Source: a virus
Virus record (IMG/VR): IMGVR_UViG_3300005526_000003
Coordinates: 1-50,056 of that record
Reading direction: 5' to 3' (one strand)
Length of the DNA: 50,056 nt
Made by a program: the position numbers and the translations under genes
In this document: positions 1 through 50,056 of the stretch, piece by piece
Numbering within the stretch: position 1 is the first letter of the stretch
Layout: each line of letters starts with the position of its first letter
Notes under the pieces: generated by a model
The model's input: only the letters and a program-made list of their open reading frames with translations
Told to the model about the DNA's origin: nothing
Database searches by the model: none

Positions 1-70
1 CCAAGGTGCTGCCTTGGGTGTACAAGGCGGGGAGGGTTTCGATCCCCGAAGGGTTGCTGGAGGCGAACTT
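1..70. repeat. Terminal direct repeat, left copy (assembly overlap)
   Basis: Bases 1-70 are identical to 49987-50056. The reading frame of the tail-fibre gene continues without interruption when the two ends are joined through this repeat. I therefore read it as the overlap left by assembling a circular or circularly permuted genome, giving a unique length of 49,986 bp. A genuine 70-bp physical terminal repeat cannot be excluded from sequence alone, but its position inside a coding region makes that less likely. Confidence 0.9.
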
Positions 71-1051
71 GGTCGTATACCAGCCGGTGCGGCGCAAGAA
101 CTTCGAGGTGAGGTTGAGAGAAGTGGCGCCGGCGAGTATCGTACCAGTCGCGGTGAAGGGAGTGTAGCGCGCATCTGGGATGTACGAGTAGCGGGGCAGG
201 AGGCCCGCCGCGTTATAGAGCGGCTCTTGATCGCTGACGATCCAGATGTTGCTCAGAGTAGCGGGGACCGTAAAGGCAGCCGTTCCAATCGCATTCGTGT
301 AGACCAGGCCGCTGGTGCATACTATGATATCTCCATTCCCTGCATTGTTCAGGGCGTACTGGAGGCCGCAGTTCTGGTTATTCTTAGGCCCGGCGTTGCC
401 AGCCTGGTTGGGGAGCGTGTTCTGATTCGCTGTCCACACCAGGCCGCTGGGGAGGATGTAGCCGGGGATGTACGTCTCGGGCGCTGTCACCGCCGCTGGC
501 GGTGTGCAGCCCGTTGCATCTAGGGTGACGATCGAGAGGGTGGGGCTGTTCCCACTCTCCACCCCTCCCACCGAGGAGCGGGCGAAGTAACTGTATGGGC
601 TGCTGGGCGTGAGGCCGGTGTCGGTCCAAGAGGCGTAGAGGATGCCGTTGGTGCCGGAGGGGTGGGGGACTACTAGCCCCACCGCGGTATTGAGCGGGAC
701 GCCAGGGCCCAGCGGCATATCGCTGCGATAGAAATTGTACCCATCCGGATTGGAGCCGTCCGCCGGGGGCCAGAGCGTCATCCTCGCGCGGTTGCTGGTG
801 AAGCCGCCATTCCAAATAGCCTGGGGAGCCTGGGGTGTGACGCCGGGCTGAGTATAGGTGAGGACAGTCCCCGTTCCGCTGTACGAATAGGAACCCACGC
901 CAGCCGTCAGCGCGTAGGCGATCGGCGTCCGTACCGTAGAAGTGAGGTTCGCCGCCGACCCCTGCATCAGATAAACGCCCCCCAACGCCTGGAGCACGTA
1001 GGCGTGCGTCTGGCCTGGGAAGCGAACCCGGATACCGAGGTTCAGCCCCAT
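1..1051 (-). CDS. Tail fibre/spike, N-terminal part (continues at right edge of window)
   Basis: This is the first 350 codons of a 1,412-residue protein whose remainder lies at 46799-50056. ATG at 1051 follows the TAA of the upstream gene by one base. My translation runs open to base 1 and joins in frame with the right-edge segment. Residues about 15-70 contain short beta-repeats (for example GVGSYSYSG) resembling those in the gene at 43425-44357. Residues about 75-180 look like a fibronectin type III domain (WPPADGSNPDGYNFYRS, then TDTGLTPSSPYSYFARS). From about 185 a parallel beta-helix region begins, with Asn-rich turns. The role is inferred to be host-receptor binding or surface-polysaccharide processing at the tail tip. 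The N-terminal part probably attaches to the virion. Confidence 0.85.
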   Translation of the reverse strand, partial: MGLNLGIRVRFPGQTHAYVLQALGGVYLMQGSAANLTSTVRTPIAYALTAGVGSYSYSGTGTVLTYTQPGVTPQAPQAIWNGGFTSNRARMTLWPPADGSNPDGYNFYRSDMPLGPGVPLNTAVGLVVPHPSGTNGILYASWTDTGLTPSSPYSYFARSSVGGVESGNSPTLSIVTLDATGCTPPAAVTAPETYIPGYILPSGLVWTANQNTLPNQAGNAGPKNNQNCGLQYALNNAGNGDIIVCTSGLVYTNAIGTAAFTVPATLSNIWIVSDQEPLYNAAGLLPRYSYIPDARYTPFTATGTILAGATSLNLTSKFLRRTGWYTTKFASSNPSGIETLPALYTQGSTL

Positions 1052-1052
1052 C

Positions 1053-1490
1053 TTAGCTCATCTGGAGGATGCCGTTCGTGGCGTCGAACTGAACGGTGAA
1101 GGTATCACCATTCTGCATCGTTATCGAAGAGCCGTAGTCCCACCAGCCCAGTAGCGGCTTATTGGTGGGAGTAGTGGGAGTGGTGTCGTAGACGATGACA
1201 TAGCGGAACGGCCCCACCGCGCCCGTTGCTGACCAAGTAGGCGAGGCCGCCGTGCCTATGAACTTCCACAGTCCAGCAGACTGGGTACTCGACACGGTGG
1301 TGACGGTAGCTCCACCGGCGGTGTAGCCATTCGCCGTAGTCAGCTCACCGCCGGAGACGTCGGCATAGGCGGCGTTGCTGGAGACTGGCACTGTGTTCGT
1401 TAACAGTACCTTCAGCGAGTCGGTGGAGAGTATAACCCCTCCATTCCAGGGCAGCGCCGCTACCGAGTTGAATTTATTAAACGTTGCCAT
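1053..1490 (-). CDS. Putative virion structural protein, 145 aa
   Basis: The start is ATGGCAACG at 1490, just inside the end of the proline-rich gene 1477-1647, and the TAA sits one base before the tail-fibre ATG. The product is rich in Thr, Ser, Gly and aromatic residues with alternating hydrophobic patterns and no signal or membrane segment, as expected for a small all-beta virion protein. It ends in a stretch (GDTFTVQFDATNGILQ) of a type often seen in short head or tail-fibre accessory proteins. Its place immediately before the fibre gene suggests a tail or fibre-attachment role. I do not recognise a specific family. Confidence 0.7.
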   Translation of the reverse strand: MATFNKFNSVAALPWNGGVILSTDSLKVLLTNTVPVSSNAAYADVSGGELTTANGYTAGGATVTTVSSTQSAGLWKFIGTAASPTWSATGAVGPFRYVIVYDTTPTTPTNKPLLGWWDYGSSITMQNGDTFTVQFDATNGILQMS

Positions 1491-1647
1491 CTGGCGGCTC
1501 CTTCACCGGCTCGGGCGGAGTATCCGGTGGAGTAGGAGTCGGAGGAGGTTGCTCAGTCGGGGGCTGCTCGGCACGCCGGGGTCCTCCCAGGGCTCCGCCC
1601 TTATGGTCATAGACTCCGGTTTCGGCTTTCAGAGTATAGTCGGTCAT
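1477..1647 (-). CDS. Small proline-rich protein, 56 aa
   Basis: ATG at 1647 overlaps the TGA of the preceding gene by four bases (ATGA) and the frame ends with TAA at 1477-1479, overlapping the next gene by 14 bases. The product begins MTDYTLKAETGVY and its second half is a Pro/Thr/Glu-rich linker (QPPPTPTPPDTPPEP). The translational coupling on both sides is the main reason to call it. The N-terminal half resembles short beta-strand phage accessory proteins, and the tail is probably disordered. Function unknown. Confidence 0.65.
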   Translation of the reverse strand: MTDYTLKAETGVYDHKGGALGGPRRAEQPPTEQPPPTPTPPDTPPEPVKEPPDGNV

Positions 1648-2231
1648 GCTGGTCCAGCTCCTTGTATCACCACACCGACGAGCGAACCGGCAGTGCGGGC
1701 TGTTGCTTTCAGAACTAGGCCCCGCCAGGGACCCGTGGTTGAATGGCTGATTGCGGCCGAGATTCGAGTAGTAGCGCCGGTGATGGCCGCCGGCGCTGCG
1801 AATATCCGGAAGTAAGCGTGGTAGCCACCGGTTGCCGAGACCGACTGGGAGGTGCCTGAGGTGACGGTGTAGGTGGTCGGAGAGGGGGCTGTTACGATCG
1901 TGTACCAGCCATCTGTCGTGGGGCCGGTGCCAGTTATCCGGACGATATCGCCAGCCGCCACCCCGCCCCGGGCCTGCAGGTTCGGATCAGTTACCGTAAT
2001 CGTGGTGGTGGTCTGGGAGATCGAACAGGGGACCAGCGCGTCGGGGCTGTTATCGTCCGGAGTTAGGAAGTACGAATAGGTGATGGCGTTGTTGTCTTGA
2101 GACAGTATCCCTCCCGCCGTAACCCCGAAGGCGAGCTGAATGTAATCCAGGGGCAGGACAAGCGTCCCATCCACCTGCCACTTGGCTGTCCCAATAGCCG
2201 CCAGGGATTGGGAGTAGATTGGACTCCTCAT
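1644..2231 (-). CDS. Putative virion structural protein, 195 aa
   Basis: The start ATG at 2231 is coupled by ATGA to the stop of the upstream small gene, and its own stop is coupled by ATGA to 1477-1647. The sequence is rich in Thr, Ser, Gly and Val. A central segment (about 70-130: TITVTDPNLQARGGVAAGDIVRITG, then a YTIVTAPSPTTYTV stretch) is typical of beta-rich repeats found in phage tail and fibre proteins. There is no membrane segment. Location between the terminase-like gene and the fibre gene suggests a tail-tip or decoration protein, but this is inference from context. Confidence 0.7.
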   Translation of the reverse strand: MRSPIYSQSLAAIGTAKWQVDGTLVLPLDYIQLAFGVTAGGILSQDNNAITYSYFLTPDDNSPDALVPCSISQTTTTITVTDPNLQARGGVAAGDIVRITGTGPTTDGWYTIVTAPSPTTYTVTSGTSQSVSATGGYHAYFRIFAAPAAITGATTRISAAISHSTTGPWRGLVLKATARTAGSLVGVVIQGAGPA

Positions 2232-2461
2232 ATCTTCGCTCCCCGCTTTCGCTGCTGCTGCATCCTGATCGGATGCGCGTCAGTGGGAGGGTGCTGTTCA
2301 ACCTGAAAGCCGGGGTTGGCCAAGTAGGGCGGCTTCGTCCCATGCGGACGGTAGCCGGAGGTGACGGGGAGGTGGCTCCCCTTACTCCGGTGGGCGAGGC
2401 TCGCCGGCGGGTGCGTCCCCTTGCTGGAGTTGTGTATCCCACCCTTTGATAGCTTGGCCAT
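2228..2461 (-). CDS. Small basic phage protein, 77 aa
   Basis: Starts at ATG 2461 with a purine-rich stretch upstream (AAAGGGTGAAC) and is coupled by ATGA to the next gene. The product is Lys/Arg/His/Pro-rich and ends with RMQQQRKRGAKI. It has no hydrophobic segment and looks largely unstructured. Some overlapping frames are also open here, but only this one fits the stop/start coupling on its downstream side. Function unknown. Confidence 0.55.
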   Translation of the reverse strand: MAKLSKGGIHNSSKGTHPPASLAHRSKGSHLPVTSGYRPHGTKPPYLANPGFQVEQHPPTDAHPIRMQQQRKRGAKI

Positions 2462-2467
2462 TTCAGT

Positions 2468-2755
2468 TCACCCTTTTGGTTTCCACGAGGGATGGGCAGC
2501 AGCTTGCTTATCAGCCGCCTTCTGCTCAGCCGCTTCTTCCTTCGCCGTCGCCTTCGCCTCGGCGGCATCGGCCTTCGCCTTAGCGGCGGCCTCAGCCTCA
2601 GCCTTCTCCTCCGCCTCAGTCTCCGCCTTCTCTTCCTTCATCCTATCCTCGACGTGCTTCGCCCAAAGCTCCTTCCTCCCCGCCCGGATGCGGCCGAAGA
2701 GGCGTTCCGCCGCCCAATCCTCCAGCGCAGCCACTCGTTGCTCTAAGCTCATCAT
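2468..2755 (-). CDS. Ala/Glu/Lys-rich coiled-coil protein, 95 aa
   Basis: I chose the ATG at 2755 because AAGGAG lies just upstream and the start falls four bases after the TGA of the small-terminase-like gene begins. Residues 1-40 form a hydrophobic-patterned helix (MMSLEQRVAALEDWAAERLFGR). Residues about 45-85 are an almost pure Ala/Glu/Lys stretch predicted to be a long helix or coiled coil, ending in HPSWKPKG. Such proteins occur beside terminase genes, but no function can be assigned from sequence. A role as a partner of the HTH protein encoded immediately upstream is only a guess. Confidence 0.65.
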   Translation of the reverse strand: MMSLEQRVAALEDWAAERLFGRIRAGRKELWAKHVEDRMKEEKAETEAEEKAEAEAAAKAKADAAEAKATAKEEAAEQKAADKQAAAHPSWKPKG

Positions 2756-2756
2756 G

Positions 2757-3326
2757 TCATTCTCCTTTACTGCTCGTATCAGTAACCGGCGTAATCTGAC
2801 CCTCAATGACTTCCGCCTTCCGGCGTCTCAGCAGATCTACTAGGTTATTGCCTAGTTCCTCGAGGTGAACGTGGGTCTCTTGGATCGACACGCGGGCACC
2901 CTTATCTCCCAGGCCGAGATTCGACCCCGCCATCTTGGCGACCTGGACCGCCAGTTGATCCGGAACCTTGTCCGGAGTGGCGTCCAGCTTATAGCGGAGG
3001 ATCTCGAGGCTGCGGGAGAGGATGCCCTCGAATTGATTCTTCAGGGAGGCTCTGACTTCAGGATCGACCAGCTTATCCCGGCGCTCGGCGAGGCGGCTCT
3101 GGAATAGGTCGGAGCAGATAATCGTGCTGATCCAGCTCGCGCTCATGCCGAAGCGATCCGCTAGCTCGTTCTGGGAGATCCAAGGCTCAGCGATCAATTG
3201 ATCTATGAGAGCCTCATGCGTATAGCGGAGCTTCTGAAGTGGCTCCCGGCGCGGCGCGAGCGGGGAGGCGCCCGGCACTACCTCACCAGGCTTCGCATCC
3301 ACCAACGCTTGGAGCAGGGGATTCAT
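2757..3326 (-). CDS. HTH DNA-binding protein, probable small terminase subunit
   Basis: First gene of the leftward late operon, about 125 bp downstream of the divergent promoter; ATG 3326 is preceded by GGGAG. The 189-residue product has a helix-turn-helix at about 48-70 (SQNELADRFGMSASWISTII), an alpha-helical middle and a C-terminal oligomerisation-like segment (HVHLEELGNNLVDLLRRRK). This layout matches small terminase subunits, which bind packaging sites on DNA and hand the end to the large terminase. Against this, TerL lies far away at 41968, beyond the fibre genes. The alternative is a transcription regulator of the late operon, which its position next to the promoter would also fit. Confidence 0.6.
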   Translation of the reverse strand: MNPLLQALVDAKPGEVVPGASPLAPRREPLQKLRYTHEALIDQLIAEPWISQNELADRFGMSASWISTIICSDLFQSRLAERRDKLVDPEVRASLKNQFEGILSRSLEILRYKLDATPDKVPDQLAVQVAKMAGSNLGLGDKGARVSIQETHVHLEELGNNLVDLLRRRKAEVIEGQITPVTDTSSKGE

Positions 3327-3433
3327 CTATTCTCCCATGCCCCCTGAGTTAGGTCAATTTCGGCCCCCGCAAACTCAGTGGATTTGTCAGCTCGCCCGCG
3401 ATTATCCCCCGGCTCGCCGGCGAGTGTCAATCA

Positions 3434-3448
3434 AGCACTCGAAGTGCT
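3434..3448. promoter_or_regulatory. Perfect palindrome just downstream of leftward promoter
   Basis: AGCACT-CGA-AGTGCT is a perfect inverted repeat with a three-base centre. It lies directly after the leftward TATAAT box (3456-3461), where the leftward transcript would start. A second palindrome, CTCGCCGGCGAG, lies at 3413-3424. Either could be an operator for the late operon or a 5'-end hairpin in its transcript. Confidence 0.4.
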
Positions 3449-3455
3449 GGCGGTT

Positions 3456-3498
3456 ATTATACGGGTATATAACACCATGTGTTATACGGTGGTATAAT
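3456..3498. promoter_or_regulatory. Symmetric divergent promoter with central palindromic operator
   Basis: A palindrome with 8-base arms (TATAACAC-CAT-GTGTTATA, 3468-3486) is centred on base 3477. A rightward TATAAT lies at 3493-3498 and a leftward TATAAT at 3456-3461, each centred 18.5 bases from the middle. Each palindrome arm carries ATAACA, a 4/6 match to the -35 consensus, 18 bases from its own -10 box. The element would fire rightward into the early arm and leftward into the late arm, and a dimeric protein bound at the palindrome would cover both -35 regions. The rest of the 3327-3854 gap has GC-rich sequence and no gene I can support. Confidence 0.65.
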
Positions 3499-3636
3499 AC
3501 AGGTGCCGCAGTATCGCAAGGAGGATTGGGCGCGCGCGCGTGCGCAGCGGAATTTTCCCCCCTCCCCTTCGCTGGCGCAGCGGAACGCCCGGCGAGGCTG
3601 ATTGTCGCACCAGCGACGCAATCGAATCGCGGGCGC

Positions 3637-3682
3637 GTGTTGCGCTGCACCATGACCAGCCGCCGGTGTTGCACTGCACCAT
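3637..3682. repeat. Two direct repeats in the control region
   Basis: GTGTTGCGCTGCACCAT at 3637-3653 recurs at 3666-3682 with one change (A for G), 29 bases apart. A degenerate third copy in partly inverted form follows at about 3689-3704 (TTGCGGTGCAGCAC), then a CATGCATGC run. The spacing and position between divergent operons fit an iteron-like replication site or a regulator-binding cluster. This is inference. Confidence 0.45.
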
Positions 3683-3854
3683 CAGCCACGTTGCGGTGCA
3701 GCACCTCATGCATGCGGCATGCCTGGCGCACCTCGCCAATTGTTACAACTGAAATAATCGGGATGCGCGAAACCCGTTGACGGCGAAGCCGCGCTCGTGG
3801 TAGGTTTCACATCGACCCCGCCCAATTGCGGGCGGATTTCGGAGACTCGCTCAC

Positions 3855-4454
3855 ATGAACACTCAAACGACTCCCAAATTCCGCGAATCGTCCGTGACGG
3901 CTGTCACGCGCGACGCGGCTGGCATTACGGTTTGGTTCCGCGAAGTTCGCAAGCGTGCGGATGGCGAAGGGGTGGAAACGGTTCGCGTACTCGACCCCAT
4001 CACGCTGGCGTATTCCGACTGCTCCGAGGCCGTGCGCGCCGAGGCGCTCGGGTATGGGTTCGAGGTGCGGCTGACGCGGCAGGCCGCGATGGAGCGCGAC
4101 CCCCGCACGCACAAGCCCGTCTCGGTGGAGGTGAAGGCGGCGGCGGTTCGCGAGCTTCGCGACCATTACGCCTCCGGGACCGACTCTTGGACGTTGGCGG
4201 CTGGCGGCGGCGGGGGCGGTGGGCTGTCGGCTGAAACGAAGGCCCTCATTCAGGCCGTTCAACGGGTGTACGGGTTGGAGGCGGATGTGGCCGAGGAGGC
4301 CGTGCGCGCCATGTCGGGGCCGGAGCGGGATGCGCTGCGGGTGGACGCGGAGATCAAGGCCGTACTCGACACCATCTACGCGCAGCGCGCGGGCGCGGCT
4401 GACGCGGGGGCGCTCAAGGCGAAGCTCGCGGGCCTGGTCAAGAAGGCGGGCTGA
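3855..4454 (+). CDS. First early protein, 199 aa; paralog of the 10209 protein
   Basis: First gene of the rightward operon and followed by a strong terminator, so it can be expressed as its own unit. No known family is recognised. It is clearly related to the protein at 10209-10850: both have a beta-rich N-terminal half, a short helix then a glycine-rich turn (AAGG here), a helical segment, an acidic step (LRVDAEIKAVLD versus LRMDPEIKPIVE) and a basic C-terminal helix with ALK-x-x-L. The linker here is a run of eight glycines after Ala-Ala. Its length and position suggest an abundant, very early protein that could bind nucleic acid or host machinery, but that is inference. Confidence 0.75.
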   Translation: MNTQTTPKFRESSVTAVTRDAAGITVWFREVRKRADGEGVETVRVLDPITLAYSDCSEAVRAEALGYGFEVRLTRQAAMERDPRTHKPVSVEVKAAAVRELRDHYASGTDSWTLAAGGGGGGGLSAETKALIQAVQRVYGLEADVAEEAVRAMSGPERDALRVDAEIKAVLDTIYAQRAGAADAGALKAKLAGLVKKAG

Positions 4455-4469
4455 ATCGGGGCGAATTGC

Positions 4470-4496
4470 GAGGGGGCTTCGGCCCCCTCTCTTTTT
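4470..4496 (+). terminator. Rho-independent terminator after first early gene
   Basis: GAGGGGGC (4470-4477), a TTCG tetraloop and GCCCCCTC form an eight-base GC-rich stem, followed by TCTTTTT. This is a textbook intrinsic terminator 15 bases after the stop codon of the 3855 gene. It isolates that gene from the rest of the early arm. Confidence 0.9.
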
Positions 4497-4557
4497 GTCC
4501 AGCTCTCTTGTAGTCCAGACGCCGACCCGCCACTCTGCTGGCGTGCTGGGGGTTGTA

Positions 4558-4816
4558 CAACAACAACAACAACAACCACCAAAACCAAGCACGAACCCCT
4601 CATTCCCCCCGGGCATAATCGCCCAGTCAGGGGTGTGCTCAGCTGAGCGGGGTATAGGGGCTTGATTCTCATTTTTTTTTCCTTCAAAAAGACATAACGC
4701 TCAGACGACATCCCTAGGCGGCTAAGACGACTGGGGAGGAGGCCAGCTGGGCGGGTTTCACCATGGGGAAAGGGAGGCAATCGTATTGGGTTTTGGTTGT
4801 TGTTGTTGCGGTTGTT
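4558..4816. repeat. Large imperfect inverted repeat with CAA/TTG runs around an AT-rich island
   Basis: The left arm, 4558-4588, is six CAA units followed by CCACCAAAACCAA. The right arm, about 4786-4816, is the reverse complement in outline (TTGGGTTTTGG, then repeated TTG with one interruption). About 197 bases lie between. They hold a hairpin GGGC-ATAATC-GCCC (4609-4622), a 12-base palindrome GCTCAGCTGAGC (4637-4648), a run of nine T (4672-4680) and a local AT-rich stretch. No gene is supported in 4455-4931. The layout would suit a replication origin, a recombination site or a long RNA stem. Confidence 0.55.
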
Positions 4817-4931
4817 GCTCAAGCTCCACGGTCAGCACTCAATGTCCTCCCTTGCCAGCACCCCGCCGGTGTGCCACAATACCCGAGATCGGGACCCGAC
4901 GGCACCACACTTCCCCCGGAGGCAGGCGAAA

Positions 4932-5408
4932 ATGACCGGCAGTCGATTCGACAAGGGTAACACAGCGGCAGCTCGCCTCACCGCCGAGCACGTCTTCTCG
5001 ATTAGGGAGCGCTATGCGAACCGGCAGTCCACGCAGAGGCAGCTCGCCGCCGAGTTCGGTGTCACCATCACCACGATCAGCAATATCGTGCATGGACTGA
5101 CCTGGCAGCGCGTACCGCGTCCAGAGTCGCCCGAGGATGTTGAGCATCGCATTGCGGAGAGCCAACGCCGGTTGCAGGCGCTACTCCAGCACGACGCCGC
5201 GGATGAGGCGATTGAGAAGCAAATTCTCGACCTCACCGCGCCCAAACTCGCGGTGCAACCGCCCAGATCAATTTCAGAGAATGCGGCCGATCTGGCCAGC
5301 ATGGCAGAAGGCCTCCGCAAGCGGAAGGCCGATCTTGACTCGCAAGCAACTGAGGAGACTCGCGATGACCAATCCCACGATAATTCAGGCTCTCAACCAA
5401 CTGAGTGA
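4932..5408 (+). CDS. HTH DNA-binding protein, 158 aa
   Basis: Start chosen at ATG 4932, preceded by GGAGG at a suitable distance; the open frame extends further upstream but without plausible protein sequence. Residues about 15-60 form a helix-turn-helix (LTAEHVFSIRERYANRQ, QLAAEFGVTITTISNIVHG, LTWQRV). This pattern is familiar from small phage regulators and from DNA-recognition modules attached to HNH endonucleases, but no nuclease motif follows. The C-terminal half is charged and probably helical or disordered. It is the best candidate in the early arm for a protein acting at the repeated palindromes. The gene overlaps the next by 44 bases. Confidence 0.65.
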   Translation: MTGSRFDKGNTAAARLTAEHVFSIRERYANRQSTQRQLAAEFGVTITTISNIVHGLTWQRVPRPESPEDVEHRIAESQRRLQALLQHDAADEAIEKQILDLTAPKLAVQPPRSISENAADLASMAEGLRKRKADLDSQATEETRDDQSHDNSGSQPTE

Positions 5409-5862
5409 AGAGCACGCCAGGCGGATGCGCCGCTGGCAGTTCACCATCAACATGCACCTCCCTCTCTTCGATATCCTCACGGATAAGGAGGTGGAGTTCG
5501 CCTTCGACACACACGATTCGGCGATAACTCTCCGAGTAGCGGGGGATGGGGAGCGATTCAAGACGATCTGGCGTACCCTCCGGCAGGCCGGCTGGCATCC
5601 TAACAATCACCCCAAGCCGGAGGCGGTTAGCTCGTTCTGCTGCTTCTGGAGCTATCCGAGGGAGGGGAAGGATCGCTGGGATCACGACGAGCGATTCGTC
5701 CAGCTCTGGTATACCTACTCTTCCACAGTCTGTAAGATGAAGAAGATAGGGACACGCCAGGTGACTCGGGAGGAGGACGTTTACGAAGTAGACTGTGGGC
5801 AAACGCCGCTCGGGGAGCTGCTCGCCAGCGAGAACGACAATCCGCAAGTTCGGGAGGGCTGA
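5365..5862 (+). CDS. Unrecognised early protein, 165 aa
   Basis: ATG 5365 is preceded by GAGGAG and lies inside the end of the HTH gene. The product is a mixed alpha/beta protein with a helical N-terminus (IIQALNQLSEEHARRMRRWQ), a central region rich in Trp, Tyr and His and three Cys (two adjacent in FCCFW), and an acidic C-terminus. A segment (ITLRVAGDGERFKTIWRTLRQAGWHP) resembles small RRM-like or ferredoxin-like beta-alpha-beta folds by pattern only. I do not recognise a family. Confidence 0.65.
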   Translation: MTNPTIIQALNQLSEEHARRMRRWQFTINMHLPLFDILTDKEVEFAFDTHDSAITLRVAGDGERFKTIWRTLRQAGWHPNNHPKPEAVSSFCCFWSYPREGKDRWDHDERFVQLWYTYSSTVCKMKKIGTRQVTREEDVYEVDCGQTPLGELLASENDNPQVREG

Positions 5863-5865
5863 GTC

Positions 5866-6069
5866 ATGGAAGTTCCAGTAACACTGCTGGCCCAAGCTCT
5901 TCGAGAGGCTTGGGACAAGCAGGATGCTCGGGGGAACTACCCCGAGTGTCATGGTATTGTGCTAGCAGCTCAGTCCATAGCAGATGTGCTCAAGACAATC
6001 AACCCCAGCCTAGATCCTGAGACTTTCCTAAAGGATGCTGGAATGGGCCACTGGAGGAGGCAATCATGA
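5866..6069 (+). CDS. Small helical protein, 67 aa
   Basis: ATG 5866 follows the previous stop by three bases, with GGGAGGG upstream, and the end overlaps the next start by four bases (ATGA). The product is predicted mainly helical (LLAQALREAWDKQ, AQSIADVLKTINP). It has no cysteine cluster or membrane segment. Function unknown. Confidence 0.6.
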   Translation: MEVPVTLLAQALREAWDKQDARGNYPECHGIVLAAQSIADVLKTINPSLDPETFLKDAGMGHWRRQS

Positions 6070-6323
6070 TTCTCTACTATCTGACCGACGACGAGGGGGA
6101 GCACATCATGACTGCTCCCCTCTCCACCATTGCTCATTTCTACCGACTCCACCCCGATGCGATTCGGCGGATTGAGAAGGAGACCGTTAGCCTCAAAGGC
6201 ATCTGTACTCTCTCCTTCGGCTCCCTCTACGAAGGAGCCCGAGTTTCGAGGGTGCACGTTCGCCGGCTGCCCGAGGAGATACCCTCCGCTCCCATTACTG
6301 TGACGATCCACGATAGGAGATAG
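6066..6323 (+). CDS. Small protein, 85 aa
   Basis: Coupled by ATGA to the gene before it, with GGAGG upstream. The product has an N-terminal beta-strand (MILYYLTDDEGEHI), a helix (TIAHFYRLHPDAIRRIEKE) and more strands. It has no motif I can name. Its place directly upstream of the helicase cluster suggests an accessory early role. Confidence 0.6.
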   Translation: MILYYLTDDEGEHIMTAPLSTIAHFYRLHPDAIRRIEKETVSLKGICTLSFGSLYEGARVSRVHVRRLPEEIPSAPITVTIHDRR

Positions 6324-6327
6324 GAAG

Positions 6328-6522
6328 ATGAAGACTCGCAAGACCATCTCCGCACTCGTCCGGCGCAACGCCGAGGCCTGTGCGAATGCCTGGAAGCCGC
6401 GCTGCACTTGCCAGTGCAAGCGGACCCTCCACCGAAAGCCCCACTCGGAGGAGTGGATGCAGGAGACCATTGAGCGGCTCGTCGCGGAGCACGAGGCCGA
6501 GACGGGGGAGGCACTCGAATGA
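6328..6522 (+). CDS. Small Cys-containing basic protein, 64 aa
   Basis: ATG 6328 is preceded by AGGAAG. The product has a basic N-terminus, a CTCQC cluster with a further Cys nearby (ACANAWKPRCTCQC), and an acidic helical C-terminus (EEWMQETIERLVAEHEAE). The cysteines could bind zinc, although the spacing is not a standard finger. It overlaps the helicase start by four bases (ATGA), so the two are probably co-translated. Confidence 0.6.
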   Translation: MKTRKTISALVRRNAEACANAWKPRCTCQCKRTLHRKPHSEEWMQETIERLVAEHEAETGEALE

Positions 6523-8015
6523 ATATCCTCACTCAAATAATCCCGGAGCCCTCCGGGGGCTCCGGCGCTCCGTCCCGGAGTTGGAAGGCCTCTCCCCTCC
6601 AAGAAGCAATCTTCTCCGCAGTTCGGGAGACTCTCGATCCTGTGATCGTGGAGGCAGTCGCCGGCGGGGCCAAGACCACTACCATCATAGCGGCAACCGA
6701 GTGGACGGCTGATCCCACTCTCTTCCTCGCCTTCAACAAGAGCATCGCGGAGGACATTCGGGGGAAGCTCAGGAAGGGAGAGGCCAAGACCCTCAATGCT
6801 CTCGGGCATCGGCTCTGGATGATTAATCAACCTCAGGCTCGGCTGGACGCCAGGAAGACCGAGAAGTTGATTGAGAAAGTCCTCCCCTCCGAGGATGTGA
6901 GGCGGAAGTTCGGCTACATCCTGGGGAGAGTAATCTCCACGGCCAAGGCTAACGGGCTTGGGATTGACTCCGAAGTAAATGCCAGCGACTTCGACCGCTT
7001 TATAACTAATGGGGAGTGGGATATCGATGACTCAGACATTATGGCTGCGGCACACTACGCCGCCCAAGTATTCAACTTCTCCCGTTCTGACGTGGCCACC
7101 TTTGACTTTGATGACCAGCTCTACGGGCCAGTCTATCACGGCTGGCACTTCCCAAGCTTCGGCACCGTTCTTCTGGACGAGGCGCAGGATCTCAACCGGA
7201 TTCAGCATCTCTTCGTCGAGCAGCTACTCAATCAAACGGCCAGGCTCATCGCAGTCGGGGACCGACACCAGGCCATCTATGCGTTCCGAGGGGCGCTCTT
7301 CAATAGTTTGGATCTGCTGAAGGAGCACTTCCGGATGAGGGAGATGCCCCTCTCGATCACCTACCGCTGTCCTCAGCGGGTGGTGACGCAGGCACAGCAG
7401 CTCGTCCCCCATATCCAGGCGAGGGAGGGAGCACCCGACGGTATGGTCCTTCATCAGTCCGACACCTCCGACGACGACCCCGAGGTCTTCTTCGGGGAGG
7501 ACCAGCTGGTCCTCTGCCGCAACAACGCTCCCCTCTTCGCCGCCGTCATGCGGCAGGTCCGAGCGAGGCAGCCATGCCGGGTGCTCAGCAACGCCCTCGA
7601 GGGGCTCGCCTCGTTCATCAAGCGATTCCGAACTCAGGATGTTCAGGCGCTCCTGATCCGGGTCGATCGCTGGTTGGATAAGGAGACCCTCGCCGCCGAG
7701 TCGAAGGGAATGCCCTGGAAGGTCGCTGCCCTAGCCGACAAGGCCGCAACTGTCCGCAGCCTGGCCGAGGGCTTCACCACTACGGATGAGGTGCTGAATG
7801 TCATACGACAGCTTGCAGAAGGAAGGACTGGTCCCTTGTTCAGCACAATACACAAAGCCAAGGGCCTTGAGGCTGACCACGTTTACTTTCTCCGGCCTGA
7901 CCTCGTGCCGGGCTGGTGGATTAAGGAGGAGGCCGCCCTTCAACAAGAATACAATCTTCGCTATGTTGCTATCACGCGTGCGAAGCAAACTCTCACGTAT
8001 GGAGTAAGGAAATAG
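6519..8015 (+). CDS. SF1 DNA helicase, UvrD/Rep-like
   Basis: ATP-dependent DNA helicase, 498 aa, with all core motifs in order: Walker A variant VAGGAKTT (about 50), Walker B/motif II LLDEAQD (about 220), motif III VGDRHQAIYAFRGA, motif IV-like ITYRCPQRV, motif V TIHKAKGLEADHVYFL and motif VI LRYVAITRAKQTL near the C-terminus. It is shorter than bacterial UvrD (about 720 aa), so the 1B/2B insert domains are reduced, as in other phage SF1 helicases. It probably unwinds DNA ahead of, or alongside, the family A polymerase encoded later in the same operon. The stop is followed by an open, very acidic frame in -1 register (see the next entry). Confidence 0.92.
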   Translation: MNILTQIIPEPSGGSGAPSRSWKASPLQEAIFSAVRETLDPVIVEAVAGGAKTTTIIAATEWTADPTLFLAFNKSIAEDIRGKLRKGEAKTLNALGHRLWMINQPQARLDARKTEKLIEKVLPSEDVRRKFGYILGRVISTAKANGLGIDSEVNASDFDRFITNGEWDIDDSDIMAAAHYAAQVFNFSRSDVATFDFDDQLYGPVYHGWHFPSFGTVLLDEAQDLNRIQHLFVEQLLNQTARLIAVGDRHQAIYAFRGALFNSLDLLKEHFRMREMPLSITYRCPQRVVTQAQQLVPHIQAREGAPDGMVLHQSDTSDDDPEVFFGEDQLVLCRNNAPLFAAVMRQVRARQPCRVLSNALEGLASFIKRFRTQDVQALLIRVDRWLDKETLAAESKGMPWKVAALADKAATVRSLAEGFTTTDEVLNVIRQLAEGRTGPLFSTIHKAKGLEADHVYFLRPDLVPGWWIKEEAALQQEYNLRYVAITRAKQTLTYGVRK

Positions 8016-8125
8016 ACAGGATCGATTGGATCTGGGAAGACCCGGAGGGGGACGACGACGAGTCCTCCCCCTTCGGCTTCAACGAAGACTTCGAATCGGA
8101 GGAGTATGGGGATGACGAAGGATGA
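8012..8125 (+). other. Acidic open frame after helicase, no standard start codon
   Basis: From the helicase stop (8013-8015) the -1 frame reads on to TGA at 8123-8125, encoding a strongly acidic peptide (IDWIWEDPEGDDDESS, then NEDFESEEYGDDEG). There is no ATG, GTG or TTG in frame after the helicase end. It could be a -1 frameshift extension of the helicase at AAGGAAATAG, a small gene with a rare ATA or ATC start behind AAGGA, or chance. The composition looks protein-like. Confidence 0.3.
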
Positions 8126-8615
8126 AGAGATCGCCCAACTGCGCCAGAAGATCGAGGTGTATGAGGCCGAGCACGCCGCCCTGTACAAAGCGCAGCAAGA
8201 GCAAACGGGCAGCCAATGGCCCCTGGCGTTGAAGGCACAGTGCGATTATTTCGCGGCAGAGTGCGAGCGGCTGACGCGCGAGCGGGACGGGCTGCGCATT
8301 CTCCTCAACAGTCCAGCCGCCGAGCGGCTCCAAGAGATCAAGCGGCTGCGCGCGGCGCTGGAGCGGATCATCGAGGTAGACGACTACAGTACGCACGCAC
8401 CCAACAGCATCAAGCTATTCAAGCAAATTGATGCTATCGCCCGCGAAGCCCTGCGACCCGCTGACGAGCTGGATACGACGCCAGAGCATCTTATGAAGCA
8501 GGGATACAGGTCAGGTCGAGCAGCGGACGAGACGACGGCTGTTCATCGGGTCCAGCCCGACGGTAGATGCTCTTGCGGCTATGACCCCAAGGTCCACTCA
8601 ATCCATGCCATGTGA
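8106..8615 (+). CDS. Coiled-coil protein with C-terminal Cys pair, 169 aa
   Basis: ATG 8106 or 8112 (MGMTKDEE), with GGAGGAG upstream favouring the second. Residues about 5-110 show heptad patterning (EEIAQLRQKIEVYEAEHAAL, ERLTRERDGLRILL, RLQEIKRLRAALERI), so a long coiled coil is likely. The C-terminal 30 residues have a CSCGYDP motif and a terminal His, possibly a small metal site. It overlaps the following gene by four bases (ATGTGA). Phages often carry such proteins in early accessory clusters; function unknown. Confidence 0.65.
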   Translation: MGMTKDEEIAQLRQKIEVYEAEHAALYKAQQEQTGSQWPLALKAQCDYFAAECERLTRERDGLRILLNSPAAERLQEIKRLRAALERIIEVDDYSTHAPNSIKLFKQIDAIAREALRPADELDTTPEHLMKQGYRSGRAADETTAVHRVQPDGRCSCGYDPKVHSIHAM

Positions 8616-8824
8616 GAGCGAGTCAGATGCGCGATAGGATAATGGAGAAATTTGGAGCTTTCTGGCGCAAAAGCGGGCATAGATTCGGCTGCCTCGCGGA
8701 CGAGTTCAGAGAGAAGTCGCCGGAGGCCCATGCGAAGTTGCGCAGAAATATCATGTCGGCTGGCTATCGCGCTGGCTATGAAGCCGGAAAGCGAGCCACT
8801 GTGGGCAAGGCAGAAAGTCGATGA
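8612..8824 (+). CDS. Small basic protein, 70 aa
   Basis: The earliest start is GTG 8612, which overlaps the previous TGA; ATG 8627 and ATG 8642 are alternatives. The sequence is basic and helical (EKFGAFWRKSGHRFGCLADEF, GYRAGYEAGKRATVG). The C-terminal GYRAGYEAGKR is a pattern seen at the ends of many small phage proteins of unknown function. The end overlaps the next start by four bases (ATGA). Confidence 0.55.
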   Translation: MRASQMRDRIMEKFGAFWRKSGHRFGCLADEFREKSPEAHAKLRRNIMSAGYRAGYEAGKRATVGKAESR

Positions 8825-9015
8825 ACCGCCGCTCTTTCCTGAAATTCGCCGCCATTCTCACGGCGATCCCGGTTCAAGTGTTCGCTTGGGCGCGCGACCG
8901 CATCTGGTATCCGCGTAACGGACCGCAGTTGACTGAGGCACTGAGGAATGCGAGCGAGGGAGATATGATCGTTCTGGAGGCGGGGAAGACATATGACATG
9001 CACCACAGAATTTAG
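8821..9015 (+). CDS. Twin-arginine signal peptide plus start of a beta-helix domain, 64 aa
   Basis: The N-terminus NRRSFLKFAAILTAIP is a good match to the Tat export motif (S/T-R-R-x-F-L-K) with a hydrophobic core and a likely cleavage site after VFA. The mature part (PQLTEALRNASEGDMIVLEAGKTYDM) matches the opening of pectate-lyase-like parallel beta-helix proteins, where a helix is followed by GDxIxLxxGxY. The protein then stops, so it is either a truncated relic of an exported beta-helix enzyme or a very short secreted protein. It is coupled by ATGA to the previous gene. The next gene overlaps its last 23 bases in another frame. Confidence 0.6.
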   Translation: MNRRSFLKFAAILTAIPVQVFAWARDRIWYPRNGPQLTEALRNASEGDMIVLEAGKTYDMHHRI

Positions 9016-9178
9016 AGATGGTGGCTGGCGCATCATGGGCCACGGATTCTATGGGGACAAATGTACGTCTTGTGGACTGCCGACAGAGGATTTTGAATAC
9101 CTTACTAGGGACGTTCGCGTGTTTTGTGATGTGAATCTGACCACTGGTGAGGTGACATTCCCAGTGGACAAGGAATAG
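8993..9178 (+). CDS. Small Zn-ribbon-like protein, 61 aa
   Basis: ATG 8993 lies inside the end of the Tat-signal gene, with GGAGG 10-15 bases upstream. The product contains CTSCG and a later VFCDV, and looks like a small beta-rich zinc-binding protein (GHGFYGDKCTSCG, RDVRVFCDVNLTTGEVTF). Only three or four Cys are available, so metal binding is uncertain. Function unknown. Confidence 0.55.
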   Translation: MTCTTEFRDGGWRIMGHGFYGDKCTSCGLPTEDFEYLTRDVRVFCDVNLTTGEVTFPVDKE

Positions 9179-9266
9179 AGTCATCGAACAGCGTTGTAGA
9201 GCGAGGTCAGGGAATGAGACTGGTCACCGCCGTTGTCTTCTAAAGACGGGGCATCGAGGCCCGCAT

Positions 9267-9374
9267 ATGAAAGACCTTAAAATGATGCATCCGCTCTCGG
9301 TTTGGGCTATGGCCTTGGCGGTCGCCATTGCGCTGACTAGTTTATGTTTGTGGGTCTTGGGCTTGTTGGGCTAG
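9267..9374 (+). CDS. Small single-pass membrane protein, 35 aa
   Basis: The ATG at 9267 opens a frame MKDLKMMHPLSVWAMALAV followed by a continuous hydrophobic stretch to a TAG at 9372-9374. The product is one transmembrane helix with a short charged N-terminus. It sits nine bases before another membrane-protein gene. There is no strong ribosome-binding site, so confidence is moderate. Confidence 0.45.
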   Translation: MKDLKMMHPLSVWAMALAVAIALTSLCLWVLGLLG

Positions 9375-9383
9375 GGAGCAAAA

Positions 9384-9644
9384 ATGAAATACCTACTGAT
9401 CTTCTGGACCGTAACTTCTTTGGGGTTTTTGGCTTCGCGCCTGATGTTGCGCAAGTACGATAGGGCTGCACTGCCAGCCGCATGGAGTCCCTCGACTCGA
9501 GGAGAACTCTTCATTCTGGCAGGCGTTATTTTCGTAGTCCTGCCGGGACTGCTGCTGGAAGTCCTCTATGAGACGCTGATGTTGCCCAAGCGCCGGCGAG
9601 AGGAAGAGCGCCGGTGGCAGATGAAATTAGACAAAGGTTGCTAA
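9384..9644 (+). CDS. Two-helix membrane protein, 86 aa
   Basis: ATG 9384 is preceded by AGGGAGCAAAA. Residues about 3-20 (LLIFWTVTSLGFLASRL) and about 43-62 (LFILAGVIFVVLPGLLLEVL) are transmembrane segments, joined by a basic/aromatic loop, with a strongly basic tail (KRRREEERRWQMK). The early position makes it less likely to be the lysis holin; inner-membrane host takeover or superinfection exclusion are possibilities. Confidence 0.6.
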   Translation: MKYLLIFWTVTSLGFLASRLMLRKYDRAALPAAWSPSTRGELFILAGVIFVVLPGLLLEVLYETLMLPKRRREEERRWQMKLDKGC

Positions 9645-9657
9645 AGGAGAAAGAAAG

Positions 9658-10161
9658 ATGGACACAATCCTAATCCAAGGTGGAGAGATGCAGCTGGTGA
9701 GCTGGGACCCTGGCTCTACCGGCGGCACCTACACAGTAGAAGGCATCAATATGATCCTAGGCGGGAAGTCCTGGGCATTCGAGCTGGACTCCTCTAGCTC
9801 TACCTGCCTCAGTATCCTCCCCGGTGGCCAGCCAGTGCCGACCGGCCCAGTCTCCCCCAACATCTGCCACGTCTCCGCCATAGATAGTGTCCGACCATAT
9901 GGCACTCCCTGCGATGGCTGCTTCAACATCAGCACCTACTCGAGCGGCCAGTACCAGCGGGACGGGGGCTTCTTCACCGGCACCCTCCTTCGAACCGAGT
10001 CCGTCCCCTACGCCGACCTGCCGAGTCTCCGTCTCGGCGCCACCAGTGTCTCAGAGCCGAGCCTCCTCGCCCTCGCCGCTGTGGCGGTTGTAATCAGCAC
10101 TTGCATGTCTTTGTTGACACGCGGGCGCGGGCGTGCCATGATCGTAGCGCATGTGGAATGA
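9658..10161 (+). CDS. Protein with PEP-CTERM-like C-terminal anchor, 167 aa
   Basis: ATG 9658 is preceded by AAAGGAGA. The main domain is beta-rich with Ser/Thr/Gly/Cys content (MQLVSWDPGSTGGTYTVEG, PYGTPCDGCFNI). The end reads SEPSLLALAAVAVVIS, then TCMSLL and a basic patch RGRGR. The order E-P-S, hydrophobic helix, Arg-rich tail is that of PEP-CTERM sorting signals used by exosortase systems in many Gram-negative bacteria, although the first P is S here. No N-terminal signal peptide is seen, which argues against standard export. A plain C-terminal tail anchor is the alternative. Confidence 0.55.
   Translation: MDTILIQGGEMQLVSWDPGSTGGTYTVEGINMILGGKSWAFELDSSSSTCLSILPGGQPVPTGPVSPNICHVSAIDSVRPYGTPCDGCFNISTYSSGQYQRDGGFFTGTLLRTESVPYADLPSLRLGATSVSEPSLLALAAVAVVISTCMSLLTRGRGRAMIVAHVE
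10114..10142 (+). promoter_or_regulatory. Putative promoter for the 10209 gene
   Basis: TTGACA at 10114-10119 is a perfect -35 box. Seventeen bases later CATGAT (10137-10142) matches the -10 consensus at four of six positions. It lies inside the end of the previous coding region, about 70 bases before the ATG at 10209. This fits independent expression of the 10209 paralog, which also has its own terminator. Confidence 0.5.
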
Positions 10162-10208
10162 ACGGGGGCGCCACCCGACTAAAGGCCCCCGCAAACTAGG
10201 AGATAGAA

Positions 10209-10850
10209 ATGGCTGAGACAGAAGGCAACGGGGCAACCCCCGCCAAGGCAGAGAAGAAGAGGGAAGTCGAGAAGGTGAAGATGGAGGATGGACGCGAAGT
10301 GGAATTCGTTGGTAAGGCGAAATTCTACAAAGACGTGATCGTTGCAGGGCGGACGATTGATGAGCTGTCCCCAGAAGAGCTGGCCGCTGCGAACACCAGC
10401 GACGTCAGCATCCGACTCGATTTCCGCAACGGCACTACCCGCAACTACCCCCTGAACCCGGCGCTGGGCATTCAGTATGCCGGCCACGGCGGGAAGCAGA
10501 AGTACGGGGACGAGCTGGCTGGCGAGGATGCGCCAGATCTGGATGATTGGGCTGCGAAGACGGATCGTCTCCACGAACGTCTGACCAATGGGGAGTGGAC
10601 CCGGGAGCGGGCTGGTGGTAGCATGGCGGGGACTTCCGTTCTCCTCCAGGCTCTCATGGAATTCACTGGGCGCTCGGCCCAGGAAGTCCGCGACCACATC
10701 AAGGACTGGACGCCCCAGGACAAGCAGCAGCTCAGGATGGACCCTGAGATTAAGCCGATTGTCGAGCGGATCGAGCAGGAGAAAGCTGCGAAGGCCACCA
10801 AGGTCGATACTGGGGCGCTCAAGGCCTCCCTGCGGAGTCTGGCTGCCTGA
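10209..10850 (+). CDS. Early protein, 213 aa; paralog of the 3855 protein
   Basis: ATG 10209 has AGGAG upstream. The first 35 residues are charged (Lys/Glu-rich), followed by a beta-rich middle (VSIRLDFRNGTTRNYPLNP), a helix (LHERLTNGEWTRERAGG), a second helical region, and a basic end KVDTGALKASLRSLAA. The match to the 3855 protein covers the helix/Gly turn, the LRMDPEIKPIVE step and the C-terminal ALKASL motif; this copy lacks the polyglycine linker. Like that gene it has its own putative promoter and terminator. Family not recognised. An abundant accessory protein of DNA metabolism is plausible but unproven. Confidence 0.75.
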   Translation: MAETEGNGATPAKAEKKREVEKVKMEDGREVEFVGKAKFYKDVIVAGRTIDELSPEELAAANTSDVSIRLDFRNGTTRNYPLNPALGIQYAGHGGKQKYGDELAGEDAPDLDDWAAKTDRLHERLTNGEWTRERAGGSMAGTSVLLQALMEFTGRSAQEVRDHIKDWTPQDKQQLRMDPEIKPIVERIEQEKAAKATKVDTGALKASLRSLAA

Positions 10851-11027
10851 TGAATAGCTCCGCCTGCGGCACTGCTGTATCCCGTTATGGCTTCGAGACC
10901 AGCAGTGGGTTTGGATCGGAGGGGGATAGGGTAATGCAGGTATCCCTCCCCACTTTCCCCGCCGCCTAGCCCCGCGGCAAAGAGGCAGCTCCCCTGCTGC
11001 CGAGTCCCCGAATGCGAGTCCGGGGGC
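10851..11027 (+). other. Non-coding, structured segment
   Basis: No gene is supported between 10851 and 11176. The segment holds several inverted repeats: CACTGCTG pairing with CAGCAGTG, GGCAGC-TCCCCT-GCTGCC, and CCCCG with CGGGG. These could fold in the 3' end of the 10209 transcript or form a small RNA. I tried to fit a tRNA here and failed: the T-loop and anticodon stem do not match. Confidence 0.35.
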
Positions 11028-11060
11028 GGAGAAGGCCACCGAGAGGTGGCCTTTTCTCCT
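11028..11060 (+). terminator. Rho-independent terminator after 10209 gene
   Basis: GGAGAAGGCCACC, loop GAGA, and GGTGGCCTTTTCTCC form a stem of at least nine perfect pairs (AAGGCCACC/GGTGGCCTT) with T-rich sequence immediately after the stem. It closes the 10209 unit about 180 bases downstream of its stop. Confidence 0.75.
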
Positions 11061-11108
11061 AGTGAGGATGCCGGATTATTCGGTGGTGGAAGCATGTAGA
11101 ATGCTCCA

Positions 11109-11144
11109 TTGACATTTACGCCCGGGTATAACACAATGTGTTAT
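11109..11144 (+). promoter_or_regulatory. Promoter with TAACAC/GTGTTA palindromic operator
   Basis: TTGACA at 11109-11114 is a perfect -35 box, and 17 bases later CACAAT (11132-11137) is a 4/6 match to the -10 consensus. The palindrome ATAACAC-AAT-GTGTTAT at 11128-11144 covers that -10 and the likely start point. It is the same motif as the centre of the divergent promoter at 3468-3486. A bound protein would block or reshape initiation here. It drives the cluster that begins at 11177. Confidence 0.6.
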
Positions 11145-11176
11145 TCGATGGTAAAACCAAAACGAGGGGAAGCAGC

Positions 11177-11374
11177 ATGCCAATGAAGGGAATGTGTGCC
11201 GACTGCCGCCATTCAGGCGTCATTCACCAATTTGGGGCCAGTCAATTAGTCTGCCGGGAGAAGCCGCCCGTTATCCTCCCCCTTCCGAGTCCGCAGGGCG
11301 TCCAACTCACCTCCTGCTTCCCCGTCGTCGAGCGCACTTGGGTATGTGGGAAGTACGAGGGGGAGCTGCAGTGA
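11177..11374 (+). CDS. Small Cys-rich protein, 65 aa
   Basis: I chose ATG 11177 because GAGGGGAAG precedes it; an in-frame ATG at 11138 lies inside the operator. Residues show CADCRHSG near the start, then single Cys residues (LVCREK, SCFP, WVCGKYEG). The spacing (C-x2-C, then three separated Cys) resembles small phage proteins that chelate zinc. First gene downstream of a promoter with the shared palindrome, so its expression is likely regulated. The end is coupled by GTGA to the next gene. Confidence 0.6.
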   Translation: MPMKGMCADCRHSGVIHQFGASQLVCREKPPVILPLPSPQGVQLTSCFPVVERTWVCGKYEGELQ

Positions 11375-11670
11375 GCGCCGATCGCCTCCAGATCATCCTC
11401 AAGCGCGCCCTTCATCGGGCTGCTCTCGCCAGGGAGGCGAAGAAGAAGCTCAAGGGGAAGATCCAGGCGGAGGCGATCGCGGAGGACTATGCGAATCGGC
11501 TCGCTGAGAAGCACCTCTACCGCCAGTTATTGTCCGACGAACGGATGGATGGGCTGCGATTCCGCTGGTTCTTCACCCGGATTCAGAAGGACACTTCGCT
11601 AGATGAGCTGAGACTTTGGATCGATCATAAGATTATAGAGGAAGACTCCCATGCTAAAGCTGCTCGATAG
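11371..11670 (+). CDS. Small basic helical protein, 99 aa
   Basis: GTG 11371 overlaps the previous TGA and has GGGGGAG upstream; the open frame extends further upstream but the sequence there is the shadow of the previous gene. The product is helical and basic at the start (LQIILKRALHRAALAREAKKKLKGK), then mixed (LRFRWFFTRIQKDTSLDELRLWIDHKIIEED). No family recognised. It could bind nucleic acid. Confidence 0.55.
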   Translation: MSADRLQIILKRALHRAALAREAKKKLKGKIQAEAIAEDYANRLAEKHLYRQLLSDERMDGLRFRWFFTRIQKDTSLDELRLWIDHKIIEEDSHAKAAR

Positions 11671-11800
11671 GTTGCACCGGACGATAAATCGCTGGCGAAT
11701 ACGCCGCCATCTTGCTTGGCTGAAGAGGAGCCGGTACGTCTCCTCCTCCCCGAGTCACCTCTGCCAGCGGGGCAAGACTGAGTGTGCGGGGAAGGTATGA
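11651..11800 (+). CDS. Very small basic protein, 49 aa
   Basis: ATG 11651 lies in the end of the previous gene behind GAGGAAGA, and the frame ends TGA at 11798-11800, coupled by ATGA to the next gene. The product is strongly basic (LDRLHRTINRWRIRRHLAWLKRSRY) with two Cys near the end. The spacing and coupling support translation; function unknown. Confidence 0.5.
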   Translation: MLKLLDRLHRTINRWRIRRHLAWLKRSRYVSSSPSHLCQRGKTECAGKV

Positions 11801-11985
11801 GACACCCCTCCCGCGTCGGCCTCTACAAGAGCCGCAAAGACCGACTGCGAAGCACATTACCCAAGCGGGCGGCAGTGCTCAGCTACGGGCACCGCAACTA
11901 TCAGACGAACGGAAACAGCGCCAGCAAGCTGAGAATCTGGCTACGCAAGCACCTGAGTAAAGTGCAATATGCGAGGTACTCATAG
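11797..11985 (+). CDS. Small basic protein, 62 aa
   Basis: ATG 11797 is coupled by ATGA to the gene before and ends at TAG 11983-11985, which overlaps the next GTG. The product is rich in Arg, Lys, Ser and Tyr (HPSRVGLYKSRKDRLRSTLPKR, SKLRIWLRKHLSKVQYARYS). It has no acidic cluster and could bind nucleic acids. Function unknown. Confidence 0.5.
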   Translation: MRHPSRVGLYKSRKDRLRSTLPKRAAVLSYGHRNYQTNGNSASKLRIWLRKHLSKVQYARYS

Positions 11986-12173
11986 TGCCGCGCCCGCCTA
12001 ACATCATCCGCCCGATCCCGCTCCAGACCTCCCTCCCGGAGGATCTCCGCGCTCGGCTCGACCTTCACTTATGGTCCAACTCCGAGATGCGGGTGCCACT
12101 CGGGGCGTATCAGAAGCTAATCGTCCAACTACTTTCCGAGTACTTAGACAGAGTTGAGAGGCCCAAAGTATGA
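11985..12173 (+). CDS. Ribbon-helix-helix-like small protein, 62 aa
   Basis: GTG 11985 overlaps the previous TAG by one base. The sequence has a short strand (PLQTSLPEDLRARLD), then helices (LDLHLW, GAYQKLIVQLLSEYLDRV), the arrangement of Arc/MetJ-type ribbon-helix-helix proteins, where a paired strand binds DNA and the helices dimerise. Related small proteins (SLPEDLRARLDLHLWS... GAYQ) are common in phage early regions. It is a second candidate for a protein that acts at the palindromic sites. It is coupled by ATGA to the next gene. Confidence 0.6.
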   Translation: MPRPPNIIRPIPLQTSLPEDLRARLDLHLWSNSEMRVPLGAYQKLIVQLLSEYLDRVERPKV

Positions 12174-12385
12174 TCCAATCTCCCGAAATCCAGGCCCGCA
12201 TCGCAAACTGGCGAGCGAAGCAGGCCGCCGGCACTATGACGCCAGAGGACTGGCAGCAGGCGATGGCTGACCTGCGGCAAGCCCGCACCGGCGCCCAGGC
12301 CGCACGCGCCAGCAAGGCCACCGTGAAGAAGGTGGTGGACACCCAGGCACTCAAGGATTCCCTCCGCTCGCTCGCGAAGAAATAG
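12170..12385 (+). CDS. Small helical protein with the shared ALKxSLRSL tail, 71 aa
   Basis: ATG 12170 overlaps the previous gene (ATGA). A helical N-terminal region (IQARIANWRAKQAAG, TPEDWQQAMADLRQAR) is followed by a basic linker and a C-terminus VDTQALKDSLRSLAKK. This tail is nearly the same as the end of the 10209 protein and similar to that of the 3855 protein. A shared C-terminal docking helix is a plausible reading. The rest has no recognised family. Confidence 0.65.
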   Translation: MIQSPEIQARIANWRAKQAAGTMTPEDWQQAMADLRQARTGAQAARASKATVKKVVDTQALKDSLRSLAKK

Positions 12386-12393
12386 GAAGAAGA

Positions 12394-12576
12394 ATGGACC
12401 GTTACATCGCCATTTATCAGGTGAATTGCGCAGTGTGCGAGCACACGCCGGTCGTTGGACTGCGTACTCCGTCAGGACAGATCGCCAGCACCGGCCTCTG
12501 CGGTTCCCATTTCTGGGGCGACCGCTCCATGCTCGACCCGGAGGACTGGAATAAGCCCCAAGATCCAACTGAATAG
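12394..12576 (+). CDS. Small Cys-containing protein, 60 aa
   Basis: ATG 12394 with AGGAAGAAGA upstream. The product has C-A-V-C (residues about 11-14) and L-C-G-S-H (about 36-40), so CxxC plus CxxH gives a possible zinc ribbon or knuckle. The ends are acidic and Pro-rich (LDPEDWNKPQDPTE). It sits just before the PD-(D/E)XK nuclease gene. Function unknown. Confidence 0.6.
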   Translation: MDRYIAIYQVNCAVCEHTPVVGLRTPSGQIASTGLCGSHFWGDRSMLDPEDWNKPQDPTE

Positions 12577-12586
12577 GTAGATTCCC

Positions 12587-13498
12587 ATGAAAGACTCGCA
12601 ACTCTCCTTCCCCGAAGTCATCGACTCTTCGATGCTCGCGGCCTTCAAGGCCTGTCCTCAGTTATTCTTCAAAACCTACATCGCCCAGTGGAAGTCCAAG
12701 ACCGAGAAGGTCGACCTCCACGCGGGCAAGGCATTCGCCCACGCTCTCGAAAAGGCCCGCCGGGGGTTCTTCGAGGATGGGCTGAATGCTGAGGTCGCCG
12801 AAGCTCGTGGCCTCGAGGCCTTCTTCGACGCCTACGGAGATTTCGAATGCCCGCCCGACAACCCCAAGTCTCGGGAGAGGATGGCAGGAGCCTATGGGTT
12901 CTACATGGACCACTACCCCCTCACCATGAACTCAGGCTTCCCCATCCTCCTCCCGGGAGGTAAGCGAGCCATAGAGGTGAGCTTCGCCCAGCCTCTCGCC
13001 ATCGATCACCCGGAGACTGGCCACCCCATTATCGTCTGCGGCCGGGGAGACATGATCTGCCAGTACGCCGGGGCGAACTATGGAGAAGACGACAAGACCA
13101 CCAAATCGCTCGGCCCCACCTGGTCGCAGCAGTGGGACCTCCGCGCCCAGTTCATCTGCTATACCTGGGGGTTCCGGCAGATGGGGTTCGATATCGCCGG
13201 CTTCCTCGTCCGGGGAGTTAGCATTCTCAAGAGGAGCTACGACACCCAGGAAGCCATCTGTAACTTCTCCCCCTGGGAGGTGGACCGCTGGTATGGGGAG
13301 ACTCTCGAGTGGGTGGGGGATATGATCCGGGCCTGGAAGACTAATCGCTGGCGATACAACCTCGACCACTCTTGCACGAATTACGGCGGCTGCGGATTCC
13401 GCACCGTGTGCAAGGCGCAGGATGAGACGCCTTGGCTCGAGCAGTACTTTGAGAGGCGCCGGTGGGACCCAGTTACCCGCTTGGAGACTAAGCTATGA
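12587..13498 (+). CDS. PD-(D/E)XK nuclease, Cas4/RecB-like
   Basis: 303 aa. The N-terminal SSMLAAFKACPQLFFKTYI is the typical opening helix of the RecB/Cas4 nuclease family, with an early Cys. The catalytic core lies around residues 145-175: a conserved His before it, GRGDMIC (Asp), then EDDKTTKS (D-x-K). The C-terminal CTNYGGCGFRTVC supplies three Cys that, with the N-terminal one, match the four-Cys iron-sulphur cluster of Cas4/AddB-type nucleases. It probably trims DNA ends for recombination, working with the RecA-fold ATPase encoded downstream. The next small membrane gene overlaps its stop (ATGA). Confidence 0.85.
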   Translation: MKDSQLSFPEVIDSSMLAAFKACPQLFFKTYIAQWKSKTEKVDLHAGKAFAHALEKARRGFFEDGLNAEVAEARGLEAFFDAYGDFECPPDNPKSRERMAGAYGFYMDHYPLTMNSGFPILLPGGKRAIEVSFAQPLAIDHPETGHPIIVCGRGDMICQYAGANYGEDDKTTKSLGPTWSQQWDLRAQFICYTWGFRQMGFDIAGFLVRGVSILKRSYDTQEAICNFSPWEVDRWYGETLEWVGDMIRAWKTNRWRYNLDHSCTNYGGCGFRTVCKAQDETPWLEQYFERRRWDPVTRLETKL

Positions 13499-13587
13499 TT
13501 GAAGAAACAATGGCTTACATCTTCGTCGGCGTTGGCCTAGTCATCCTTGGAGGCGCCGTGATAATCTGGCTCTGGAGGCGGATGTGA
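13495..13587 (+). CDS. Tiny single-pass membrane protein, 30 aa
   Basis: ATG 13495 overlaps the nuclease stop by four bases, and its own TGA (13585-13587) overlaps the next GTG by four bases. The product is essentially one transmembrane helix (YIFVGVGLVILGGAVIIWLW) ending RRM. Tight coupling on both sides supports translation. Function unknown. Confidence 0.6.
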   Translation: MIEETMAYIFVGVGLVILGGAVIIWLWRRM

Positions 13588-14306
13588 TTCAACTGCTGGA
13601 GATCGACACCTCCTGCTGGGAGATCGAGCGCCCCACCCACTACCACGGTTGGCGCGTCTACAGCCAGGCCTTCGTCTGCCCAACCTGCCTCCACATCTGG
13701 GCGAAGATTGGGCCTCCTCCCTATCAAGTGATCGGAACCGCCTGCGAGCACCATCCCTCGCACAATTACTACATCTGCCCCATCCCCGGCAGTATCCTCG
13801 ACAACATTACCTTCTCCGACGGGCCGGACTTCGATCTCCTAGATGCCCTCCCCGTCGAGCTGAAGCAGAGAGAATTCGACCTTCACGTGAAAGCATTGGA
13901 GTTAGAGCATGGCGACAATTACCACCTTACCTCCTACGGCCTCCGTCCCGACGGTAGCCTCGGCTCCCTCCCTCCTACCGGGGGTGAACGTCCTCCTCGA
14001 GGGTCCGACCGGCACGGGCAAGACCTACTCGATCGGAACCCTGATCGACGCGGGAGTGGAGGTATTCTATCTCGGATTGGAGAATGGGTTCGAGACTCTG
14101 ATCGGCTACTACACGGATCGGGGGAAGCCAGTCCCGGAGAACCTGCACTGGCACACCCTCCAGATCGCCATGCCGGGGGGCTTCGCAGCGATGGCGGACG
14201 GGGCGCAGATGATAGGGCAGATGAACTACGAGTCCCTCACCAAGATGCAGGACTTCACCCGAGCGCAGAACAACCAGTTCGAGAAGATCCTCCGAGTGAT
14301 GAATGA
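13584..14306 (+). CDS. Zn-ribbon protein whose frame overlaps the ATPase gene, 240 aa
   Basis: Begins GTG 13584, coupled by GTGA to the tiny membrane gene. The first about 110 residues look like a real protein: VCPTCLHIW, a later CEHHPSHNYYIC pair, then a helical segment (LLDALPVELKQREFDLHVKALELEHGD). A zinc-ribbon fold is likely. From about 13909 the same frame runs inside the ATPase gene in a different register with no stop until 14306, and there it is Pro/Gly/Arg-rich, as expected of an out-of-frame shadow. The true protein may be 240 residues with an overprinted tail; no earlier stop exists. Confidence 0.6.
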   Translation: MIQLLEIDTSCWEIERPTHYHGWRVYSQAFVCPTCLHIWAKIGPPPYQVIGTACEHHPSHNYYICPIPGSILDNITFSDGPDFDLLDALPVELKQREFDLHVKALELEHGDNYHLTSYGLRPDGSLGSLPPTGGERPPRGSDRHGQDLLDRNPDRRGSGGILSRIGEWVRDSDRLLHGSGEASPGEPALAHPPDRHAGGLRSDGGRGADDRADELRVPHQDAGLHPSAEQPVREDPPSDE

Positions 14307-14811
14307 CTTCTACGACCAGCGCACCGGGAAGAAGTTCGGAGGGGTTGACTCCTGGGGTCCCGACCGAGCCATCGTGATTGATGGTCTGACAGGCCTGGGC
14401 GCCTTCGCAATGGCGATGGTTATAGGTAAGAAACCCACCAAGAGCCGACCTGATTGGGGTATCGCTCAGGACTCGGTAGAGAGGTTCCTGCGCTACACCT
14501 GCGATGGCTGCAAGTGTCATTTCGTCCTGATCGCCCACGTGGAGAGAGAGCAGGACCTCGTGATGGGAGGTACGAAGATCACGGTCTCCTCCCTCGGCCA
14601 GGCCCTTCCTCCCAAGATTCCCCCCATGTTTTCCGATGTTATCCTCTGTATTCGACAGGGAACCAAGTGGACTTGGAGCACAGCCAACAACCTGTGCGAC
14701 CTCAAGACCCGTTCCCTCCCAGTCGCCGACGATATCCCCCAGAATTTCTCCCAGATTGTCGAGAAGTGGAAATCTAGAGGCGGACGCTTCTCGAGCCTCG
14801 TAAAGGTATAA
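13909..14811 (+). CDS. RecA-fold ATPase, Sak4-like recombinase candidate
   Basis: 300 aa; ATG 13909. Walker A GPTGTGKT at about 32-39 and Walker B AIVIDGLTGL at about 160, then a third strand (FVLIAHVEREQD) and a polar loop TVSSLGQALPPKIPP. This is the core arrangement of Sak4-type single-strand annealing/RecA-like proteins common in phages, which load onto ssDNA with a partner SSB. The following gene looks like that partner, and a Cas4-like nuclease lies upstream, so the trio fits a phage recombination module. A generic AAA-type early ATPase is the alternative. Confidence 0.8.
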   Translation: MATITTLPPTASVPTVASAPSLLPGVNVLLEGPTGTGKTYSIGTLIDAGVEVFYLGLENGFETLIGYYTDRGKPVPENLHWHTLQIAMPGGFAAMADGAQMIGQMNYESLTKMQDFTRAQNNQFEKILRVMNDFYDQRTGKKFGGVDSWGPDRAIVIDGLTGLGAFAMAMVIGKKPTKSRPDWGIAQDSVERFLRYTCDGCKCHFVLIAHVEREQDLVMGGTKITVSSLGQALPPKIPPMFSDVILCIRQGTKWTWSTANNLCDLKTRSLPVADDIPQNFSQIVEKWKSRGGRFSSLVKV

Positions 14812-14837
14812 CCCGCCTCTTCCTTAGGAGAATCCAG

Positions 14838-15320
14838 ATGAACGATGTCACTAGTGGCTTTGACCCTGCCAGCTTCCTCGGTGCAACCCTGACCGATGCC
14901 AACACCCGGCGTCCCCCGATCCCGGGCGGCCTGAGCTTCCCCGGCACCCTCGGTGTCCCCACCTCTCGCCAGAGCGAGGGGAAGAAGGAATCGAATCTCG
15001 GGCAGCTCTACACCTGGGTAGATATCCCGGTCGAAATCGACCTGACCTCCAACCCCCAGGTTCGGGAGCAGGTGGGTGCGGATAAGGTGAGCCTACGGTA
15101 TTCCTTCAGCCTCCAGCTGACTCCCTCGGGCGGTCTAGACATGTCGCCGGGGAAGAACAATGGGCTGCGAGTTCTGCGCGAGGCGGTGAACATGAACACC
15201 CCTGGTCAGGCCTTCCAGATCCAGGCCGTCGCCGGTCGCCAAGTCCTCTGCCGCATCGGTAACCGTCCCTATCAGGGGGAGGTGTACGACGAAATCGACT
15301 CGATCGCCCGGCTGGGCTAG
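14838..15320 (+). CDS. Probable ssDNA-binding protein
   Basis: 160 aa; ATG 14838 is preceded by AGGAG. The first 55 residues are a Gly/Pro/Thr-rich linker. The rest is beta-rich (YTWVDIPVEIDLTSNP, VSLRYSFSLQLTPSGGLDM, LCRIGNRPYQGEVYDEIDSIARL) and resembles the DUF669-like proteins encoded next to Sak4-type ATPases, which carry OB-like folds. It is probably the ssDNA-binding partner of the 13909 ATPase. The assignment depends on position and pattern, not on a catalytic motif. Confidence 0.6.
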   Translation: MNDVTSGFDPASFLGATLTDANTRRPPIPGGLSFPGTLGVPTSRQSEGKKESNLGQLYTWVDIPVEIDLTSNPQVREQVGADKVSLRYSFSLQLTPSGGLDMSPGKNNGLRVLREAVNMNTPGQAFQIQAVAGRQVLCRIGNRPYQGEVYDEIDSIARLG

Positions 15321-15329
15321 GAGATCCGA

Positions 15330-15557
15330 ATGGCAACACAAGAATGGCTGAGCCATCAAACCGAACTTCTCGGTTACCTAGCAGGCTGCCGGGAGGACCT
15401 GACCTCTATCTCAGAGGGGGCGGACCTCGACCACATAGCGGAGTCGATCCAAGAACTCCAATCCGCCATCGAGGCCTCCAACGAGGAGAAGATGGGGGAG
15501 GACGAGGACGAGGAAGATGAGGAGGAAGAAGAGGAGGAAGACGACGAAGACGAGTAG
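15330..15557 (+). CDS. Small protein with long Asp/Glu tail, 75 aa
   Basis: ATG 15330 with GGAGA upstream. The first 45 residues are helical (WLSHQTELLGYLAGCREDLTS, ESIQELQSAIEAS); the remaining residues are almost purely Asp and Glu. Such tails mimic DNA phosphates or bind the basic faces of other proteins. Because it follows the ssDNA-binding protein gene directly, a role on the replication/recombination complex is plausible. The alternative is inhibition of a host DNA-binding protein. Confidence 0.65.
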   Translation: MATQEWLSHQTELLGYLAGCREDLTSISEGADLDHIAESIQELQSAIEASNEEKMGEDEDEEDEEEEEEEDDEDE

Positions 15558-15572
15558 TTAATCCACCACTCC

Positions 15573-15604
15573 GAAGGGGGGCGCCCGCGGCTCCCCTTCC
15601 TTTC
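15573..15604 (+). terminator. Possible intrinsic terminator
   Basis: GAAGGGG (15573-15579) pairs with CCCCTTC (15593-15599), with the GC-rich loop GGCGCCCGCGGCT between and CTTTCT after. It follows the acidic-protein gene and precedes the ParB/methyltransferase gene. The T-run is short, so it may be weak or only partly active. Confidence 0.45.
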
Positions 15605-15627
15605 TGCATTAGATGAGGGGCTTAGAC

Positions 15628-16950
15628 ATGCAGTTACACGTTATCCCCGCTGACGACATTGTAGTAAAAACCAACCGTCAGCGACGCGAACTCGACCAAT
15701 CTAAATTGCTGGAGCTAGCAGGCTCCATCGCCCAGAATGGGCTGATACACCCTCTCGTAGTCCGGCTGGCGGACGACGAATACACCCTAGTCGCCGGTGA
15801 GCGCCGGCTCAAAGCTCTCGAACACTTGTGGTTCTTGGGCCAGGAGGTCACCTGCGGTGAACGAATTATTCCTGAAGGACACGCTCCGTGTCTCTTCCTC
15901 GGGGACATTGACCCTGTGGACGCGGAAGAAATTGAACTTGAAGAAAATATACGTCGCGAGGATCTCAGCTGGAAAGAACGGGCGGACGCTGTTTCGCGAC
16001 TTGCAGATCTACGAACCCGCCAGGCTGCCGCCAATGGCAAATCCGCGCCCTCGGCGGAAGCCATCGCGGAAGAGGTCGCCGGCGACGGTAAAGGCCAGAC
16101 CATCACTAACATCCGCCAGGATATCATCCTCGGGCGCGCCCTCTCCAACCCCAAAACAGCAGAGGTGATAAAGAATGCAACCTCCCGCCAAGAAGCCTTC
16201 AAGCTCCTCAAGCGACATGAAGAATCAGAGCGACACGCCGCCCTCGGCGCTGCCCTCGGCCCGACATTCTCCTCATCTCTGCACGTTCTGCAGAGAGAGG
16301 ACTGCTTGCGTGCTATGCCTGAGCTGCCAGCGGCGTCTTTCGACGTTATTCTCACTGACCCGCCATACGGGATCGGTGCGGACGACTTCAAGGATTCGGG
16401 CGGGAAAGCTTCAGGTGGTCATTTCTACGACGATTCCTACGAGTCTTGGGCTAAACTCATACCACCTTTCGCAAGCCATTCATTCCGCCTTGCGAAAAGC
16501 GAGGCGCACCTCTACGCCTTCTGTGATGTTGAGAGGTTTGCGGAACTCAAGCAGCACCTTGCTGCGGCTGGGTGGAAAGTATTTAGAACTCCCCTCATTT
16601 GGTATAACCCAGGAGCTGTTCGAGCGCCCTGGCCCGAGCACGGACCGCAGCGGAAATGGCAAATGATCCTCTACGCGATGAAGGGAAGCAGGAATGTTAC
16701 TCGGCTTTACGGAGACGTCCTCACTTATCCCTCAGACCCTAACCTTGGCCACCCCGCCCAGAAGCCTGTTGACCTGTACTGCGATCTTCTGCGACGCTCT
16801 ATCCGACCAGGAGATGCAGTACTTGATCCTTTTGCTGGAAGTGGAACTATCTTCCCGGCAGCGCATGCGCTCAAGTGCCGGGCGACAGGGATTGAGGCAG
16901 ACGAAGCGGCGTACGGGGTCGCGGCGAAACGGCTCAAGGAGCTAGTATGA
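15628..16950 (+). CDS. ParB-like domain fused to DNA methyltransferase
   Basis: About 440 aa from ATG 15628 (GAGGGG upstream); an in-frame ATG at 15613 has no ribosome site. Residues about 1-110 are a ParB/Sulfiredoxin-type domain (NRQRRELDQSKLLELAGSI, LVAGERRLKAL, ELEENIRREDL). After an HTH-like linker, residues about 240-440 are an adenine/cytosine-N methyltransferase: VILTDPPYGIG (motif IV), then AVLDPFAGSGTIFPA (motif I) near the end, so beta-class order. Phage ParB-methyltransferase fusions usually modify DNA at short sites, which can block host restriction. The fused ParB part may guide the enzyme or bind a nucleotide. No restriction gene lies beside it. Confidence 0.9.
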   Translation: MQLHVIPADDIVVKTNRQRRELDQSKLLELAGSIAQNGLIHPLVVRLADDEYTLVAGERRLKALEHLWFLGQEVTCGERIIPEGHAPCLFLGDIDPVDAEEIELEENIRREDLSWKERADAVSRLADLRTRQAAANGKSAPSAEAIAEEVAGDGKGQTITNIRQDIILGRALSNPKTAEVIKNATSRQEAFKLLKRHEESERHAALGAALGPTFSSSLHVLQREDCLRAMPELPAASFDVILTDPPYGIGADDFKDSGGKASGGHFYDDSYESWAKLIPPFASHSFRLAKSEAHLYAFCDVERFAELKQHLAAAGWKVFRTPLIWYNPGAVRAPWPEHGPQRKWQMILYAMKGSRNVTRLYGDVLTYPSDPNLGHPAQKPVDLYCDLLRRSIRPGDAVLDPFAGSGTIFPAAHALKCRATGIEADEAAYGVAAKRLKELV

Positions 16951-17150
16951 TTATGCAGTACGAGCGACTAAAGCTATTGGAGCAAGATGGACTACTCACT
17001 AAGATTCAGTTGGAGGCAATAGCAGCAATGTTGGACGCCTTCCAAGAACAGATGGAATTAAGGGCGTGCCATGAAAGCATAAAAAACCATGCGCTTACGC
17101 TGAGTTCAGCTGTAAAAGAGTTTCTAAAATTGGAGCCACCTACGCTATGA
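16947..17150 (+). CDS. Small helical protein, 67 aa
   Basis: ATG 16947 is coupled to the methyltransferase stop (ATGA), and its end is coupled to the next gene (ATGA). It is nearly all helical (LKLLEQDGLLTKIQLEAIAAML, ALTLSSAVKEFLKLE). No motif. Function unknown. Confidence 0.55.
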   Translation: MIMQYERLKLLEQDGLLTKIQLEAIAAMLDAFQEQMELRACHESIKNHALTLSSAVKEFLKLEPPTL

Positions 17151-17299
17151 GCGATCCTCGTCTCTTCAACTTCATAATCATGACCCTCTACTCCGGCACA
17201 GCCATCTGGTGGGCCTGGCATCGCCGGTGGGCGGATGTTTGCTATTGGCTCAGCGCCCTCGCCATCACCGCCACTGTAACCTTTGGATATAAACACTAA
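17147..17299 (+). CDS. Two-helix membrane protein, 50 aa
   Basis: ATG 17147 overlaps the previous gene (ATGA), and the TAA at 17297-17299 overlaps the next ATG. The sequence has two hydrophobic helices, residues about 7-23 (FNFIIMTLYSGTAIWWAW) and 29-46, separated by HRRW. Topology could be either way round. Function unknown. Confidence 0.6.
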   Translation: MSDPRLFNFIIMTLYSGTAIWWAWHRRWADVCYWLSALAITATVTFGYKH

Positions 17300-17469
17300 T
17301 GGCTACCATGAATGAAATCTATAAGTTCTGGAAGGAAAACGGAGCGTGGGTGCGGCTGAAGGACGGCAGGGAGATGCCTATGAAAGACTTCTGGGAGGAG
17401 GTCTTCAACGCGCACCCAGAATGGTTGCGTGAGTTTGAAGCTGCTTACAATGAGACTGAGAAGAAATGA
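17299..17469 (+). CDS. Small protein, 56 aa
   Basis: ATG 17299 overlaps the preceding TAA by one base, and the end is coupled to the polymerase start (ATGA). The product is charged and Trp-rich (IYKFWKENGAWVRLKDGREMP, EEVFNAHPEWLREFE). It may form a small folded domain, perhaps one that associates with the polymerase encoded next. Function unknown. Confidence 0.6.
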   Translation: MATMNEIYKFWKENGAWVRLKDGREMPMKDFWEEVFNAHPEWLREFEAAYNETEKK

Positions 17470-19997
17470 CCGTCCTCGGTAGCGGCCCCATCCCCGCCAG
17501 GGTGATGATCGTCGGCGAGGCCCCTGGCGTGGAGGAGGAGCGCCATCACCTCCCCTTCGTCGGGCCCTCGGGAGCTGAACTGAATAGGATGCTCGGAGAG
17601 GCCGGCATCACCCGCGCCGAGTGTTACGTCACCAACCTCTCCAAGGAGCGCCCCCCTCGAAACGACATATCCCTCTGGATGCGGAAGTCCCTCAAATTCA
17701 CCTCCAAGCCTACGAAGGAGGATGAGAAGAAACGGGCGGCTGGCGTGGAGCCTCGGAACTTCGTCCGATTCAGAAACCAGCTCGTCCACCCCTTCATCGA
17801 GGATGGCTTCGCCCTGCTGAAGAAGGAGATCGATCTTGTTAGACCTCAGATCATTATTACAGTGGGCAATTCGTCAATGTGGGCGCTCACCGGCAAGTGG
17901 GGAATCACCAAGTGGCGAGGCTCAATGCTTTACGCCGACCTCGCTGGCGCGCCGAAGCTCATTCCTACCTACCACCCCGCCGCGATTCTCCGACAATGGG
18001 ATTGGCGTGCTATTGGAGTTAACGACCTTCGACGGGCCGCTAGGTTTCGAGATGGTACTCCATTTCCAGCTAAAGACTACCGCTTCGTCCTCCGACCTAG
18101 TTACGATCAGGCTAAAGGTGTATTACTTACTCTACTCTATCGCCTGGACAACTGGCCCGAGCCCCTTAGACTATCATTCGATATCGAAACTCGCGCAGGA
18201 CATATTGCATGCGCAGGAATCAGCTGGAGCTATCTGGATGCAATCTGCCTCCCTTTCATGTGTGTCGAACGGGGGGAAGGCTATTGGAGCCTGGCAGAAG
18301 AATCTCACCTCGTATCCCTCCTATGCCGAATCCTCACCCACCCCAATGTTCAAGTTGTAGGGCAGAACATCATCTACGACTCCCAGTACACTTGGAAGTG
18401 GTGGCACTTCGTCCCGCGGGTCGCCCAGGACACTATGATTAGCCAGCACTCCATCTTCTCCGACATGCCCAAGTCCCTCGCCTTCCAGGCCAGTATGTAC
18501 GCGGACCACTACGTGTTCTGGAAGGACGAGGGGAAGGATTGGGAGAAGAATATGAGGGAGGAGGAACTCTGGCATTATAATTGCCTGGATTGCGTGTACA
18601 CAGACGAGGTGGGCCAGGTAGAGCTGGAGACGGTTAAGAAGCTCAGCCTCCAGCCGGTCCATGATTTCCAGCAGGCGATGTTCTGGCCAGTCCTCCAGGC
18701 GATGCAGCGGGGGGTGAGGATAGATACTCGCCGGCGAGATGAGTTGATCCTTGAGGTCCAGGGAGAGATCGCCCGCCGGGAGACTTTCATCCAATTCCTG
18801 CTAGGCCATCCGCTAAATCCTGATTCGCCCAAGCAGATGCACTCGGTCTTCTACACCGATTTCTCCCTCCCCAAGCAGCTCAAGCGAGGTAAGCCCGGTG
18901 AGCCATCCCGCCCGACTCTTGATGACGATGCTCTTAACAAGCTCGCTCGTCTTGAGCCTCTTATCCGTCCTCTTGTTAACGCCATCCTTGATATCCGAAC
19001 TCTTCGAAAGTTTCTTTCTAATTTCCTGTGCCGTCCTCTTGACAGTGACGGTCGCATGCGTTGTTCTTTCAATATAGGAGGATCCGCCAGTGGTAAATCC
19101 GCACCCCGCACCTACCGCCTCTCCTCGTCCGAGAGTGCCTTTGGCTCTGGCACCAACCTCCAAACTATCCCCTCGGAGAAATCGAAAAGTATTAATAAAG
19201 CTGCGGCGCGAGGGCCAATTGACGGAATCGGAGATCCTTACGCTTTCCCGAATATTAGGGAGATCTTCATTCCTGACCCAGGCTACACCTGGTTCGACCT
19301 TGACCTCGAAAGGGCTGACCTTTTCGTCGTATGCTGGGAAGCCGAGGACGATCTCCTTAAGACTGCGATGCGGATGGGGGTGGATATTCACCTTCTCAAT
19401 GCCTTTGTTCTGGCCGGCAAAGAGCCGCCCCCGCTTGAGGAACTAGTAAAAGGACACCCCCGGTATGAAGATTACCTTGGACCCCGTAAGAGTGCCAGAG
19501 AGTTCGCCAAAACCTTCTGCCACGGAACCAACTACGGCGGTAAGCCCCCCACAATGGCAGCAAACACTGGACGAACTATACGAGAGACTGAAAGAGCTCA
19601 GCGAATCTGGTTTGGGGCGCACCCTGGGATACTCAAGTGGCACGAAAGGGTCAAGGATCACGTTGTTAGACGTAGGTTTGTCGAGAATAGATTCGGAAAC
19701 AGGTGGTACATTTTCGATAGAATTGATGGTGTCATACCGGAAGCCCTAGCTTGGATACCGCAATCCACGGTCTCCATCGTTATCAATAGGATCTGGGAGC
19801 GCATCTACCGGGAGGTTCCCGAGGTGCAGGTTCTTCTCCAGGTTCATGACTCCCTCCCTGGACAGTTCCCTACGAGTCGCCGCGATGCTTGCTTGACTCG
19901 CATCCAAGAATGTGCTAAGATTGTGGTTCCCTACCCGGACCCGTTGGTCATACCGGCGGCCATCAAAACCTCCGAACTTAGCTGGGGGCACTGCTAA
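17466..19997 (+). CDS. Uracil-DNA-glycosylase/3'-5' exonuclease/DNA polymerase A fusion
   Basis: 843 aa. Residues 1-190 match the UDG superfamily (family 4/5-like): VMIVGEAPG, PFVGPSG and, near 170, TYHPAAIL. The usual N-terminal CxxC of the iron-sulphur cluster is missing. Residues about 230-400 hold a DnaQ-like exonuclease (SFDIET; later NIIYDSQ; YNCLDCVYTD). The polymerase follows: motif A FDLDLERADLF (the gate Glu is Asp here), the O-helix region with FCHGTNYGG, and motif C LLQVHDSLP, where Ser replaces the usual Glu after HD. The fusion should remove or sense uracil while copying phage DNA. It is the replicative polymerase and is followed at once by a P-loop protein. Confidence 0.93.
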   Translation: MTVLGSGPIPARVMIVGEAPGVEEERHHLPFVGPSGAELNRMLGEAGITRAECYVTNLSKERPPRNDISLWMRKSLKFTSKPTKEDEKKRAAGVEPRNFVRFRNQLVHPFIEDGFALLKKEIDLVRPQIIITVGNSSMWALTGKWGITKWRGSMLYADLAGAPKLIPTYHPAAILRQWDWRAIGVNDLRRAARFRDGTPFPAKDYRFVLRPSYDQAKGVLLTLLYRLDNWPEPLRLSFDIETRAGHIACAGISWSYLDAICLPFMCVERGEGYWSLAEESHLVSLLCRILTHPNVQVVGQNIIYDSQYTWKWWHFVPRVAQDTMISQHSIFSDMPKSLAFQASMYADHYVFWKDEGKDWEKNMREEELWHYNCLDCVYTDEVGQVELETVKKLSLQPVHDFQQAMFWPVLQAMQRGVRIDTRRRDELILEVQGEIARRETFIQFLLGHPLNPDSPKQMHSVFYTDFSLPKQLKRGKPGEPSRPTLDDDALNKLARLEPLIRPLVNAILDIRTLRKFLSNFLCRPLDSDGRMRCSFNIGGSASGKSAPRTYRLSSSESAFGSGTNLQTIPSEKSKSINKAAARGPIDGIGDPYAFPNIREIFIPDPGYTWFDLDLERADLFVVCWEAEDDLLKTAMRMGVDIHLLNAFVLAGKEPPPLEELVKGHPRYEDYLGPRKSAREFAKTFCHGTNYGGKPPTMAANTGRTIRETERAQRIWFGAHPGILKWHERVKDHVVRRRFVENRFGNRWYIFDRIDGVIPEALAWIPQSTVSIVINRIWERIYREVPEVQVLLQVHDSLPGQFPTSRRDACLTRIQECAKIVVPYPDPLVIPAAIKTSELSWGHC

Positions 19998-21227
19998 GTG
20001 ACAATCAATGGCAAACAACCCTCTCGAAACTTCCCAGATTGGCTCGCCGCTTACACTCAGTATGCAGGATTTTCTGAAGCTCCACGCCGAATGCATTACT
20101 GGTCTGGCATCGCGGCTGTGGCAGGTGCCCTGCGACGGCACGTCTGGATTGACATGGGATACTTCCGCTGGTTTCCCAATTTTTACATTATTCTGGTCGC
20201 ACCCCCCGGGGTTGTCTCCAAGTCGACCACAGCTAACATTGCTATGCAACTACTGCGCCGAGTACCTGGAATTAACTTCGGACCGGAAGCAGTAACCTGG
20301 CAGGCCCTAGTCGACTCCTTCGAGAACAGCACCGAGTCCTTCCAGATCGATACCACGCATTACATCCAATCTGCGATGACGATAGAGTCGGCGGAGTTCG
20401 GGAATCTAATAGATCCCTCTAACCGAGAGCAGATCGACTTCCTCGTCAGCTTGTGGGACTCGAAGATCGGCTCCTTCCAGAAAGTCACGAAAGGCTCGGG
20501 TACTAACAATGTCGAGAATCCTTTCATCAATCTTATCGCTTGTACTACTCCAGCTTGGATTGCTGGCAACTTTCCTGAATATGTTATCGGAGGTGGTTTT
20601 ACTTCCCGCTGTCTATTTGTTTACGCTGAGGAGAAGGAAAAGTACATTGCGTATCCAGCTCGACATATGCCTGCGGAGATGGCAGAAGTCCAACGCGCTC
20701 TTGTGGAGGATCTGGAGCGAATATCAACACAGATTATGGGACCCTACGGGATCGATAGGTCGGCGATAGAATGGGGGGAGGAGTGGTATGCGACGCATTG
20801 GCAGAACAAGCCAGACGAACTCGACGACGACCGCTTTTCAGGGTATCTCGCTCGAAAGCAGACCCATATTCACAAGACCGCCATGTGTGTGGCTGCTTCT
20901 CACGCCGACGAATTATTTATCACCAGGGCAGATCTTGAAACTGCTAACCAGGCAGTGTCCGACCTCGAGCGAGATATGGTGAAGGTGTTCGCCCGGATTG
21001 GACGGACGCAGACTTCCGTCCAAGCCGAGCGATTTATTAGATTTGTGCAGAAGAGGGGGCGGGTCTCATACGCCTCCGCCTACCAGTTCATCCATACCGC
21101 CTTCCCCTCAGCGAAGAACTTCGAGGATATAGTCGCCGGCGCCTGCAAGGCGGGGTACATACAGATTCAGGCGGCTAATGGGGGCGGGTATGAGCTGGTG
21201 ACGGTTACGCGCCCGAATAACACATGA
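19998..21227 (+). CDS. DUF3987-like P-loop protein, probable primase/helicase component
   Basis: 409 aa; GTG 19998 directly after the polymerase TAA. The N-terminus has the family's usual opening (FPDWLAAYTQYAGFSEAP, HYWSGIAAVAGALRRHVWI), then a Walker A-like loop APPGVVSKSTT that lacks the central GK-T spacing of the standard motif. A beta-strand core follows (AMTIESAEFGNLI, LIACTTPAWI). The C-terminal about 100 residues are winged-helix-like (RVSYASAYQFIHTAFPSAKNF). DUF3987-type proteins are often fused to or near phage primases and are thought to load or move the replisome. It is the last gene of the early arm. The degenerate P-loop leaves doubt about ATP hydrolysis. Confidence 0.65.
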   Translation: MTINGKQPSRNFPDWLAAYTQYAGFSEAPRRMHYWSGIAAVAGALRRHVWIDMGYFRWFPNFYIILVAPPGVVSKSTTANIAMQLLRRVPGINFGPEAVTWQALVDSFENSTESFQIDTTHYIQSAMTIESAEFGNLIDPSNREQIDFLVSLWDSKIGSFQKVTKGSGTNNVENPFINLIACTTPAWIAGNFPEYVIGGGFTSRCLFVYAEEKEKYIAYPARHMPAEMAEVQRALVEDLERISTQIMGPYGIDRSAIEWGEEWYATHWQNKPDELDDDRFSGYLARKQTHIHKTAMCVAASHADELFITRADLETANQAVSDLERDMVKVFARIGRTQTSVQAERFIRFVQKRGRVSYASAYQFIHTAFPSAKNFEDIVAGACKAGYIQIQAANGGGYELVTVTRPNNT

Positions 21228-21238
21228 TGTTATCCGGG
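21212..21238. promoter_or_regulatory. Hairpin/palindrome at the convergence of the two arms
   Basis: CCCGA-ATAACA-CATGA-TGTTAT-CCGGG forms a stem of 11 positions with a single A-C mismatch. The core TAACAC-ATG-ATGTTA is the shared palindrome with one mismatch. It overlaps the last codons of the 19998 gene and ends five bases before the stop of the convergent gene at 21243. As a folded RNA it could end transcripts from both sides; as DNA it could be a binding site. Confidence 0.55.
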
Positions 21239-21242
21239 TGTA

Positions 21243-21425
21243 TTATCTCAGCCCCGGCCCCGCCAGCGGATGCCCTAGCACCCAGTTGAGAATCCAGAGC
21301 AGGATAACAATGCTCACCACTACGTAAATCACTGTCTTAACGATAGGTGAGATGCCAGGAATCTGCCCCACCACCCACAGTAGCAGCCCAACGATCGCCA
21401 GCACTATCACAAATACAATCAGCAT
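21243..21425 (-). CDS. Small two-helix membrane protein (Thivi_2564-like), 60 aa
   Basis: ATG 21425. Two hydrophobic helices (IVFVIVLAIVGLLLWVVG and TVIYVVVSIVILLWILNWV) are separated by QIPGISPIVK. The arrangement and sequence style match the small phage/bacterial family named after Thivi_2564. It is the last gene of the late arm, next to the spanin pair, so it probably helps lysis or alters the membrane; a second holin or antiholin is an option. Confidence 0.7.
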   Translation of the reverse strand: MLIVFVIVLAIVGLLLWVVGQIPGISPIVKTVIYVVVSIVILLWILNWVLGHPLAGPGLR

Positions 21426-21437
21426 CGTAATCCTACA

Positions 21438-21887
21438 TCACCTCACACTGCATTGAGCTAGAAGAGATCGACAGGTAGCAAAGGCTCCCTCATATTTAAG
21501 CTCGAAGGCGGAGACGGCGGGGCGAAGATTTTCTCCAGATCCCGCGTCAGGTCGCCCGCCGCCGGTAGGACTACCTGGGGAGGAGGTGGGAGCGCCGGGC
21601 AGGGCGCCGGCACCACTCGAGTTGCACAGCCGAATAGGCTGCTGGTGCTGGCGAACAACGCCCATGATAGCAATCGAATCCGCTTCCCGCTGTGCGTCTG
21701 CATTTTTCCTCGCCTCCTCCCGCCTCGCCTCGATGGCCGCGTTGGCGGCCAGCTGCTTATTAACCGCCACCAAATCCTGGCTGGTGATGCGATCCTCCCC
21801 CTCTCTGTAGATGTGGAAGATCAGCCACCCCACACCGACCACGATCAGCGCCCGGTAGACCAGCTCAACTATTTGGCTTGGTGTCAC
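21438..21887 (-). CDS. Inner-membrane spanin (Rz-like)
   Basis: 149 aa; GTG 21887 with GGAGACGAAGA upstream, overlapping the holin end. An N-terminal anchor (LIVVGVGWLIFHIY) is followed by a coiled coil (LAANAAIEARREEARKNADAQREADS) and a Pro/Gly/Ser-rich C-terminal half. This is the usual shape of an i-spanin, which spans the periplasm and fuses inner and outer membranes with its lipoprotein partner at lysis. The partner gene is nested within it in another frame. The presence of the pair argues for a Gram-negative host. Confidence 0.8.
   Translation of the reverse strand: MTPSQIVELVYRALIVVGVGWLIFHIYREGEDRITSQDLVAVNKQLAANAAIEARREEARKNADAQREADSIAIMGVVRQHQQPIRLCNSSGAGALPGAPTSSPGSPTGGGRPDAGSGENLRPAVSAFELKYEGAFATCRSLLAQCSVR
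21458..21703 (-). CDS. Outer-membrane spanin lipoprotein (Rz1-like), nested in Rz
   Basis: 81 aa, wholly inside the Rz-like gene in a different frame; ATG 21703 with GAGG upstream. A basic N-terminus (QTHSGKRIRLL), a hydrophobic segment and a lipobox SLFGC (Cys about 26) mark a lipoprotein signal. The rest is Pro-rich (PAPCPALPPPPQVV), typical of Rz1. Fully nested Rz1 genes are known in several phages. It should be anchored in the outer membrane and bind the Rz C-terminus. Confidence 0.8.
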   Translation of the reverse strand: MQTHSGKRIRLLSWALFASTSSLFGCATRVVPAPCPALPPPPQVVLPAAGDLTRDLEKIFAPPSPPSSLNMREPLLPVDLF

Positions 21888-22128
21888 TCTTCGTCTCCGC
21901 GATAACCTTCGCCGCCTGGCTGTGCCGCATGTGCGAAGCGACGAAGAGGAAGAAGAGCATCAGCCCCGAGGCTATTTTCGCTCCCGTTATATTCACCACG
22001 TGTGGGAGCCAGACGTTGGCGCTATCCGGCAACGCTGCAATCCCGGTGCCGAGCGCGGTCAGAATGGCTCCCAACGTCGTCACGAATCGGCCCCAGCGAT
22101 TTCTAAACCACTCTTTAATCTTTTCCAC
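21865..22128 (-). CDS. Putative holin, 87 aa
   Basis: I chose GTG 22128 because AAGGA is nearby and the endolysin stop lies just before; the open frame upstream has no plausible protein. There are two transmembrane segments, residues about 15-33 (FVTTLGAILTALGTGIAALP) and 44-65 (ASGLMLFFLFVASHM), with basic N- and C-terminal ends. The size, two helices and place between endolysin and spanins fit a class II holin that opens the inner membrane. Confidence 0.75.
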   Translation of the reverse strand: MEKIKEWFRNRWGRFVTTLGAILTALGTGIAALPDSANVWLPHVVNITGAKIASGLMLFFLFVASHMRHSQAAKVIAETKSDTKPNS

Positions 22129-22130
22129 AA

Positions 22131-22535
22131 TTAAGTCCTTATGAGTGTAACAACCTGTTTCCAATGCGGCAGTTCGAAGTGGGGGTACTCCATAAACCCG
22201 GAGGTCGGGTTGCCGAGCCAGGTGAGCCCCGCCTGCTCTCCCATATCCCCTATCGTTATCCAGACCGGATCGAGCGTACTCCACTCCGGCTTCCCATTCA
22301 CGATCGGTACTACGTCGATCGCCATTCCATAGTTGTGGGCCGATTGCCCCGGCATGGCTCGGGTGACGATCTTCCCCGGCACACTCCGCCCCTGCGCATA
22401 AAGGGCCGCCTGGTCATCCAGCGACCGATACGTGCAGGTCACCAGCAGATCGATCCCTGCTGCCGCTACGGCATCCAGAAACTTATCCACCAGCGGCCTC
22501 ACCTCCGGTCTCAAATCATTCAGCGACCTACTCAT
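22131..22535 (-). CDS. Endolysin, M15 peptidase (L-alanyl-D-glutamate/VanY-like)
   Basis: 134 aa; ATG 22535 overlaps the previous stop (TGATG) and is preceded by GGAGG. The zinc-site motif S-x-H-x(6)-D is present as SAHNYGMAID (His about 85, Asp about 92), and a third ligand lies in PHFEL near the C-terminus. This is the M15 family, which cuts peptide cross-bridges in peptidoglycan. There is no signal peptide, so it relies on the holin. It lies between the Acb2-like gene and the holin gene. Confidence 0.92.
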   Translation of the reverse strand: MSRSLNDLRPEVRPLVDKFLDAVAAAGIDLLVTCTYRSLDDQAALYAQGRSVPGKIVTRAMPGQSAHNYGMAIDVVPIVNGKPEWSTLDPVWITIGDMGEQAGLTWLGNPTSGFMEYPHFELPHWKQVVTLIRT

Positions 22536-22762
22536 CAAATCCTCCCCGTCTTATGCGCGGACCTCAGCCCTACCCCGAACCAGTACCTCGCCTCTTCGAG
22601 TCTCGTCGAAGCCACCGCCAAAGCCCGCCGCGCTTCAACTCCATCGATACCTCTCGCTGTCTCAACCGCTCTCTGCGCTTCGTCCATGACCAGGGAGAAT
22701 TTCCTAAGTTCCTCCACCACTCTCTCAAACTGTTTACCAGGCTGGTGGTCATCTGGATTCAC
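22535..22762 (-). CDS. Acb2-like small helical protein, 75 aa (possible cyclic-nucleotide sponge)
   Basis: GTG 22762 is coupled by GTGA to the gene before and its stop overlaps the endolysin start. The C-terminal half (VEARRALAVASTRLEEARYWF, then GVGLRS) follows the R-x-x-A-x-A-x-T-x-L-E-E-A-x-x-W pattern of the Acb2/Tad1 hairpin family. Acb2 proteins bind cyclic di- and trinucleotides and block CBASS (and some Thoeris) immune signalling. The N-terminal helix (ERVVEELRKFSLVMDEAQRAVE) would complete a helical bundle. The match is from memory of the family pattern, so the function is inference. The alternative is an unrelated coiled-coil protein of the lysis cassette. Confidence 0.5.
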   Translation of the reverse strand: MNPDDHQPGKQFERVVEELRKFSLVMDEAQRAVETARGIDGVEARRALAVASTRLEEARYWFGVGLRSAHKTGRI

Positions 22763-23082
22763 CTTGTCCTCCTAGGCGCGCTGTCAGATTCGCGCTTAGC
22801 GTTGTCCCAGTTAGCCTCAAGACGTATCATCCTCGTCTCGAGGTCCGTGATTCGAATCTGATTCGCTGTTTCTTCCTTCCTTGCTTCCAGGACCGGCACA
22901 ACTCTGGTCTCCAATACTACCACCCTCGTTCCCAGATGGATAATATAACCACCACCTACAGCGAGTATGCCCCCTATCGTTCCAAGGGATAATACAGAGA
23001 ACTGTCTTGCTATCCATCGCCACCATCTCCAATATGGCCCGAACTCCTTCTTAAAGACCCCCGATGCAGTCGGATCAGTCAC
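22759..23082 (-). CDS. Single-pass membrane protein with coiled coil, 107 aa
   Basis: GTG 23082 overlaps the TAG of the preceding gene by one base and is the likely start; upstream sequence in frame is a shadow. A Trp-rich region (YWRWWRWIARQ) precedes a transmembrane helix (VLSLGTIGGILAVGGGYIIHL), then a charged helix (RVVPVLEARKEETANQIRITDLETRMIRLEANW). This shape is seen in small phage lysis or virion-associated membrane proteins. A role as a second holin or lysis regulator is plausible. Confidence 0.6.
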   Translation of the reverse strand: MTDPTASGVFKKEFGPYWRWWRWIARQFSVLSLGTIGGILAVGGGYIIHLGTRVVVLETRVVPVLEARKEETANQIRITDLETRMIRLEANWDNAKRESDSAPRRTR

Positions 23083-23762
23083 TAGGCGATCCGCGTTACC
23101 AGCAGGGCGCTGGCGCTCCCCACTGTAGTACCGTTGGCGGAGGAGGTATTCTGCGCCCACGCGAAGCCAAGGGTTCCGCTGGTCGTACAGATGACATAGC
23201 CATTTGCAGTAAGAACGGAGGTGAATCCGTTTGGTAGTACAGTAAGGGAGAACTGTACTGCACTCTGACTCGTCCCCAGCGAGGAGACAAATGCATTGTA
23301 TGCAGTTGGCGGACCACCTGTATTCGACTGGCCCGCCATAGTGTACACAGGAGTGGAGGTGTCAATCGTACCACTGAAATTCACATTCGCGTTTATTCCG
23401 ATGTTGCCGGTAGTCGCTTGCAACACGTCACATATCAGCGAGAATGTATAGGTCCCTGCGCCGGAGATGGCGAAGACCAGATCAGGATCGTTCGCCGGTG
23501 TGACGGTGGAAGTTCGGACAGTGGTCGTCGGCTTCTTCACCAGCGTTGGGATATAGAGGCCGAGTTGTGCGGCGGTTATCGCCGTCCTCTGTCCCGTCCC
23601 TCCATTCGCCACCTCCAGCGGCGCATCCGTGAAGAGTGCTGTCCTCGCCGACGCTCCATTATTGGCGTTCTGGAAGACCGTAGTGGCGAGGATATCCACC
23701 ATATTCAGCCAGGCCGCGCTCACCACCGGCCCCACTTTATCGACGAAATTCTGAAGTGCCAT
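23082..23762 (-). CDS. Putative virion/tail-associated protein, 226 aa
   Basis: ATG 23762. The opening (LQNFVDKVGPVVSAAWLNMVDIL) and the segment VANGGTGQRTA are typical of phage tail-fibre-like proteins; the rest is Thr/Ser/Gly-rich beta (YTFSLICDVLQATTGN, VYTMAGQSNTGGPPTAYNAF). The VANGGTG motif is common at fibre domain junctions. It probably belongs to the tail or neck and could be a short fibre or cap. No enzyme motif. Confidence 0.65.
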   Translation of the reverse strand: MALQNFVDKVGPVVSAAWLNMVDILATTVFQNANNGASARTALFTDAPLEVANGGTGQRTAITAAQLGLYIPTLVKKPTTTVRTSTVTPANDPDLVFAISGAGTYTFSLICDVLQATTGNIGINANVNFSGTIDTSTPVYTMAGQSNTGGPPTAYNAFVSSLGTSQSAVQFSLTVLPNGFTSVLTANGYVICTTSGTLGFAWAQNTSSANGTTVGSASALLVTRIA

Positions 23763-23783
23763 TTATCATACTCCGCTTCTGAG

Positions 23784-24182
23784 TTAAGGAGGTGGACCGC
23801 CAGGGAGAAAGCAACCCCCGACGGAGTCGCCGGGGAGGCCATCCATGCTGAGGGTGGTGCAGGGGAATCCTGTGCTCACCCCCGGCAGCATGCACCCTCC
23901 CACCGCCACGCCGGGGAGGGAGCCACTCGTCTCGAGGGTGCAAATCTGAATATCTACCTCCCCCATCGTCTGTGGATAAGGGATCGCCATCTCCTGGCTG
24001 TTGATTGCGTGGACGAAATCTTGCGCCGGGCGAGGCTCGTTGCAGCGAACGTGCCTCCACATCCCCTGCCAGTTCCGCACCGCATCCCCGAACTTGAGCT
24101 TCGTCCCACATATGCTGCAGATTATGTTCCAATCCCCAGGCTTCCAGTAATCCTCTGGCCCGGGTGCGGGAGGGCTACCCAT
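23784..24182 (-). CDS. Phage Zn-ribbon protein, 132 aa
   Basis: ATG 24182 overlaps the PurD-like gene by eight bases. The N-terminal part is a family widely found in tailed phages: YWKPGDWNIICSICGTKLKF, then MWRHVRCNEPRPAQDFV, with CxxC plus a later C for metal binding. The C-terminal half is Gly/Pro/Cys-rich with repeated LPG-G motifs (SLPGVAVGGCMLPGV, GLPGDSVGGCFLPGG). The family is common near tail genes but has no agreed function. An overlapping frame at 23737-24132 is a shadow. Confidence 0.75.
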   Translation of the reverse strand: MGSPPAPGPEDYWKPGDWNIICSICGTKLKFGDAVRNWQGMWRHVRCNEPRPAQDFVHAINSQEMAIPYPQTMGEVDIQICTLETSGSLPGVAVGGCMLPGVSTGFPCTTLSMDGLPGDSVGGCFLPGGPPP

Positions 24183-25518
24183 ATCGCATCCCTATGCAGT
24201 AGCCGTGCTTCTGCAGCCGCTTCAGGTTAACCTCGAGGCTCGCTCCGATATCGGTGCGGAACATCAGGTTGGAGGGGATGCTCAGGCCCCAGGCCACTTC
24301 GTAGGCGGCGTTGGCCGCCTCCCGTACCGTCTCGCCGGTGCCTGTCACTACGCAGGGGAAGTTACCCGCCGTGCAAATCTCCGAAACATTCTCCACTTTA
24401 TCCCCCACCAGCATCGGCATCTTCCCCATCATCGCCTCCTGCCAGTGGATATTCTTCTCCACCCTCTCGCTCACTCCGTAGATCGGATACCCTTCCCAAG
24501 TCCCAAGAGGATCCTTCGGACGCGAATCTCCCCCGCGTGGGAAATCTCCATGCACCAGGCACACGCCCACGGCTATATCGGAGGAGGGGCGGAAGGTGTC
24601 CTTCCCTTCCAGCAGGTCCTTCATCCACTCCACCGGGTCTCCCCGAAGCAGGGCCTGACGAATACAGAAGTCGGGCCATCCGAGTCTCATTGTGAATTCC
24701 AGCGGCCATGCGTTCCCCTTCTTATCCACGATGCAATTGACATTACAGTCGCCCACGTAATTGATCTGATGGAGGTAATCGGAGATGGGGTCGAGGATAT
24801 CGTCGAACAGTTTGCTGCGGGGGACGTGTCGGATAACTGTGCCCATCTCCCCAGTGTTCTCCCCGAGGTTGTCGTTGAGGAATTTCTTGTGCTCAAAGCT
24901 CTCCTCCAACATCCGACACCAGCCGGCGGGGCCGAACATCCCCGAGATCCCAACCTCCACCCCTTCGGTCTTCTCCTGCATCATCAGCTGTCCTTTGAAC
25001 TTCCCCTCCTTCTTCCACCGCAGCACGGTAAAGATCGCATCGTCCACGGTGCTGGAGACGTAGGTCATCGCCTTGTCGGCCTCCCCTCCCCAGGGCTTCA
25101 TCGCGTAGGGCTGGCGGGTCTTGATGATTAGCTCAATAGCCTCCTCTGGACTGGAGACCACCTTGTAGGGGATTGTCTCCACGCCAGAGTCCTGGAGGAC
25201 CTGCTGGCCCAGCTCGCGATTGCACTCCAACTCCGCCGCTTTCAAATTGCAGCCGAAGATCGGATAGCCCTTTCCGAAGTAGGGCACTAGGTCCGGCATG
25301 AAGTTCGCATTGCCCGTCAGGATCACCAGGTCCGCCCACTCCATACTGGGCTGCCACTCTTTTACTTTACCTATCATCCCATCCCCATAGGGGCGAGAAT
25401 CGCCCGTGCCGGCGAAGGGGGGAAGCCAGTACCTCACATCGTGGTCAGCGTTAAACGCGCGCACCGCCAAGTCGAGGCCGCTGGCCTCCCCTGCGTTGTC
25501 CATCAAGAAGACCTTCAT
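24175..25518 (-). CDS. PurD-like ATP-grasp enzyme in the virion operon
   Basis: 447 aa; ATG 25518 (GGAGGAGCA upstream) overlaps the ejection-protein stop (ATGA); a longer frame starts at 25539. It resembles phosphoribosylamine-glycine ligase (PurD): GYPIFGCNLKAAELECNREL (ATP-grasp lead-in), YAMKPWGGEADKAM, EKTEGVEVGISGMF, HKKFLNDNLGENTGEMG (the D/EHKR...NTGGMG block), PLEFTMRLGWP (the EfNvRfGDP metal site), and TGTGETVREAANAAYEVAW. PurD joins phosphoribosylamine and glycine in purine synthesis. In this phage the Glu-rich metal site reads EFTMRLGWP, so the substrate may differ. Possible roles: purine supply, synthesis of a modified nucleotide or small molecule, or ligation onto a virion protein. 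Confidence 0.8.
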   Translation of the reverse strand: MKVFLMDNAGEASGLDLAVRAFNADHDVRYWLPPFAGTGDSRPYGDGMIGKVKEWQPSMEWADLVILTGNANFMPDLVPYFGKGYPIFGCNLKAAELECNRELGQQVLQDSGVETIPYKVVSSPEEAIELIIKTRQPYAMKPWGGEADKAMTYVSSTVDDAIFTVLRWKKEGKFKGQLMMQEKTEGVEVGISGMFGPAGWCRMLEESFEHKKFLNDNLGENTGEMGTVIRHVPRSKLFDDILDPISDYLHQINYVGDCNVNCIVDKKGNAWPLEFTMRLGWPDFCIRQALLRGDPVEWMKDLLEGKDTFRPSSDIAVGVCLVHGDFPRGGDSRPKDPLGTWEGYPIYGVSERVEKNIHWQEAMMGKMPMLVGDKVENVSEICTAGNFPCVVTGTGETVREAANAAYEVAWGLSIPSNLMFRTDIGASLEVNLKRLQKHGYCIGMRYG

Positions 25519-28500
25519 TGCTCCTCCGGAGGCGTCCACGTATTCCGTACGTGCTTCTTATTCGAGTGGGGGAGGAGCAAATCCACTTCCTCCGGGCTGG
25601 CCTTGTTGAGGATCTTAATCTGTTCCTCCCAGGGCAGCCGGCTGAACATCCTCACCTCCGAAGGCAGGGTTGAGTTGAGGGAGCGAATCAGCCGGCGCTG
25701 GTCGTCGCCCGAGAGTTGGAACTTCTCCACCATCCCATCCAGCTTCTCTCCATAGCTATCCGCCCCCGACTGATAGGCCTGCCGCAGTTGTGTATACTCT
25801 TTGGAGTACTCGGCTCGTTCGAAGGGTGTCTCCCGTGGAGCAACGTAACTGCGGAAGGCCTGTTTAATATGAGCAGTGGTGACGGACTCGGTGAGGTACT
25901 TGGGCGCTGGCGTGAAGCCCATCGCGGACAACACCCCCATCTTCTCCGGTCGATCGGTGATCTGCTCCTGCATGCTACGCATGGAGATTGGTTCGATATC
26001 CGCCATCGTGTAGGCGAGAGTTTGCTCGAGCTTTGTAAAGGCGTCCGATTCTGGATCTCGAATCTTCTGCCCGAACCCATTCACGCCAGTCGCCCATTCG
26101 TGCATCAGCCCGAACAGGCCCGATCCCTTATTGAGAGCCAACTCCGAGACGCCCGACACCATGCCTTCATTCTGGATATGCTTGTACAGAGAGGCGAATT
26201 CTCGAGAGTAGAACATTGTCGTAACGCGCTGATCACTGCCATCCGGATTCTTCTCACCCGTTCTGGGAGAGATATAGTCGAGGCCCGTCGGCTGCTCCCC
26301 CGTCATCGCCCAGGTCATCAGCCCCGCCACGCCAGCGCCCAGCGCCGTGTAGGCCGAGACAAACAGGACCTTATCCATCTCCCCCTTCCTAATCCTCCCA
26401 ATCTTATCCGAGCCTTTTGCCCACTGCCCCAGGTCCAGCATCCCTCCCCCATACTCTCGGATGAAGCCGAGCTGCCAGCCGAGGCTCAGTGTATCGAGCA
26501 CAGCGATATCCTTCATCCACCGCTTCCAGAACAGCTTGTTGTAAGCCATTTCTCCGTATCTATTATCTACCGACTTCCCAATCCTCCTCATCGCCAGGAG
26601 GCGGGCGGCATCATTCTCCAGCAGTTCGGGATTACGCGCCAGCAGGCTCTTCGCATCCTTAATGGCAGATGCGGCCTTGAGGGAGGGAATCCACGCTTCG
26701 AAGACTGGCGCGCCCATCGCACTCAGCACTGCCCAGGGCGCATGCCAGGTAGCCTTCACTACATCGCCCGCAGCATGCAAGGGCCGTATCTGTCGCATCT
26801 CTGCCATCGCATCCCGCAGCGCATTCGCAAAGTTCTGCCTAGCGTTGGTCCGATACTGAACAGACATCTCCGGCGCTACACCCGTCTCGATCAGGATCTT
26901 AAGCGCCTGCGCATCCGCAGTGGTGAGCTTGCTAGTGGGAATCTGCCCCTTCCAAGCCTTCATTACCCTCCACCCCGCCTTCGGGTTCTCGAAGACTGGC
27001 CCGAAGCTCGCCCTCAGCATCTTCCCGAATCCGTGGATCGGGTTGATCTGACCGGATAGCATCTCCGCCATCGCCCTCGTATATCCTGCTGCCATGTCGA
27101 TGCCAGCGACGTGCAGCGGGTGGAATAGGCTGAGCGCCAGCCGAATCGGCACCACCGCATTCTTCAAACTCATCATCCCTCTAAACCCAATCCCCGCTAT
27201 CCCTTTATCTCCCCAGAGACTGAACGATTTAAAGGCGTTCTGCATCACCGCATCTGCATGCTGGTCGATCCAGTACACCTCTCCATTCGGCGCTCGCCAG
27301 CGGACGCTCCCCTCCGGCTGCTTCGTCCCCTCCGTCTTCTCCACTCGAAAGCTCACCTTCCCCTCCGGGTCGATATCCCTTACAATCCTTTCTCCTCCAA
27401 CCACTTTTCGAGTTGCCAAGCCAAATCGCTCAAAGTCCTGGAGAATGTTCGTATGCATCTCTGCCAGATCGCTGGCGTGCTGGCGTGCGAGCATAATATC
27501 TTCTGGGTTGGAGAATCGGGGTCGGAAGCCGGCGGCAATTGCCTCCTTATAAAGATCAAAGGATCTGTCCTTGATGAATCCTGGGTCGCCCCACTTGCTC
27601 CCATACTTCCGGGTGAAATACTCTGCGACGCCCGATGAATCCTCGAAGACGTGATAGAGATAATTTTCCCGCGGTTCATAGCTCAGCCCCGTCTTAGCAT
27701 CCTGATCCGCAATCCTCTTCCCCCAGGCGCGATAGTGGTTGGCGATCCGCTGGAGGATAGAATCGGAGAACCCTTGGCCCTTCTCGAATCGCTCGATGAA
27801 CTCGGCGGTCATATCAGGCCGAGCACGCCAGAAGTTGGCCCTCGTCTTGGAGCCGGCGTGCCACGCCGAGGTCCGCTGCTCCAGCTCAGTAATCCTACTG
27901 GCGATCGTCGCTGCGGCCAGCTTCGCATTCCGACCTAGCGACTCGGGGGAGACGGCTCGGATGATTTGCTCAACGGAGATGGCGAGAGAGGATTTCGCCT
28001 TACGGACGGCAGCATTATCAACCGGCTTCCCGATCACCGGCGTGGCTCGCTCTATGTCGCCCCTCGTAATTACTGCATCTCCCTCCCTCGCTACGATCTG
28101 GGAGATGCTGTGGTGAGGCGGCTTATGCTCGGCCTGCAGCTTGATGAGCTGCGTCCCCACCTTCATCGACTGATTCAGCAGCTGCAGCTCATGCGGTCCC
28201 TTCAGCCCGAGGTGCCGACCGATCAGCATTCCCAGCTGATTCAGCATGTTCTTCCATTTGTAGCCAATTGAAGCATACTTCTCAGAATTAGCCAGGAATT
28301 CTTGAAACTCACTATTACTAAACAGCTCAGCCACAAACTCATGCCGGGGGCTCATCCGGTTGAAGGCCATCGCAGTTCGTGCCCCATAGAAGTCCTGCCT
28401 TACGCTCGCCCCCCTCAGCCCGTAGAAGTCCCTCCCTGCCCTCTTCGCCCTGAGCCTCGCCTCTGCAATGATCTGATCCAGTTCCTTCATTATAGGTGCG

Positions 28501-29651
28501 CTGGGATTATTCACCACATGCATCGTTTCTGGAAGAGTTAGATCCCTCCCCAGCTCTGCTTTCTTCGCCTTTATATCCCGATCTAAGAAGTCCTCCATCA
28601 TATTCACAGTGGCAGAGTGGACAATCTCATGTGTAGTTGTCTGAACGATATGCGCTGCCTGCTCTCCCGTTAGAACCTCAATCTGATGTATCTCTGGCTT
28701 GTAGACGCCCAGATACCCGGGCAGCCTCCTGCTGAACATAACAGGCACATTCTTATCCATGTGCTCCGCTAGCTTAGTCAGAAAGCTCTTCGCATATCCC
28801 TCTGCGTGAGGGAGCATCCGATCAATTATTTGTCCAGCAGGAATCACTGTCTGATCGGGTAGCTTTGTCAGCCTCTCTCCCTCAATATTCGCTACCCTGC
28901 TGAACCCCATCGTCTTATCCAGCGCCGCCGTAACCGCAGCCGGCTTCACCTCCGGTGGGATCGAATCAGCCGCTCTGGTCGATTCAGTAACGTCCCTCAA
29001 CGCCACCCGCGCCTTCGCCGCCGCCTGCTCTGGAGTAGCAAGAGCCTTCGCTCCCTTCAGTCCCGGACCTGGGATGAACATCGTCCCTAGGTCGTAGGCG
29101 AAGTCCAACGCGGTGTCAGTTGCGTTGACCGTATTCAGTATATCCCTCTTATGAATCGCCCAATCAATCCCCTTCTTCTTCGCCTCATCCGGCGAAGCCG
29201 CCCTGGCGAGCAGCGCCCCCGCCCTGTCCAGCCCTCGCTGAATTGGCGCTACAATGGCCGCTCTCCCCGCTTCCAGCAGGGGTGCGATCCCAATGTTCAG
29301 CAGATCCATTGCTGTCTTCAGTCCGTGGAGAGGCTCAGCCTCCGCGCTCGGATCAGCGAAGTCTTCTTTGTACTGGGCAACCGCCTGCCGATAACCAGCC
29401 ACCGCAGCATCCAGACTCGGCTGTATCTCCTCCTGAATCTTCCCCTTCGCCTTCTCCACGCCAGGCTTCATGCCCTCCAGCTTCTTCCCTCCCTCAATCG
29501 CCACATCTCTCAGCTTGCTGCCGAGCGAAGCCGGCTTCGGCTGGGCGGCCAGCACCTCTTGGATGTTAAGCCCTCTAGCCGCCGGTGGGGGAGGGACCGT
29601 GCCCGCTGGCACGTCCGGCGTTTTCAGCGCGTCGGCGAATTCAATCGGCAT
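25515..29651 (-). CDS. Very large internal virion/ejection protein with zincin protease domain, 1,378 aa
   Basis: Starts at ATG 29651, overlapping the previous gene by 11 bases (GAGGA upstream). The long helical/Ala-rich N-terminus is followed by a metallopeptidase domain: LGVYKPEIHQIEVL, the zinc motif HEIVH at 341-345, and about 95 residues later RHEFVAELFSN, the expected third-ligand region. The middle holds helical regions (AEFIERFEKGQGFSDSIL). A likely membrane segment (AYTALGAGVAGLMTWAM) lies in the C-terminal third. By size and order (third of three large genes after the tail genes) it is probably an ejection protein delivered with the DNA. The protease might cut a host or virion protein on entry. 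Confidence 0.85.
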   Translation of the reverse strand: MPIEFADALKTPDVPAGTVPPPPAARGLNIQEVLAAQPKPASLGSKLRDVAIEGGKKLEGMKPGVEKAKGKIQEEIQPSLDAAVAGYRQAVAQYKEDFADPSAEAEPLHGLKTAMDLLNIGIAPLLEAGRAAIVAPIQRGLDRAGALLARAASPDEAKKKGIDWAIHKRDILNTVNATDTALDFAYDLGTMFIPGPGLKGAKALATPEQAAAKARVALRDVTESTRAADSIPPEVKPAAVTAALDKTMGFSRVANIEGERLTKLPDQTVIPAGQIIDRMLPHAEGYAKSFLTKLAEHMDKNVPVMFSRRLPGYLGVYKPEIHQIEVLTGEQAAHIVQTTTHEIVHSATVNMMEDFLDRDIKAKKAELGRDLTLPETMHVVNNPSAPIMKELDQIIAEARLRAKRAGRDFYGLRGASVRQDFYGARTAMAFNRMSPRHEFVAELFSNSEFQEFLANSEKYASIGYKWKNMLNQLGMLIGRHLGLKGPHELQLLNQSMKVGTQLIKLQAEHKPPHHSISQIVAREGDAVITRGDIERATPVIGKPVDNAAVRKAKSSLAISVEQIIRAVSPESLGRNAKLAAATIASRITELEQRTSAWHAGSKTRANFWRARPDMTAEFIERFEKGQGFSDSILQRIANHYRAWGKRIADQDAKTGLSYEPRENYLYHVFEDSSGVAEYFTRKYGSKWGDPGFIKDRSFDLYKEAIAAGFRPRFSNPEDIMLARQHASDLAEMHTNILQDFERFGLATRKVVGGERIVRDIDPEGKVSFRVEKTEGTKQPEGSVRWRAPNGEVYWIDQHADAVMQNAFKSFSLWGDKGIAGIGFRGMMSLKNAVVPIRLALSLFHPLHVAGIDMAAGYTRAMAEMLSGQINPIHGFGKMLRASFGPVFENPKAGWRVMKAWKGQIPTSKLTTADAQALKILIETGVAPEMSVQYRTNARQNFANALRDAMAEMRQIRPLHAAGDVVKATWHAPWAVLSAMGAPVFEAWIPSLKAASAIKDAKSLLARNPELLENDAARLLAMRRIGKSVDNRYGEMAYNKLFWKRWMKDIAVLDTLSLGWQLGFIREYGGGMLDLGQWAKGSDKIGRIRKGEMDKVLFVSAYTALGAGVAGLMTWAMTGEQPTGLDYISPRTGEKNPDGSDQRVTTMFYSREFASLYKHIQNEGMVSGVSELALNKGSGLFGLMHEWATGVNGFGQKIRDPESDAFTKLEQTLAYTMADIEPISMRSMQEQITDRPEKMGVLSAMGFTPAPKYLTESVTTAHIKQAFRSYVAPRETPFERAEYSKEYTQLRQAYQSGADSYGEKLDGMVEKFQLSGDDQRRLIRSLNSTLPSEVRMFSRLPWEEQIKILNKASPEEVDLLLPHSNKKHVRNTWTPPEEQ

Positions 29652-30783
29652 CTGAATCGTCCTCTTCGTCCTCTTCGTCTTCCCCCTCCGTCGCCTTCAG
29701 CTCACTCTCCGTGTAGAATTTACTCCCCATCGCAATCATCGGCTGGCCATTAACCATATACCACTGATTCTGCCTGACCGACTTGGCATCCTTCGGCAGC
29801 GGTAGCGGCGCCCCCGCCTTCGATCCCTTCACCACCGGGGCCACCCGCAGGCCGGTAAAGACCCCTGAACTCCGGGCATTTTCATATACCCTGCGGGCCG
29901 CCTCAGATTCTGTCAGATGTTGATCCCTCACCATCCTCACCATCTCCTCGGCCAAAGGCCGGGAGCGAACGCGGAGATCGGCAGCATCCGCGCCAGGGTA
30001 GTCGACCTCCGCCAGATCGGTCATCGCCTTCAGCTGCTGCGCCTTCACCGGCGTCCCGCCCTCCTTCTTCACCTTCGTATCCCGATCCAAGGCGAGCTGG
30101 GTCTGGGCTCGGATCAGGGGGATCCTCGCCGCATCCACCAGCCCTGCCATCTCCGCATGTGCTCCCGCCTTCTTCCGATAGTCGACCTCCGCCTGCTCCT
30201 TCGCCGTTAGCACTGCCCGCTTTACTTCATCCATCATCCCCGGCCTCCAGGGCTGCTGAGCGAGCTGGGCGAACCTCTTATCCTTCACCACGCCAGGGTC
30301 CGCCGCCACCATCGCTTGAATAGCCTGAGCGTACCCGCCGGGGCTGTCCGGTACTCCATCTAAGATGTTGGCGAACTTCGACAGCCTATCATTCTGCATC
30401 CGATAGTTTCGAGAATCGACCTTCGACGCTGTGTCGGCTATTCGAGCGGCCGTCGAAGCCGTCTTCGCCGCGGCATCCGGCATTCCACTCTCGAGTTGAA
30501 TCGTCGCCAGCTCTGTAAAGACCCCCGAGAGTGCATCCGGGCTATTCACATCCTGGGGCGGATGGAGGTTCTGCATCAAGCTTAACATCCTCACTTGCTG
30601 CGCTAGCTGGATCTTATCCTTCTGCAGCTGCATCTGCTCTTCCTGCAGCTTGATCGGGGCCTCCTGGAGACGGAACTTATTGAGTTCCACCTCCTGCCCA
30701 CCCAGTTGGATCCTCTGCAGATCGAGCTGGCTCTCCAGCATTCCCGAGGTAAATCCACCGCCCAGTGCACCTGATTCCGGCAT
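29641..30783 (-). CDS. Coiled-coil internal virion/ejection protein, 380 aa
   Basis: ATG 30783, two bases after the previous stop. Residues about 20-75 are a long coiled coil (LDLQRIQLGGQEVELNKFRLQ, IKLQEEQMQLQKDKIQ). The rest is helical, with a C-terminal extension (YMVNGQPMIAMGSKFYTESEL) and a final acidic run (EGEDEEDEEDDSDAD). No enzyme motif. It is probably the middle of three ejected proteins, forming part of the trans-envelope channel for DNA. Confidence 0.75.
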   Translation of the reverse strand: MPESGALGGGFTSGMLESQLDLQRIQLGGQEVELNKFRLQEAPIKLQEEQMQLQKDKIQLAQQVRMLSLMQNLHPPQDVNSPDALSGVFTELATIQLESGMPDAAAKTASTAARIADTASKVDSRNYRMQNDRLSKFANILDGVPDSPGGYAQAIQAMVAADPGVVKDKRFAQLAQQPWRPGMMDEVKRAVLTAKEQAEVDYRKKAGAHAEMAGLVDAARIPLIRAQTQLALDRDTKVKKEGGTPVKAQQLKAMTDLAEVDYPGADAADLRVRSRPLAEEMVRMVRDQHLTESEAARRVYENARSSGVFTGLRVAPVVKGSKAGAPLPLPKDAKSVRQNQWYMVNGQPMIAMGSKFYTESELKATEGEDEEDEEDDSDAD

Positions 30784-30784
30784 C

Positions 30785-32587
30785 TCACCCTCCGTACTGC
30801 GGTAGGCCCGCTATGTTCTGCCCGCTGATCCCCACCGGCGTCTGGGAATTCAGCATCCCCGCCTGCCACTGAGCGATCAGGTTCGTCAGCAAACCGCCCA
30901 CCGCACCCTTTGTAGGTGCTCCTTCGCTGGTATTTGCATCTCTCCACCCCGCTGCTCCTCCCATGGAGGTGATCCAGGGCTGGACGACTTGGGTGTAGAT
31001 TTGGGCAGGGTTGGCGTCGGGGGCGATCTTCCCTCCCTTGATGGCGTTGTTGATTGTCTCAGCCATTCCCACAGTGAATTGCGTCTCTCCCATCCTGCCG
31101 TATCGCTGGTAAAAAGGTATAGAAGAACCGCGAGAATCAAAGATTCCAGTAAGAGCTTGGAAATTCTGCGCAGGCGAAGCACCAGCAACCAGGGAGGGAT
31201 TCTTGTGGTATGCAGCGGCATAGTTGTTCCACCCCACATTCTCTGGGTCCATCTTCCCCGGGCCGAAGGCGCTGGACAGGGCACCGACCGCCGCACCGAC
31301 TCCCGCACCGATCACAGTCCCCACTCCCGGTATTACCGATCCGATCGAGGCGCCTGTCGCCGCCCCGCTCAGAGCATCCGCGCCGGTGTTCCCTGACTGC
31401 CAATTCTTCGCAAAGTTATAAACTGAGAGAGGGATGGCGGCGTAGCCCAGCGCACTTCCTACTTCGCTCGCGGTCCCGCTCGAGAGCAGCCCCGCCGCCT
31501 TTCCTCCCATCACCCCCAGCCTGGCTGCATCTATTCCCGCCTGCCCGTATCCCGACACACCGCCCGCCTTTACTCCCTGGATGATTCCCAGGATGTCGCC
31601 TCCAGCCGCGCCCACCGCGCTGAGGTTCTTCGCAATCTGCGGGTCCATGCCGGGATAGCGGGAGAGAAATGAGGCGGCGCTCAGGGCTGCTGCCCCGGGT
31701 TTGCCGCTCGCCAGATTTAATCCGATCCCTGCCAACCCGCCTCCCATCGCGGCGGCTTCCCCGCCAGCGGCTTTAAAACTGAACATTCCCGTTAGATCAG
31801 GGACCGAGACAGCACCATCTGGGTAGCTGGTAGCTCCGCCCCCTCCTCCCGCTACTAGGTCGCCTCCACTTCCACCAGCCCCAAAGAGACTGGGGATGTT
31901 ATTGAGGTTCGGATCCTGTTGGAAGGCCAGGTCTTGGTAGCCGAGGTTCAGATCCGTATCGATCCCCGGTGCTCCGGCCCAGTAGGGGGTTGCATCGCTA
32001 CTTCCGCCTCCTCCGAATCCACTCGCCAGTCTGGAGAGTAGGCTAATGCTCCCCGGCAGTCCGCCCGCAATTCCTCCGACTGAGCTACCCAAAATGTTCG
32101 AAGCGCCCGCCATGCCTTGGAGGGCCTGGAAGGGATTCGCCGGCGAGATATCCGCACCGGCGAGGTGAGAGAGAGTACCGACCTGTTGCTGATAGAACGA
32201 GTCCGCTAGACCCTGACCATACTTTATCAGATCCGCATCCATCCCTCCCGATCCGTATCCCTTGCCGCCCGGCGCCGCTGCCGTCCTCGCAATAGCCTCT
32301 GTCCCCTGGTCCATCAGGAATTGGTATCCGGGGAGCTTGGTGACCGAGCTGGGATTCTGCATCAGCTTCAGTAGGTCCGCCCCGTACCCTGCCCTGTACC
32401 CCCCGAAGGGATCGCTCTGGCGGAATACGTCCTGAGCGGCGCCCTGGAGGTGGGCGCCCTCATACAGCCCATAGAGGTTGCCGGCGAGGTTCAGCCCCGC
32501 GCTGATATCCTGCATCCAAGGAGGAGTAGTATTTCCTCCCCCTCCTCCGCCCATTGCATCGTTCAGCTGATACTGGGGAGCAGGCAT
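30785..32587 (-). CDS. Gly/Ala-rich ejection-type protein with glycine zipper, 600 aa
   Basis: ATG 32587. It is rich in Gly, Ala and Ser with repeated GG tracts (MGGGGGGNTT near the start; FGGGGSS; GAGGSGGD). A glycine-zipper membrane segment is present (GASIGSVIPGVGTVIGAGVG), followed by a compact C-terminal domain (VGMAETINNAIKGGKIAPDA). Such features fit the first ejection protein of podoviruses, which can insert into or lie against the inner membrane. It has no metal-site or nuclease motif. Confidence 0.75.
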   Translation of the reverse strand: MPAPQYQLNDAMGGGGGGNTTPPWMQDISAGLNLAGNLYGLYEGAHLQGAAQDVFRQSDPFGGYRAGYGADLLKLMQNPSSVTKLPGYQFLMDQGTEAIARTAAAPGGKGYGSGGMDADLIKYGQGLADSFYQQQVGTLSHLAGADISPANPFQALQGMAGASNILGSSVGGIAGGLPGSISLLSRLASGFGGGGSSDATPYWAGAPGIDTDLNLGYQDLAFQQDPNLNNIPSLFGAGGSGGDLVAGGGGGATSYPDGAVSVPDLTGMFSFKAAGGEAAAMGGGLAGIGLNLASGKPGAAALSAASFLSRYPGMDPQIAKNLSAVGAAGGDILGIIQGVKAGGVSGYGQAGIDAARLGVMGGKAAGLLSSGTASEVGSALGYAAIPLSVYNFAKNWQSGNTGADALSGAATGASIGSVIPGVGTVIGAGVGAAVGALSSAFGPGKMDPENVGWNNYAAAYHKNPSLVAGASPAQNFQALTGIFDSRGSSIPFYQRYGRMGETQFTVGMAETINNAIKGGKIAPDANPAQIYTQVVQPWITSMGGAAGWRDANTSEGAPTKGAVGGLLTNLIAQWQAGMLNSQTPVGISGQNIAGLPQYGG

Positions 32588-32596
32588 TCAGTTCTC

Positions 32597-32800
32597 CTAG
32601 GTCGCCGGCGTCTGTGACACCAGCACCCCATTTACAAAGATCATCGTCCCATTGGCTCCGCCGCCGGTGAGCTTCGCTGTCACGATCGTCCCGCTGAATC
32701 GGCTGGGGGCGCCCAGTTCACTAAACCAAGTCCACCACCTATTCGTGGCGTGCCCCTGCTTATCTACCATCGGTTCTCGGAGATTAGGAACGTTGCTCAC
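32597..32800 (-). CDS. Small tail-associated protein, 67 aa
   Basis: ATG 32800 overlaps the previous stop (ATGA), giving tight coupling. The sequence (NLREPMVDKQGHATNRWWTWF, TGGGANGTMIFVNGVLVSQT) matches a short phage family that recurs next to tail genes: an N-terminal arm, a WW-rich turn and a beta hairpin. It may cap or trimerise a tail component. Confidence 0.65.
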   Translation of the reverse strand: MSNVPNLREPMVDKQGHATNRWWTWFSELGAPSRFSGTIVTAKLTGGGANGTMIFVNGVLVSQTPAT

Positions 32801-34284
32801 GACACACCTATACTCATCGACAGATCCACCGACCGTATCCGGAACGGAGTGGGAGACATGTGGGCGAAGTGATAGGCCCGGCGAGTGAAGGTTCCCTCAT
32901 CCCGCAGCTCCGGCCTTCTCTTCCCCATATCTACTCGGCGGGGGATGCTCCAATGCTGATAATCATCATCCGACCTGCTCACGTACAGATAGCTGCCAGT
33001 CTGCTGGTCGGAGTTGAAGTACATCTTATTCAGTATCTTCCTGTTCCGGGTGCCGAAGTCAACATTCGGAGTGTAGATATGAACCGGCGCCACCACTCCA
33101 TTATCCGTCGGGAACTCATAGTCTCCCTCGAAGAAGTACACCGACCCATCATAGATGCCCTGGAGGACGTGCCGGCTATTGCTGTCGTAGGCCATCCCCG
33201 TTACCCTCCACAGGGTGTCGCCGGGGCTGGACCACTGGTACCAGAGATTCTGATCAATATCATACACCAGGGTGAAGCGGGGGGAGGTAATATCCAGCCC
33301 ACTCCCCTGGTAGGTAATCCCGTAGAAGCGATGCCCTCCATGCTTAAAGGTCCATGAGTACAGCACGGTGGGGTTCTGGGTGAGCAGTGGGTCCAGTATC
33401 CTCTCTATCGGCGGTGGGGAGATGGGAGTGATCTGCAGGTTGTCCACCCTCACAATCTGTGGCGACACCGTGCGATTCGCTGTGGCGAATATCAAGATAT
33501 CATCAATCGTCTGCGCCGTGCCCTTCAGCGCTCCATAGTTTGAGAGCGCTCCCGCCAGTGGGGAGAGCGGCGAACCGGGGGGAGGATTGTTGGCGTCATA
33601 GAAAACCTCCATGCTATTCTCCTTCAGCGCAATCACATAGTTGAGCTGCTGAGTGAGAATTATCGCCTCTCCAGGAATTGCATTCGCAATCACCTTGTTG
33701 GTGGTGGTCCAGCTGGCTGGATTGTCCAGGGCACTTCCAAATATCTGCCCCTTCTCATCCATGAAGTAGACGGTCTGATCTAAATAGGCCAGACCTCGGA
33801 TGAACGACCCTCTAGTCCCAGGGAGGGTCGGCGTGGCGTAGGCAGAGGAACTGCTAGTGTAATACATGGTGCCATCACTGGCGAAGACCAGCGTGCTGGG
33901 AGTGGGCTGGAAATAATACTTCCACCCTGAGGCTTGCGGGTCTAAGCCGTTTGGCGTTCCGAAGACTACTCCATCGTTATAGATGGAGGCGTGCGCTCCA
34001 TTGGTAAGGACAGCGAAGGCACCGGCGAGTGAACCAAACCCTCCGACTTGGGCTGTCTTAAAATAGAAGATTCCATTCCCCTGGGTGGCACCGCCAGGGA
34101 TTATATTATAATCCAGGCTATACCCAATCCTCTTCTGCACCCAGTACTCGCCGGTGTTCGGGTCTTTCTCCCCGAACGCATTCACCAGCCGGGCATCTGT
34201 AAGAACACTCTCCCCTCGGTTGGAGGGCTGGGCAATCAGCGGCCACCGATGAAGGGGACGCATCCGAGGTGCCGGTGCATTCAC
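32797..34284 (-). CDS. Tail/neck stabilisation protein, P22 gp10-like, 495 aa
   Basis: I chose GTG 34284, coupled to the preceding stop (GTGA) and preceded by GGAGG; the frame extends upstream but as a shadow. It has repeated beta-blade segments (TVYFMDEKGQIFGSA, AFAVLTNGAHASIYNDG, YAYATP-type turns) and a closing region PFRIRSVDLSMSIGVS. The start RPLHRWPLIAQPSNRGESVL is typical of the family. P22 gp10-type proteins follow the adaptor, close the neck after packaging and connect the tail needle or spike. Beta-propeller-like fold. The order (adaptor gene just upstream) matches. Confidence 0.75.
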   Translation of the reverse strand: MNAPAPRMRPLHRWPLIAQPSNRGESVLTDARLVNAFGEKDPNTGEYWVQKRIGYSLDYNIIPGGATQGNGIFYFKTAQVGGFGSLAGAFAVLTNGAHASIYNDGVVFGTPNGLDPQASGWKYYFQPTPSTLVFASDGTMYYTSSSSAYATPTLPGTRGSFIRGLAYLDQTVYFMDEKGQIFGSALDNPASWTTTNKVIANAIPGEAIILTQQLNYVIALKENSMEVFYDANNPPPGSPLSPLAGALSNYGALKGTAQTIDDILIFATANRTVSPQIVRVDNLQITPISPPPIERILDPLLTQNPTVLYSWTFKHGGHRFYGITYQGSGLDITSPRFTLVYDIDQNLWYQWSSPGDTLWRVTGMAYDSNSRHVLQGIYDGSVYFFEGDYEFPTDNGVVAPVHIYTPNVDFGTRNRKILNKMYFNSDQQTGSYLYVSRSDDDYQHWSIPRRVDMGKRRPELRDEGTFTRRAYHFAHMSPTPFRIRSVDLSMSIGVS

Positions 34285-35009
34285 GCTCCGAACCTCCGCC
34301 GATTGAAGAGCCGCTGATCCGGCTGGGGCAGGATCGAAGTATCCTGCTCTGCATCCCACTCCTCCAGGGCTTGGAGGTAATAGGCCGCCATCCCGTCGCA
34401 GCGGGAGATGATCTCCGGGGACTGCCCTTGGCAGATCTCCTTCGACAGTCCCCACTCGAGAGTCAGCGCCCACTCGACCGGGAAGTTCATCTTATCCGTG
34501 ATCCCAACAAAGTTAGTCACCTGATTCCTGAACACCAGATGCAGGGTCCCCGTCGCTTCGTTCGCGTCCGGGACTAGCCAGCAGTTCACGTTGAGGCTGT
34601 ACTGCTGAGGGTCCACGAAGATCTGGGTGATCGGGCCCTGCTGGGTTGTTACCGAGAGCTGATCCCATTGCTGGCGGGAGATCTTGAATACTGGCCTGCG
34701 GGTCGAGCCCTGGCCGGCCGCGTACAGGTAATACTGGTCCTCCACCTGCATCGGCCTCGGCATCACCACTGTTCCGCTTGGGCCGAAGGTGTAGAGTCCC
34801 TGACCAGCGGCCAGTGTTACTGAGGTGTCCTGGAGGAGCCATAGGCGGATGCCTCTAGTCTGAATGAAATTGATTAGCTGGTTGAGCGTCCGAGAGTGTC
34901 GGGCGATCTCCTCCGAGTCGGGGTCGTCCCCAGCGGGGAGGAGACAGGCCTTACTCATCGCACCGCTTATAATCGAATAGCCGGTGTTGTCTGTCGCTGG
35001 TGTAGTCAT
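34281..35009 (-). CDS. Head-tail adaptor, P22 gp4/T7 tail-tube A-like, 242 aa
   Basis: ATG 35009 overlaps the previous stop (ATGA). The first half has a helix-turn region (DSEEIARHSRTLNQLINFIQ), then strands (TVTLAAGQGLYTFGPSG-type), and the C-terminal helices (VEWALTLEWGLSKEICQG, ISRCDGMAAYYLQALEEWD). This mixed helix/beta form and length fit the adaptor that docks under the portal. It should seal the packaged head. Confidence 0.75.
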   Translation of the reverse strand: MTTPATDNTGYSIISGAMSKACLLPAGDDPDSEEIARHSRTLNQLINFIQTRGIRLWLLQDTSVTLAAGQGLYTFGPSGTVVMPRPMQVEDQYYLYAAGQGSTRRPVFKISRQQWDQLSVTTQQGPITQIFVDPQQYSLNVNCWLVPDANEATGTLHLVFRNQVTNFVGITDKMNFPVEWALTLEWGLSKEICQGQSPEIISRCDGMAAYYLQALEEWDAEQDTSILPQPDQRLFNRRRFGA

Positions 35010-35392
35010 TGCTTGTCGAAGTCCAATAGAATCATGAAACACTTCGGAAGCGGACCCTCCAACACCCTGCAACCGGAGAGGTACAGTATCCCCCTCCAGT
35101 TCTTCTCCATGCGGGGTGAGGGAAGGCCCTCGTCGAATCGCATAGCATTCCGGCTTTCCAGGGGGAACATCAGATCGGCCTCCGATTCCGGCTTATTCCA
35201 CCAGAGTTTGAAGGTCATCTTCTCCTGAATCGCCCACACCGCCCCGTCCAGCCGAACTCCCTTCCAGCCAGTCGCCGGCGTTTGCAGCTTCGAGAGGTCG
35301 AGGATCGGGGTCGGGTCGAAGTCCACCTTCACAATTCCCTTGATGAGGATGGAGAAGTTCTTCTGCCCGTCCTTGATTACCTCGACCAACAT
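35006..35392 (-). CDS. Small head/neck protein, 128 aa
   Basis: ATG 35392, one base after the previous stop. The product has beta strands (VEVIKDGQKNFSILIKGIVKVDF, FKLWWNKPESEADLMFPLE) with Asp/Trp loops. This is probably a head-completion, head-decoration or tail-joining protein because of its place between the capsid genes and the adaptor gene. Specific family not recognised. Confidence 0.65.
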   Translation of the reverse strand: MLVEVIKDGQKNFSILIKGIVKVDFDPTPILDLSKLQTPATGWKGVRLDGAVWAIQEKMTFKLWWNKPESEADLMFPLESRNAMRFDEGLPSPRMEKNWRGILYLSGCRVLEGPLPKCFMILLDFDKQ

Positions 35393-35393
35393 C

Positions 35394-36173
35394 CTAGCGC
35401 TCCTTCATCGCAGCGTGGAAGTCGACCGTCATGGTCTTAACCGCTGCCGCCCCGGTCTGCACTCCCAGTGTCGGGGACAGATTGGCGGTGGTGAGGGTTA
35501 GGCCCGTTACCTGCAGCACTCGCCCCCGAGTGGGAAGCGTGGCGCCAGTTCCGCTTTGTGGAACATAGCCCACCATGCTGGGACTGCAGAACACGTTCAG
35601 GTTCCCATACCAGTCAACGTAGAACCCGAGGTCGATGTTCACAGCATTCGTCAGCGTATAGGCCGAGGTCGGAACCGCGGTTGTGACAGCGGTGCTGCTG
35701 ACTACACTAACAATATTCAGCACCGTCCCACCGCTCGCCTTCGTGAAGTAGATGCCATCCGCGATGGCGGTAAAGGGAGTGGTGGTGATGTTAGTCAAGC
35801 CGGCGATGAATGCTGAGTTCGTCACATCACTCAGCTGAAGGCGGGTGATGTAGAAGAGCTTCTTCCCCGCCAGCGTTCCCTGGGGGAGGGTGAAGTCAGC
35901 TGCGGGCAGCTGAATCGACTCGTAGTTACCCGAGGCGCCAGCCGTGGTGAAGAGTGCCAGTCCTCCATCCCCTGCCGAGTGCGCCACCGTCCCGGCACCG
36001 CCAGCCGATACTGTGTAGAGGCCCGAGACGCCGAGCGCATAATCGAAATCGTCTGCAAACATGTGGTAGAAGAAAGGGTTCCCGAATCCGCAATCGGCCA
36101 GTGGCCCATACGGCCAATCTGTGGTGAAGCCGGCTTGACCGCGGGCGGGCGTTGGGGAGCGTGGAACTGGCAT
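35394..36173 (-). CDS. Structural protein, 259 aa (possible head decoration)
   Basis: ATG 36173, after the palindromic hairpin that follows the capsid gene. The product starts PVPRSPTPARGQAGFTTDWPYG, then is beta-rich with Thr/Ala/Gly repeats (NITTTPFTAIADGIYFTKASGG, VDFHAAMKER at the end). It has no membrane segment. A decoration or neck protein fits. It is separated from the capsid gene by 77 bases that hold a strong stem-loop, which may set its expression level. Confidence 0.65.
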   Translation of the reverse strand: MPVPRSPTPARGQAGFTTDWPYGPLADCGFGNPFFYHMFADDFDYALGVSGLYTVSAGGAGTVAHSAGDGGLALFTTAGASGNYESIQLPAADFTLPQGTLAGKKLFYITRLQLSDVTNSAFIAGLTNITTTPFTAIADGIYFTKASGGTVLNIVSVVSSTAVTTAVPTSAYTLTNAVNIDLGFYVDWYGNLNVFCSPSMVGYVPQSGTGATLPTRGRVLQVTGLTLTTANLSPTLGVQTGAAAVKTMTVDFHAAMKER

Positions 36174-36197
36174 AGTTGTCTCCTGATAGACGGAGGA

Positions 36198-36238
36198 TTA
36201 TGTGGGTGAATAACACATCATGTTATCCACCCACATAA
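36198..36238. promoter_or_regulatory. Stem-loop with the shared palindrome after the major capsid gene
   Basis: TTATGTGGGTG-A-ATAACA-CATCA-TGTTAT-C-CACCCACATAA: 11 perfect outer pairs, a mismatch, and six inner pairs, with the core TAACAC-ATC-ATGTTA. It is the same core as at 3468, 11128 and 21216. It lies within the 77-base gap between the capsid gene and the next gene. A folded RNA here could trim or stabilise capsid mRNA or reduce readthrough. No T-run follows in the leftward direction. Confidence 0.6.
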
Positions 36239-36250
36239 CCGTGAGCCTGA

Positions 36251-37171
36251 TTACGGCCCGTTATTACCAAAGATCGAACGCGGGTCCGTAGCGCCCACGC
36301 TCAACCTCATATACGACCTCGCCTTCAGATTCATCGTGTCGAAGTCGTTATCCTGGGCAAAGCCAGGCTTCTCTCTCCAGTAGAACTTCAACCCCTCCGG
36401 ACAGTTGGTTCGGACGAACCAAGCGTGGGCGGCGGTAAAGTAGTGGTTCATCTTGATCCCGCCGGGGAAGGCATTCGTCGCCTTCAGCACGTTAATGTCG
36501 TTGTTAGCCGTGCCGGGCTGCAGCACACTCTTCAGAATGCGGTGTGCATTAAACCACTCTTGCCGGGGGATGTGGAGGGACGTTGGCATGATATTGACCA
36601 GCAGCCCACGGTCGTTCTGCACGCCCATGATCTGGATGACCATATCCTCCAGCGTAGACTCCGACAGGTCCCCAGTCGGACTGGCGGCGTTGCTGTAGGT
36701 GCCGCCAGTCGTATTAGGGTGGGCCGTATTACACAGACTCACCCCATCTCCCCCCAGAAAGAACGTTCCGGTGAACGCATCATTGTAGGGAACCACCGCC
36801 ACATTCTCAATCGTCTGCACCATGGAGAATGCATTCGACTTCGCCCGCCTCGTCGAGACCGTCTCGTAGAGGTTATCCGACAACTCCTCGTAGGTCACCT
36901 TATAGCCGAGGAAGTACGCCAGATGGGTGTAGCGAGTAACGGGTCCCTGAGTCTCGTAATCAAAGTACCCTGTCGCACCCTCCCCCTTGAATTGCGCGAG
37001 TCCGAAAGGCGTGACCTGCACGTCTTCCTCCCACGCCTGGGTCGAACTATCCACATCGTAGAGGTCAGGGAATTCATCCGGGTGCTCCGAATATACCTGC
37101 CCCCACACCGCCTTGATGCCGGGCCACAGTAGTTTTGGGTGGCTGCCAGTAGTGATAACGCCGCCTGCCAT
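36251..37171 (-). CDS. Major capsid protein (HK97-type fold likely)
   Basis: 306 aa; ATG 37171, with GGAGAATCC upstream. The start GGVITTGSHPKLLWPGIKAVWG is followed by a helix-rich spine (HLAYFLGYKVTYEELSDN, VSTRRAKSNAFSMVQTIENVAVVPYN) and a C-terminal strand region (EGLKFYWREKPGFAQDNDFDTMNLKARSY). The pattern matches major capsid proteins of the HK97-fold/Mu gpT-like class, in which a spine helix and P-domain strands make the shell. The strong hairpin after the gene, scaffold and decoration genes around it, and a size of about 300 residues all support this. Confidence 0.8.
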   Translation of the reverse strand: MAGGVITTGSHPKLLWPGIKAVWGQVYSEHPDEFPDLYDVDSSTQAWEEDVQVTPFGLAQFKGEGATGYFDYETQGPVTRYTHLAYFLGYKVTYEELSDNLYETVSTRRAKSNAFSMVQTIENVAVVPYNDAFTGTFFLGGDGVSLCNTAHPNTTGGTYSNAASPTGDLSESTLEDMVIQIMGVQNDRGLLVNIMPTSLHIPRQEWFNAHRILKSVLQPGTANNDINVLKATNAFPGGIKMNHYFTAAHAWFVRTNCPEGLKFYWREKPGFAQDNDFDTMNLKARSYMRLSVGATDPRSIFGNNGP

Positions 37172-37183
37172 TTGGATTCTCCT

Positions 37184-37810
37184 TTAGACGCCAACAGGAC
37201 GTGAAACATAGGCGTGGTTCTGGAAAACGCACCACCACCTCTGCCACGCTCCCGGCGCATTATCGATACTCTGCTTCAGCCCCAGCAACCTCATGTTGAA
37301 GGTGATGGTTGTGGCAGCGGCAGTCCCGTTGTCAATGAAAGCTCCACTCAACCACCCCGGCGCCACCGCAGCGTTGATGCCGAAGTTGGCATTCTTCCCT
37401 GCGGCCGTCTGAGTGAAGTTGGTTCCCGCCCCACCGGAGGCCTGCTCCTGCGCCTCGAAGACGATATTCGGGTCGTCTGCGATCAGGGCGTACCAGTCGG
37501 CGCTCTGCGCGGCCGCTGGCCTATGCAGGATGGTGTTGAGCTGAGTCGGATCCACCCAGGGACCCATGCCCCTCTTGGTCGTGCTCAGCCCCAGCACAAC
37601 CCCCACACTCGCCACGCCGGCTGAGCCGATGGTGATACAGGGATAGTAGAACGATGAGTCAGCCCCCGCCAACTGCGCCACCGGGTCTCCCACCTGGAAG
37701 GCATTGGTGTTCGCTGCAGGGATTGTGTAAATACGGCCTCGACCGTCCCAGTCCGCTCCGTTCAGATAACCGACTGGCGTGAAGCCGTTTAGCTTGTTGG
37801 CATTTGCCAT
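37184..37810 (-). CDS. Head-associated structural protein, 208 aa
   Basis: ATG 37810. Beta-rich with Gly/Ala/Thr (TPVGYLNGADWDGRGRIYTIP, AFQVGDPVAQLAGAD) and a helix near the end (SIDNAPGAWQRWWCVFQNH). It lies between the scaffold-side genes and the capsid gene, which is usual for decoration (head-stabilising) proteins; the GDPV motif is frequent in them. No transmembrane segment or signal. Confidence 0.65.
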   Translation of the reverse strand: MANANKLNGFTPVGYLNGADWDGRGRIYTIPAANTNAFQVGDPVAQLAGADSSFYYPCITIGSAGVASVGVVLGLSTTKRGMGPWVDPTQLNTILHRPAAAQSADWYALIADDPNIVFEAQEQASGGAGTNFTQTAAGKNANFGINAAVAPGWLSGAFIDNGTAAATTITFNMRLLGLKQSIDNAPGAWQRWWCVFQNHAYVSRPVGV

Positions 37811-37838
37811 TTGTCAAACTCCACGGTTAGTTAAAGGA

Positions 37839-38492
37839 CTATTTATCTACCTTACGGAAGCGGCCATTACTCATGTCGATCACGGCCTCACGCGTATACC
37901 TCTGGGAATAATCTGCCTGTGATTCTTCAGGCGCCATTATTGGAGCCTTCTTATGGAAAATCTGTTGGATGATGGAGAGGTTTCGCTCGGCGATTTTGCG
38001 CTGTTCTGCGAAGTACCACTCCAGGCGAATCTTCATAAGGACGAGCTGCTCAGGCTGGCCCATCTCATTCGTCCCTCCAATCTGGGAGACGCGGGCACCG
38101 CCGAGGTCCTCTGTTGTATTACCAGCAGTTCTCCCACCGATAGATCGATCGACGGTGGGGACCTCCTCTGGCGTGACGAACTCATACCAGCCCGCCAGCG
38201 CCCGAGGGATGTTCCTCTCCAGAAACCAGTGCATGTGATAGCCCGGTAGCGGGGGTACCTCCAGCCGGCGGGTGGGTGCATTCAGCGACATCCGAGGCCC
38301 GCGCTCTCGGAGCATCTTCTCCGCATAGCTATCCGCAGGGTTGTTGTTCTCGGAGATCTGCTCCGCCTGTTTCTCCTCCGCCCCCTTCGTCGCGGGGGAG
38401 GCTGGCGCCTTCTGCGCCAGATTCACATCCAGTGCCGTCACCGCTCCCTTCGGAGCGGGTGGGAGGGGTGGAAGCCCCGCGTTGCTGCTCAT
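37839..38492 (-). CDS. Capsid-region protein, 217 aa
   Basis: ATG 38492. The first about 60 residues are disordered (PPLPPAPKGAVTALDVN, QAEQISENNNPADSY). Then comes a conserved phage domain (LPGYHMHWFLERNIPRALAGWYEF, QPEQLVLMKIRLEWYFAEQRKIAE) known from capsid modules of several podo- and siphoviruses, where it precedes the major capsid gene. It may be an assembly or decoration protein. It sits one base after the scaffold gene's stop. Confidence 0.65.
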   Translation of the reverse strand: MSSNAGLPPLPPAPKGAVTALDVNLAQKAPASPATKGAEEKQAEQISENNNPADSYAEKMLRERGPRMSLNAPTRRLEVPPLPGYHMHWFLERNIPRALAGWYEFVTPEEVPTVDRSIGGRTAGNTTEDLGGARVSQIGGTNEMGQPEQLVLMKIRLEWYFAEQRKIAERNLSIIQQIFHKKAPIMAPEESQADYSQRYTREAVIDMSNGRFRKVDK

Positions 38493-38493
38493 G

Positions 38494-39411
38494 TCATTCT
38501 CCTCGTCGCTGCTCCGCGGTTATCGCGGAGGGACCATTATATTCAGTGACAAAATGTTTCCGCCAGGCGGCTTGATCTTTAAACGCTTTGTTAGTACCTA
38601 CGAATTTCGCCTCTTGTTCATCGCACTTCGCCCGGGCCTCAGGCGGTAGGTCGGCGTAGCCTCGCCCGGAGGGGCGGCCCCCTCCCCTTCCTTCCGACCT
38701 GCTCTCCTCCGTCTTCGGAGGCGCCTGCCGGCGGCTGTTCCCACCCAGTGTCTTCTCCACTTCTTCCCTCGCCTCGTTCAGAAGGGCAGTGCCCTCCACA
38801 TCCCCCACCCTCGCATCCCCAGCCTGCCGTCTCTCCAGCATCACCGCGTTGAAGAGCGCCACCTTTCTTGTATTCTTAAAGAAGTCATCATTCGTCTCAA
38901 TGAACTCCTTCACCCAGGGTTGGATGGCAGGCTGCTGCTGCCCGTTCGGCTTCGTCTCCTGCTTAACTGGCTCAGGTTTCTTCACAACCTCCCCCAGCTC
39001 GTTCTGCAGCTCCGCCACCCTCACATCATCGCCCGCCTCTCGAGCAGTCTTCAGCTCCTGGCCAATCTCTACCTTCCTCCGCTCCGTTCTTTCCTTCGCC
39101 ATGTCGGCGTTGAAGGTCTTAACTTCCTCCACCGACGCTCGGGTGGCGGCGAGGTCGGCCTCTAGCCTCTGTCTCGCCTGCCTCTCCGCATCCAGCGCCG
39201 CCTGCAGTTTCTTCCTATCGTGCTGGAGAAAGGGGATGAAGGTCTCCCCCTTCTTCACGAACTCAGCCGCGTCCACCCAATTCTCCGGCCTTCCCTTCCA
39301 CTGTTCCTTGGGCTGCCAGCCCATCCCCCGAGCCTCACGCTCGGTGTTCTCGGAGGACCTTTCTTCTCCACCACTCTCAGTGCTCTCAGTCGATGTAGTT
39401 TCGTCAGTCAT
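38494..39411 (-). CDS. Probable scaffolding protein
   Basis: 305 aa; the ATG lies eight bases inside the end of the GroES-like gene. It is highly charged, with a long helical/coiled-coil core (KKLQAALDAERQARQRLEAD, NADMAKERTERRKVEIGQELKTAREAGD), a Gly/Arg-rich linker (RGGGRPSGRGYADL) and an acidic N-terminus (TDETTSTESTESGGEE). A C-terminal basic/aromatic segment (FKDQAAWRKHFVTEYNG) could contact the capsid. This is the typical make-up of a scaffold that guides shell assembly and is then lost. The place before the capsid genes supports it. Confidence 0.75.
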   Translation of the reverse strand: MTDETTSTESTESGGEERSSENTEREARGMGWQPKEQWKGRPENWVDAAEFVKKGETFIPFLQHDRKKLQAALDAERQARQRLEADLAATRASVEEVKTFNADMAKERTERRKVEIGQELKTAREAGDDVRVAELQNELGEVVKKPEPVKQETKPNGQQQPAIQPWVKEFIETNDDFFKNTRKVALFNAVMLERRQAGDARVGDVEGTALLNEAREEVEKTLGGNSRRQAPPKTEESRSEGRGGGRPSGRGYADLPPEARAKCDEQEAKFVGTNKAFKDQAAWRKHFVTEYNGPSAITAEQRRGE

Positions 39412-39727
39412 GTTTCTCTTCCTTCACCGCATAGATGGCGTGGTCCGGGATCATTCGATAGATGAATCCATCCGACCCTGGCAGCACTCCACCTGAAAAG
39501 CGGGTTATCAATACTTTATCCCCGACCTTCGCCCGGGGCGTCTCCAGCGGTCCATTCCAGCAATCCGGGCCAATCTCTACTACTAATCCTTGCGTATCGC
39601 AGGTGGCTGAACTCATCGCCACCTCCGCTGTTACTTGGATGAGGGATTGCTTCTCCGCCAGTTCAAACGCTCTAAGCAGCACGGCCTTTCCTACTGGTCG
39701 ATATCCCGAGTTGTTCTCTACCTTCAC
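39404..39727 (-). CDS. GroES-like co-chaperonin, 107 aa
   Basis: I favour GTG 39727 because AGGAGG stands six bases before it; an in-frame ATG at 39742 is the other choice. The order matches GroES: YRPVGKAVLLRAFE (the RPLHDRVIV-type opening strand), a loop with sequence variation, GLVVEIGPDCWNG (the GEVLAVG-type strand and turn), KVGDKVLITRFSG (the VGD-x-V strand) and DHAIYAVKEE (end strand). GroES-like proteins cap GroEL while capsid proteins fold. The location next to scaffold and capsid genes suggests folding of the capsid protein. The mobile loop differs from GroES, so GroEL binding is not certain. Confidence 0.7.
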   Translation of the reverse strand: MKVENNSGYRPVGKAVLLRAFELAEKQSLIQVTAEVAMSSATCDTQGLVVEIGPDCWNGPLETPRAKVGDKVLITRFSGGVLPGSDGFIYRMIPDHAIYAVKEEKHD

Positions 39728-39968
39728 TTCTTTCCTCCTCATTCAGCTCATCTGCATCTATATCGATTATCTCTTGCAGCGTCCTCAGTGCAGTAACAGC
39801 GCTGGTATTGGCAGCGGTGCAGACGTTCGGGTTCTCACTGTTGAACCTCCCCTCCGCCCACTGCTCCTTCAGCTCCGTTACCCTTCGGTGCAGGTAGTGC
39901 CAGAGCGCCCTTCCCGCCGGCGTTGCTTTCATCTCCACCAGCTCTTCCTGATTTATCATCGCCTTCAT
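39672..39968 (-). CDS. Small helical protein, 98 aa, overlapping portal C-terminus
   Basis: ATG 39968 or 39959 (MKAM; GGGAG upstream) lies inside the portal gene in another frame, with about 130 bases of overlap. The sequence TPAGRALWHYLHRRVTELKEQW matches a small phage family that occurs at this same place, next to portal or scaffold genes. It has two helices, an acidic end and no metal motif. The high coding density and familiar pattern make a real gene likely. Confidence 0.65.
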   Translation of the reverse strand: MKAMINQEELVEMKATPAGRALWHYLHRRVTELKEQWAEGRFNSENPNVCTAANTSAVTALRTLQEIIDIDADELNEEERSEGREQLGISTSRKGRAA

Positions 39969-41964
39969 CTCCCATCATCGCTTCTATCCTCTGATTCATA
40001 ACCTCCCCCATGCTCGTCAGATGAGTCAGGAGAGTATCGAATATTTCAATCTGGGTGGCGGCTTTCTGTGCCCCGATATCCGCAATCAGCTTCGCTGCCT
40101 GCGCCCGGAGCAGCTCAATCTGCGCCTGGATTTCCTTCTGCTGTGCCTGCAGGGTTACGACTGTCTTCCACTTCTCATATTGCAGCTTCGCCTGCACCGC
40201 CTGCATCTTCATCTGCTCAGCTTGCATCTTAGGATTGGGTAGGGGATGCTTAGCATACCACTCGGAATAAGCACCAGGATATATCTGGGGAATGTTATCG
40301 ACGCCAAGCGTCGACAGCCAATCCTTCTCCACTTCTTCGACATTGTAGCCGGGAACCGAGTGAGCACCCTGTCGAACGAGTCCGGCCCTCTGGATGCGCA
40401 TCTGATCAGACACCATGTTGGGGTCAGCCGTCGGTACGAGCAGGTTGGGGTCCGTCTTGTAGGCCTCGCGGGCAATCCTCTCATCTCCCTCTCCAAATCG
40501 CTGGGAATCGGGGAGGAAGCGGGCGTTCAGCATGTGGAGCTTCTTCCCCTCCTCTTTCATCGATCTCCAGATTCGTTTGAAGATCGATCGGTAGATTTGC
40601 ATCCCGTTTTCGACCATTCCCTGGTAAGTCGATGCGGGAGTGTTCTGCCCAGGATTCTCTCCCACCAGCGTCTCGGTCGCCCCCGCCAGCCGATCAGCGT
40701 ACTGAATGACAAGGCTGAGCACTTGGAAGAGGACGTTGCTGATGGGGATCTCGGGCCAGCTGACGAGCGACTTTCGAATGTCATCAGCGGCTCCCTTGAT
40801 GATCTTATATTCGCCTGGCGTCCTCGTGTAGACGCCCGACTTCATTTTAGCGCCTGTAGCAGCAAACCCACCACCCAGCATATTCGAAGTACCGGCGTCA
40901 AAAATCTGATTGATAGCCGTATCAACAGTTTCGTTGAGCGGCCCCAGAAGGACGCCGAACCCCATATCATAAACTCCTCCATCCGGAGCCGGTATGAAGC
41001 CATATTTGGTGTAAGACTCGACAGGCCTGATATAAAGTATCTCCCCCGCGTTATTAGTCTCCACATCCTCCATCCGGTCACACCTCGCCACGATTCTAAG
41101 GATCGATCGCGAAGCGGCCTCCTGAAGGCAGATATAAGGTTCGGCGTATCCGTCGCCATCCAAGTCGAGATAGCGGTGCTGCTCCAGGCAGGTGAAGGGG
41201 GTGTCTTGATCGCCCTGTAGCGCGCTCAAGCCTATCCTCTTATCATGCTCCGCCTCGTTCAGCGCATCTACTATCCCGACCCTGGCGTTCTCACTAAACC
41301 AGGCCTCGTCTGTCACATCCCGATAGATTCCTCGTTTGCAGCGTTCGTAGATCTCATTGCGATATAGCTTAATAACCTCAGTCTTACGACTGCAGGATTC
41401 AACGCTCCTGGCAAAATAATCCATGACGAGGTCCCTGGCTGGGACCAGAGTGGAAGTGTTGTGCTTATCTGCGGCAGAGAATCGAGTCTTGATGAAGGCG
41501 GTTCCAACGATAGATACGTTAATGAATAGGCGATCATGCTGCTCTTCCCACGCTTGGTCCTCTTCGATGCATTGCCAGGAGAGGTGGCGGCCCATCAGGG
41601 CGGCCTGCTGGAGGAGCTGGGGCTGCTTCCCACCGGCGACTCGATACTTATAGATCTCCGTCCCCCGGATGAGATTCGCATAGCTCCGGGTGCTGAATTG
41701 CAGCGCGGCAATACTCACCAGCGGGAAGATAATGTTCGAGCAATTCGGCCAGGGGAAGTTCTTCGCTTGCTGGATCTGCATCGCCAGGTCCATCGCAGCG
41801 TTGTTCCTCATCTCCCACTGCAGCCGGCTGGCCTTATCCTTCGTGAACCCCTCCCAGACCCAAGAGGCGATCTTCGCGAGGTCCTCCGCGCCGAAGCGCG
41901 AGGTGAGGTTCTGATCGTCGATCAGCGCCTTGTTAAAGACCAGCCTCGTGTCGAGTTCTATCAT
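39835..41964 (-). CDS. Portal protein (P22-like size)
   Basis: 709 aa; ATG 41964, three bases after the TerL stop. The N-terminal half is helical/mixed (ASWVWEGFTKDKASRLQWEMRNN, FPWPNCSNIIFPLVSIAALQFS), the middle has the usual hydrophobic wing and stem (VLLGPLNETVDTAINQIFD, GVYTRTPGEYKIIKGAADD), and the C-terminus is a long coiled coil (EQMKMQAVQAKLQYEKWKTVV, EIQAQIELLRAQAAKLIADIG), as in large portal proteins with a barrel. Order TerL then portal is standard. It forms the dodecameric channel for DNA. The very C-terminal Gly/Ala-rich tail overlaps the next small gene. Confidence 0.8.
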   Translation of the reverse strand: MIELDTRLVFNKALIDDQNLTSRFGAEDLAKIASWVWEGFTKDKASRLQWEMRNNAAMDLAMQIQQAKNFPWPNCSNIIFPLVSIAALQFSTRSYANLIRGTEIYKYRVAGGKQPQLLQQAALMGRHLSWQCIEEDQAWEEQHDRLFINVSIVGTAFIKTRFSAADKHNTSTLVPARDLVMDYFARSVESCSRKTEVIKLYRNEIYERCKRGIYRDVTDEAWFSENARVGIVDALNEAEHDKRIGLSALQGDQDTPFTCLEQHRYLDLDGDGYAEPYICLQEAASRSILRIVARCDRMEDVETNNAGEILYIRPVESYTKYGFIPAPDGGVYDMGFGVLLGPLNETVDTAINQIFDAGTSNMLGGGFAATGAKMKSGVYTRTPGEYKIIKGAADDIRKSLVSWPEIPISNVLFQVLSLVIQYADRLAGATETLVGENPGQNTPASTYQGMVENGMQIYRSIFKRIWRSMKEEGKKLHMLNARFLPDSQRFGEGDERIAREAYKTDPNLLVPTADPNMVSDQMRIQRAGLVRQGAHSVPGYNVEEVEKDWLSTLGVDNIPQIYPGAYSEWYAKHPLPNPKMQAEQMKMQAVQAKLQYEKWKTVVTLQAQQKEIQAQIELLRAQAAKLIADIGAQKAATQIEIFDTLLTHLTSMGEVMNQRIEAMMGDEGDDKSGRAGGDESNAGGKGALALPAPKGNGAEGAVGGGEVQQ

Positions 41965-41967
41965 CTT

Positions 41968-43428
41968 CTAGTAGCCTGTATGAGAGTTCCGTCCACCCAC
42001 AGTGCGAGCCGCCTCCGACATCTCCCTCCACTCCAGCGCAGCTTCGCTCAGAAGGTCATCCAGCGCGAGGTCGTAGAAGTCCTCGAAGCCTCTACAGAGC
42101 AGGCTATCTGCGTCGAATTGGTCATCGAGGGTAGCTTCAGTAACACCGGTAAATCGAAGCACTTCTTGCTCCCATCCGGGATACCAGCTCGCTTCTTTAT
42201 CGACCTTGAAGCCCCCGGCGCGCGTCCTCTTCTGGAAGCTCCGCCCGCGGGTCGCCTTATCCTTCGTGCTCGGGATCTCTTTGAAGTTAATCCATACATC
42301 GCGCTTATGCATCTCCTGTCGGATCATCGGCCAGAGTGTCTGCCAGATCACCCCATCTTCCACCCAGAAGACCTCTGGCTTCCACCTCGCCTGAACGCTG
42401 AACAACTCTTCAATCAACTTCAGCGCATCCCACCGCCCCACCCTGTTATCCACCTTGTGGATCATATTATCGATGTCTTTGCCGCCCACCGTCAGCGCCG
42501 ATCGATTCGCCTTGTCCTTCGTGGAGACGGCGAAATCGGCCGCGGCGCAGTACTTCTTCAGCTTCTGCTTATCCTCCTCCGTCATTGGGAGGAGGTCTTC
42601 CTTCCGCAGATAGCCCTCGTCCGTGTCGAAGGGGTCGTTGAGGTACTCTTGGCTGTATCCGCCTGAGTCCAGTCGCTCGATGAATTCCTGGCGAATCGCC
42701 CTGAGCCGTTCCTCGGGAAACTTTTCGGGCCAGAGGATTTCGGAGAAGTCATCGAACCCGGCGTGCGCTTTGTAAAGCTTCCCCTTCCACTGGCGGATGA
42801 GATTCGCCAGAAGGGAATCTTCGTGAAGTATCGTCCCATGAACTCGGATCCTCCCTCCGTCCCTGAGGGCTTGCTTGGCGGCTCGGAAGAACCAGTGAGA
42901 GAATTTGCGGCGACGGTCTTTAGATTCCACCTGTTCATCATCTTCGAGATCATCGCCGATGATAAGGCCAGGCCGTTTCCCTCTCCATTTCCTTCCTCTA
43001 ATCTTCTGTTCTGCTCCTCGAGCCAGAATTCGAAACTGGTGTCCATCAGTACACTCCACGATGATATCGGTCTTCTGCTCCTGCAGGAAGCCCTGGATCT
43101 TAAAATCACGGCGGAGGTACTCATTTTCCCTCAGTTCCATGGCGATATCGCCTAGCCGCTCTACCGCCATCTCCTCGCTCGCCCCCATCACAATCACGTA
43201 TTCTTCGACACGGAAGCAGACGTTCGCGAGTGCGTAGTCATCTGTGAGAGCAGTCGTCTTTGCATGATTGCGTGGTGCAGCAAGAGCACACGCCGTACTG
43301 TCTGAGCAATAATACTGCCAGGCTTCTCGGTGGAAGTCGGGAGTGGGCTGGGGTGTGTCATACCGGGGACTCAGGTAGATGCCTGCGAAAGCCTCAATCA
43401 TCTCCGCCGTTAGAGAGGTGGGAGTCAT
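41968..43428 (-). CDS. Terminase large subunit
   Basis: 486 aa; ATG 43428 overlaps the previous stop (ATGA). ATPase part: a P-loop-like segment AAPRNHAKTTAL at about 55, then Walker B LIIGDDLEDDEQ at about 155 and a coupling region (IRVHGTILHED). Nuclease part: three acidic positions, in CAAADFAVS, FWVEDGVIW and DDQFDADSL near the end. It pumps phage DNA into the head using ATP and cuts it. It is next to the portal gene but distant, on the circle, from the HTH protein proposed as small terminase. Type of ends (pac or cos) cannot be read from sequence. Confidence 0.9.
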   Translation of the reverse strand: MTPTSLTAEMIEAFAGIYLSPRYDTPQPTPDFHREAWQYYCSDSTACALAAPRNHAKTTALTDDYALANVCFRVEEYVIVMGASEEMAVERLGDIAMELRENEYLRRDFKIQGFLQEQKTDIIVECTDGHQFRILARGAEQKIRGRKWRGKRPGLIIGDDLEDDEQVESKDRRRKFSHWFFRAAKQALRDGGRIRVHGTILHEDSLLANLIRQWKGKLYKAHAGFDDFSEILWPEKFPEERLRAIRQEFIERLDSGGYSQEYLNDPFDTDEGYLRKEDLLPMTEEDKQKLKKYCAAADFAVSTKDKANRSALTVGGKDIDNMIHKVDNRVGRWDALKLIEELFSVQARWKPEVFWVEDGVIWQTLWPMIRQEMHKRDVWINFKEIPSTKDKATRGRSFQKRTRAGGFKVDKEASWYPGWEQEVLRFTGVTEATLDDQFDADSLLCRGFEDFYDLALDDLLSEAALEWREMSEAARTVGGRNSHTGY

Positions 43429-44357
43429 AGGCTATCTGGCAGGACGGTTAGGAAAGCCATCTGGGATAGGATTCCAGACACCGACGCGGTTACTGTTACC
43501 TCAATCTGATAGATGACTCCAGCAATACCGTCCACCAGCGTCACGTAGACGATATTCCCACTCACCACAGTGCTGCCTTGCCAGAGCGCCTGCGGGTTCG
43601 CATCCACCCCCGACCAGACCTTTACGGTCACTTGGGGCAGACTCAGCACATCGCCGGCGAGCACCGAGTTGCTGAAGTCGAACGGCGCCCCAATCTCCTC
43701 CGAGACTCTCTTCGGTCCGAAGATGCTACGCATGGAGGTAGTCAAGATTGGCCCCAGTAGGTTGCCCTTGAGGAAGCGAAACTTACTCGCCGGGCCTCCC
43801 TGGTAGGAGTAGGTGCCAGTGCTCGGGGCGAAGACGATGCTGCGGCCGACGAAGCTGAGATCAACGCCCACCTCTTCGTAAGGGATGAAATCAACGGCGA
43901 TCCCGAAGTCGGACTGCGAATCTGCCCCCTGATAAGCGTAGATGCCGCCCGACAGTACGAGGCTGTACTTGTGCTGTGCTCCCAGGTTCGCCGCCTGTCC
44001 CGCGTACAGATAGATTGCACCTCCGGCGAAGAAGGCGTACTTGGCTGAAGGGACGTACGGAGTGTTGAACCACCAGTTATTCCAAACCGTCGGGCCCAGG
44101 TCAGCGGCGGCCCGCTGGATGAAGGGCCAGGGCTTCGGGAAGCTATGACTGGGAGTGGTGATCCAAGTCGAGCGGAGCAGGCGCCCCTGGTCGAAGAACG
44201 GAGGGGGGATGAAGACCCAGGTGACCAGCCACCAGTTAACCCAGACCGTATCGCCCGCCGAGACCCTCGCTCCCACGTCGATGCGGGGGTAGATGAGGGA
44301 GGTGCGGCTACGGAGCAGCCAGGCATTACTGTCGAATGTCTGTCCAAAGGCAGCCAT
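43425..44357 (-). CDS. Repeat-containing structural protein, 310 aa
   Basis: ATG 44357 after the paralog's TAA (TAAATG). The N-terminal half is Trp/Pro-rich. Three G-x-Y-x-Y-x-G repeats follow (GGAIYLYAGQAANL, SGGIYAYQGAD, STGTYSYQGGPA), of the same kind as in the N-terminus of the tail fibre. The C-terminal part is an Ig-like beta domain (VTVKVWSGVDANPQALWQGSTVV). It is probably a tail-tip or fibre-linked protein. Such G-Y-Y repeats are known to me from phages of alpha-proteobacteria. Confidence 0.65.
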   Translation of the reverse strand: MAAFGQTFDSNAWLLRSRTSLIYPRIDVGARVSAGDTVWVNWWLVTWVFIPPPFFDQGRLLRSTWITTPSHSFPKPWPFIQRAAADLGPTVWNNWWFNTPYVPSAKYAFFAGGAIYLYAGQAANLGAQHKYSLVLSGGIYAYQGADSQSDFGIAVDFIPYEEVGVDLSFVGRSIVFAPSTGTYSYQGGPASKFRFLKGNLLGPILTTSMRSIFGPKRVSEEIGAPFDFSNSVLAGDVLSLPQVTVKVWSGVDANPQALWQGSTVVSGNIVYVTLVDGIAGVIYQIEVTVTASVSGILSQMAFLTVLPDSL

Positions 44358-45161
44358 TTATCCCTGAGACTCGCCATAGGTTCCGAACACTGGGTTACCG
44401 GGGGCGCTGCCCAGGGAGTAGATGAAAAACGGTACGCTGCCATTGTAGATGCGGGGGAAGCAACCTGTTAGGCAATCACCGGAGCCAAAGTTCGCCAACA
44501 GCTGGAGCATGGTTAGGGGACGGTAGGCGACGACGTTGATGGTACCAGAGGTCCACGCATTCGAGAGGGTAATCGACTGCACCGAGCGCACGCCGGTGTC
44601 GCCGGCTTGGAGGCCGATTAGGAAGGTCGAGCCTGCCGCTGGCGCTCCTACTGTTGCGAAGATGTTCGCGCCTGAACGGCTCGCCGTCCCCGCCTGATTC
44701 GTATAGCCGAGGGTGAAGGTCGGCGTTGCCGCCCCCACTACCGTTACGGATACATCTACCGCGAGGAACACCCCCGTTCCGCCAGTGCCGCCGGTCGCAT
44801 CGCGGGAGGGCCAAGTGGGGGAGGCGATGGTCTGGGAGGTGGTGCTAGTAACATCGATGTTGCCGTTGTCCCAGATCCGATCACAGAGCATCACCCACCC
44901 TCCCGGCGTGCCGGAGAGGTGGGAGAAGTGGAGGCGGGCGAGATTCGTGTTCAGGCCGCCGCCGGGATCGGTGTGCGGGAGCTGACCATTAACTGGTGCA
45001 GTATAGGTCGCGCCGTTCAGGGTGTTATTCCAGCTCCCCGCCCCCGGTATGCCGATCTGGCCCCAGGTTGTCTGTGGGCGGGTGATAGCAAGGGCAGCTT
45101 TCGCGAAGGACCGTACCGGCTGCACACCGGCGAGCATCCCGTCCAGTGTTGTGATTGTCAT
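44358..45161 (-). CDS. Tandem paralog 3 of 3, fibre-region protein, 267 aa
   Basis: I chose ATG 45161, overlapping the previous TAA by one base (TAATG); the frame upstream lacks plausible sequence. It resembles its two neighbours over the whole length: MTITTLDGMLAGVQ start, PHTDPGGGLNTNLARLHF, LCDRIWDNG, WPSRDATG, YTNQAGTASRSG, LQAGDTGVRSVQ, CFPRIYNGSVPFFIY end. It is the most diverged of the three. The role is probably in the tail (fibre-tip, collar or baseplate-like). Confidence 0.7.
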   Translation of the reverse strand: MTITTLDGMLAGVQPVRSFAKAALAITRPQTTWGQIGIPGAGSWNNTLNGATYTAPVNGQLPHTDPGGGLNTNLARLHFSHLSGTPGGWVMLCDRIWDNGNIDVTSTTSQTIASPTWPSRDATGGTGGTGVFLAVDVSVTVVGAATPTFTLGYTNQAGTASRSGANIFATVGAPAAGSTFLIGLQAGDTGVRSVQSITLSNAWTSGTINVVAYRPLTMLQLLANFGSGDCLTGCFPRIYNGSVPFFIYSLGSAPGNPVFGTYGESQG

Positions 45162-45970
45162 TAGCCTGCTGTCTCCAAGTAGTGACCCGCCACCAGGGCG
45201 ATCGTCGCTCCGGAGGGAACGTATATGAGGAAGGGGACGGTGCCGTTGAAGATCTGAGGAAACCCTGCAGTGATCGCATCGACGGCGGAGGAGAATCCTA
45301 GCACCGGCGACTCGAGCGCTGCCAGCACCCGGTAGGCAACCATATTGATGCTGCCCGAGGTCCACGCGGTTGAGAACTGGATGTTCTGGATCGAGCGCAC
45401 CCCAGTATCACCTGTCTGTAGCGTGAGGCGAAAGAACCGATTCGCCGCCGTGCTGGTCGTCGGGGTGTCCAAGAAGAGGCCGGTGTGGGAGGCTGTTCCT
45501 GATTGGTTAGTGTAGGTGTAGCTGGATAGTACCGCTGCGGTTGCGGAGACGGTTGCCGCGACCTCGATCCCGATCAGGATACCATCCCCATTCGTACTCC
45601 CCGCCACGTCGCGGGCGGGCCAGGCTACGCTATTAACTGTCTGATTCGTAACGTCGTTAATCGCAGGCCGTCCATCCCACAGCCTATCACACAGGAGTAT
45701 GGTACCGGAGCCAGCGTTCCAGGCTGTCTGTATACGGGCGAGGTAGGCATTTGATCCGCCTGGCGGATCAACGTGGGGAATCTGTCCTGTTACAGGAGCA
45801 ACGTAGGTTGCACCAGCGATGCCAGTATTGAAGCTACCCGCCGCCGGTTGCCCACCGATGCCCCAGAGACTCGTCGGCGTCCCCGCCACCGGCGTTGGGG
45901 AGGAGCCCTTGGAGATCTGTTGGACCTGTTGCAGGTTGGAGATCACGCCGTTAAGTGTAGTAATAGCCAT
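45161..45970 (-). CDS. Tandem paralog 2 of 3, fibre-region protein, 269 aa
   Basis: ATG 45970, two bases after the previous stop. It shares with the next copy upstream and the one downstream the same blocks: LNGVISNLQQVQ, PHVDPPGGSNAYLARIQ, LCDRLWDG, WPARDVAG, YTYTNQSGTASHTG, LQTGDTGVRSIQ, FPQIFNGTVPFLIY. Beta-rich, no signal or membrane segment. The three copies probably arose by duplication and may assemble as a heteromer or let the phage vary one part of its tail. Confidence 0.7.
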   Translation of the reverse strand: MAITTLNGVISNLQQVQQISKGSSPTPVAGTPTSLWGIGGQPAAGSFNTGIAGATYVAPVTGQIPHVDPPGGSNAYLARIQTAWNAGSGTILLCDRLWDGRPAINDVTNQTVNSVAWPARDVAGSTNGDGILIGIEVAATVSATAAVLSSYTYTNQSGTASHTGLFLDTPTTSTAANRFFRLTLQTGDTGVRSIQNIQFSTAWTSGSINMVAYRVLAALESPVLGFSSAVDAITAGFPQIFNGTVPFLIYVPSGATIALVAGHYLETAG

Positions 45971-45972
45971 GA

Positions 45973-46791
45973 CTATTTCTGCGTTTCGGCGTAGCAGCCT
46001 GCAAAGCTACTCGCTGTGGTGACGTTGGGGACTATGACGAGGAAAGGAACCACTCCATTCCAGATTTGTGGGAGGCCACCTGTTACTGGGTCGAGGACGT
46101 TCGGCTGCGCTGACAGCGCGCACTCGATTTCTGCCAGTATCCGATAGGCGACCATATTCACGGTGCCGCTTGCCCAAGCAGTGCTGAATTGGATACTCTG
46201 AATCGACTGGATACCGGTGTCGCCTCCCTGGAGGCTGAGACGGAAGAACTGCCCCGCGTTCGCAGCGCCCGTTGGGTTGTCGATGAAGTTGCCGGTGCGA
46301 GAGGTCACCCCGCTCTGATTCGTGTAGGTGTAATTGGTGAGGACGACTGTAGTCGCGGAGGTGGTAGCGGAAACTTCGATCGCCGCCACAATCCCTACGC
46401 CAGCTGTCGTCCCCGTCGCGTCCCGAGTAGGCCAGCCCGCTGTATTAATATTCTGTACCGAGGTCGAGTTGATCGTGAGCTGGTTATCCCAGATTCTATC
46501 ACAGAGCAGAAACGGACCCGCCGCACCATTGATCTGTCCTTGGATGCGGGCCAAGTACGAATTGACTCCGCCAGCAGGGTCGGTGTGGAAGATCTGCCCG
46601 TTCACCAGCCCACTCGAGGAGCTGTAATTCGAGCCGCCCAGGCTACCATTCAGGCTGCCCGGTCCAGGGATGCCGGCGAGCTGCCAGAGGCTCTGTGGCC
46701 TCCCCGCAACGAGCGTCGGCGTGCCCACTTTGAAGATAGGCCATACCTGCTGCATGCCAGCGAGGACGTCATTGTTACTTGCAAGTGGCAT
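45973..46791 (-). CDS. Tandem paralog 1 of 3, fibre-region protein, 272 aa
   Basis: ATG 46791, seven bases after the tail-fibre stop. Blocks shared with the two copies downstream: NNDVLAGMQQVW, FHTDPAGGVNSYLARIQ, LCDRIWDNQ, WPTRDATG, YTYTNQSGVTSRTG, LQGGDTGIQSIQSIQFSTAW, LPQIWNGVVPFLV. The position right after the fibre gene suggests that the proteins act with the fibre. No enzyme motif seen. Confidence 0.7.
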   Translation of the reverse strand: MPLASNNDVLAGMQQVWPIFKVGTPTLVAGRPQSLWQLAGIPGPGSLNGSLGGSNYSSSSGLVNGQIFHTDPAGGVNSYLARIQGQINGAAGPFLLCDRIWDNQLTINSTSVQNINTAGWPTRDATGTTAGVGIVAAIEVSATTSATTVVLTNYTYTNQSGVTSRTGNFIDNPTGAANAGQFFRLSLQGGDTGIQSIQSIQFSTAWASGTVNMVAYRILAEIECALSAQPNVLDPVTGGLPQIWNGVVPFLVIVPNVTTASSFAGCYAETQK

Positions 46792-46798
46792 AGCGATC

Positions 46799-49700
46799 CT
46801 AGATGGTTAAGAACCGACCATCTCGGTCGGAGAGGGTGATGGAGGTTACTGACACTGGCGTTACAGGATTAATGCTCAGATCGCCGAAGCCGTTCGAGGC
46901 GCAGGTCTTGTATCCGGTCAGCCCGAGCGCGGTGAGGTTAACAACCTGCGTCCCATTCCCCTTCGGATTCATAAACACCACTCCTCCGGGGTAGACTCGA
47001 TACCAGACGCCGGCGGTCCGCGCAGCCGACTGTGGAGGATCGCCGCCTACCCCTAGCCAGCCGAACATTCCATTCTGCTGGAGCATCTCATCCAGGAAGT
47101 AAACCCGATCGGGGCGGTAGTCCTCCTGGTTATTGAGGGCGTACATGTAGTCCCGCATCATCGTAAAGGCCATGCCGAACCTGGCGGCCTGCCAGTCCGC
47201 CGCCACCCAGCTCGCCTGGTTCGTGGAGGTGAACGCCGTGGTGCGGTTGCGTCCGCACTGCTCTACGATCAGCGAGCCGCCTGGCGCAACCATCACCTCA
47301 GCCGCGATCAGGTTCTGCATCACCTGGGCGGTCGTGGTGGTGCCCTGCCCCTCTATCGAGGTGGACATCCCTATCACGGCCTGACAGTAGACTACATCGA
47401 ACAGCCCAATCTGGGAGGGATCGAGGGCGACCTGGTAGCTGAAGTTGGTGGTGGAGTGGACGTAGTAATCGCAATTCCCCAGTATCATAATCTTCGGGTT
47501 TATCGCCCGAAGCGCCATCACGTGGATGCCGATACCCTGCTGGAGCCAGGTGGAGATCTGCGGGTCAGCGGAGCTTGGCCAGTGGGAGGTAAAGCTCGTG
47601 GTGGTGTTCTGCCAGGCGCCAGTCTCCCGCGGCTGGCACATCACGTTATCCATCTGGTAGCCATCCAGATAACGATTCACTGCCATCGCCTTGCCCGATG
47701 GATAGCCCAGCACCGTTGACTGCCCCATTCTCAGCACGCCATCGTAGTGGTTCCAGAAGCCCTGAGCGAAGGTCCGATTATTACTATCGAGGGCAGTATT
47801 CTGGTTGGACTGCTGCATCCGGCTGCCGTCGCTGGCGCCGAAGCTGTCGATTACGATCGAACCGGAGGGGTAGGAGGTAAGCAGCCACCATTTAGCGGCG
47901 CTAATCGCAGCGGTCCACTGATAGTAGGTACCGCCGTTAGTCTGTGAACCTGAGCCCCCCGAGGTCGCTGTGGCTGACTGGTTGGAGGAGTTGACATAGT
48001 GGATGCAACGGCAATTAATACCGTTCGCCTTCGCCAGGCTCTTGATGTTAGCGAAGATGGTGGGGAAGGTAGTGTTCCCCATATCCTGTTCGATGTTTAT
48101 GTAGGGACCAGGATTGACGATATTGAACTTCGCGGCATTCGTCTGGAACGTGGCGTTGGCGTAGGAGGTGCCAGCGCCCGAGGGGTTGTTCGGGTTTATA
48201 ACCTGCCAGAAGGTACGAGGGGCCGGATCTGTCGCCACCGGCGGTGGGTAGAAGAAGGTGCCCCGCGACTCGCCCGTTGTCGAATCGCTGGCGTAGGTAC
48301 CACTAGTCACATTCCAATCAGTCGGAGAAACTGGCATGGTTGTCTTGCTGACGAAGTTGTCAAAGCCGACGCTACCATAGACGACGTGCACGCTGCCGGG
48401 ATAGGCTCCTGTATCTGTCAGGTAGATGTTCTTGTTGAACACCAAATTGCCTGAATTGAAGGCGTGCGTGATCCACGCCCCGTCCGTCGCTCCGTTGTTG
48501 GGATTGAAAGGAGGGGCGCCAGCGATCGATAGATAGCCTCCTACCGTCCCATCTACGATGTTATCGACTACAACCCAACGATCTTGCAAGACATCGTTCG
48601 GCCCTGCAACAATTTCCTGTATCCCCTTCGTGATAGTGGGGTCGGCGTAGCCAGTGCCAGCGTTGATAGCGATGTGGAGGTTGTTGTTGATTTTGACGTC
48701 AGGGGTGTATCCCTGACAGTCGATCCAGACTAGCTTCGTCTTTTGCCCAAGATTGTCAGTCATCGCTGGGTTGTCCCAGCAGATGTTGTTGTGAATCCAA
48801 ACCCTGGCGAGGAAGAGACAGGGGTTGAAATCGGCGTTGGAGGCGAGGTAGGTTAGCTGGCCTACACCATAGACTTGGTTGTCATGTATGTGAACGTCGG
48901 TGATGCTCTCCCACATGCCGCCCGCCTGAGGAGGGCGCTGGTACTTGGGAGCACCGCCGGCGATTCCTCCGGGAGGGGTGAGGGTGTTGTAGGTAAAGGT
49001 GGTGGAGTTCACCACAGTGCAGGTGAAGCTGCCGTTGTAGGCGGCGTTGTTAGCGCCGGAGATCGTAGTCCAGAATTTCGTCCCTGGCGGCATAGCGACC
49101 GCTGGCATGGCGAACTGGAGTATCGCAGTCGCCAGCGTCCCGACCGCGGTCAGCCCAGTAATGGTCTGGGTGGCAGCACTGGAGACCTGATCGCGGGCAG
49201 TCAGGGGAAAGGCCCGGCCCTGCTGTCCCTGCGAATCATTCAAGAACGCGTTGTTCTGGATCAGATTCCCATAGTACTCAAACCTCGACCCGCTCTTAAT
49301 CTCCATGTGATTCTTGACCCGCTGGGAGAGGGAGACGGTATTACCGTTCTGCGGATCGATCGTTGTGACCTGCTGCCAGGAAGTGGGCTTGTGGCTGTAG
49401 TTGTAGCGAATCGTCTCGTCGTGCTCTAGGTTGGCCTGGGCGACGTAGCCGCCACCGACGAAGGTGTTCTCGGTGGTGGACTCGAGGTAGCAATTCTGGA
49501 TGCAGAGGGGGCCGTTCGCGGCCATCAGGACGGTGTGGGCGTCGGTGCCCTCTGGGCCGGCGTCGCAGCCGAACAGGTAGCACTGATGAAATACTACGTT
49601 GGTGCCGGAGGAGGCGCAGCAGCGATCGAAGTACGATCGAGTGCTGACGAGGTTGTTGCGACCGATCACGCAGCGGTCGAACATCACCCCCACAGCGTCG

Positions 49701-50056
49701 CCGGCGACTGCGCTGCAGTTGATGAACTGGTTCACCACTACGTTATTGGCAACCGGCTGAATGCAGATACCTACAACGCGGACGTTATCTCCATGCACCA
49801 CCAGCGCCCCGAAGCCGTTCCCGTCGTTGTTGTTCGTCTGATTGTACTGGAGGATGGGCATGGTCGGAGAGGGGTTGATGTTGCCCCCGGCGATCCCGAT
49901 CCCTGCATCCCAGGGACTCACGTGGTTGCCCAGGCCGACTAGGAGGTTGGCGGTGCAGTTTGCTTGGAGGCCGATATCCCACACCACCAAGGTGCTGCCT
50001 TGGGTGTACAAGGCGGGGAGGGTTTCGATCCCCGAAGGGTTGCTGGAGGCGAACTT
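46799..50056 (-). CDS. Tail fibre/spike, C-terminal part: beta-helix and glycosidase-like barrel
   Basis: The rest of the 1,412-residue protein whose start is at 1051. Through the first 900 residues the sequence has beta-helix coils with Asn/Cys ladders (CIQNCYLESTTENTFVGGG, VKINNNLHIAIN). From about residue 967 a different domain begins (YINIEQDMGNTTFPTIF) that resembles hypothetical glycosyl-hydrolase-like (GHL15-type) TIM barrels: YLDGYQMDNVM, KIMILGNCDYY, DVVYCQAVIGM and LIVEQCGRN. It ends with a small beta domain (GGVVFMNPKGNG, SITLSDRDGRFL) as in that family. Likely role: host capsule or LPS recognition and cleavage. Asp in DGYQMDN and Glu in VEQCG are candidate catalytic residues. Confidence 0.85.
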   Translation of the reverse strand, partial: KFASSNPSGIETLPALYTQGSTLVVWDIGLQANCTANLLVGLGNHVSPWDAGIGIAGGNINPSPTMPILQYNQTNNNDGNGFGALVVHGDNVRVVGICIQPVANNVVVNQFINCSAVAGDAVGVMFDRCVIGRNNLVSTRSYFDRCCASSGTNVVFHQCYLFGCDAGPEGTDAHTVLMAANGPLCIQNCYLESTTENTFVGGGYVAQANLEHDETIRYNYSHKPTSWQQVTTIDPQNGNTVSLSQRVKNHMEIKSGSRFEYYGNLIQNNAFLNDSQGQQGRAFPLTARDQVSSAATQTITGLTAVGTLATAILQFAMPAVAMPPGTKFWTTISGANNAAYNGSFTCTVVNSTTFTYNTLTPPGGIAGGAPKYQRPPQAGGMWESITDVHIHDNQVYGVGQLTYLASNADFNPCLFLARVWIHNNICWDNPAMTDNLGQKTKLVWIDCQGYTPDVKINNNLHIAINAGTGYADPTITKGIQEIVAGPNDVLQDRWVVVDNIVDGTVGGYLSIAGAPPFNPNNGATDGAWITHAFNSGNLVFNKNIYLTDTGAYPGSVHVVYGSVGFDNFVSKTTMPVSPTDWNVTSGTYASDSTTGESRGTFFYPPPVATDPAPRTFWQVINPNNPSGAGTSYANATFQTNAAKFNIVNPGPYINIEQDMGNTTFPTIFANIKSLAKANGINCRCIHYVNSSNQSATATSGGSGSQTNGGTYYQWTAAISAAKWWLLTSYPSGSIVIDSFGASDGSRMQQSNQNTALDSNNRTFAQGFWNHYDGVLRMGQSTVLGYPSGKAMAVNRYLDGYQMDNVMCQPRETGAWQNTTTSFTSHWPSSADPQISTWLQQGIGIHVMALRAINPKIMILGNCDYYVHSTTNFSYQVALDPSQIGLFDVVYCQAVIGMSTSIEGQGTTTTAQVMQNLIAAEVMVAPGGSLIVEQCGRNRTTAFTSTNQASWVAADWQAARFGMAFTMMRDYMYALNNQEDYRPDRVYFLDEMLQQNGMFGWLGVGGDPPQSAARTAGVWYRVYPGGVVFMNPKGNGTQVVNLTALGLTGYKTCASNGFGDLSINPVTPVSVTSITLSDRDGRFLTI
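49987..50056. repeat. Terminal direct repeat, right copy
   Basis: Identical to bases 1-70. It lies inside the tail-fibre coding sequence, which continues in frame at base 71 when the copies are merged. Confidence 0.9.

Follow-up and report, generated by a model that had tools for sequence, protein, structure and literature searches.

The window, i.e., the whole stretch of 50,056 bases analyzed here, is organized in two opposed gene sets. Rightward genes extend from 3855 to 21227, and leftward genes run from 3326 through the record ends to about 21243. An exact 70-base terminal repeat (1–70 and 49987–50056) closes the record to roughly 49,986 bases, and open reading frames run off both window ends; from these two features it follows that the record is probably a whole genome. 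A gap at 3327–3854 separates the leftward from the rightward genes and thus places the locus between divergent genes, as the first-pass annotation had stated. It holds TATAACACCATGTGTTATA (bases 3468–3486), a palindrome centered on 3477. TATAAT boxes at 3493–3498 on the plus strand and at 3456–3461 on the minus strand are each 18.5 bases away from this center, and ATAACA hexamers (3469–3474, plus; 3480–3485, minus) are found at −35 distance of the respective TATAAT. Each ATAACA-18-TATAAT pair reaches a consensus score of 10/12. The re-read bases match the positions given earlier for the palindrome and its two symmetric boxes. Furthermore, a longer inverted repeat with 21-nt arms of 76% complementarity (3455–3475 and 3479–3499) spans the site, and the boxes are symmetric because both of them sit within its outer arms.

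Other repeats occur nearby. Direct repeats GTGTTGCRCTGCACCAT with an inverted partner lie at 3637–3711 in the non-coding gap right of the palindrome, and a GC palindrome, CTCGCCGGCGAG, at 3413–3424 falls within the spacer of a candidate leftward promoter. A strong hairpin with a T-run at 4470–4489, resembling an intrinsic terminator, is located just past the first rightward gene.

Recurrence of the dyad in the window

A tolerant search located the palindrome core at further places. The palindrome is the core of a 43-bp dyad that is found four times in the window, centered on 3477, 11136, 21225 and 36218 (sites 1 to 4, Table 1). An extended pattern matched at 3457–3497, 11116–11156, 21205–21245 and 36198–36238 and at no place in 100 dinucleotide shuffles; the four-copy recurrence exceeds chance. 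Under a gene set that leaves 8.4% of the window non-coding, three of these 41-bp matches are free of any coding base; the one at 21205–21245 shares 26 bases with gene ends. Site 1 marks the divergence and site 3 the convergence of the gene sets, site 2 lies inside the rightward set, and site 4, next to the putative capsid gene, belongs to the leftward set. The earlier proposal that transcription of the whole genome is switched at a single site is therefore not supported in view of the three further dyads. The TATAAT pair is present at site 1 alone and absent from the other three copies, and the double promoter hence belongs to the site 1 copy and not to the dyad element in general.

Table 1. 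Dyads, neighboring genes and candidate promoters in the window
Feature	Coordinates	Strand	Remarks
Site 1, 43-bp dyad	3456..3498	.	Divergence gap, upstream of putative small-terminase gene and early genes; TATAAT boxes form part of the outer arms
Site 2, 43-bp dyad	11115..11157	.	Between gene 10209–10850 and the operon holding the RHH-like gene
Site 3, 43-bp dyad	21204..21246	.	Junction of rightward and leftward genes; overlaps DUF3987 gene end
Site 4, 43-bp dyad	36197..36239	.	Flanked by the putative major capsid gene and the late gene after it; has the best palindromic symmetry among the four
TerS-like gene, leftward neighbor of site 1	2757..3326	-	HTH by eye, putative small terminase; adjoins terL in relative L006
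62-aa RHH-like protein, proposed cognate regulator	11985..12173	+	P12, Q14 and S16 (strand) covary with site sequence across phages
DUF3987 (primase-like) gene	19998..21227	+	Gene end carries site 3
Putative major capsid protein	36251..37171	-	Weak matches; just upstream (in transcription) of site 4
Stronger candidate leftward promoter, TTGACA-18-GATAAT	3401..3430	-	11/12; beyond the dyad, on its TerS-like gene side
Candidate rightward promoter, ATAACA-18-TATAAT	3469..3498	+	10/12; TG before −10; inside site 1

For the protein of the TerS-like gene, no family match was found. The gene at 15613–16950 combines a ParB-like N-terminal part with a DNA methyltransferase part (PHROGs) and is widespread among relatives. 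The protein encoded at 10209–10850, near site 2, occurs in 19 of 24 relatives and has no PHROG match. Amid the late genes, 24175–25539 matches Pfam GARS_A, the phosphoribosylglycinamide synthetase ATP-grasp domain (E 3e-10), and is conserved in 14 of the 24.

Genome-private site families in related phages

Relatives were gathered via the DNA polymerase and via the DUF3987 protein, for which the set comprises the best 80 of 536 IMG/VR relatives. A pattern scan of related viral contigs for the window's own motif gave a single match, in L008, which we take as chance since this contig is AT-rich and the match falls within coding sequence. Dyads of equal size but different sequence do occur in relatives. 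They were first indicated by a palindrome present in seven near-copies in G002 and by palindromes just past the DUF3987 stop codon in relatives. An ungapped palindrome-cluster scan missed most families because the bases at the dyad center rarely pair; it was replaced by a half-site comparison on intergenic DNA of 25 genomes or contigs, for which shuffled controls gave one chance pair. Site families private to one genome were present in 18 of these 25. Position-weight scans located 2–9 sites per genome in 15 genomes, with scores of about 28–57 for nearly all sites and shuffled maxima of at most 17.5. The site upstream of the RHH-like gene in G001 is a weak exception, with a score of 14.2 versus a threshold of 13.8. 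Site families of G011, G012 and G022 were added after the first position-weight scans. In the remaining seven (G013, G015, G018, G019, G020, G021 and L007), of which four are contigs of 19–34 kb, no family was found; G018 and G019 look like near-copies of one another. The named phages 119X, QDWS535 and MW202796 did not yield a convincing site family either.

Site positions recur across these phages. Where all landmarks are present (11 genomes), a site is found 0.1–1.7 kb upstream of the TerS-like gene in every case, in the interval from gene 10209 to the RHH-like gene in ten (the exception being G012), and right behind DUF3987 in ten, the site in G009 lying before this gene. A site in the gap between the capsid gene and gene 35394 is clear in eight. 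In G009 it lies next to the capsid gene, gene 35394 not being found, in G010 beyond gene 35394, and in G011 it is barely above control. The G022 contig is without a TerS-like gene and has the other three site positions. Of the conservation looked for in the palindrome, position and architecture are thus kept in relatives, whereas the sequence differs. In eight genomes, identity between different positions of the same genome was 0.670 (48 pairs) versus 0.421 for the same position across genomes (112 pairs), from which we infer that sites evolve in concert inside each genome.

The half-sites have an inner symmetry of their own. Each of them forms a pseudo-palindrome centered +12.5 from the dyad axis, which holds for 17 of 17 genomes, with a pseudo-dyad score of 0.469 versus 0.258 for column-shuffled half-sites. 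An AT-rich, ATAA-like element at +4 to +8 is common to most genomes, and the private part is the core around +12.5. As part of the regulon reading set out below, which we consider likely, the operator would be a 42–43-bp dyad of two half-sites, each with a specificity core of 4–6 bp, and with AT-rich flanks about one helical turn apart.

A candidate regulator that covaries with the sites

According to the orthologue tables, a small number of genes are near-universal in the complete genomes, and the TerS-like HTH gene, gene 10209 and the gene of the 62-aa protein belong to this group. The latter protein follows the pattern x-L-x-x-x-L-P-E-D-L, in which alternate residues are variable. G006 and G010 feature K/T/H at the variable strand residues and both have a TACGTGG core, a pair that was spotted before the strand was chosen for testing. 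In 13 genomes, Mantel analysis related the strand residues to site sequence with r = 0.39 (p = 0.0004), and with r = 0.40 (p = 0.0002) in a partial Mantel analysis given polymerase and DUF3987 identity. The rest of the 62-aa protein gave r = 0.08 (p = 0.32), and ten other whole proteins, including the TerS-like protein, the gene 10209 product and the methyltransferase, ranged from −0.12 to 0.19 (all p > 0.11). In a blind scan of 2534 seven-residue windows from nine proteins, the RHH-like strand window ranked first (0.536); without the G006/G010 pair it was third, with methyltransferase and gene 10209 windows ahead. The best single covarying residues are 14 and 16, and the triad 12/14/16 reached r = 0.54 in 13 and 0.50 in 17 genomes. 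When only pairs involving the four later-added genomes were counted, the triad gave r = 0.49 (p = 0.0004). Along the half-site, covariation peaks at +11 (0.41) and +14 (0.35) and all but vanishes over the AT element (+4 to +8). All four phages with a K/T triad (G006, G010, L029 and L034) have ACGTA cores.

The Mantel sets did not comprise G002 and G017, for which the tblastn table listed no RHH-like orthologue, nor G011, G012 and G022, whose sites were found later; a later HMM match of G017 to the RHH-like protein was not used for covariation. Of 15 further genomes or loci tried, L029, L031, L034 and L043 were well above shuffled maxima and were added, one was too short, and the others were at or near control level.

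In the solved RHH–DNA complex of AmrZ, bases are read by alternating strand residues, Lys18, Val20 and Arg22 (PMC3325190). Triad covariation points statistically, not biochemically, to the same role of alternating strand residues in setting base specificity. Two binders had been named by the first-pass annotation. The 11985 protein is the best-supported predicted binder by covariation, whereas the other one, at 4797–5408 (earlier 4932; HTH or HNH-like DNA-binding according to PHROGs), is found in 8 of 24 relatives only and is unlikely to bind the operators. Judged from the sequences, the 11985–12173 protein is probably the switch protein for the dyads.

We propose a ribbon-helix-helix (RHH) fold for the 62-aa protein, although its RHH membership is not established. 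Among 17 members scanned against Pfam, PHROGs and NCBIfam, none was assigned to an RHH family, Pfam RHH_1 (PF01402) was over its cut-off in none of 12 genomes, and a PDB sequence search gave no RHH match. Profile comparison with P22 Arc and Mnt remained at background level, though the alignment shows the expected register. Foldseek returned a single, unrelated PDB match (E 9.9), and a closer structural alignment covered only this one chain. The AlphaFold2 monomer (pLDDT 87) has helices at 19–29 and 41–58, and residues 1–18 are non-helical and form no strand, which in RHH proteins forms only in the dimer. Helices behind a non-helical N terminus are how an RHH monomer would look in such a model.

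Promoters and a proposed mode of action

The leftward TATAAT of site 1, previously suggested as an element of the symmetric promoter, is probably not the main leftward promoter, because the better-scoring TTGACA-18-GATAAT lies between dyad and gene. In 8 of 14 genomes, the window included, a TTGAC-type promoter of at least 10/12 aimed at the TerS-like gene is found between the dyad and this gene. Overall, promoter-like sequence was near 22 of 80 sites versus 161 of 1600 shuffled segments, and promoters are therefore not a general feature of the sites.

From sequence comparison, we consider it likely that the four dyads, the one around the palindrome at 3477 included, are the operators of a dispersed regulon private to this phage, and that the RHH-like 11985 protein is its autoregulated regulator. 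Autoregulation is suggested by the site ahead of the RHH-like gene in nearly every genome; the regulator would be expressed from the operon that follows site 2. On binding to site 1, it should occlude the rightward promoter, since the candidate promoter is inside the dyad. At the same time it would sit upstream of the leftward TTGACA promoter, which it could activate or leave as it is. At sites 3 and 4, which lie at gene ends, the bound complex might act as a roadblock to elongation or exert local promoter control. In several relatives a start codon follows closely behind site 3, and promoter control is hence possible there. The net effect may be early shut-off, late activation or both, and this is the least certain part of the mechanism.

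Alternative readings of the dyads

A symmetric pair of divergent promoters under one single-site switch would agree with the symmetric hexamers and with the place of site 1 in the divergence gap. However, there are three more copies, including one where genes converge, a better leftward promoter is located outside the dyad, and promoter-like sequence accompanies only 22 of the 80 sites, so that we regard this reading as quite improbable. More room must be given to operators bound by another phage protein, i.e., the TerS-like HTH protein, the ParB-N/methyltransferase fusion or the gene 10209 product, or by a host factor. The RHH-like gene is no more widespread than these candidate genes, a methyltransferase window ranked second and a gene 10209 window third in the blind scan before both moved ahead without one pair, and genome-private sites could also stem from host-specific factors. 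Yet the whole TerS-like protein does not track site sequence and none of its windows is among the 12 best, whereas the RHH signal is restricted to the strand and the core bases and persists in the added genomes. We therefore think another binder unlikely.

The sites might also work as RNA hairpins, be it as terminators, processing sites or promoters of a phage RNA polymerase read as hairpins. Site 4 could form a long hairpin, and sites are often near gene ends. Half-sites, however, are no less similar to half-sites of the other dyads in their genome (0.604) than to their own partner (0.569), which favors a DNA motif; the own partner was better in only 4 of 15 genomes, and site 1 has no reported T-run terminator. 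An RNA role thus seems very improbable. Few dispersed palindromes per genome would also fit centromere-like partition sites, as in phage-plasmids, but a ParA-type ATPase (Pfam CbiA, PF01656) was found in none of the 13 genomes searched, and we give this explanation hardly any credence. The dispersed operators of an RHH-like regulator hence remain our preferred reading.

Relation to known regulatory systems

Several known systems share single features with the dyads. MetJ, a host metabolic repressor, places an RHH dimer centered on an 8-bp palindrome with an ACGT core and has Lys and Thr on the strand. This resembles the K/T-triad phages with their ACGTA cores; in contrast, the tandem met boxes are 8 bp apart, whereas the cores described here are about 25 bp apart. 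The repressor of the temperate Streptomyces phage phiC31 binds conserved inverted repeats dispersed in its genome, and likewise the window has dispersed palindromic sites in one phage genome, although the protein is a different one. P22 immI, with Arc and Mnt, is similar in having small phage regulators with operators annotated within a divergent promoter region, and Arc is a ribbon-helix-helix protein (PMC3325190). P22, however, has single operators at one locus and not four dispersed 43-bp double operators, and the 62-aa protein has no detectable sequence kinship with Arc or Mnt.

The nearest described systems are stoperators and SPBRE/MrpR, both of temperate phages and both with other proteins and another site geometry. 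Stoperators of Cluster A mycobacteriophages (L5, Bxb1, Trixie) are repressor sites found genome-wide, with one consensus per phage and a motif distance that tracks repressor distance (PMC6550527). The window dyads share with them several copies of a phage-private site across the genome. Stoperators comprise 20–30 oriented 13-bp sites, in contrast to four symmetric dyads of 42–43 bp here (2–9 in relatives); being dyads, our sites have no orientation with transcription. In addition, stoperator phages are temperate and use another protein, whereas Pfam searches of 13 genomes for integrase, resolvase and ParA families (PF00589, PF00239, PF01656) gave no match. The SPBRE of SP-beta (PMC10516654) are repeated intergenic regulator sites that were found in silico before their binder MrpR was known, a likeness to the repeated intergenic sites of this phage. 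They differ in being a 15-bp motif bound by a prophage repressor with a tyrosine-recombinase fold. A literature search, restricted to titles and abstract openings and with subscription papers mostly outside its scope, gave no publication describing the element.

Possible private regulatory languages

We may speculate that an apparently lytic phage family possesses a four-operator regulon with an undescribed RHH-like regulator, in which the triad and all four operators have been rewritten jointly in each phage. This would amount to a private regulatory language that resembles immunity groups even though lysogeny genes are not detectable. Co-infection, or mimicry by rivals, would be a plausible selective force; we see the chances of this wider interpretation as evenly balanced. 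With no integrase, resolvase or ParA in 13 genomes, visible lysogeny genes do not explain the immunity-like site diversity. Should the wider interpretation be correct, one regulator and four unlinked DNA sites changed together many times within one phage family, with partners of amino acid and base readable from sequence alone. The family would then offer naturally occurring material from which to work out how two-stranded-sheet DNA binders recognize their bases and how a transcription factor shifts its specificity while keeping its regulon. It would also pose the question why phages without visible lysogeny genes diversify operator specificity like immunity groups, and assign a likely function to a protein family without convincing match in Pfam, PHROGs, NCBIfam or PDB.

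A cultured relative, Vibrio phage vB_VspS_VS-ABTNL-3 (L153, MF497422), in which no RHH-like protein was detected, has candidate AATTA-type dyads at 23218, 32151 and 39941, one of them in its convergence gap.

Follow-up and report, generated by a model that had tools for sequence, protein, structure and literature searches.

A PurD-related ATP-grasp ligase with a predicted altered amine pocket in the virion operon of short-tailed phages

The DNA considered here, hereafter the window, comprises the 50,056 nucleotides of the IMG/VR virus record IMGVR_UViG_3300005526_000003, and it appears to be a complete phage genome of ∼50 kb because its two ends carry a 70-bp direct terminal repeat (positions 1-70 and 49987-50056). 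Its portal and adaptor genes match those of SU10-type phages. The original prediction, made from the letters alone, had placed a PurD-like ATP-grasp enzyme at 24175-25518; these coordinates correspond to exactly one open reading frame, and its strand, which had not been given, is the minus one. The gene encodes 447 residues, starts with the ATG at 25518 and stops at 24175-24177. A GTG at 25539 is the less favored start, since the relatives of the protein begin downstream of it.

The ligase stands in a virion operon, and the neighbors given below with coordinates lie on the same strand. Directly upstream is a large putative internal virion or ejection protein of 1378 residues (25515..29651), whose end overlaps the start of the ligase by 4 nt; it is called an ejection protein by its size and position, and it has no family match. 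Behind it are a 380-residue protein (29641..30783), a neighbor kept across loci, a DNA-ejection-like protein of 600 residues (30785..32587) that matches phrog_598, "DNA ejection", at 1.9e-7, a head-closure protein and further virion genes. On the other side, the end of the ligase overlaps by 8 nt a 132-residue Zn-ribbon-like protein of the pattern CxxC...C...ExRxPQDF (23784..24182), and fibre-like and VanY-type endolysin genes (the latter at 22131..22538) follow. The setting described originally, a virion and lysis operon, is thus the one found, and the reported absence of other purine genes is borne out by a Pfam scan, in which none of the 56 other open reading frames of the window matched one.

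Other features of this genome deserve a mention of their own. The Zn-ribbon protein and its homologues end in a tandem, five-residue-like repeat, SAIPG-YAIPG-CSIPG, the endings of which (PG, PD or AD) vary in concert from phage to phage. One reading frame has a Pfam Cpn10 match (7e-5) and is probably that at 39404-39742, judging by position and sequence; in the phage MW202796, a "chaperonin 10 kd subunit" is annotated among the head genes. Three tandem paralogous genes of ∼270-335 residues, recognized by eye from the translations, stand among the virion genes at 44358-46791. A family A DNA polymerase is fused to a uracil-DNA glycosylase domain at 17466-19997, and an N6/N4 DNA methylase to a ParB N-terminal domain at 15613-16950. 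Finally, in other loci (L046, L048-L050, L066, L070 and L072) the virion operon repeatedly includes a GNAT-like protein, ∼4-5 genes upstream of the ligase gene, and MW202796 has one that is annotated as an N-acetyltransferase.

That the protein is of the PurD type is supported by similarities far above chance. It matches Pfam GARS_A at 3e-10, GARS_C at 3e-4 (under the cut-off of that family) and NCBIfam purD (TIGR00877) with 94.5 bits and an E-value of 6e-27, a score well below the curated cut-off of 288; among 37 members of the ligase family, the best purD E-value is 5e-33. A phmmer search of the PDB with the window protein reaches 1e-18, and a profile of the family recovers from the PDB PurDs only, the best at 1.3e-38. 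The structure prediction and comparison proposed at the outset agree with this picture: the AlphaFold2 model (pLDDT 93.3, pTM 0.91) has the ATP-grasp fold with its conserved ATP-binding residues, and it shows the PurD fold over its full length, with VIA-align Z-scores of 31-34 to every listed PurD over ∼390 residues. PurK, PurT, biotin carboxylase and PylC follow at Z ∼22-24, and nothing other than a PurD exceeds 24.

The active site, in turn, departs from PurD in a consistent manner. In the Aquifex aeolicus enzyme, ATP is contacted by K103, K143, E185, E192 and K214, glycine by D212, R287 and E292, and the metal by E100 and K214 (PMC8880213). By alignment, these and neighboring sites correspond in the window protein to E98, R101, K141, Q181, E188, E209, K211, E274, T276, R278, W281 and D283, and they were checked across 56 PurD-like sequences. 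Seventeen positions do not vary in any of the 56: E98, R101, K141, E188, E209, K211, G223, E224, G226, T227, E274, T276, R278, G280, P282, R421 and D423. What is kept from PurD comprises E100, K143, E192, K214, E283, R287 and the R and D of RxDIG. What is exchanged in all 56 comprises K103 for R, D212 for E, G227 for E, the A/V/S at 230 for T and N285 for T; E185 is replaced by Q in 55 and by M in one cellular member, most of the family has W or Y in place of D290, and the position of E292 is variable. Loss of the ATP-grasp catalytic residues, which the original prediction had named as evidence against itself, is therefore not what is seen: the ATP and phosphate set (K103, K143, E192 and K214 in PurD) is invariant as R101, a conservative change, K141, E188 and K211. 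By contrast, only R278 persists among the three glycine contacts, the other two being E209 in place of D212 and D283, or a variable residue, in place of E292.

Two blocks concentrate these exchanges. The first, EFTMRLGWPDF (24667..24699 on the minus strand, codons 274-284 counted from the ATG at 25518), contains the EFTMRLGWP that had been noticed at the beginning, and it reads as reported; it holds E274, T276 (N in PurD), R278, which corresponds to the carboxylate arginine, W281 (D in PurD) and D283 (E in PurD; variable). Its metal residues, E274 among them, are assigned as in ATP-grasp enzymes generally. The second, EHK...GENTGEMGT (24838..24894 on the same strand, codons 209-227 by the same count), holds E209 (D in PurD), K211, E224 (G in PurD) and T227. 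In addition, the N-terminal GxGGREH loop, which in PurD is generally taken to hold phosphoribosylamine, was not found in the ligase family, while GGREH is present in eight of eight PurDs. The suspicion that metal or substrate use might differ finds support in the changed residues; the change is family-wide and extends to more positions than the block first noticed. With the ATP and carboxylate residues kept and the glycine-amine contacts changed, the enzymes are predicted to bind ATP and activate a carboxylate as PurD does, with an amine side rebuilt uniformly across the family.

How widespread is this enzyme? At least 244 loci were confirmed in IMG/VR (80 kept), and 28 relatives are found in GTDB genomes. 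The phages are short-tailed, and hundreds carry the gene just behind that of a putative injected protein. Some GTDB relatives lie in prophage-like loci of Paraburkholderia, Glaciimonas and others, with virion-operon neighbors in most; others are cellular, from Altiarchaeales, DPANN archaea and one Cytophagaceae chromosome, and plasmid copies occur in Halarchaeum and Roseomonas. A tree of 65 proteins was built from the 56 PurD-like sequences (the window protein and 55 relatives from phages, prophages and scattered cellular genomes) and nine PurD sequences, i.e., eight annotated PurDs and one long-branched archaeal PurD-like paralogue. The two sets separate with support of 100/100 on branches of 1.5 and 1.8; by its sequence, then, the ligase is placed in a separate clade with long branches and did not arise recently from PurD. 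Within this clade the cellular genes group in a further supported subclade, which includes one short contig with a phage-like neighbor (L111). As a guide to function their neighborhoods were of no help, with no partner common to them; the sole recurring one is a radical-SAM-like gene, beside the relative in two related archaeal contigs. On the Altiarchaeales contig, at L108:13366-14772, the altered gene is accompanied at no great distance by another PurD-like gene, which carries the standard GPNTGGMG signature.

The first explanation to consider is that the protein is an ordinary though divergent PurD, which makes glycinamide ribonucleotide and boosts the purine supply. The homology and fold over the full length speak in its favor, as do the retained carboxylate arginine and RxDIG, and surveys do report viral GART/PurD as purine genes. 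Nevertheless, glycine-amine contacts and the GxGGREH loop are altered or lost throughout the family, the scores lie under the purD cut-off, the phage has no further purine gene, the position is in a late operon and the separating branch in the tree is long. An ordinary PurD is on these grounds unlikely, and the statement that a simple purine pathway is not to be expected here is supported, though a viral auxiliary metabolic gene for purine synthesis may also occur singly.

The gene is real, complete and strongly constrained, with dN/dS of ∼0.03-0.15 between close relatives. Its position is likewise preserved. Upstream sequence sufficed for a judgment in 74 loci; in 63 of them the start of the ligase coincides or nearly coincides with the end of a large, same-strand open reading frame, and in 49 of these 63 the overlap is exactly 4 nt. 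The large upstream frames form several clusters; their size and position mark them as putative ejection proteins, homology to that of the window being shown for part of the loci. Of 80 loci that have the Zn-ribbon gene downstream, 53 hold the ligase, directly before the Zn-ribbon gene in 47 of them, and 26 do not; the remaining locus is too short on the upstream side. The Zn-ribbon protein was hence dismissed as a dedicated partner of the ligase, as it occurs in many phages that do not have it.

In five related phages (L279, L280, L282, L285 and L326), nothing lies between the gene of the ejection protein and the Zn-ribbon gene. Their ejection protein has 34-44% identity to that of the window over >700 residues, to be compared with 36% for one ligase carrier (L281), and the ATGA junction is retained in two of them (L280 and L285). 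A profile search of these five whole records, which may be incomplete although the junction is intact, returned no copy of the ligase, while all six carrier records were matched. Since the ligase occupies a fixed site and is absent from related phages whose ejection protein runs straight into the next gene, it is an accessory gene, dispensable for building such virions; and this status argues against an indispensable modification of the virion.

Such a modification is nonetheless the second explanation that the locus calls to mind: the ligase would attach an amino acid or small amine to a virion protein, e.g., the ejection or the Zn-ribbon protein, and so serve infectivity in certain hosts. 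The fixed site, the stop-start coupling to a large virion frame in most loci and the adjoining Zn-ribbon gene are in line with it, yet related phages have both the ejection-protein family and the Zn-ribbon protein without the ligase, the Zn-ribbon neighbor is missing in other lineages, and the cellular relatives stand alone without a common partner gene. All considered, this role is improbable. Still less can be said for a catalytically dead PurD fold retained as a structural or scaffold part. The replacement of the metal ligand N285 by T and the location among virion genes would fit it; the invariant ATP, phosphate and carboxylate residues, the low dN/dS, the same residues in the cellular members and the existence of related phages that have this ejection-protein family and no ligase make it very improbable. 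A last possibility is that the ligase enters the virion and then the host together with the ejection protein, to act early in infection in takeover or counter-defence. The coupling of the two genes would yield like amounts of both proteins, but there is no packaging signal and no PADLOC match, the latter of little weight as PADLOC lists defence and not anti-defence systems; this is a distinctly doubtful reading.

What, then, is the ligase likely to be? The explanation preferred here, to which we give a probability of roughly 0.6, is an active ATP-grasp carboxylate-amine ligase of PurD-like ancestry that uses substrates other than glycine and phosphoribosylamine; that ancestry, the residue swaps, the fixed position, the constraint and the absence from related phages at this site are observed, and the activity, substrate class and timing we infer. 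Mg-ATP would be held by E98, R101, K141, E188, K211 and E274/T276, and R278 would bind a small acid, probably an amino acid, by its carboxylate, which would be converted to an acyl phosphate. Attack on the latter by some amine that is not phosphoribosylamine would then form an amide. The pocket of E209, E224 and W281 would take the place of the glycine amino-group site of PurD (D212, G227, D290 and E292), where E224 may replace the lost E292 in holding the ammonium group. The stop-start overlap suggests that the ligase is probably co-translated with the large virion protein upstream, and therefore expressed late. Its product would be a metabolite or small modification useful in late infection of some hosts, rather than a step of de novo purine synthesis. 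One point against a substrate switch is that R287 is kept and that the D to E and K to R exchanges are conservative, so that activation of glycine is possible; the retained C-terminal RxDIG motif likewise makes a phosphorylated or ribose-like partner possible. Of the original interpretation, the PurD-type enzyme, the virion operon, the improbable purine pathway and the altered residues are supported, while ligation to a phage or host component and a counter-defence product are candidate roles. A bolder version, in which a virus-dominated family of amide ligases is packaged with or acts on the ejection machinery and makes an as yet undescribed metabolite or protein modification that aids host takeover or evasion, is speculative and rather unlikely.

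These results bear on the manner in which viral genomes are read. Viral purD/GART genes are listed as purine genes (PMC11360552, PMC11097641, PMC12043954) and surveys take their presence as a sign that phages raise the purine synthesis of their hosts. DNA encoding EFTxRxGWP occurs in at least 120 stretches of IMG/VR, and 118 of the 119 checked belong to the ligase family; DNA encoding GPNTGGMG occurs in 19, of which 17 are true PurD, a ratio that is indicative only because the two patterns are unequal in length and strictness. The PurD homologues of IMG/VR found by signature are thus mostly of the altered family (at least 118 contigs, compared with 17 for true PurD), and many viral purD/GART calls may belong to it, mislabelled as purine genes. 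Several of the 17 contigs with true PurD (L249-L266) have identical scores. Matches in the "phages" collection besides MW202796 were set aside as mostly ordinary PurDs or unannotated proteins of low identity, and the two entries opened are bacterial purH-purD contigs.

The fold and the class of chemistry are known. The substrate-switched, virus-dominated branch, on the other hand, appears undescribed, because PHROGs, PADLOC and BFVD hold no matching family, NCBIfam gives only purD below its cut-off, and no paper on it was found; a literature search likewise found nothing on a late-operon or ejection-linked ATP-grasp enzyme of phages. The BFVD matches to other viral ATP-grasp proteins are weak and cover the query only in part (TM ≤0.42 of the query). 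With its predicted changed pocket, its prophage copies in cultured bacteria such as Glaciimonas and Paraburkholderia and its cellular homologues open to assay, the family makes the ligation reaction directly testable.

Among known systems, the closest is PurD itself (GAR synthetase; GARS_A/GARS_C, TIGR00877). The ligase shares with it the full-length fold and domain order, the ATP, phosphate and carboxylate residues, the T-G-x-x-G loop and the C-terminal RxDIG; it differs in the amine-side contacts, the metal-ligand N and other active-site positions, all switched, in the missing GxGGREH, in an identity of only ∼20-24%, in its separate clade and in not belonging, in this phage, to an operon of purine genes. 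PurK, PurT, biotin carboxylase and PylC have in common with this fold class the N-A-C ATP-grasp architecture and acyl-phosphate chemistry, although their structural match to the ligase is clearly weaker than that of PurD. The cellular "phosphoribosylglycinamide synthetase C domain-containing protein" and its relatives fall on the ligase side of the tree against PurD, and those of the Halarchaeum and Roseomonas plasmids, the Cytophagaceae chromosome, Altiarchaeales and DPANN have R101, E209, E224, T227 and T276; they are, however, stand-alone genes in a subclade of their own, with 24-31% identity to the phage protein. Finally, jumbo phages and giant viruses have ATP-grasp peptide ligases, R2K among them, which are also viral ATP-grasp enzymes, proposed as protein modifiers (PMC7824862), whereas the family described here is derived from PurD and resides in phages of ∼50 kb.
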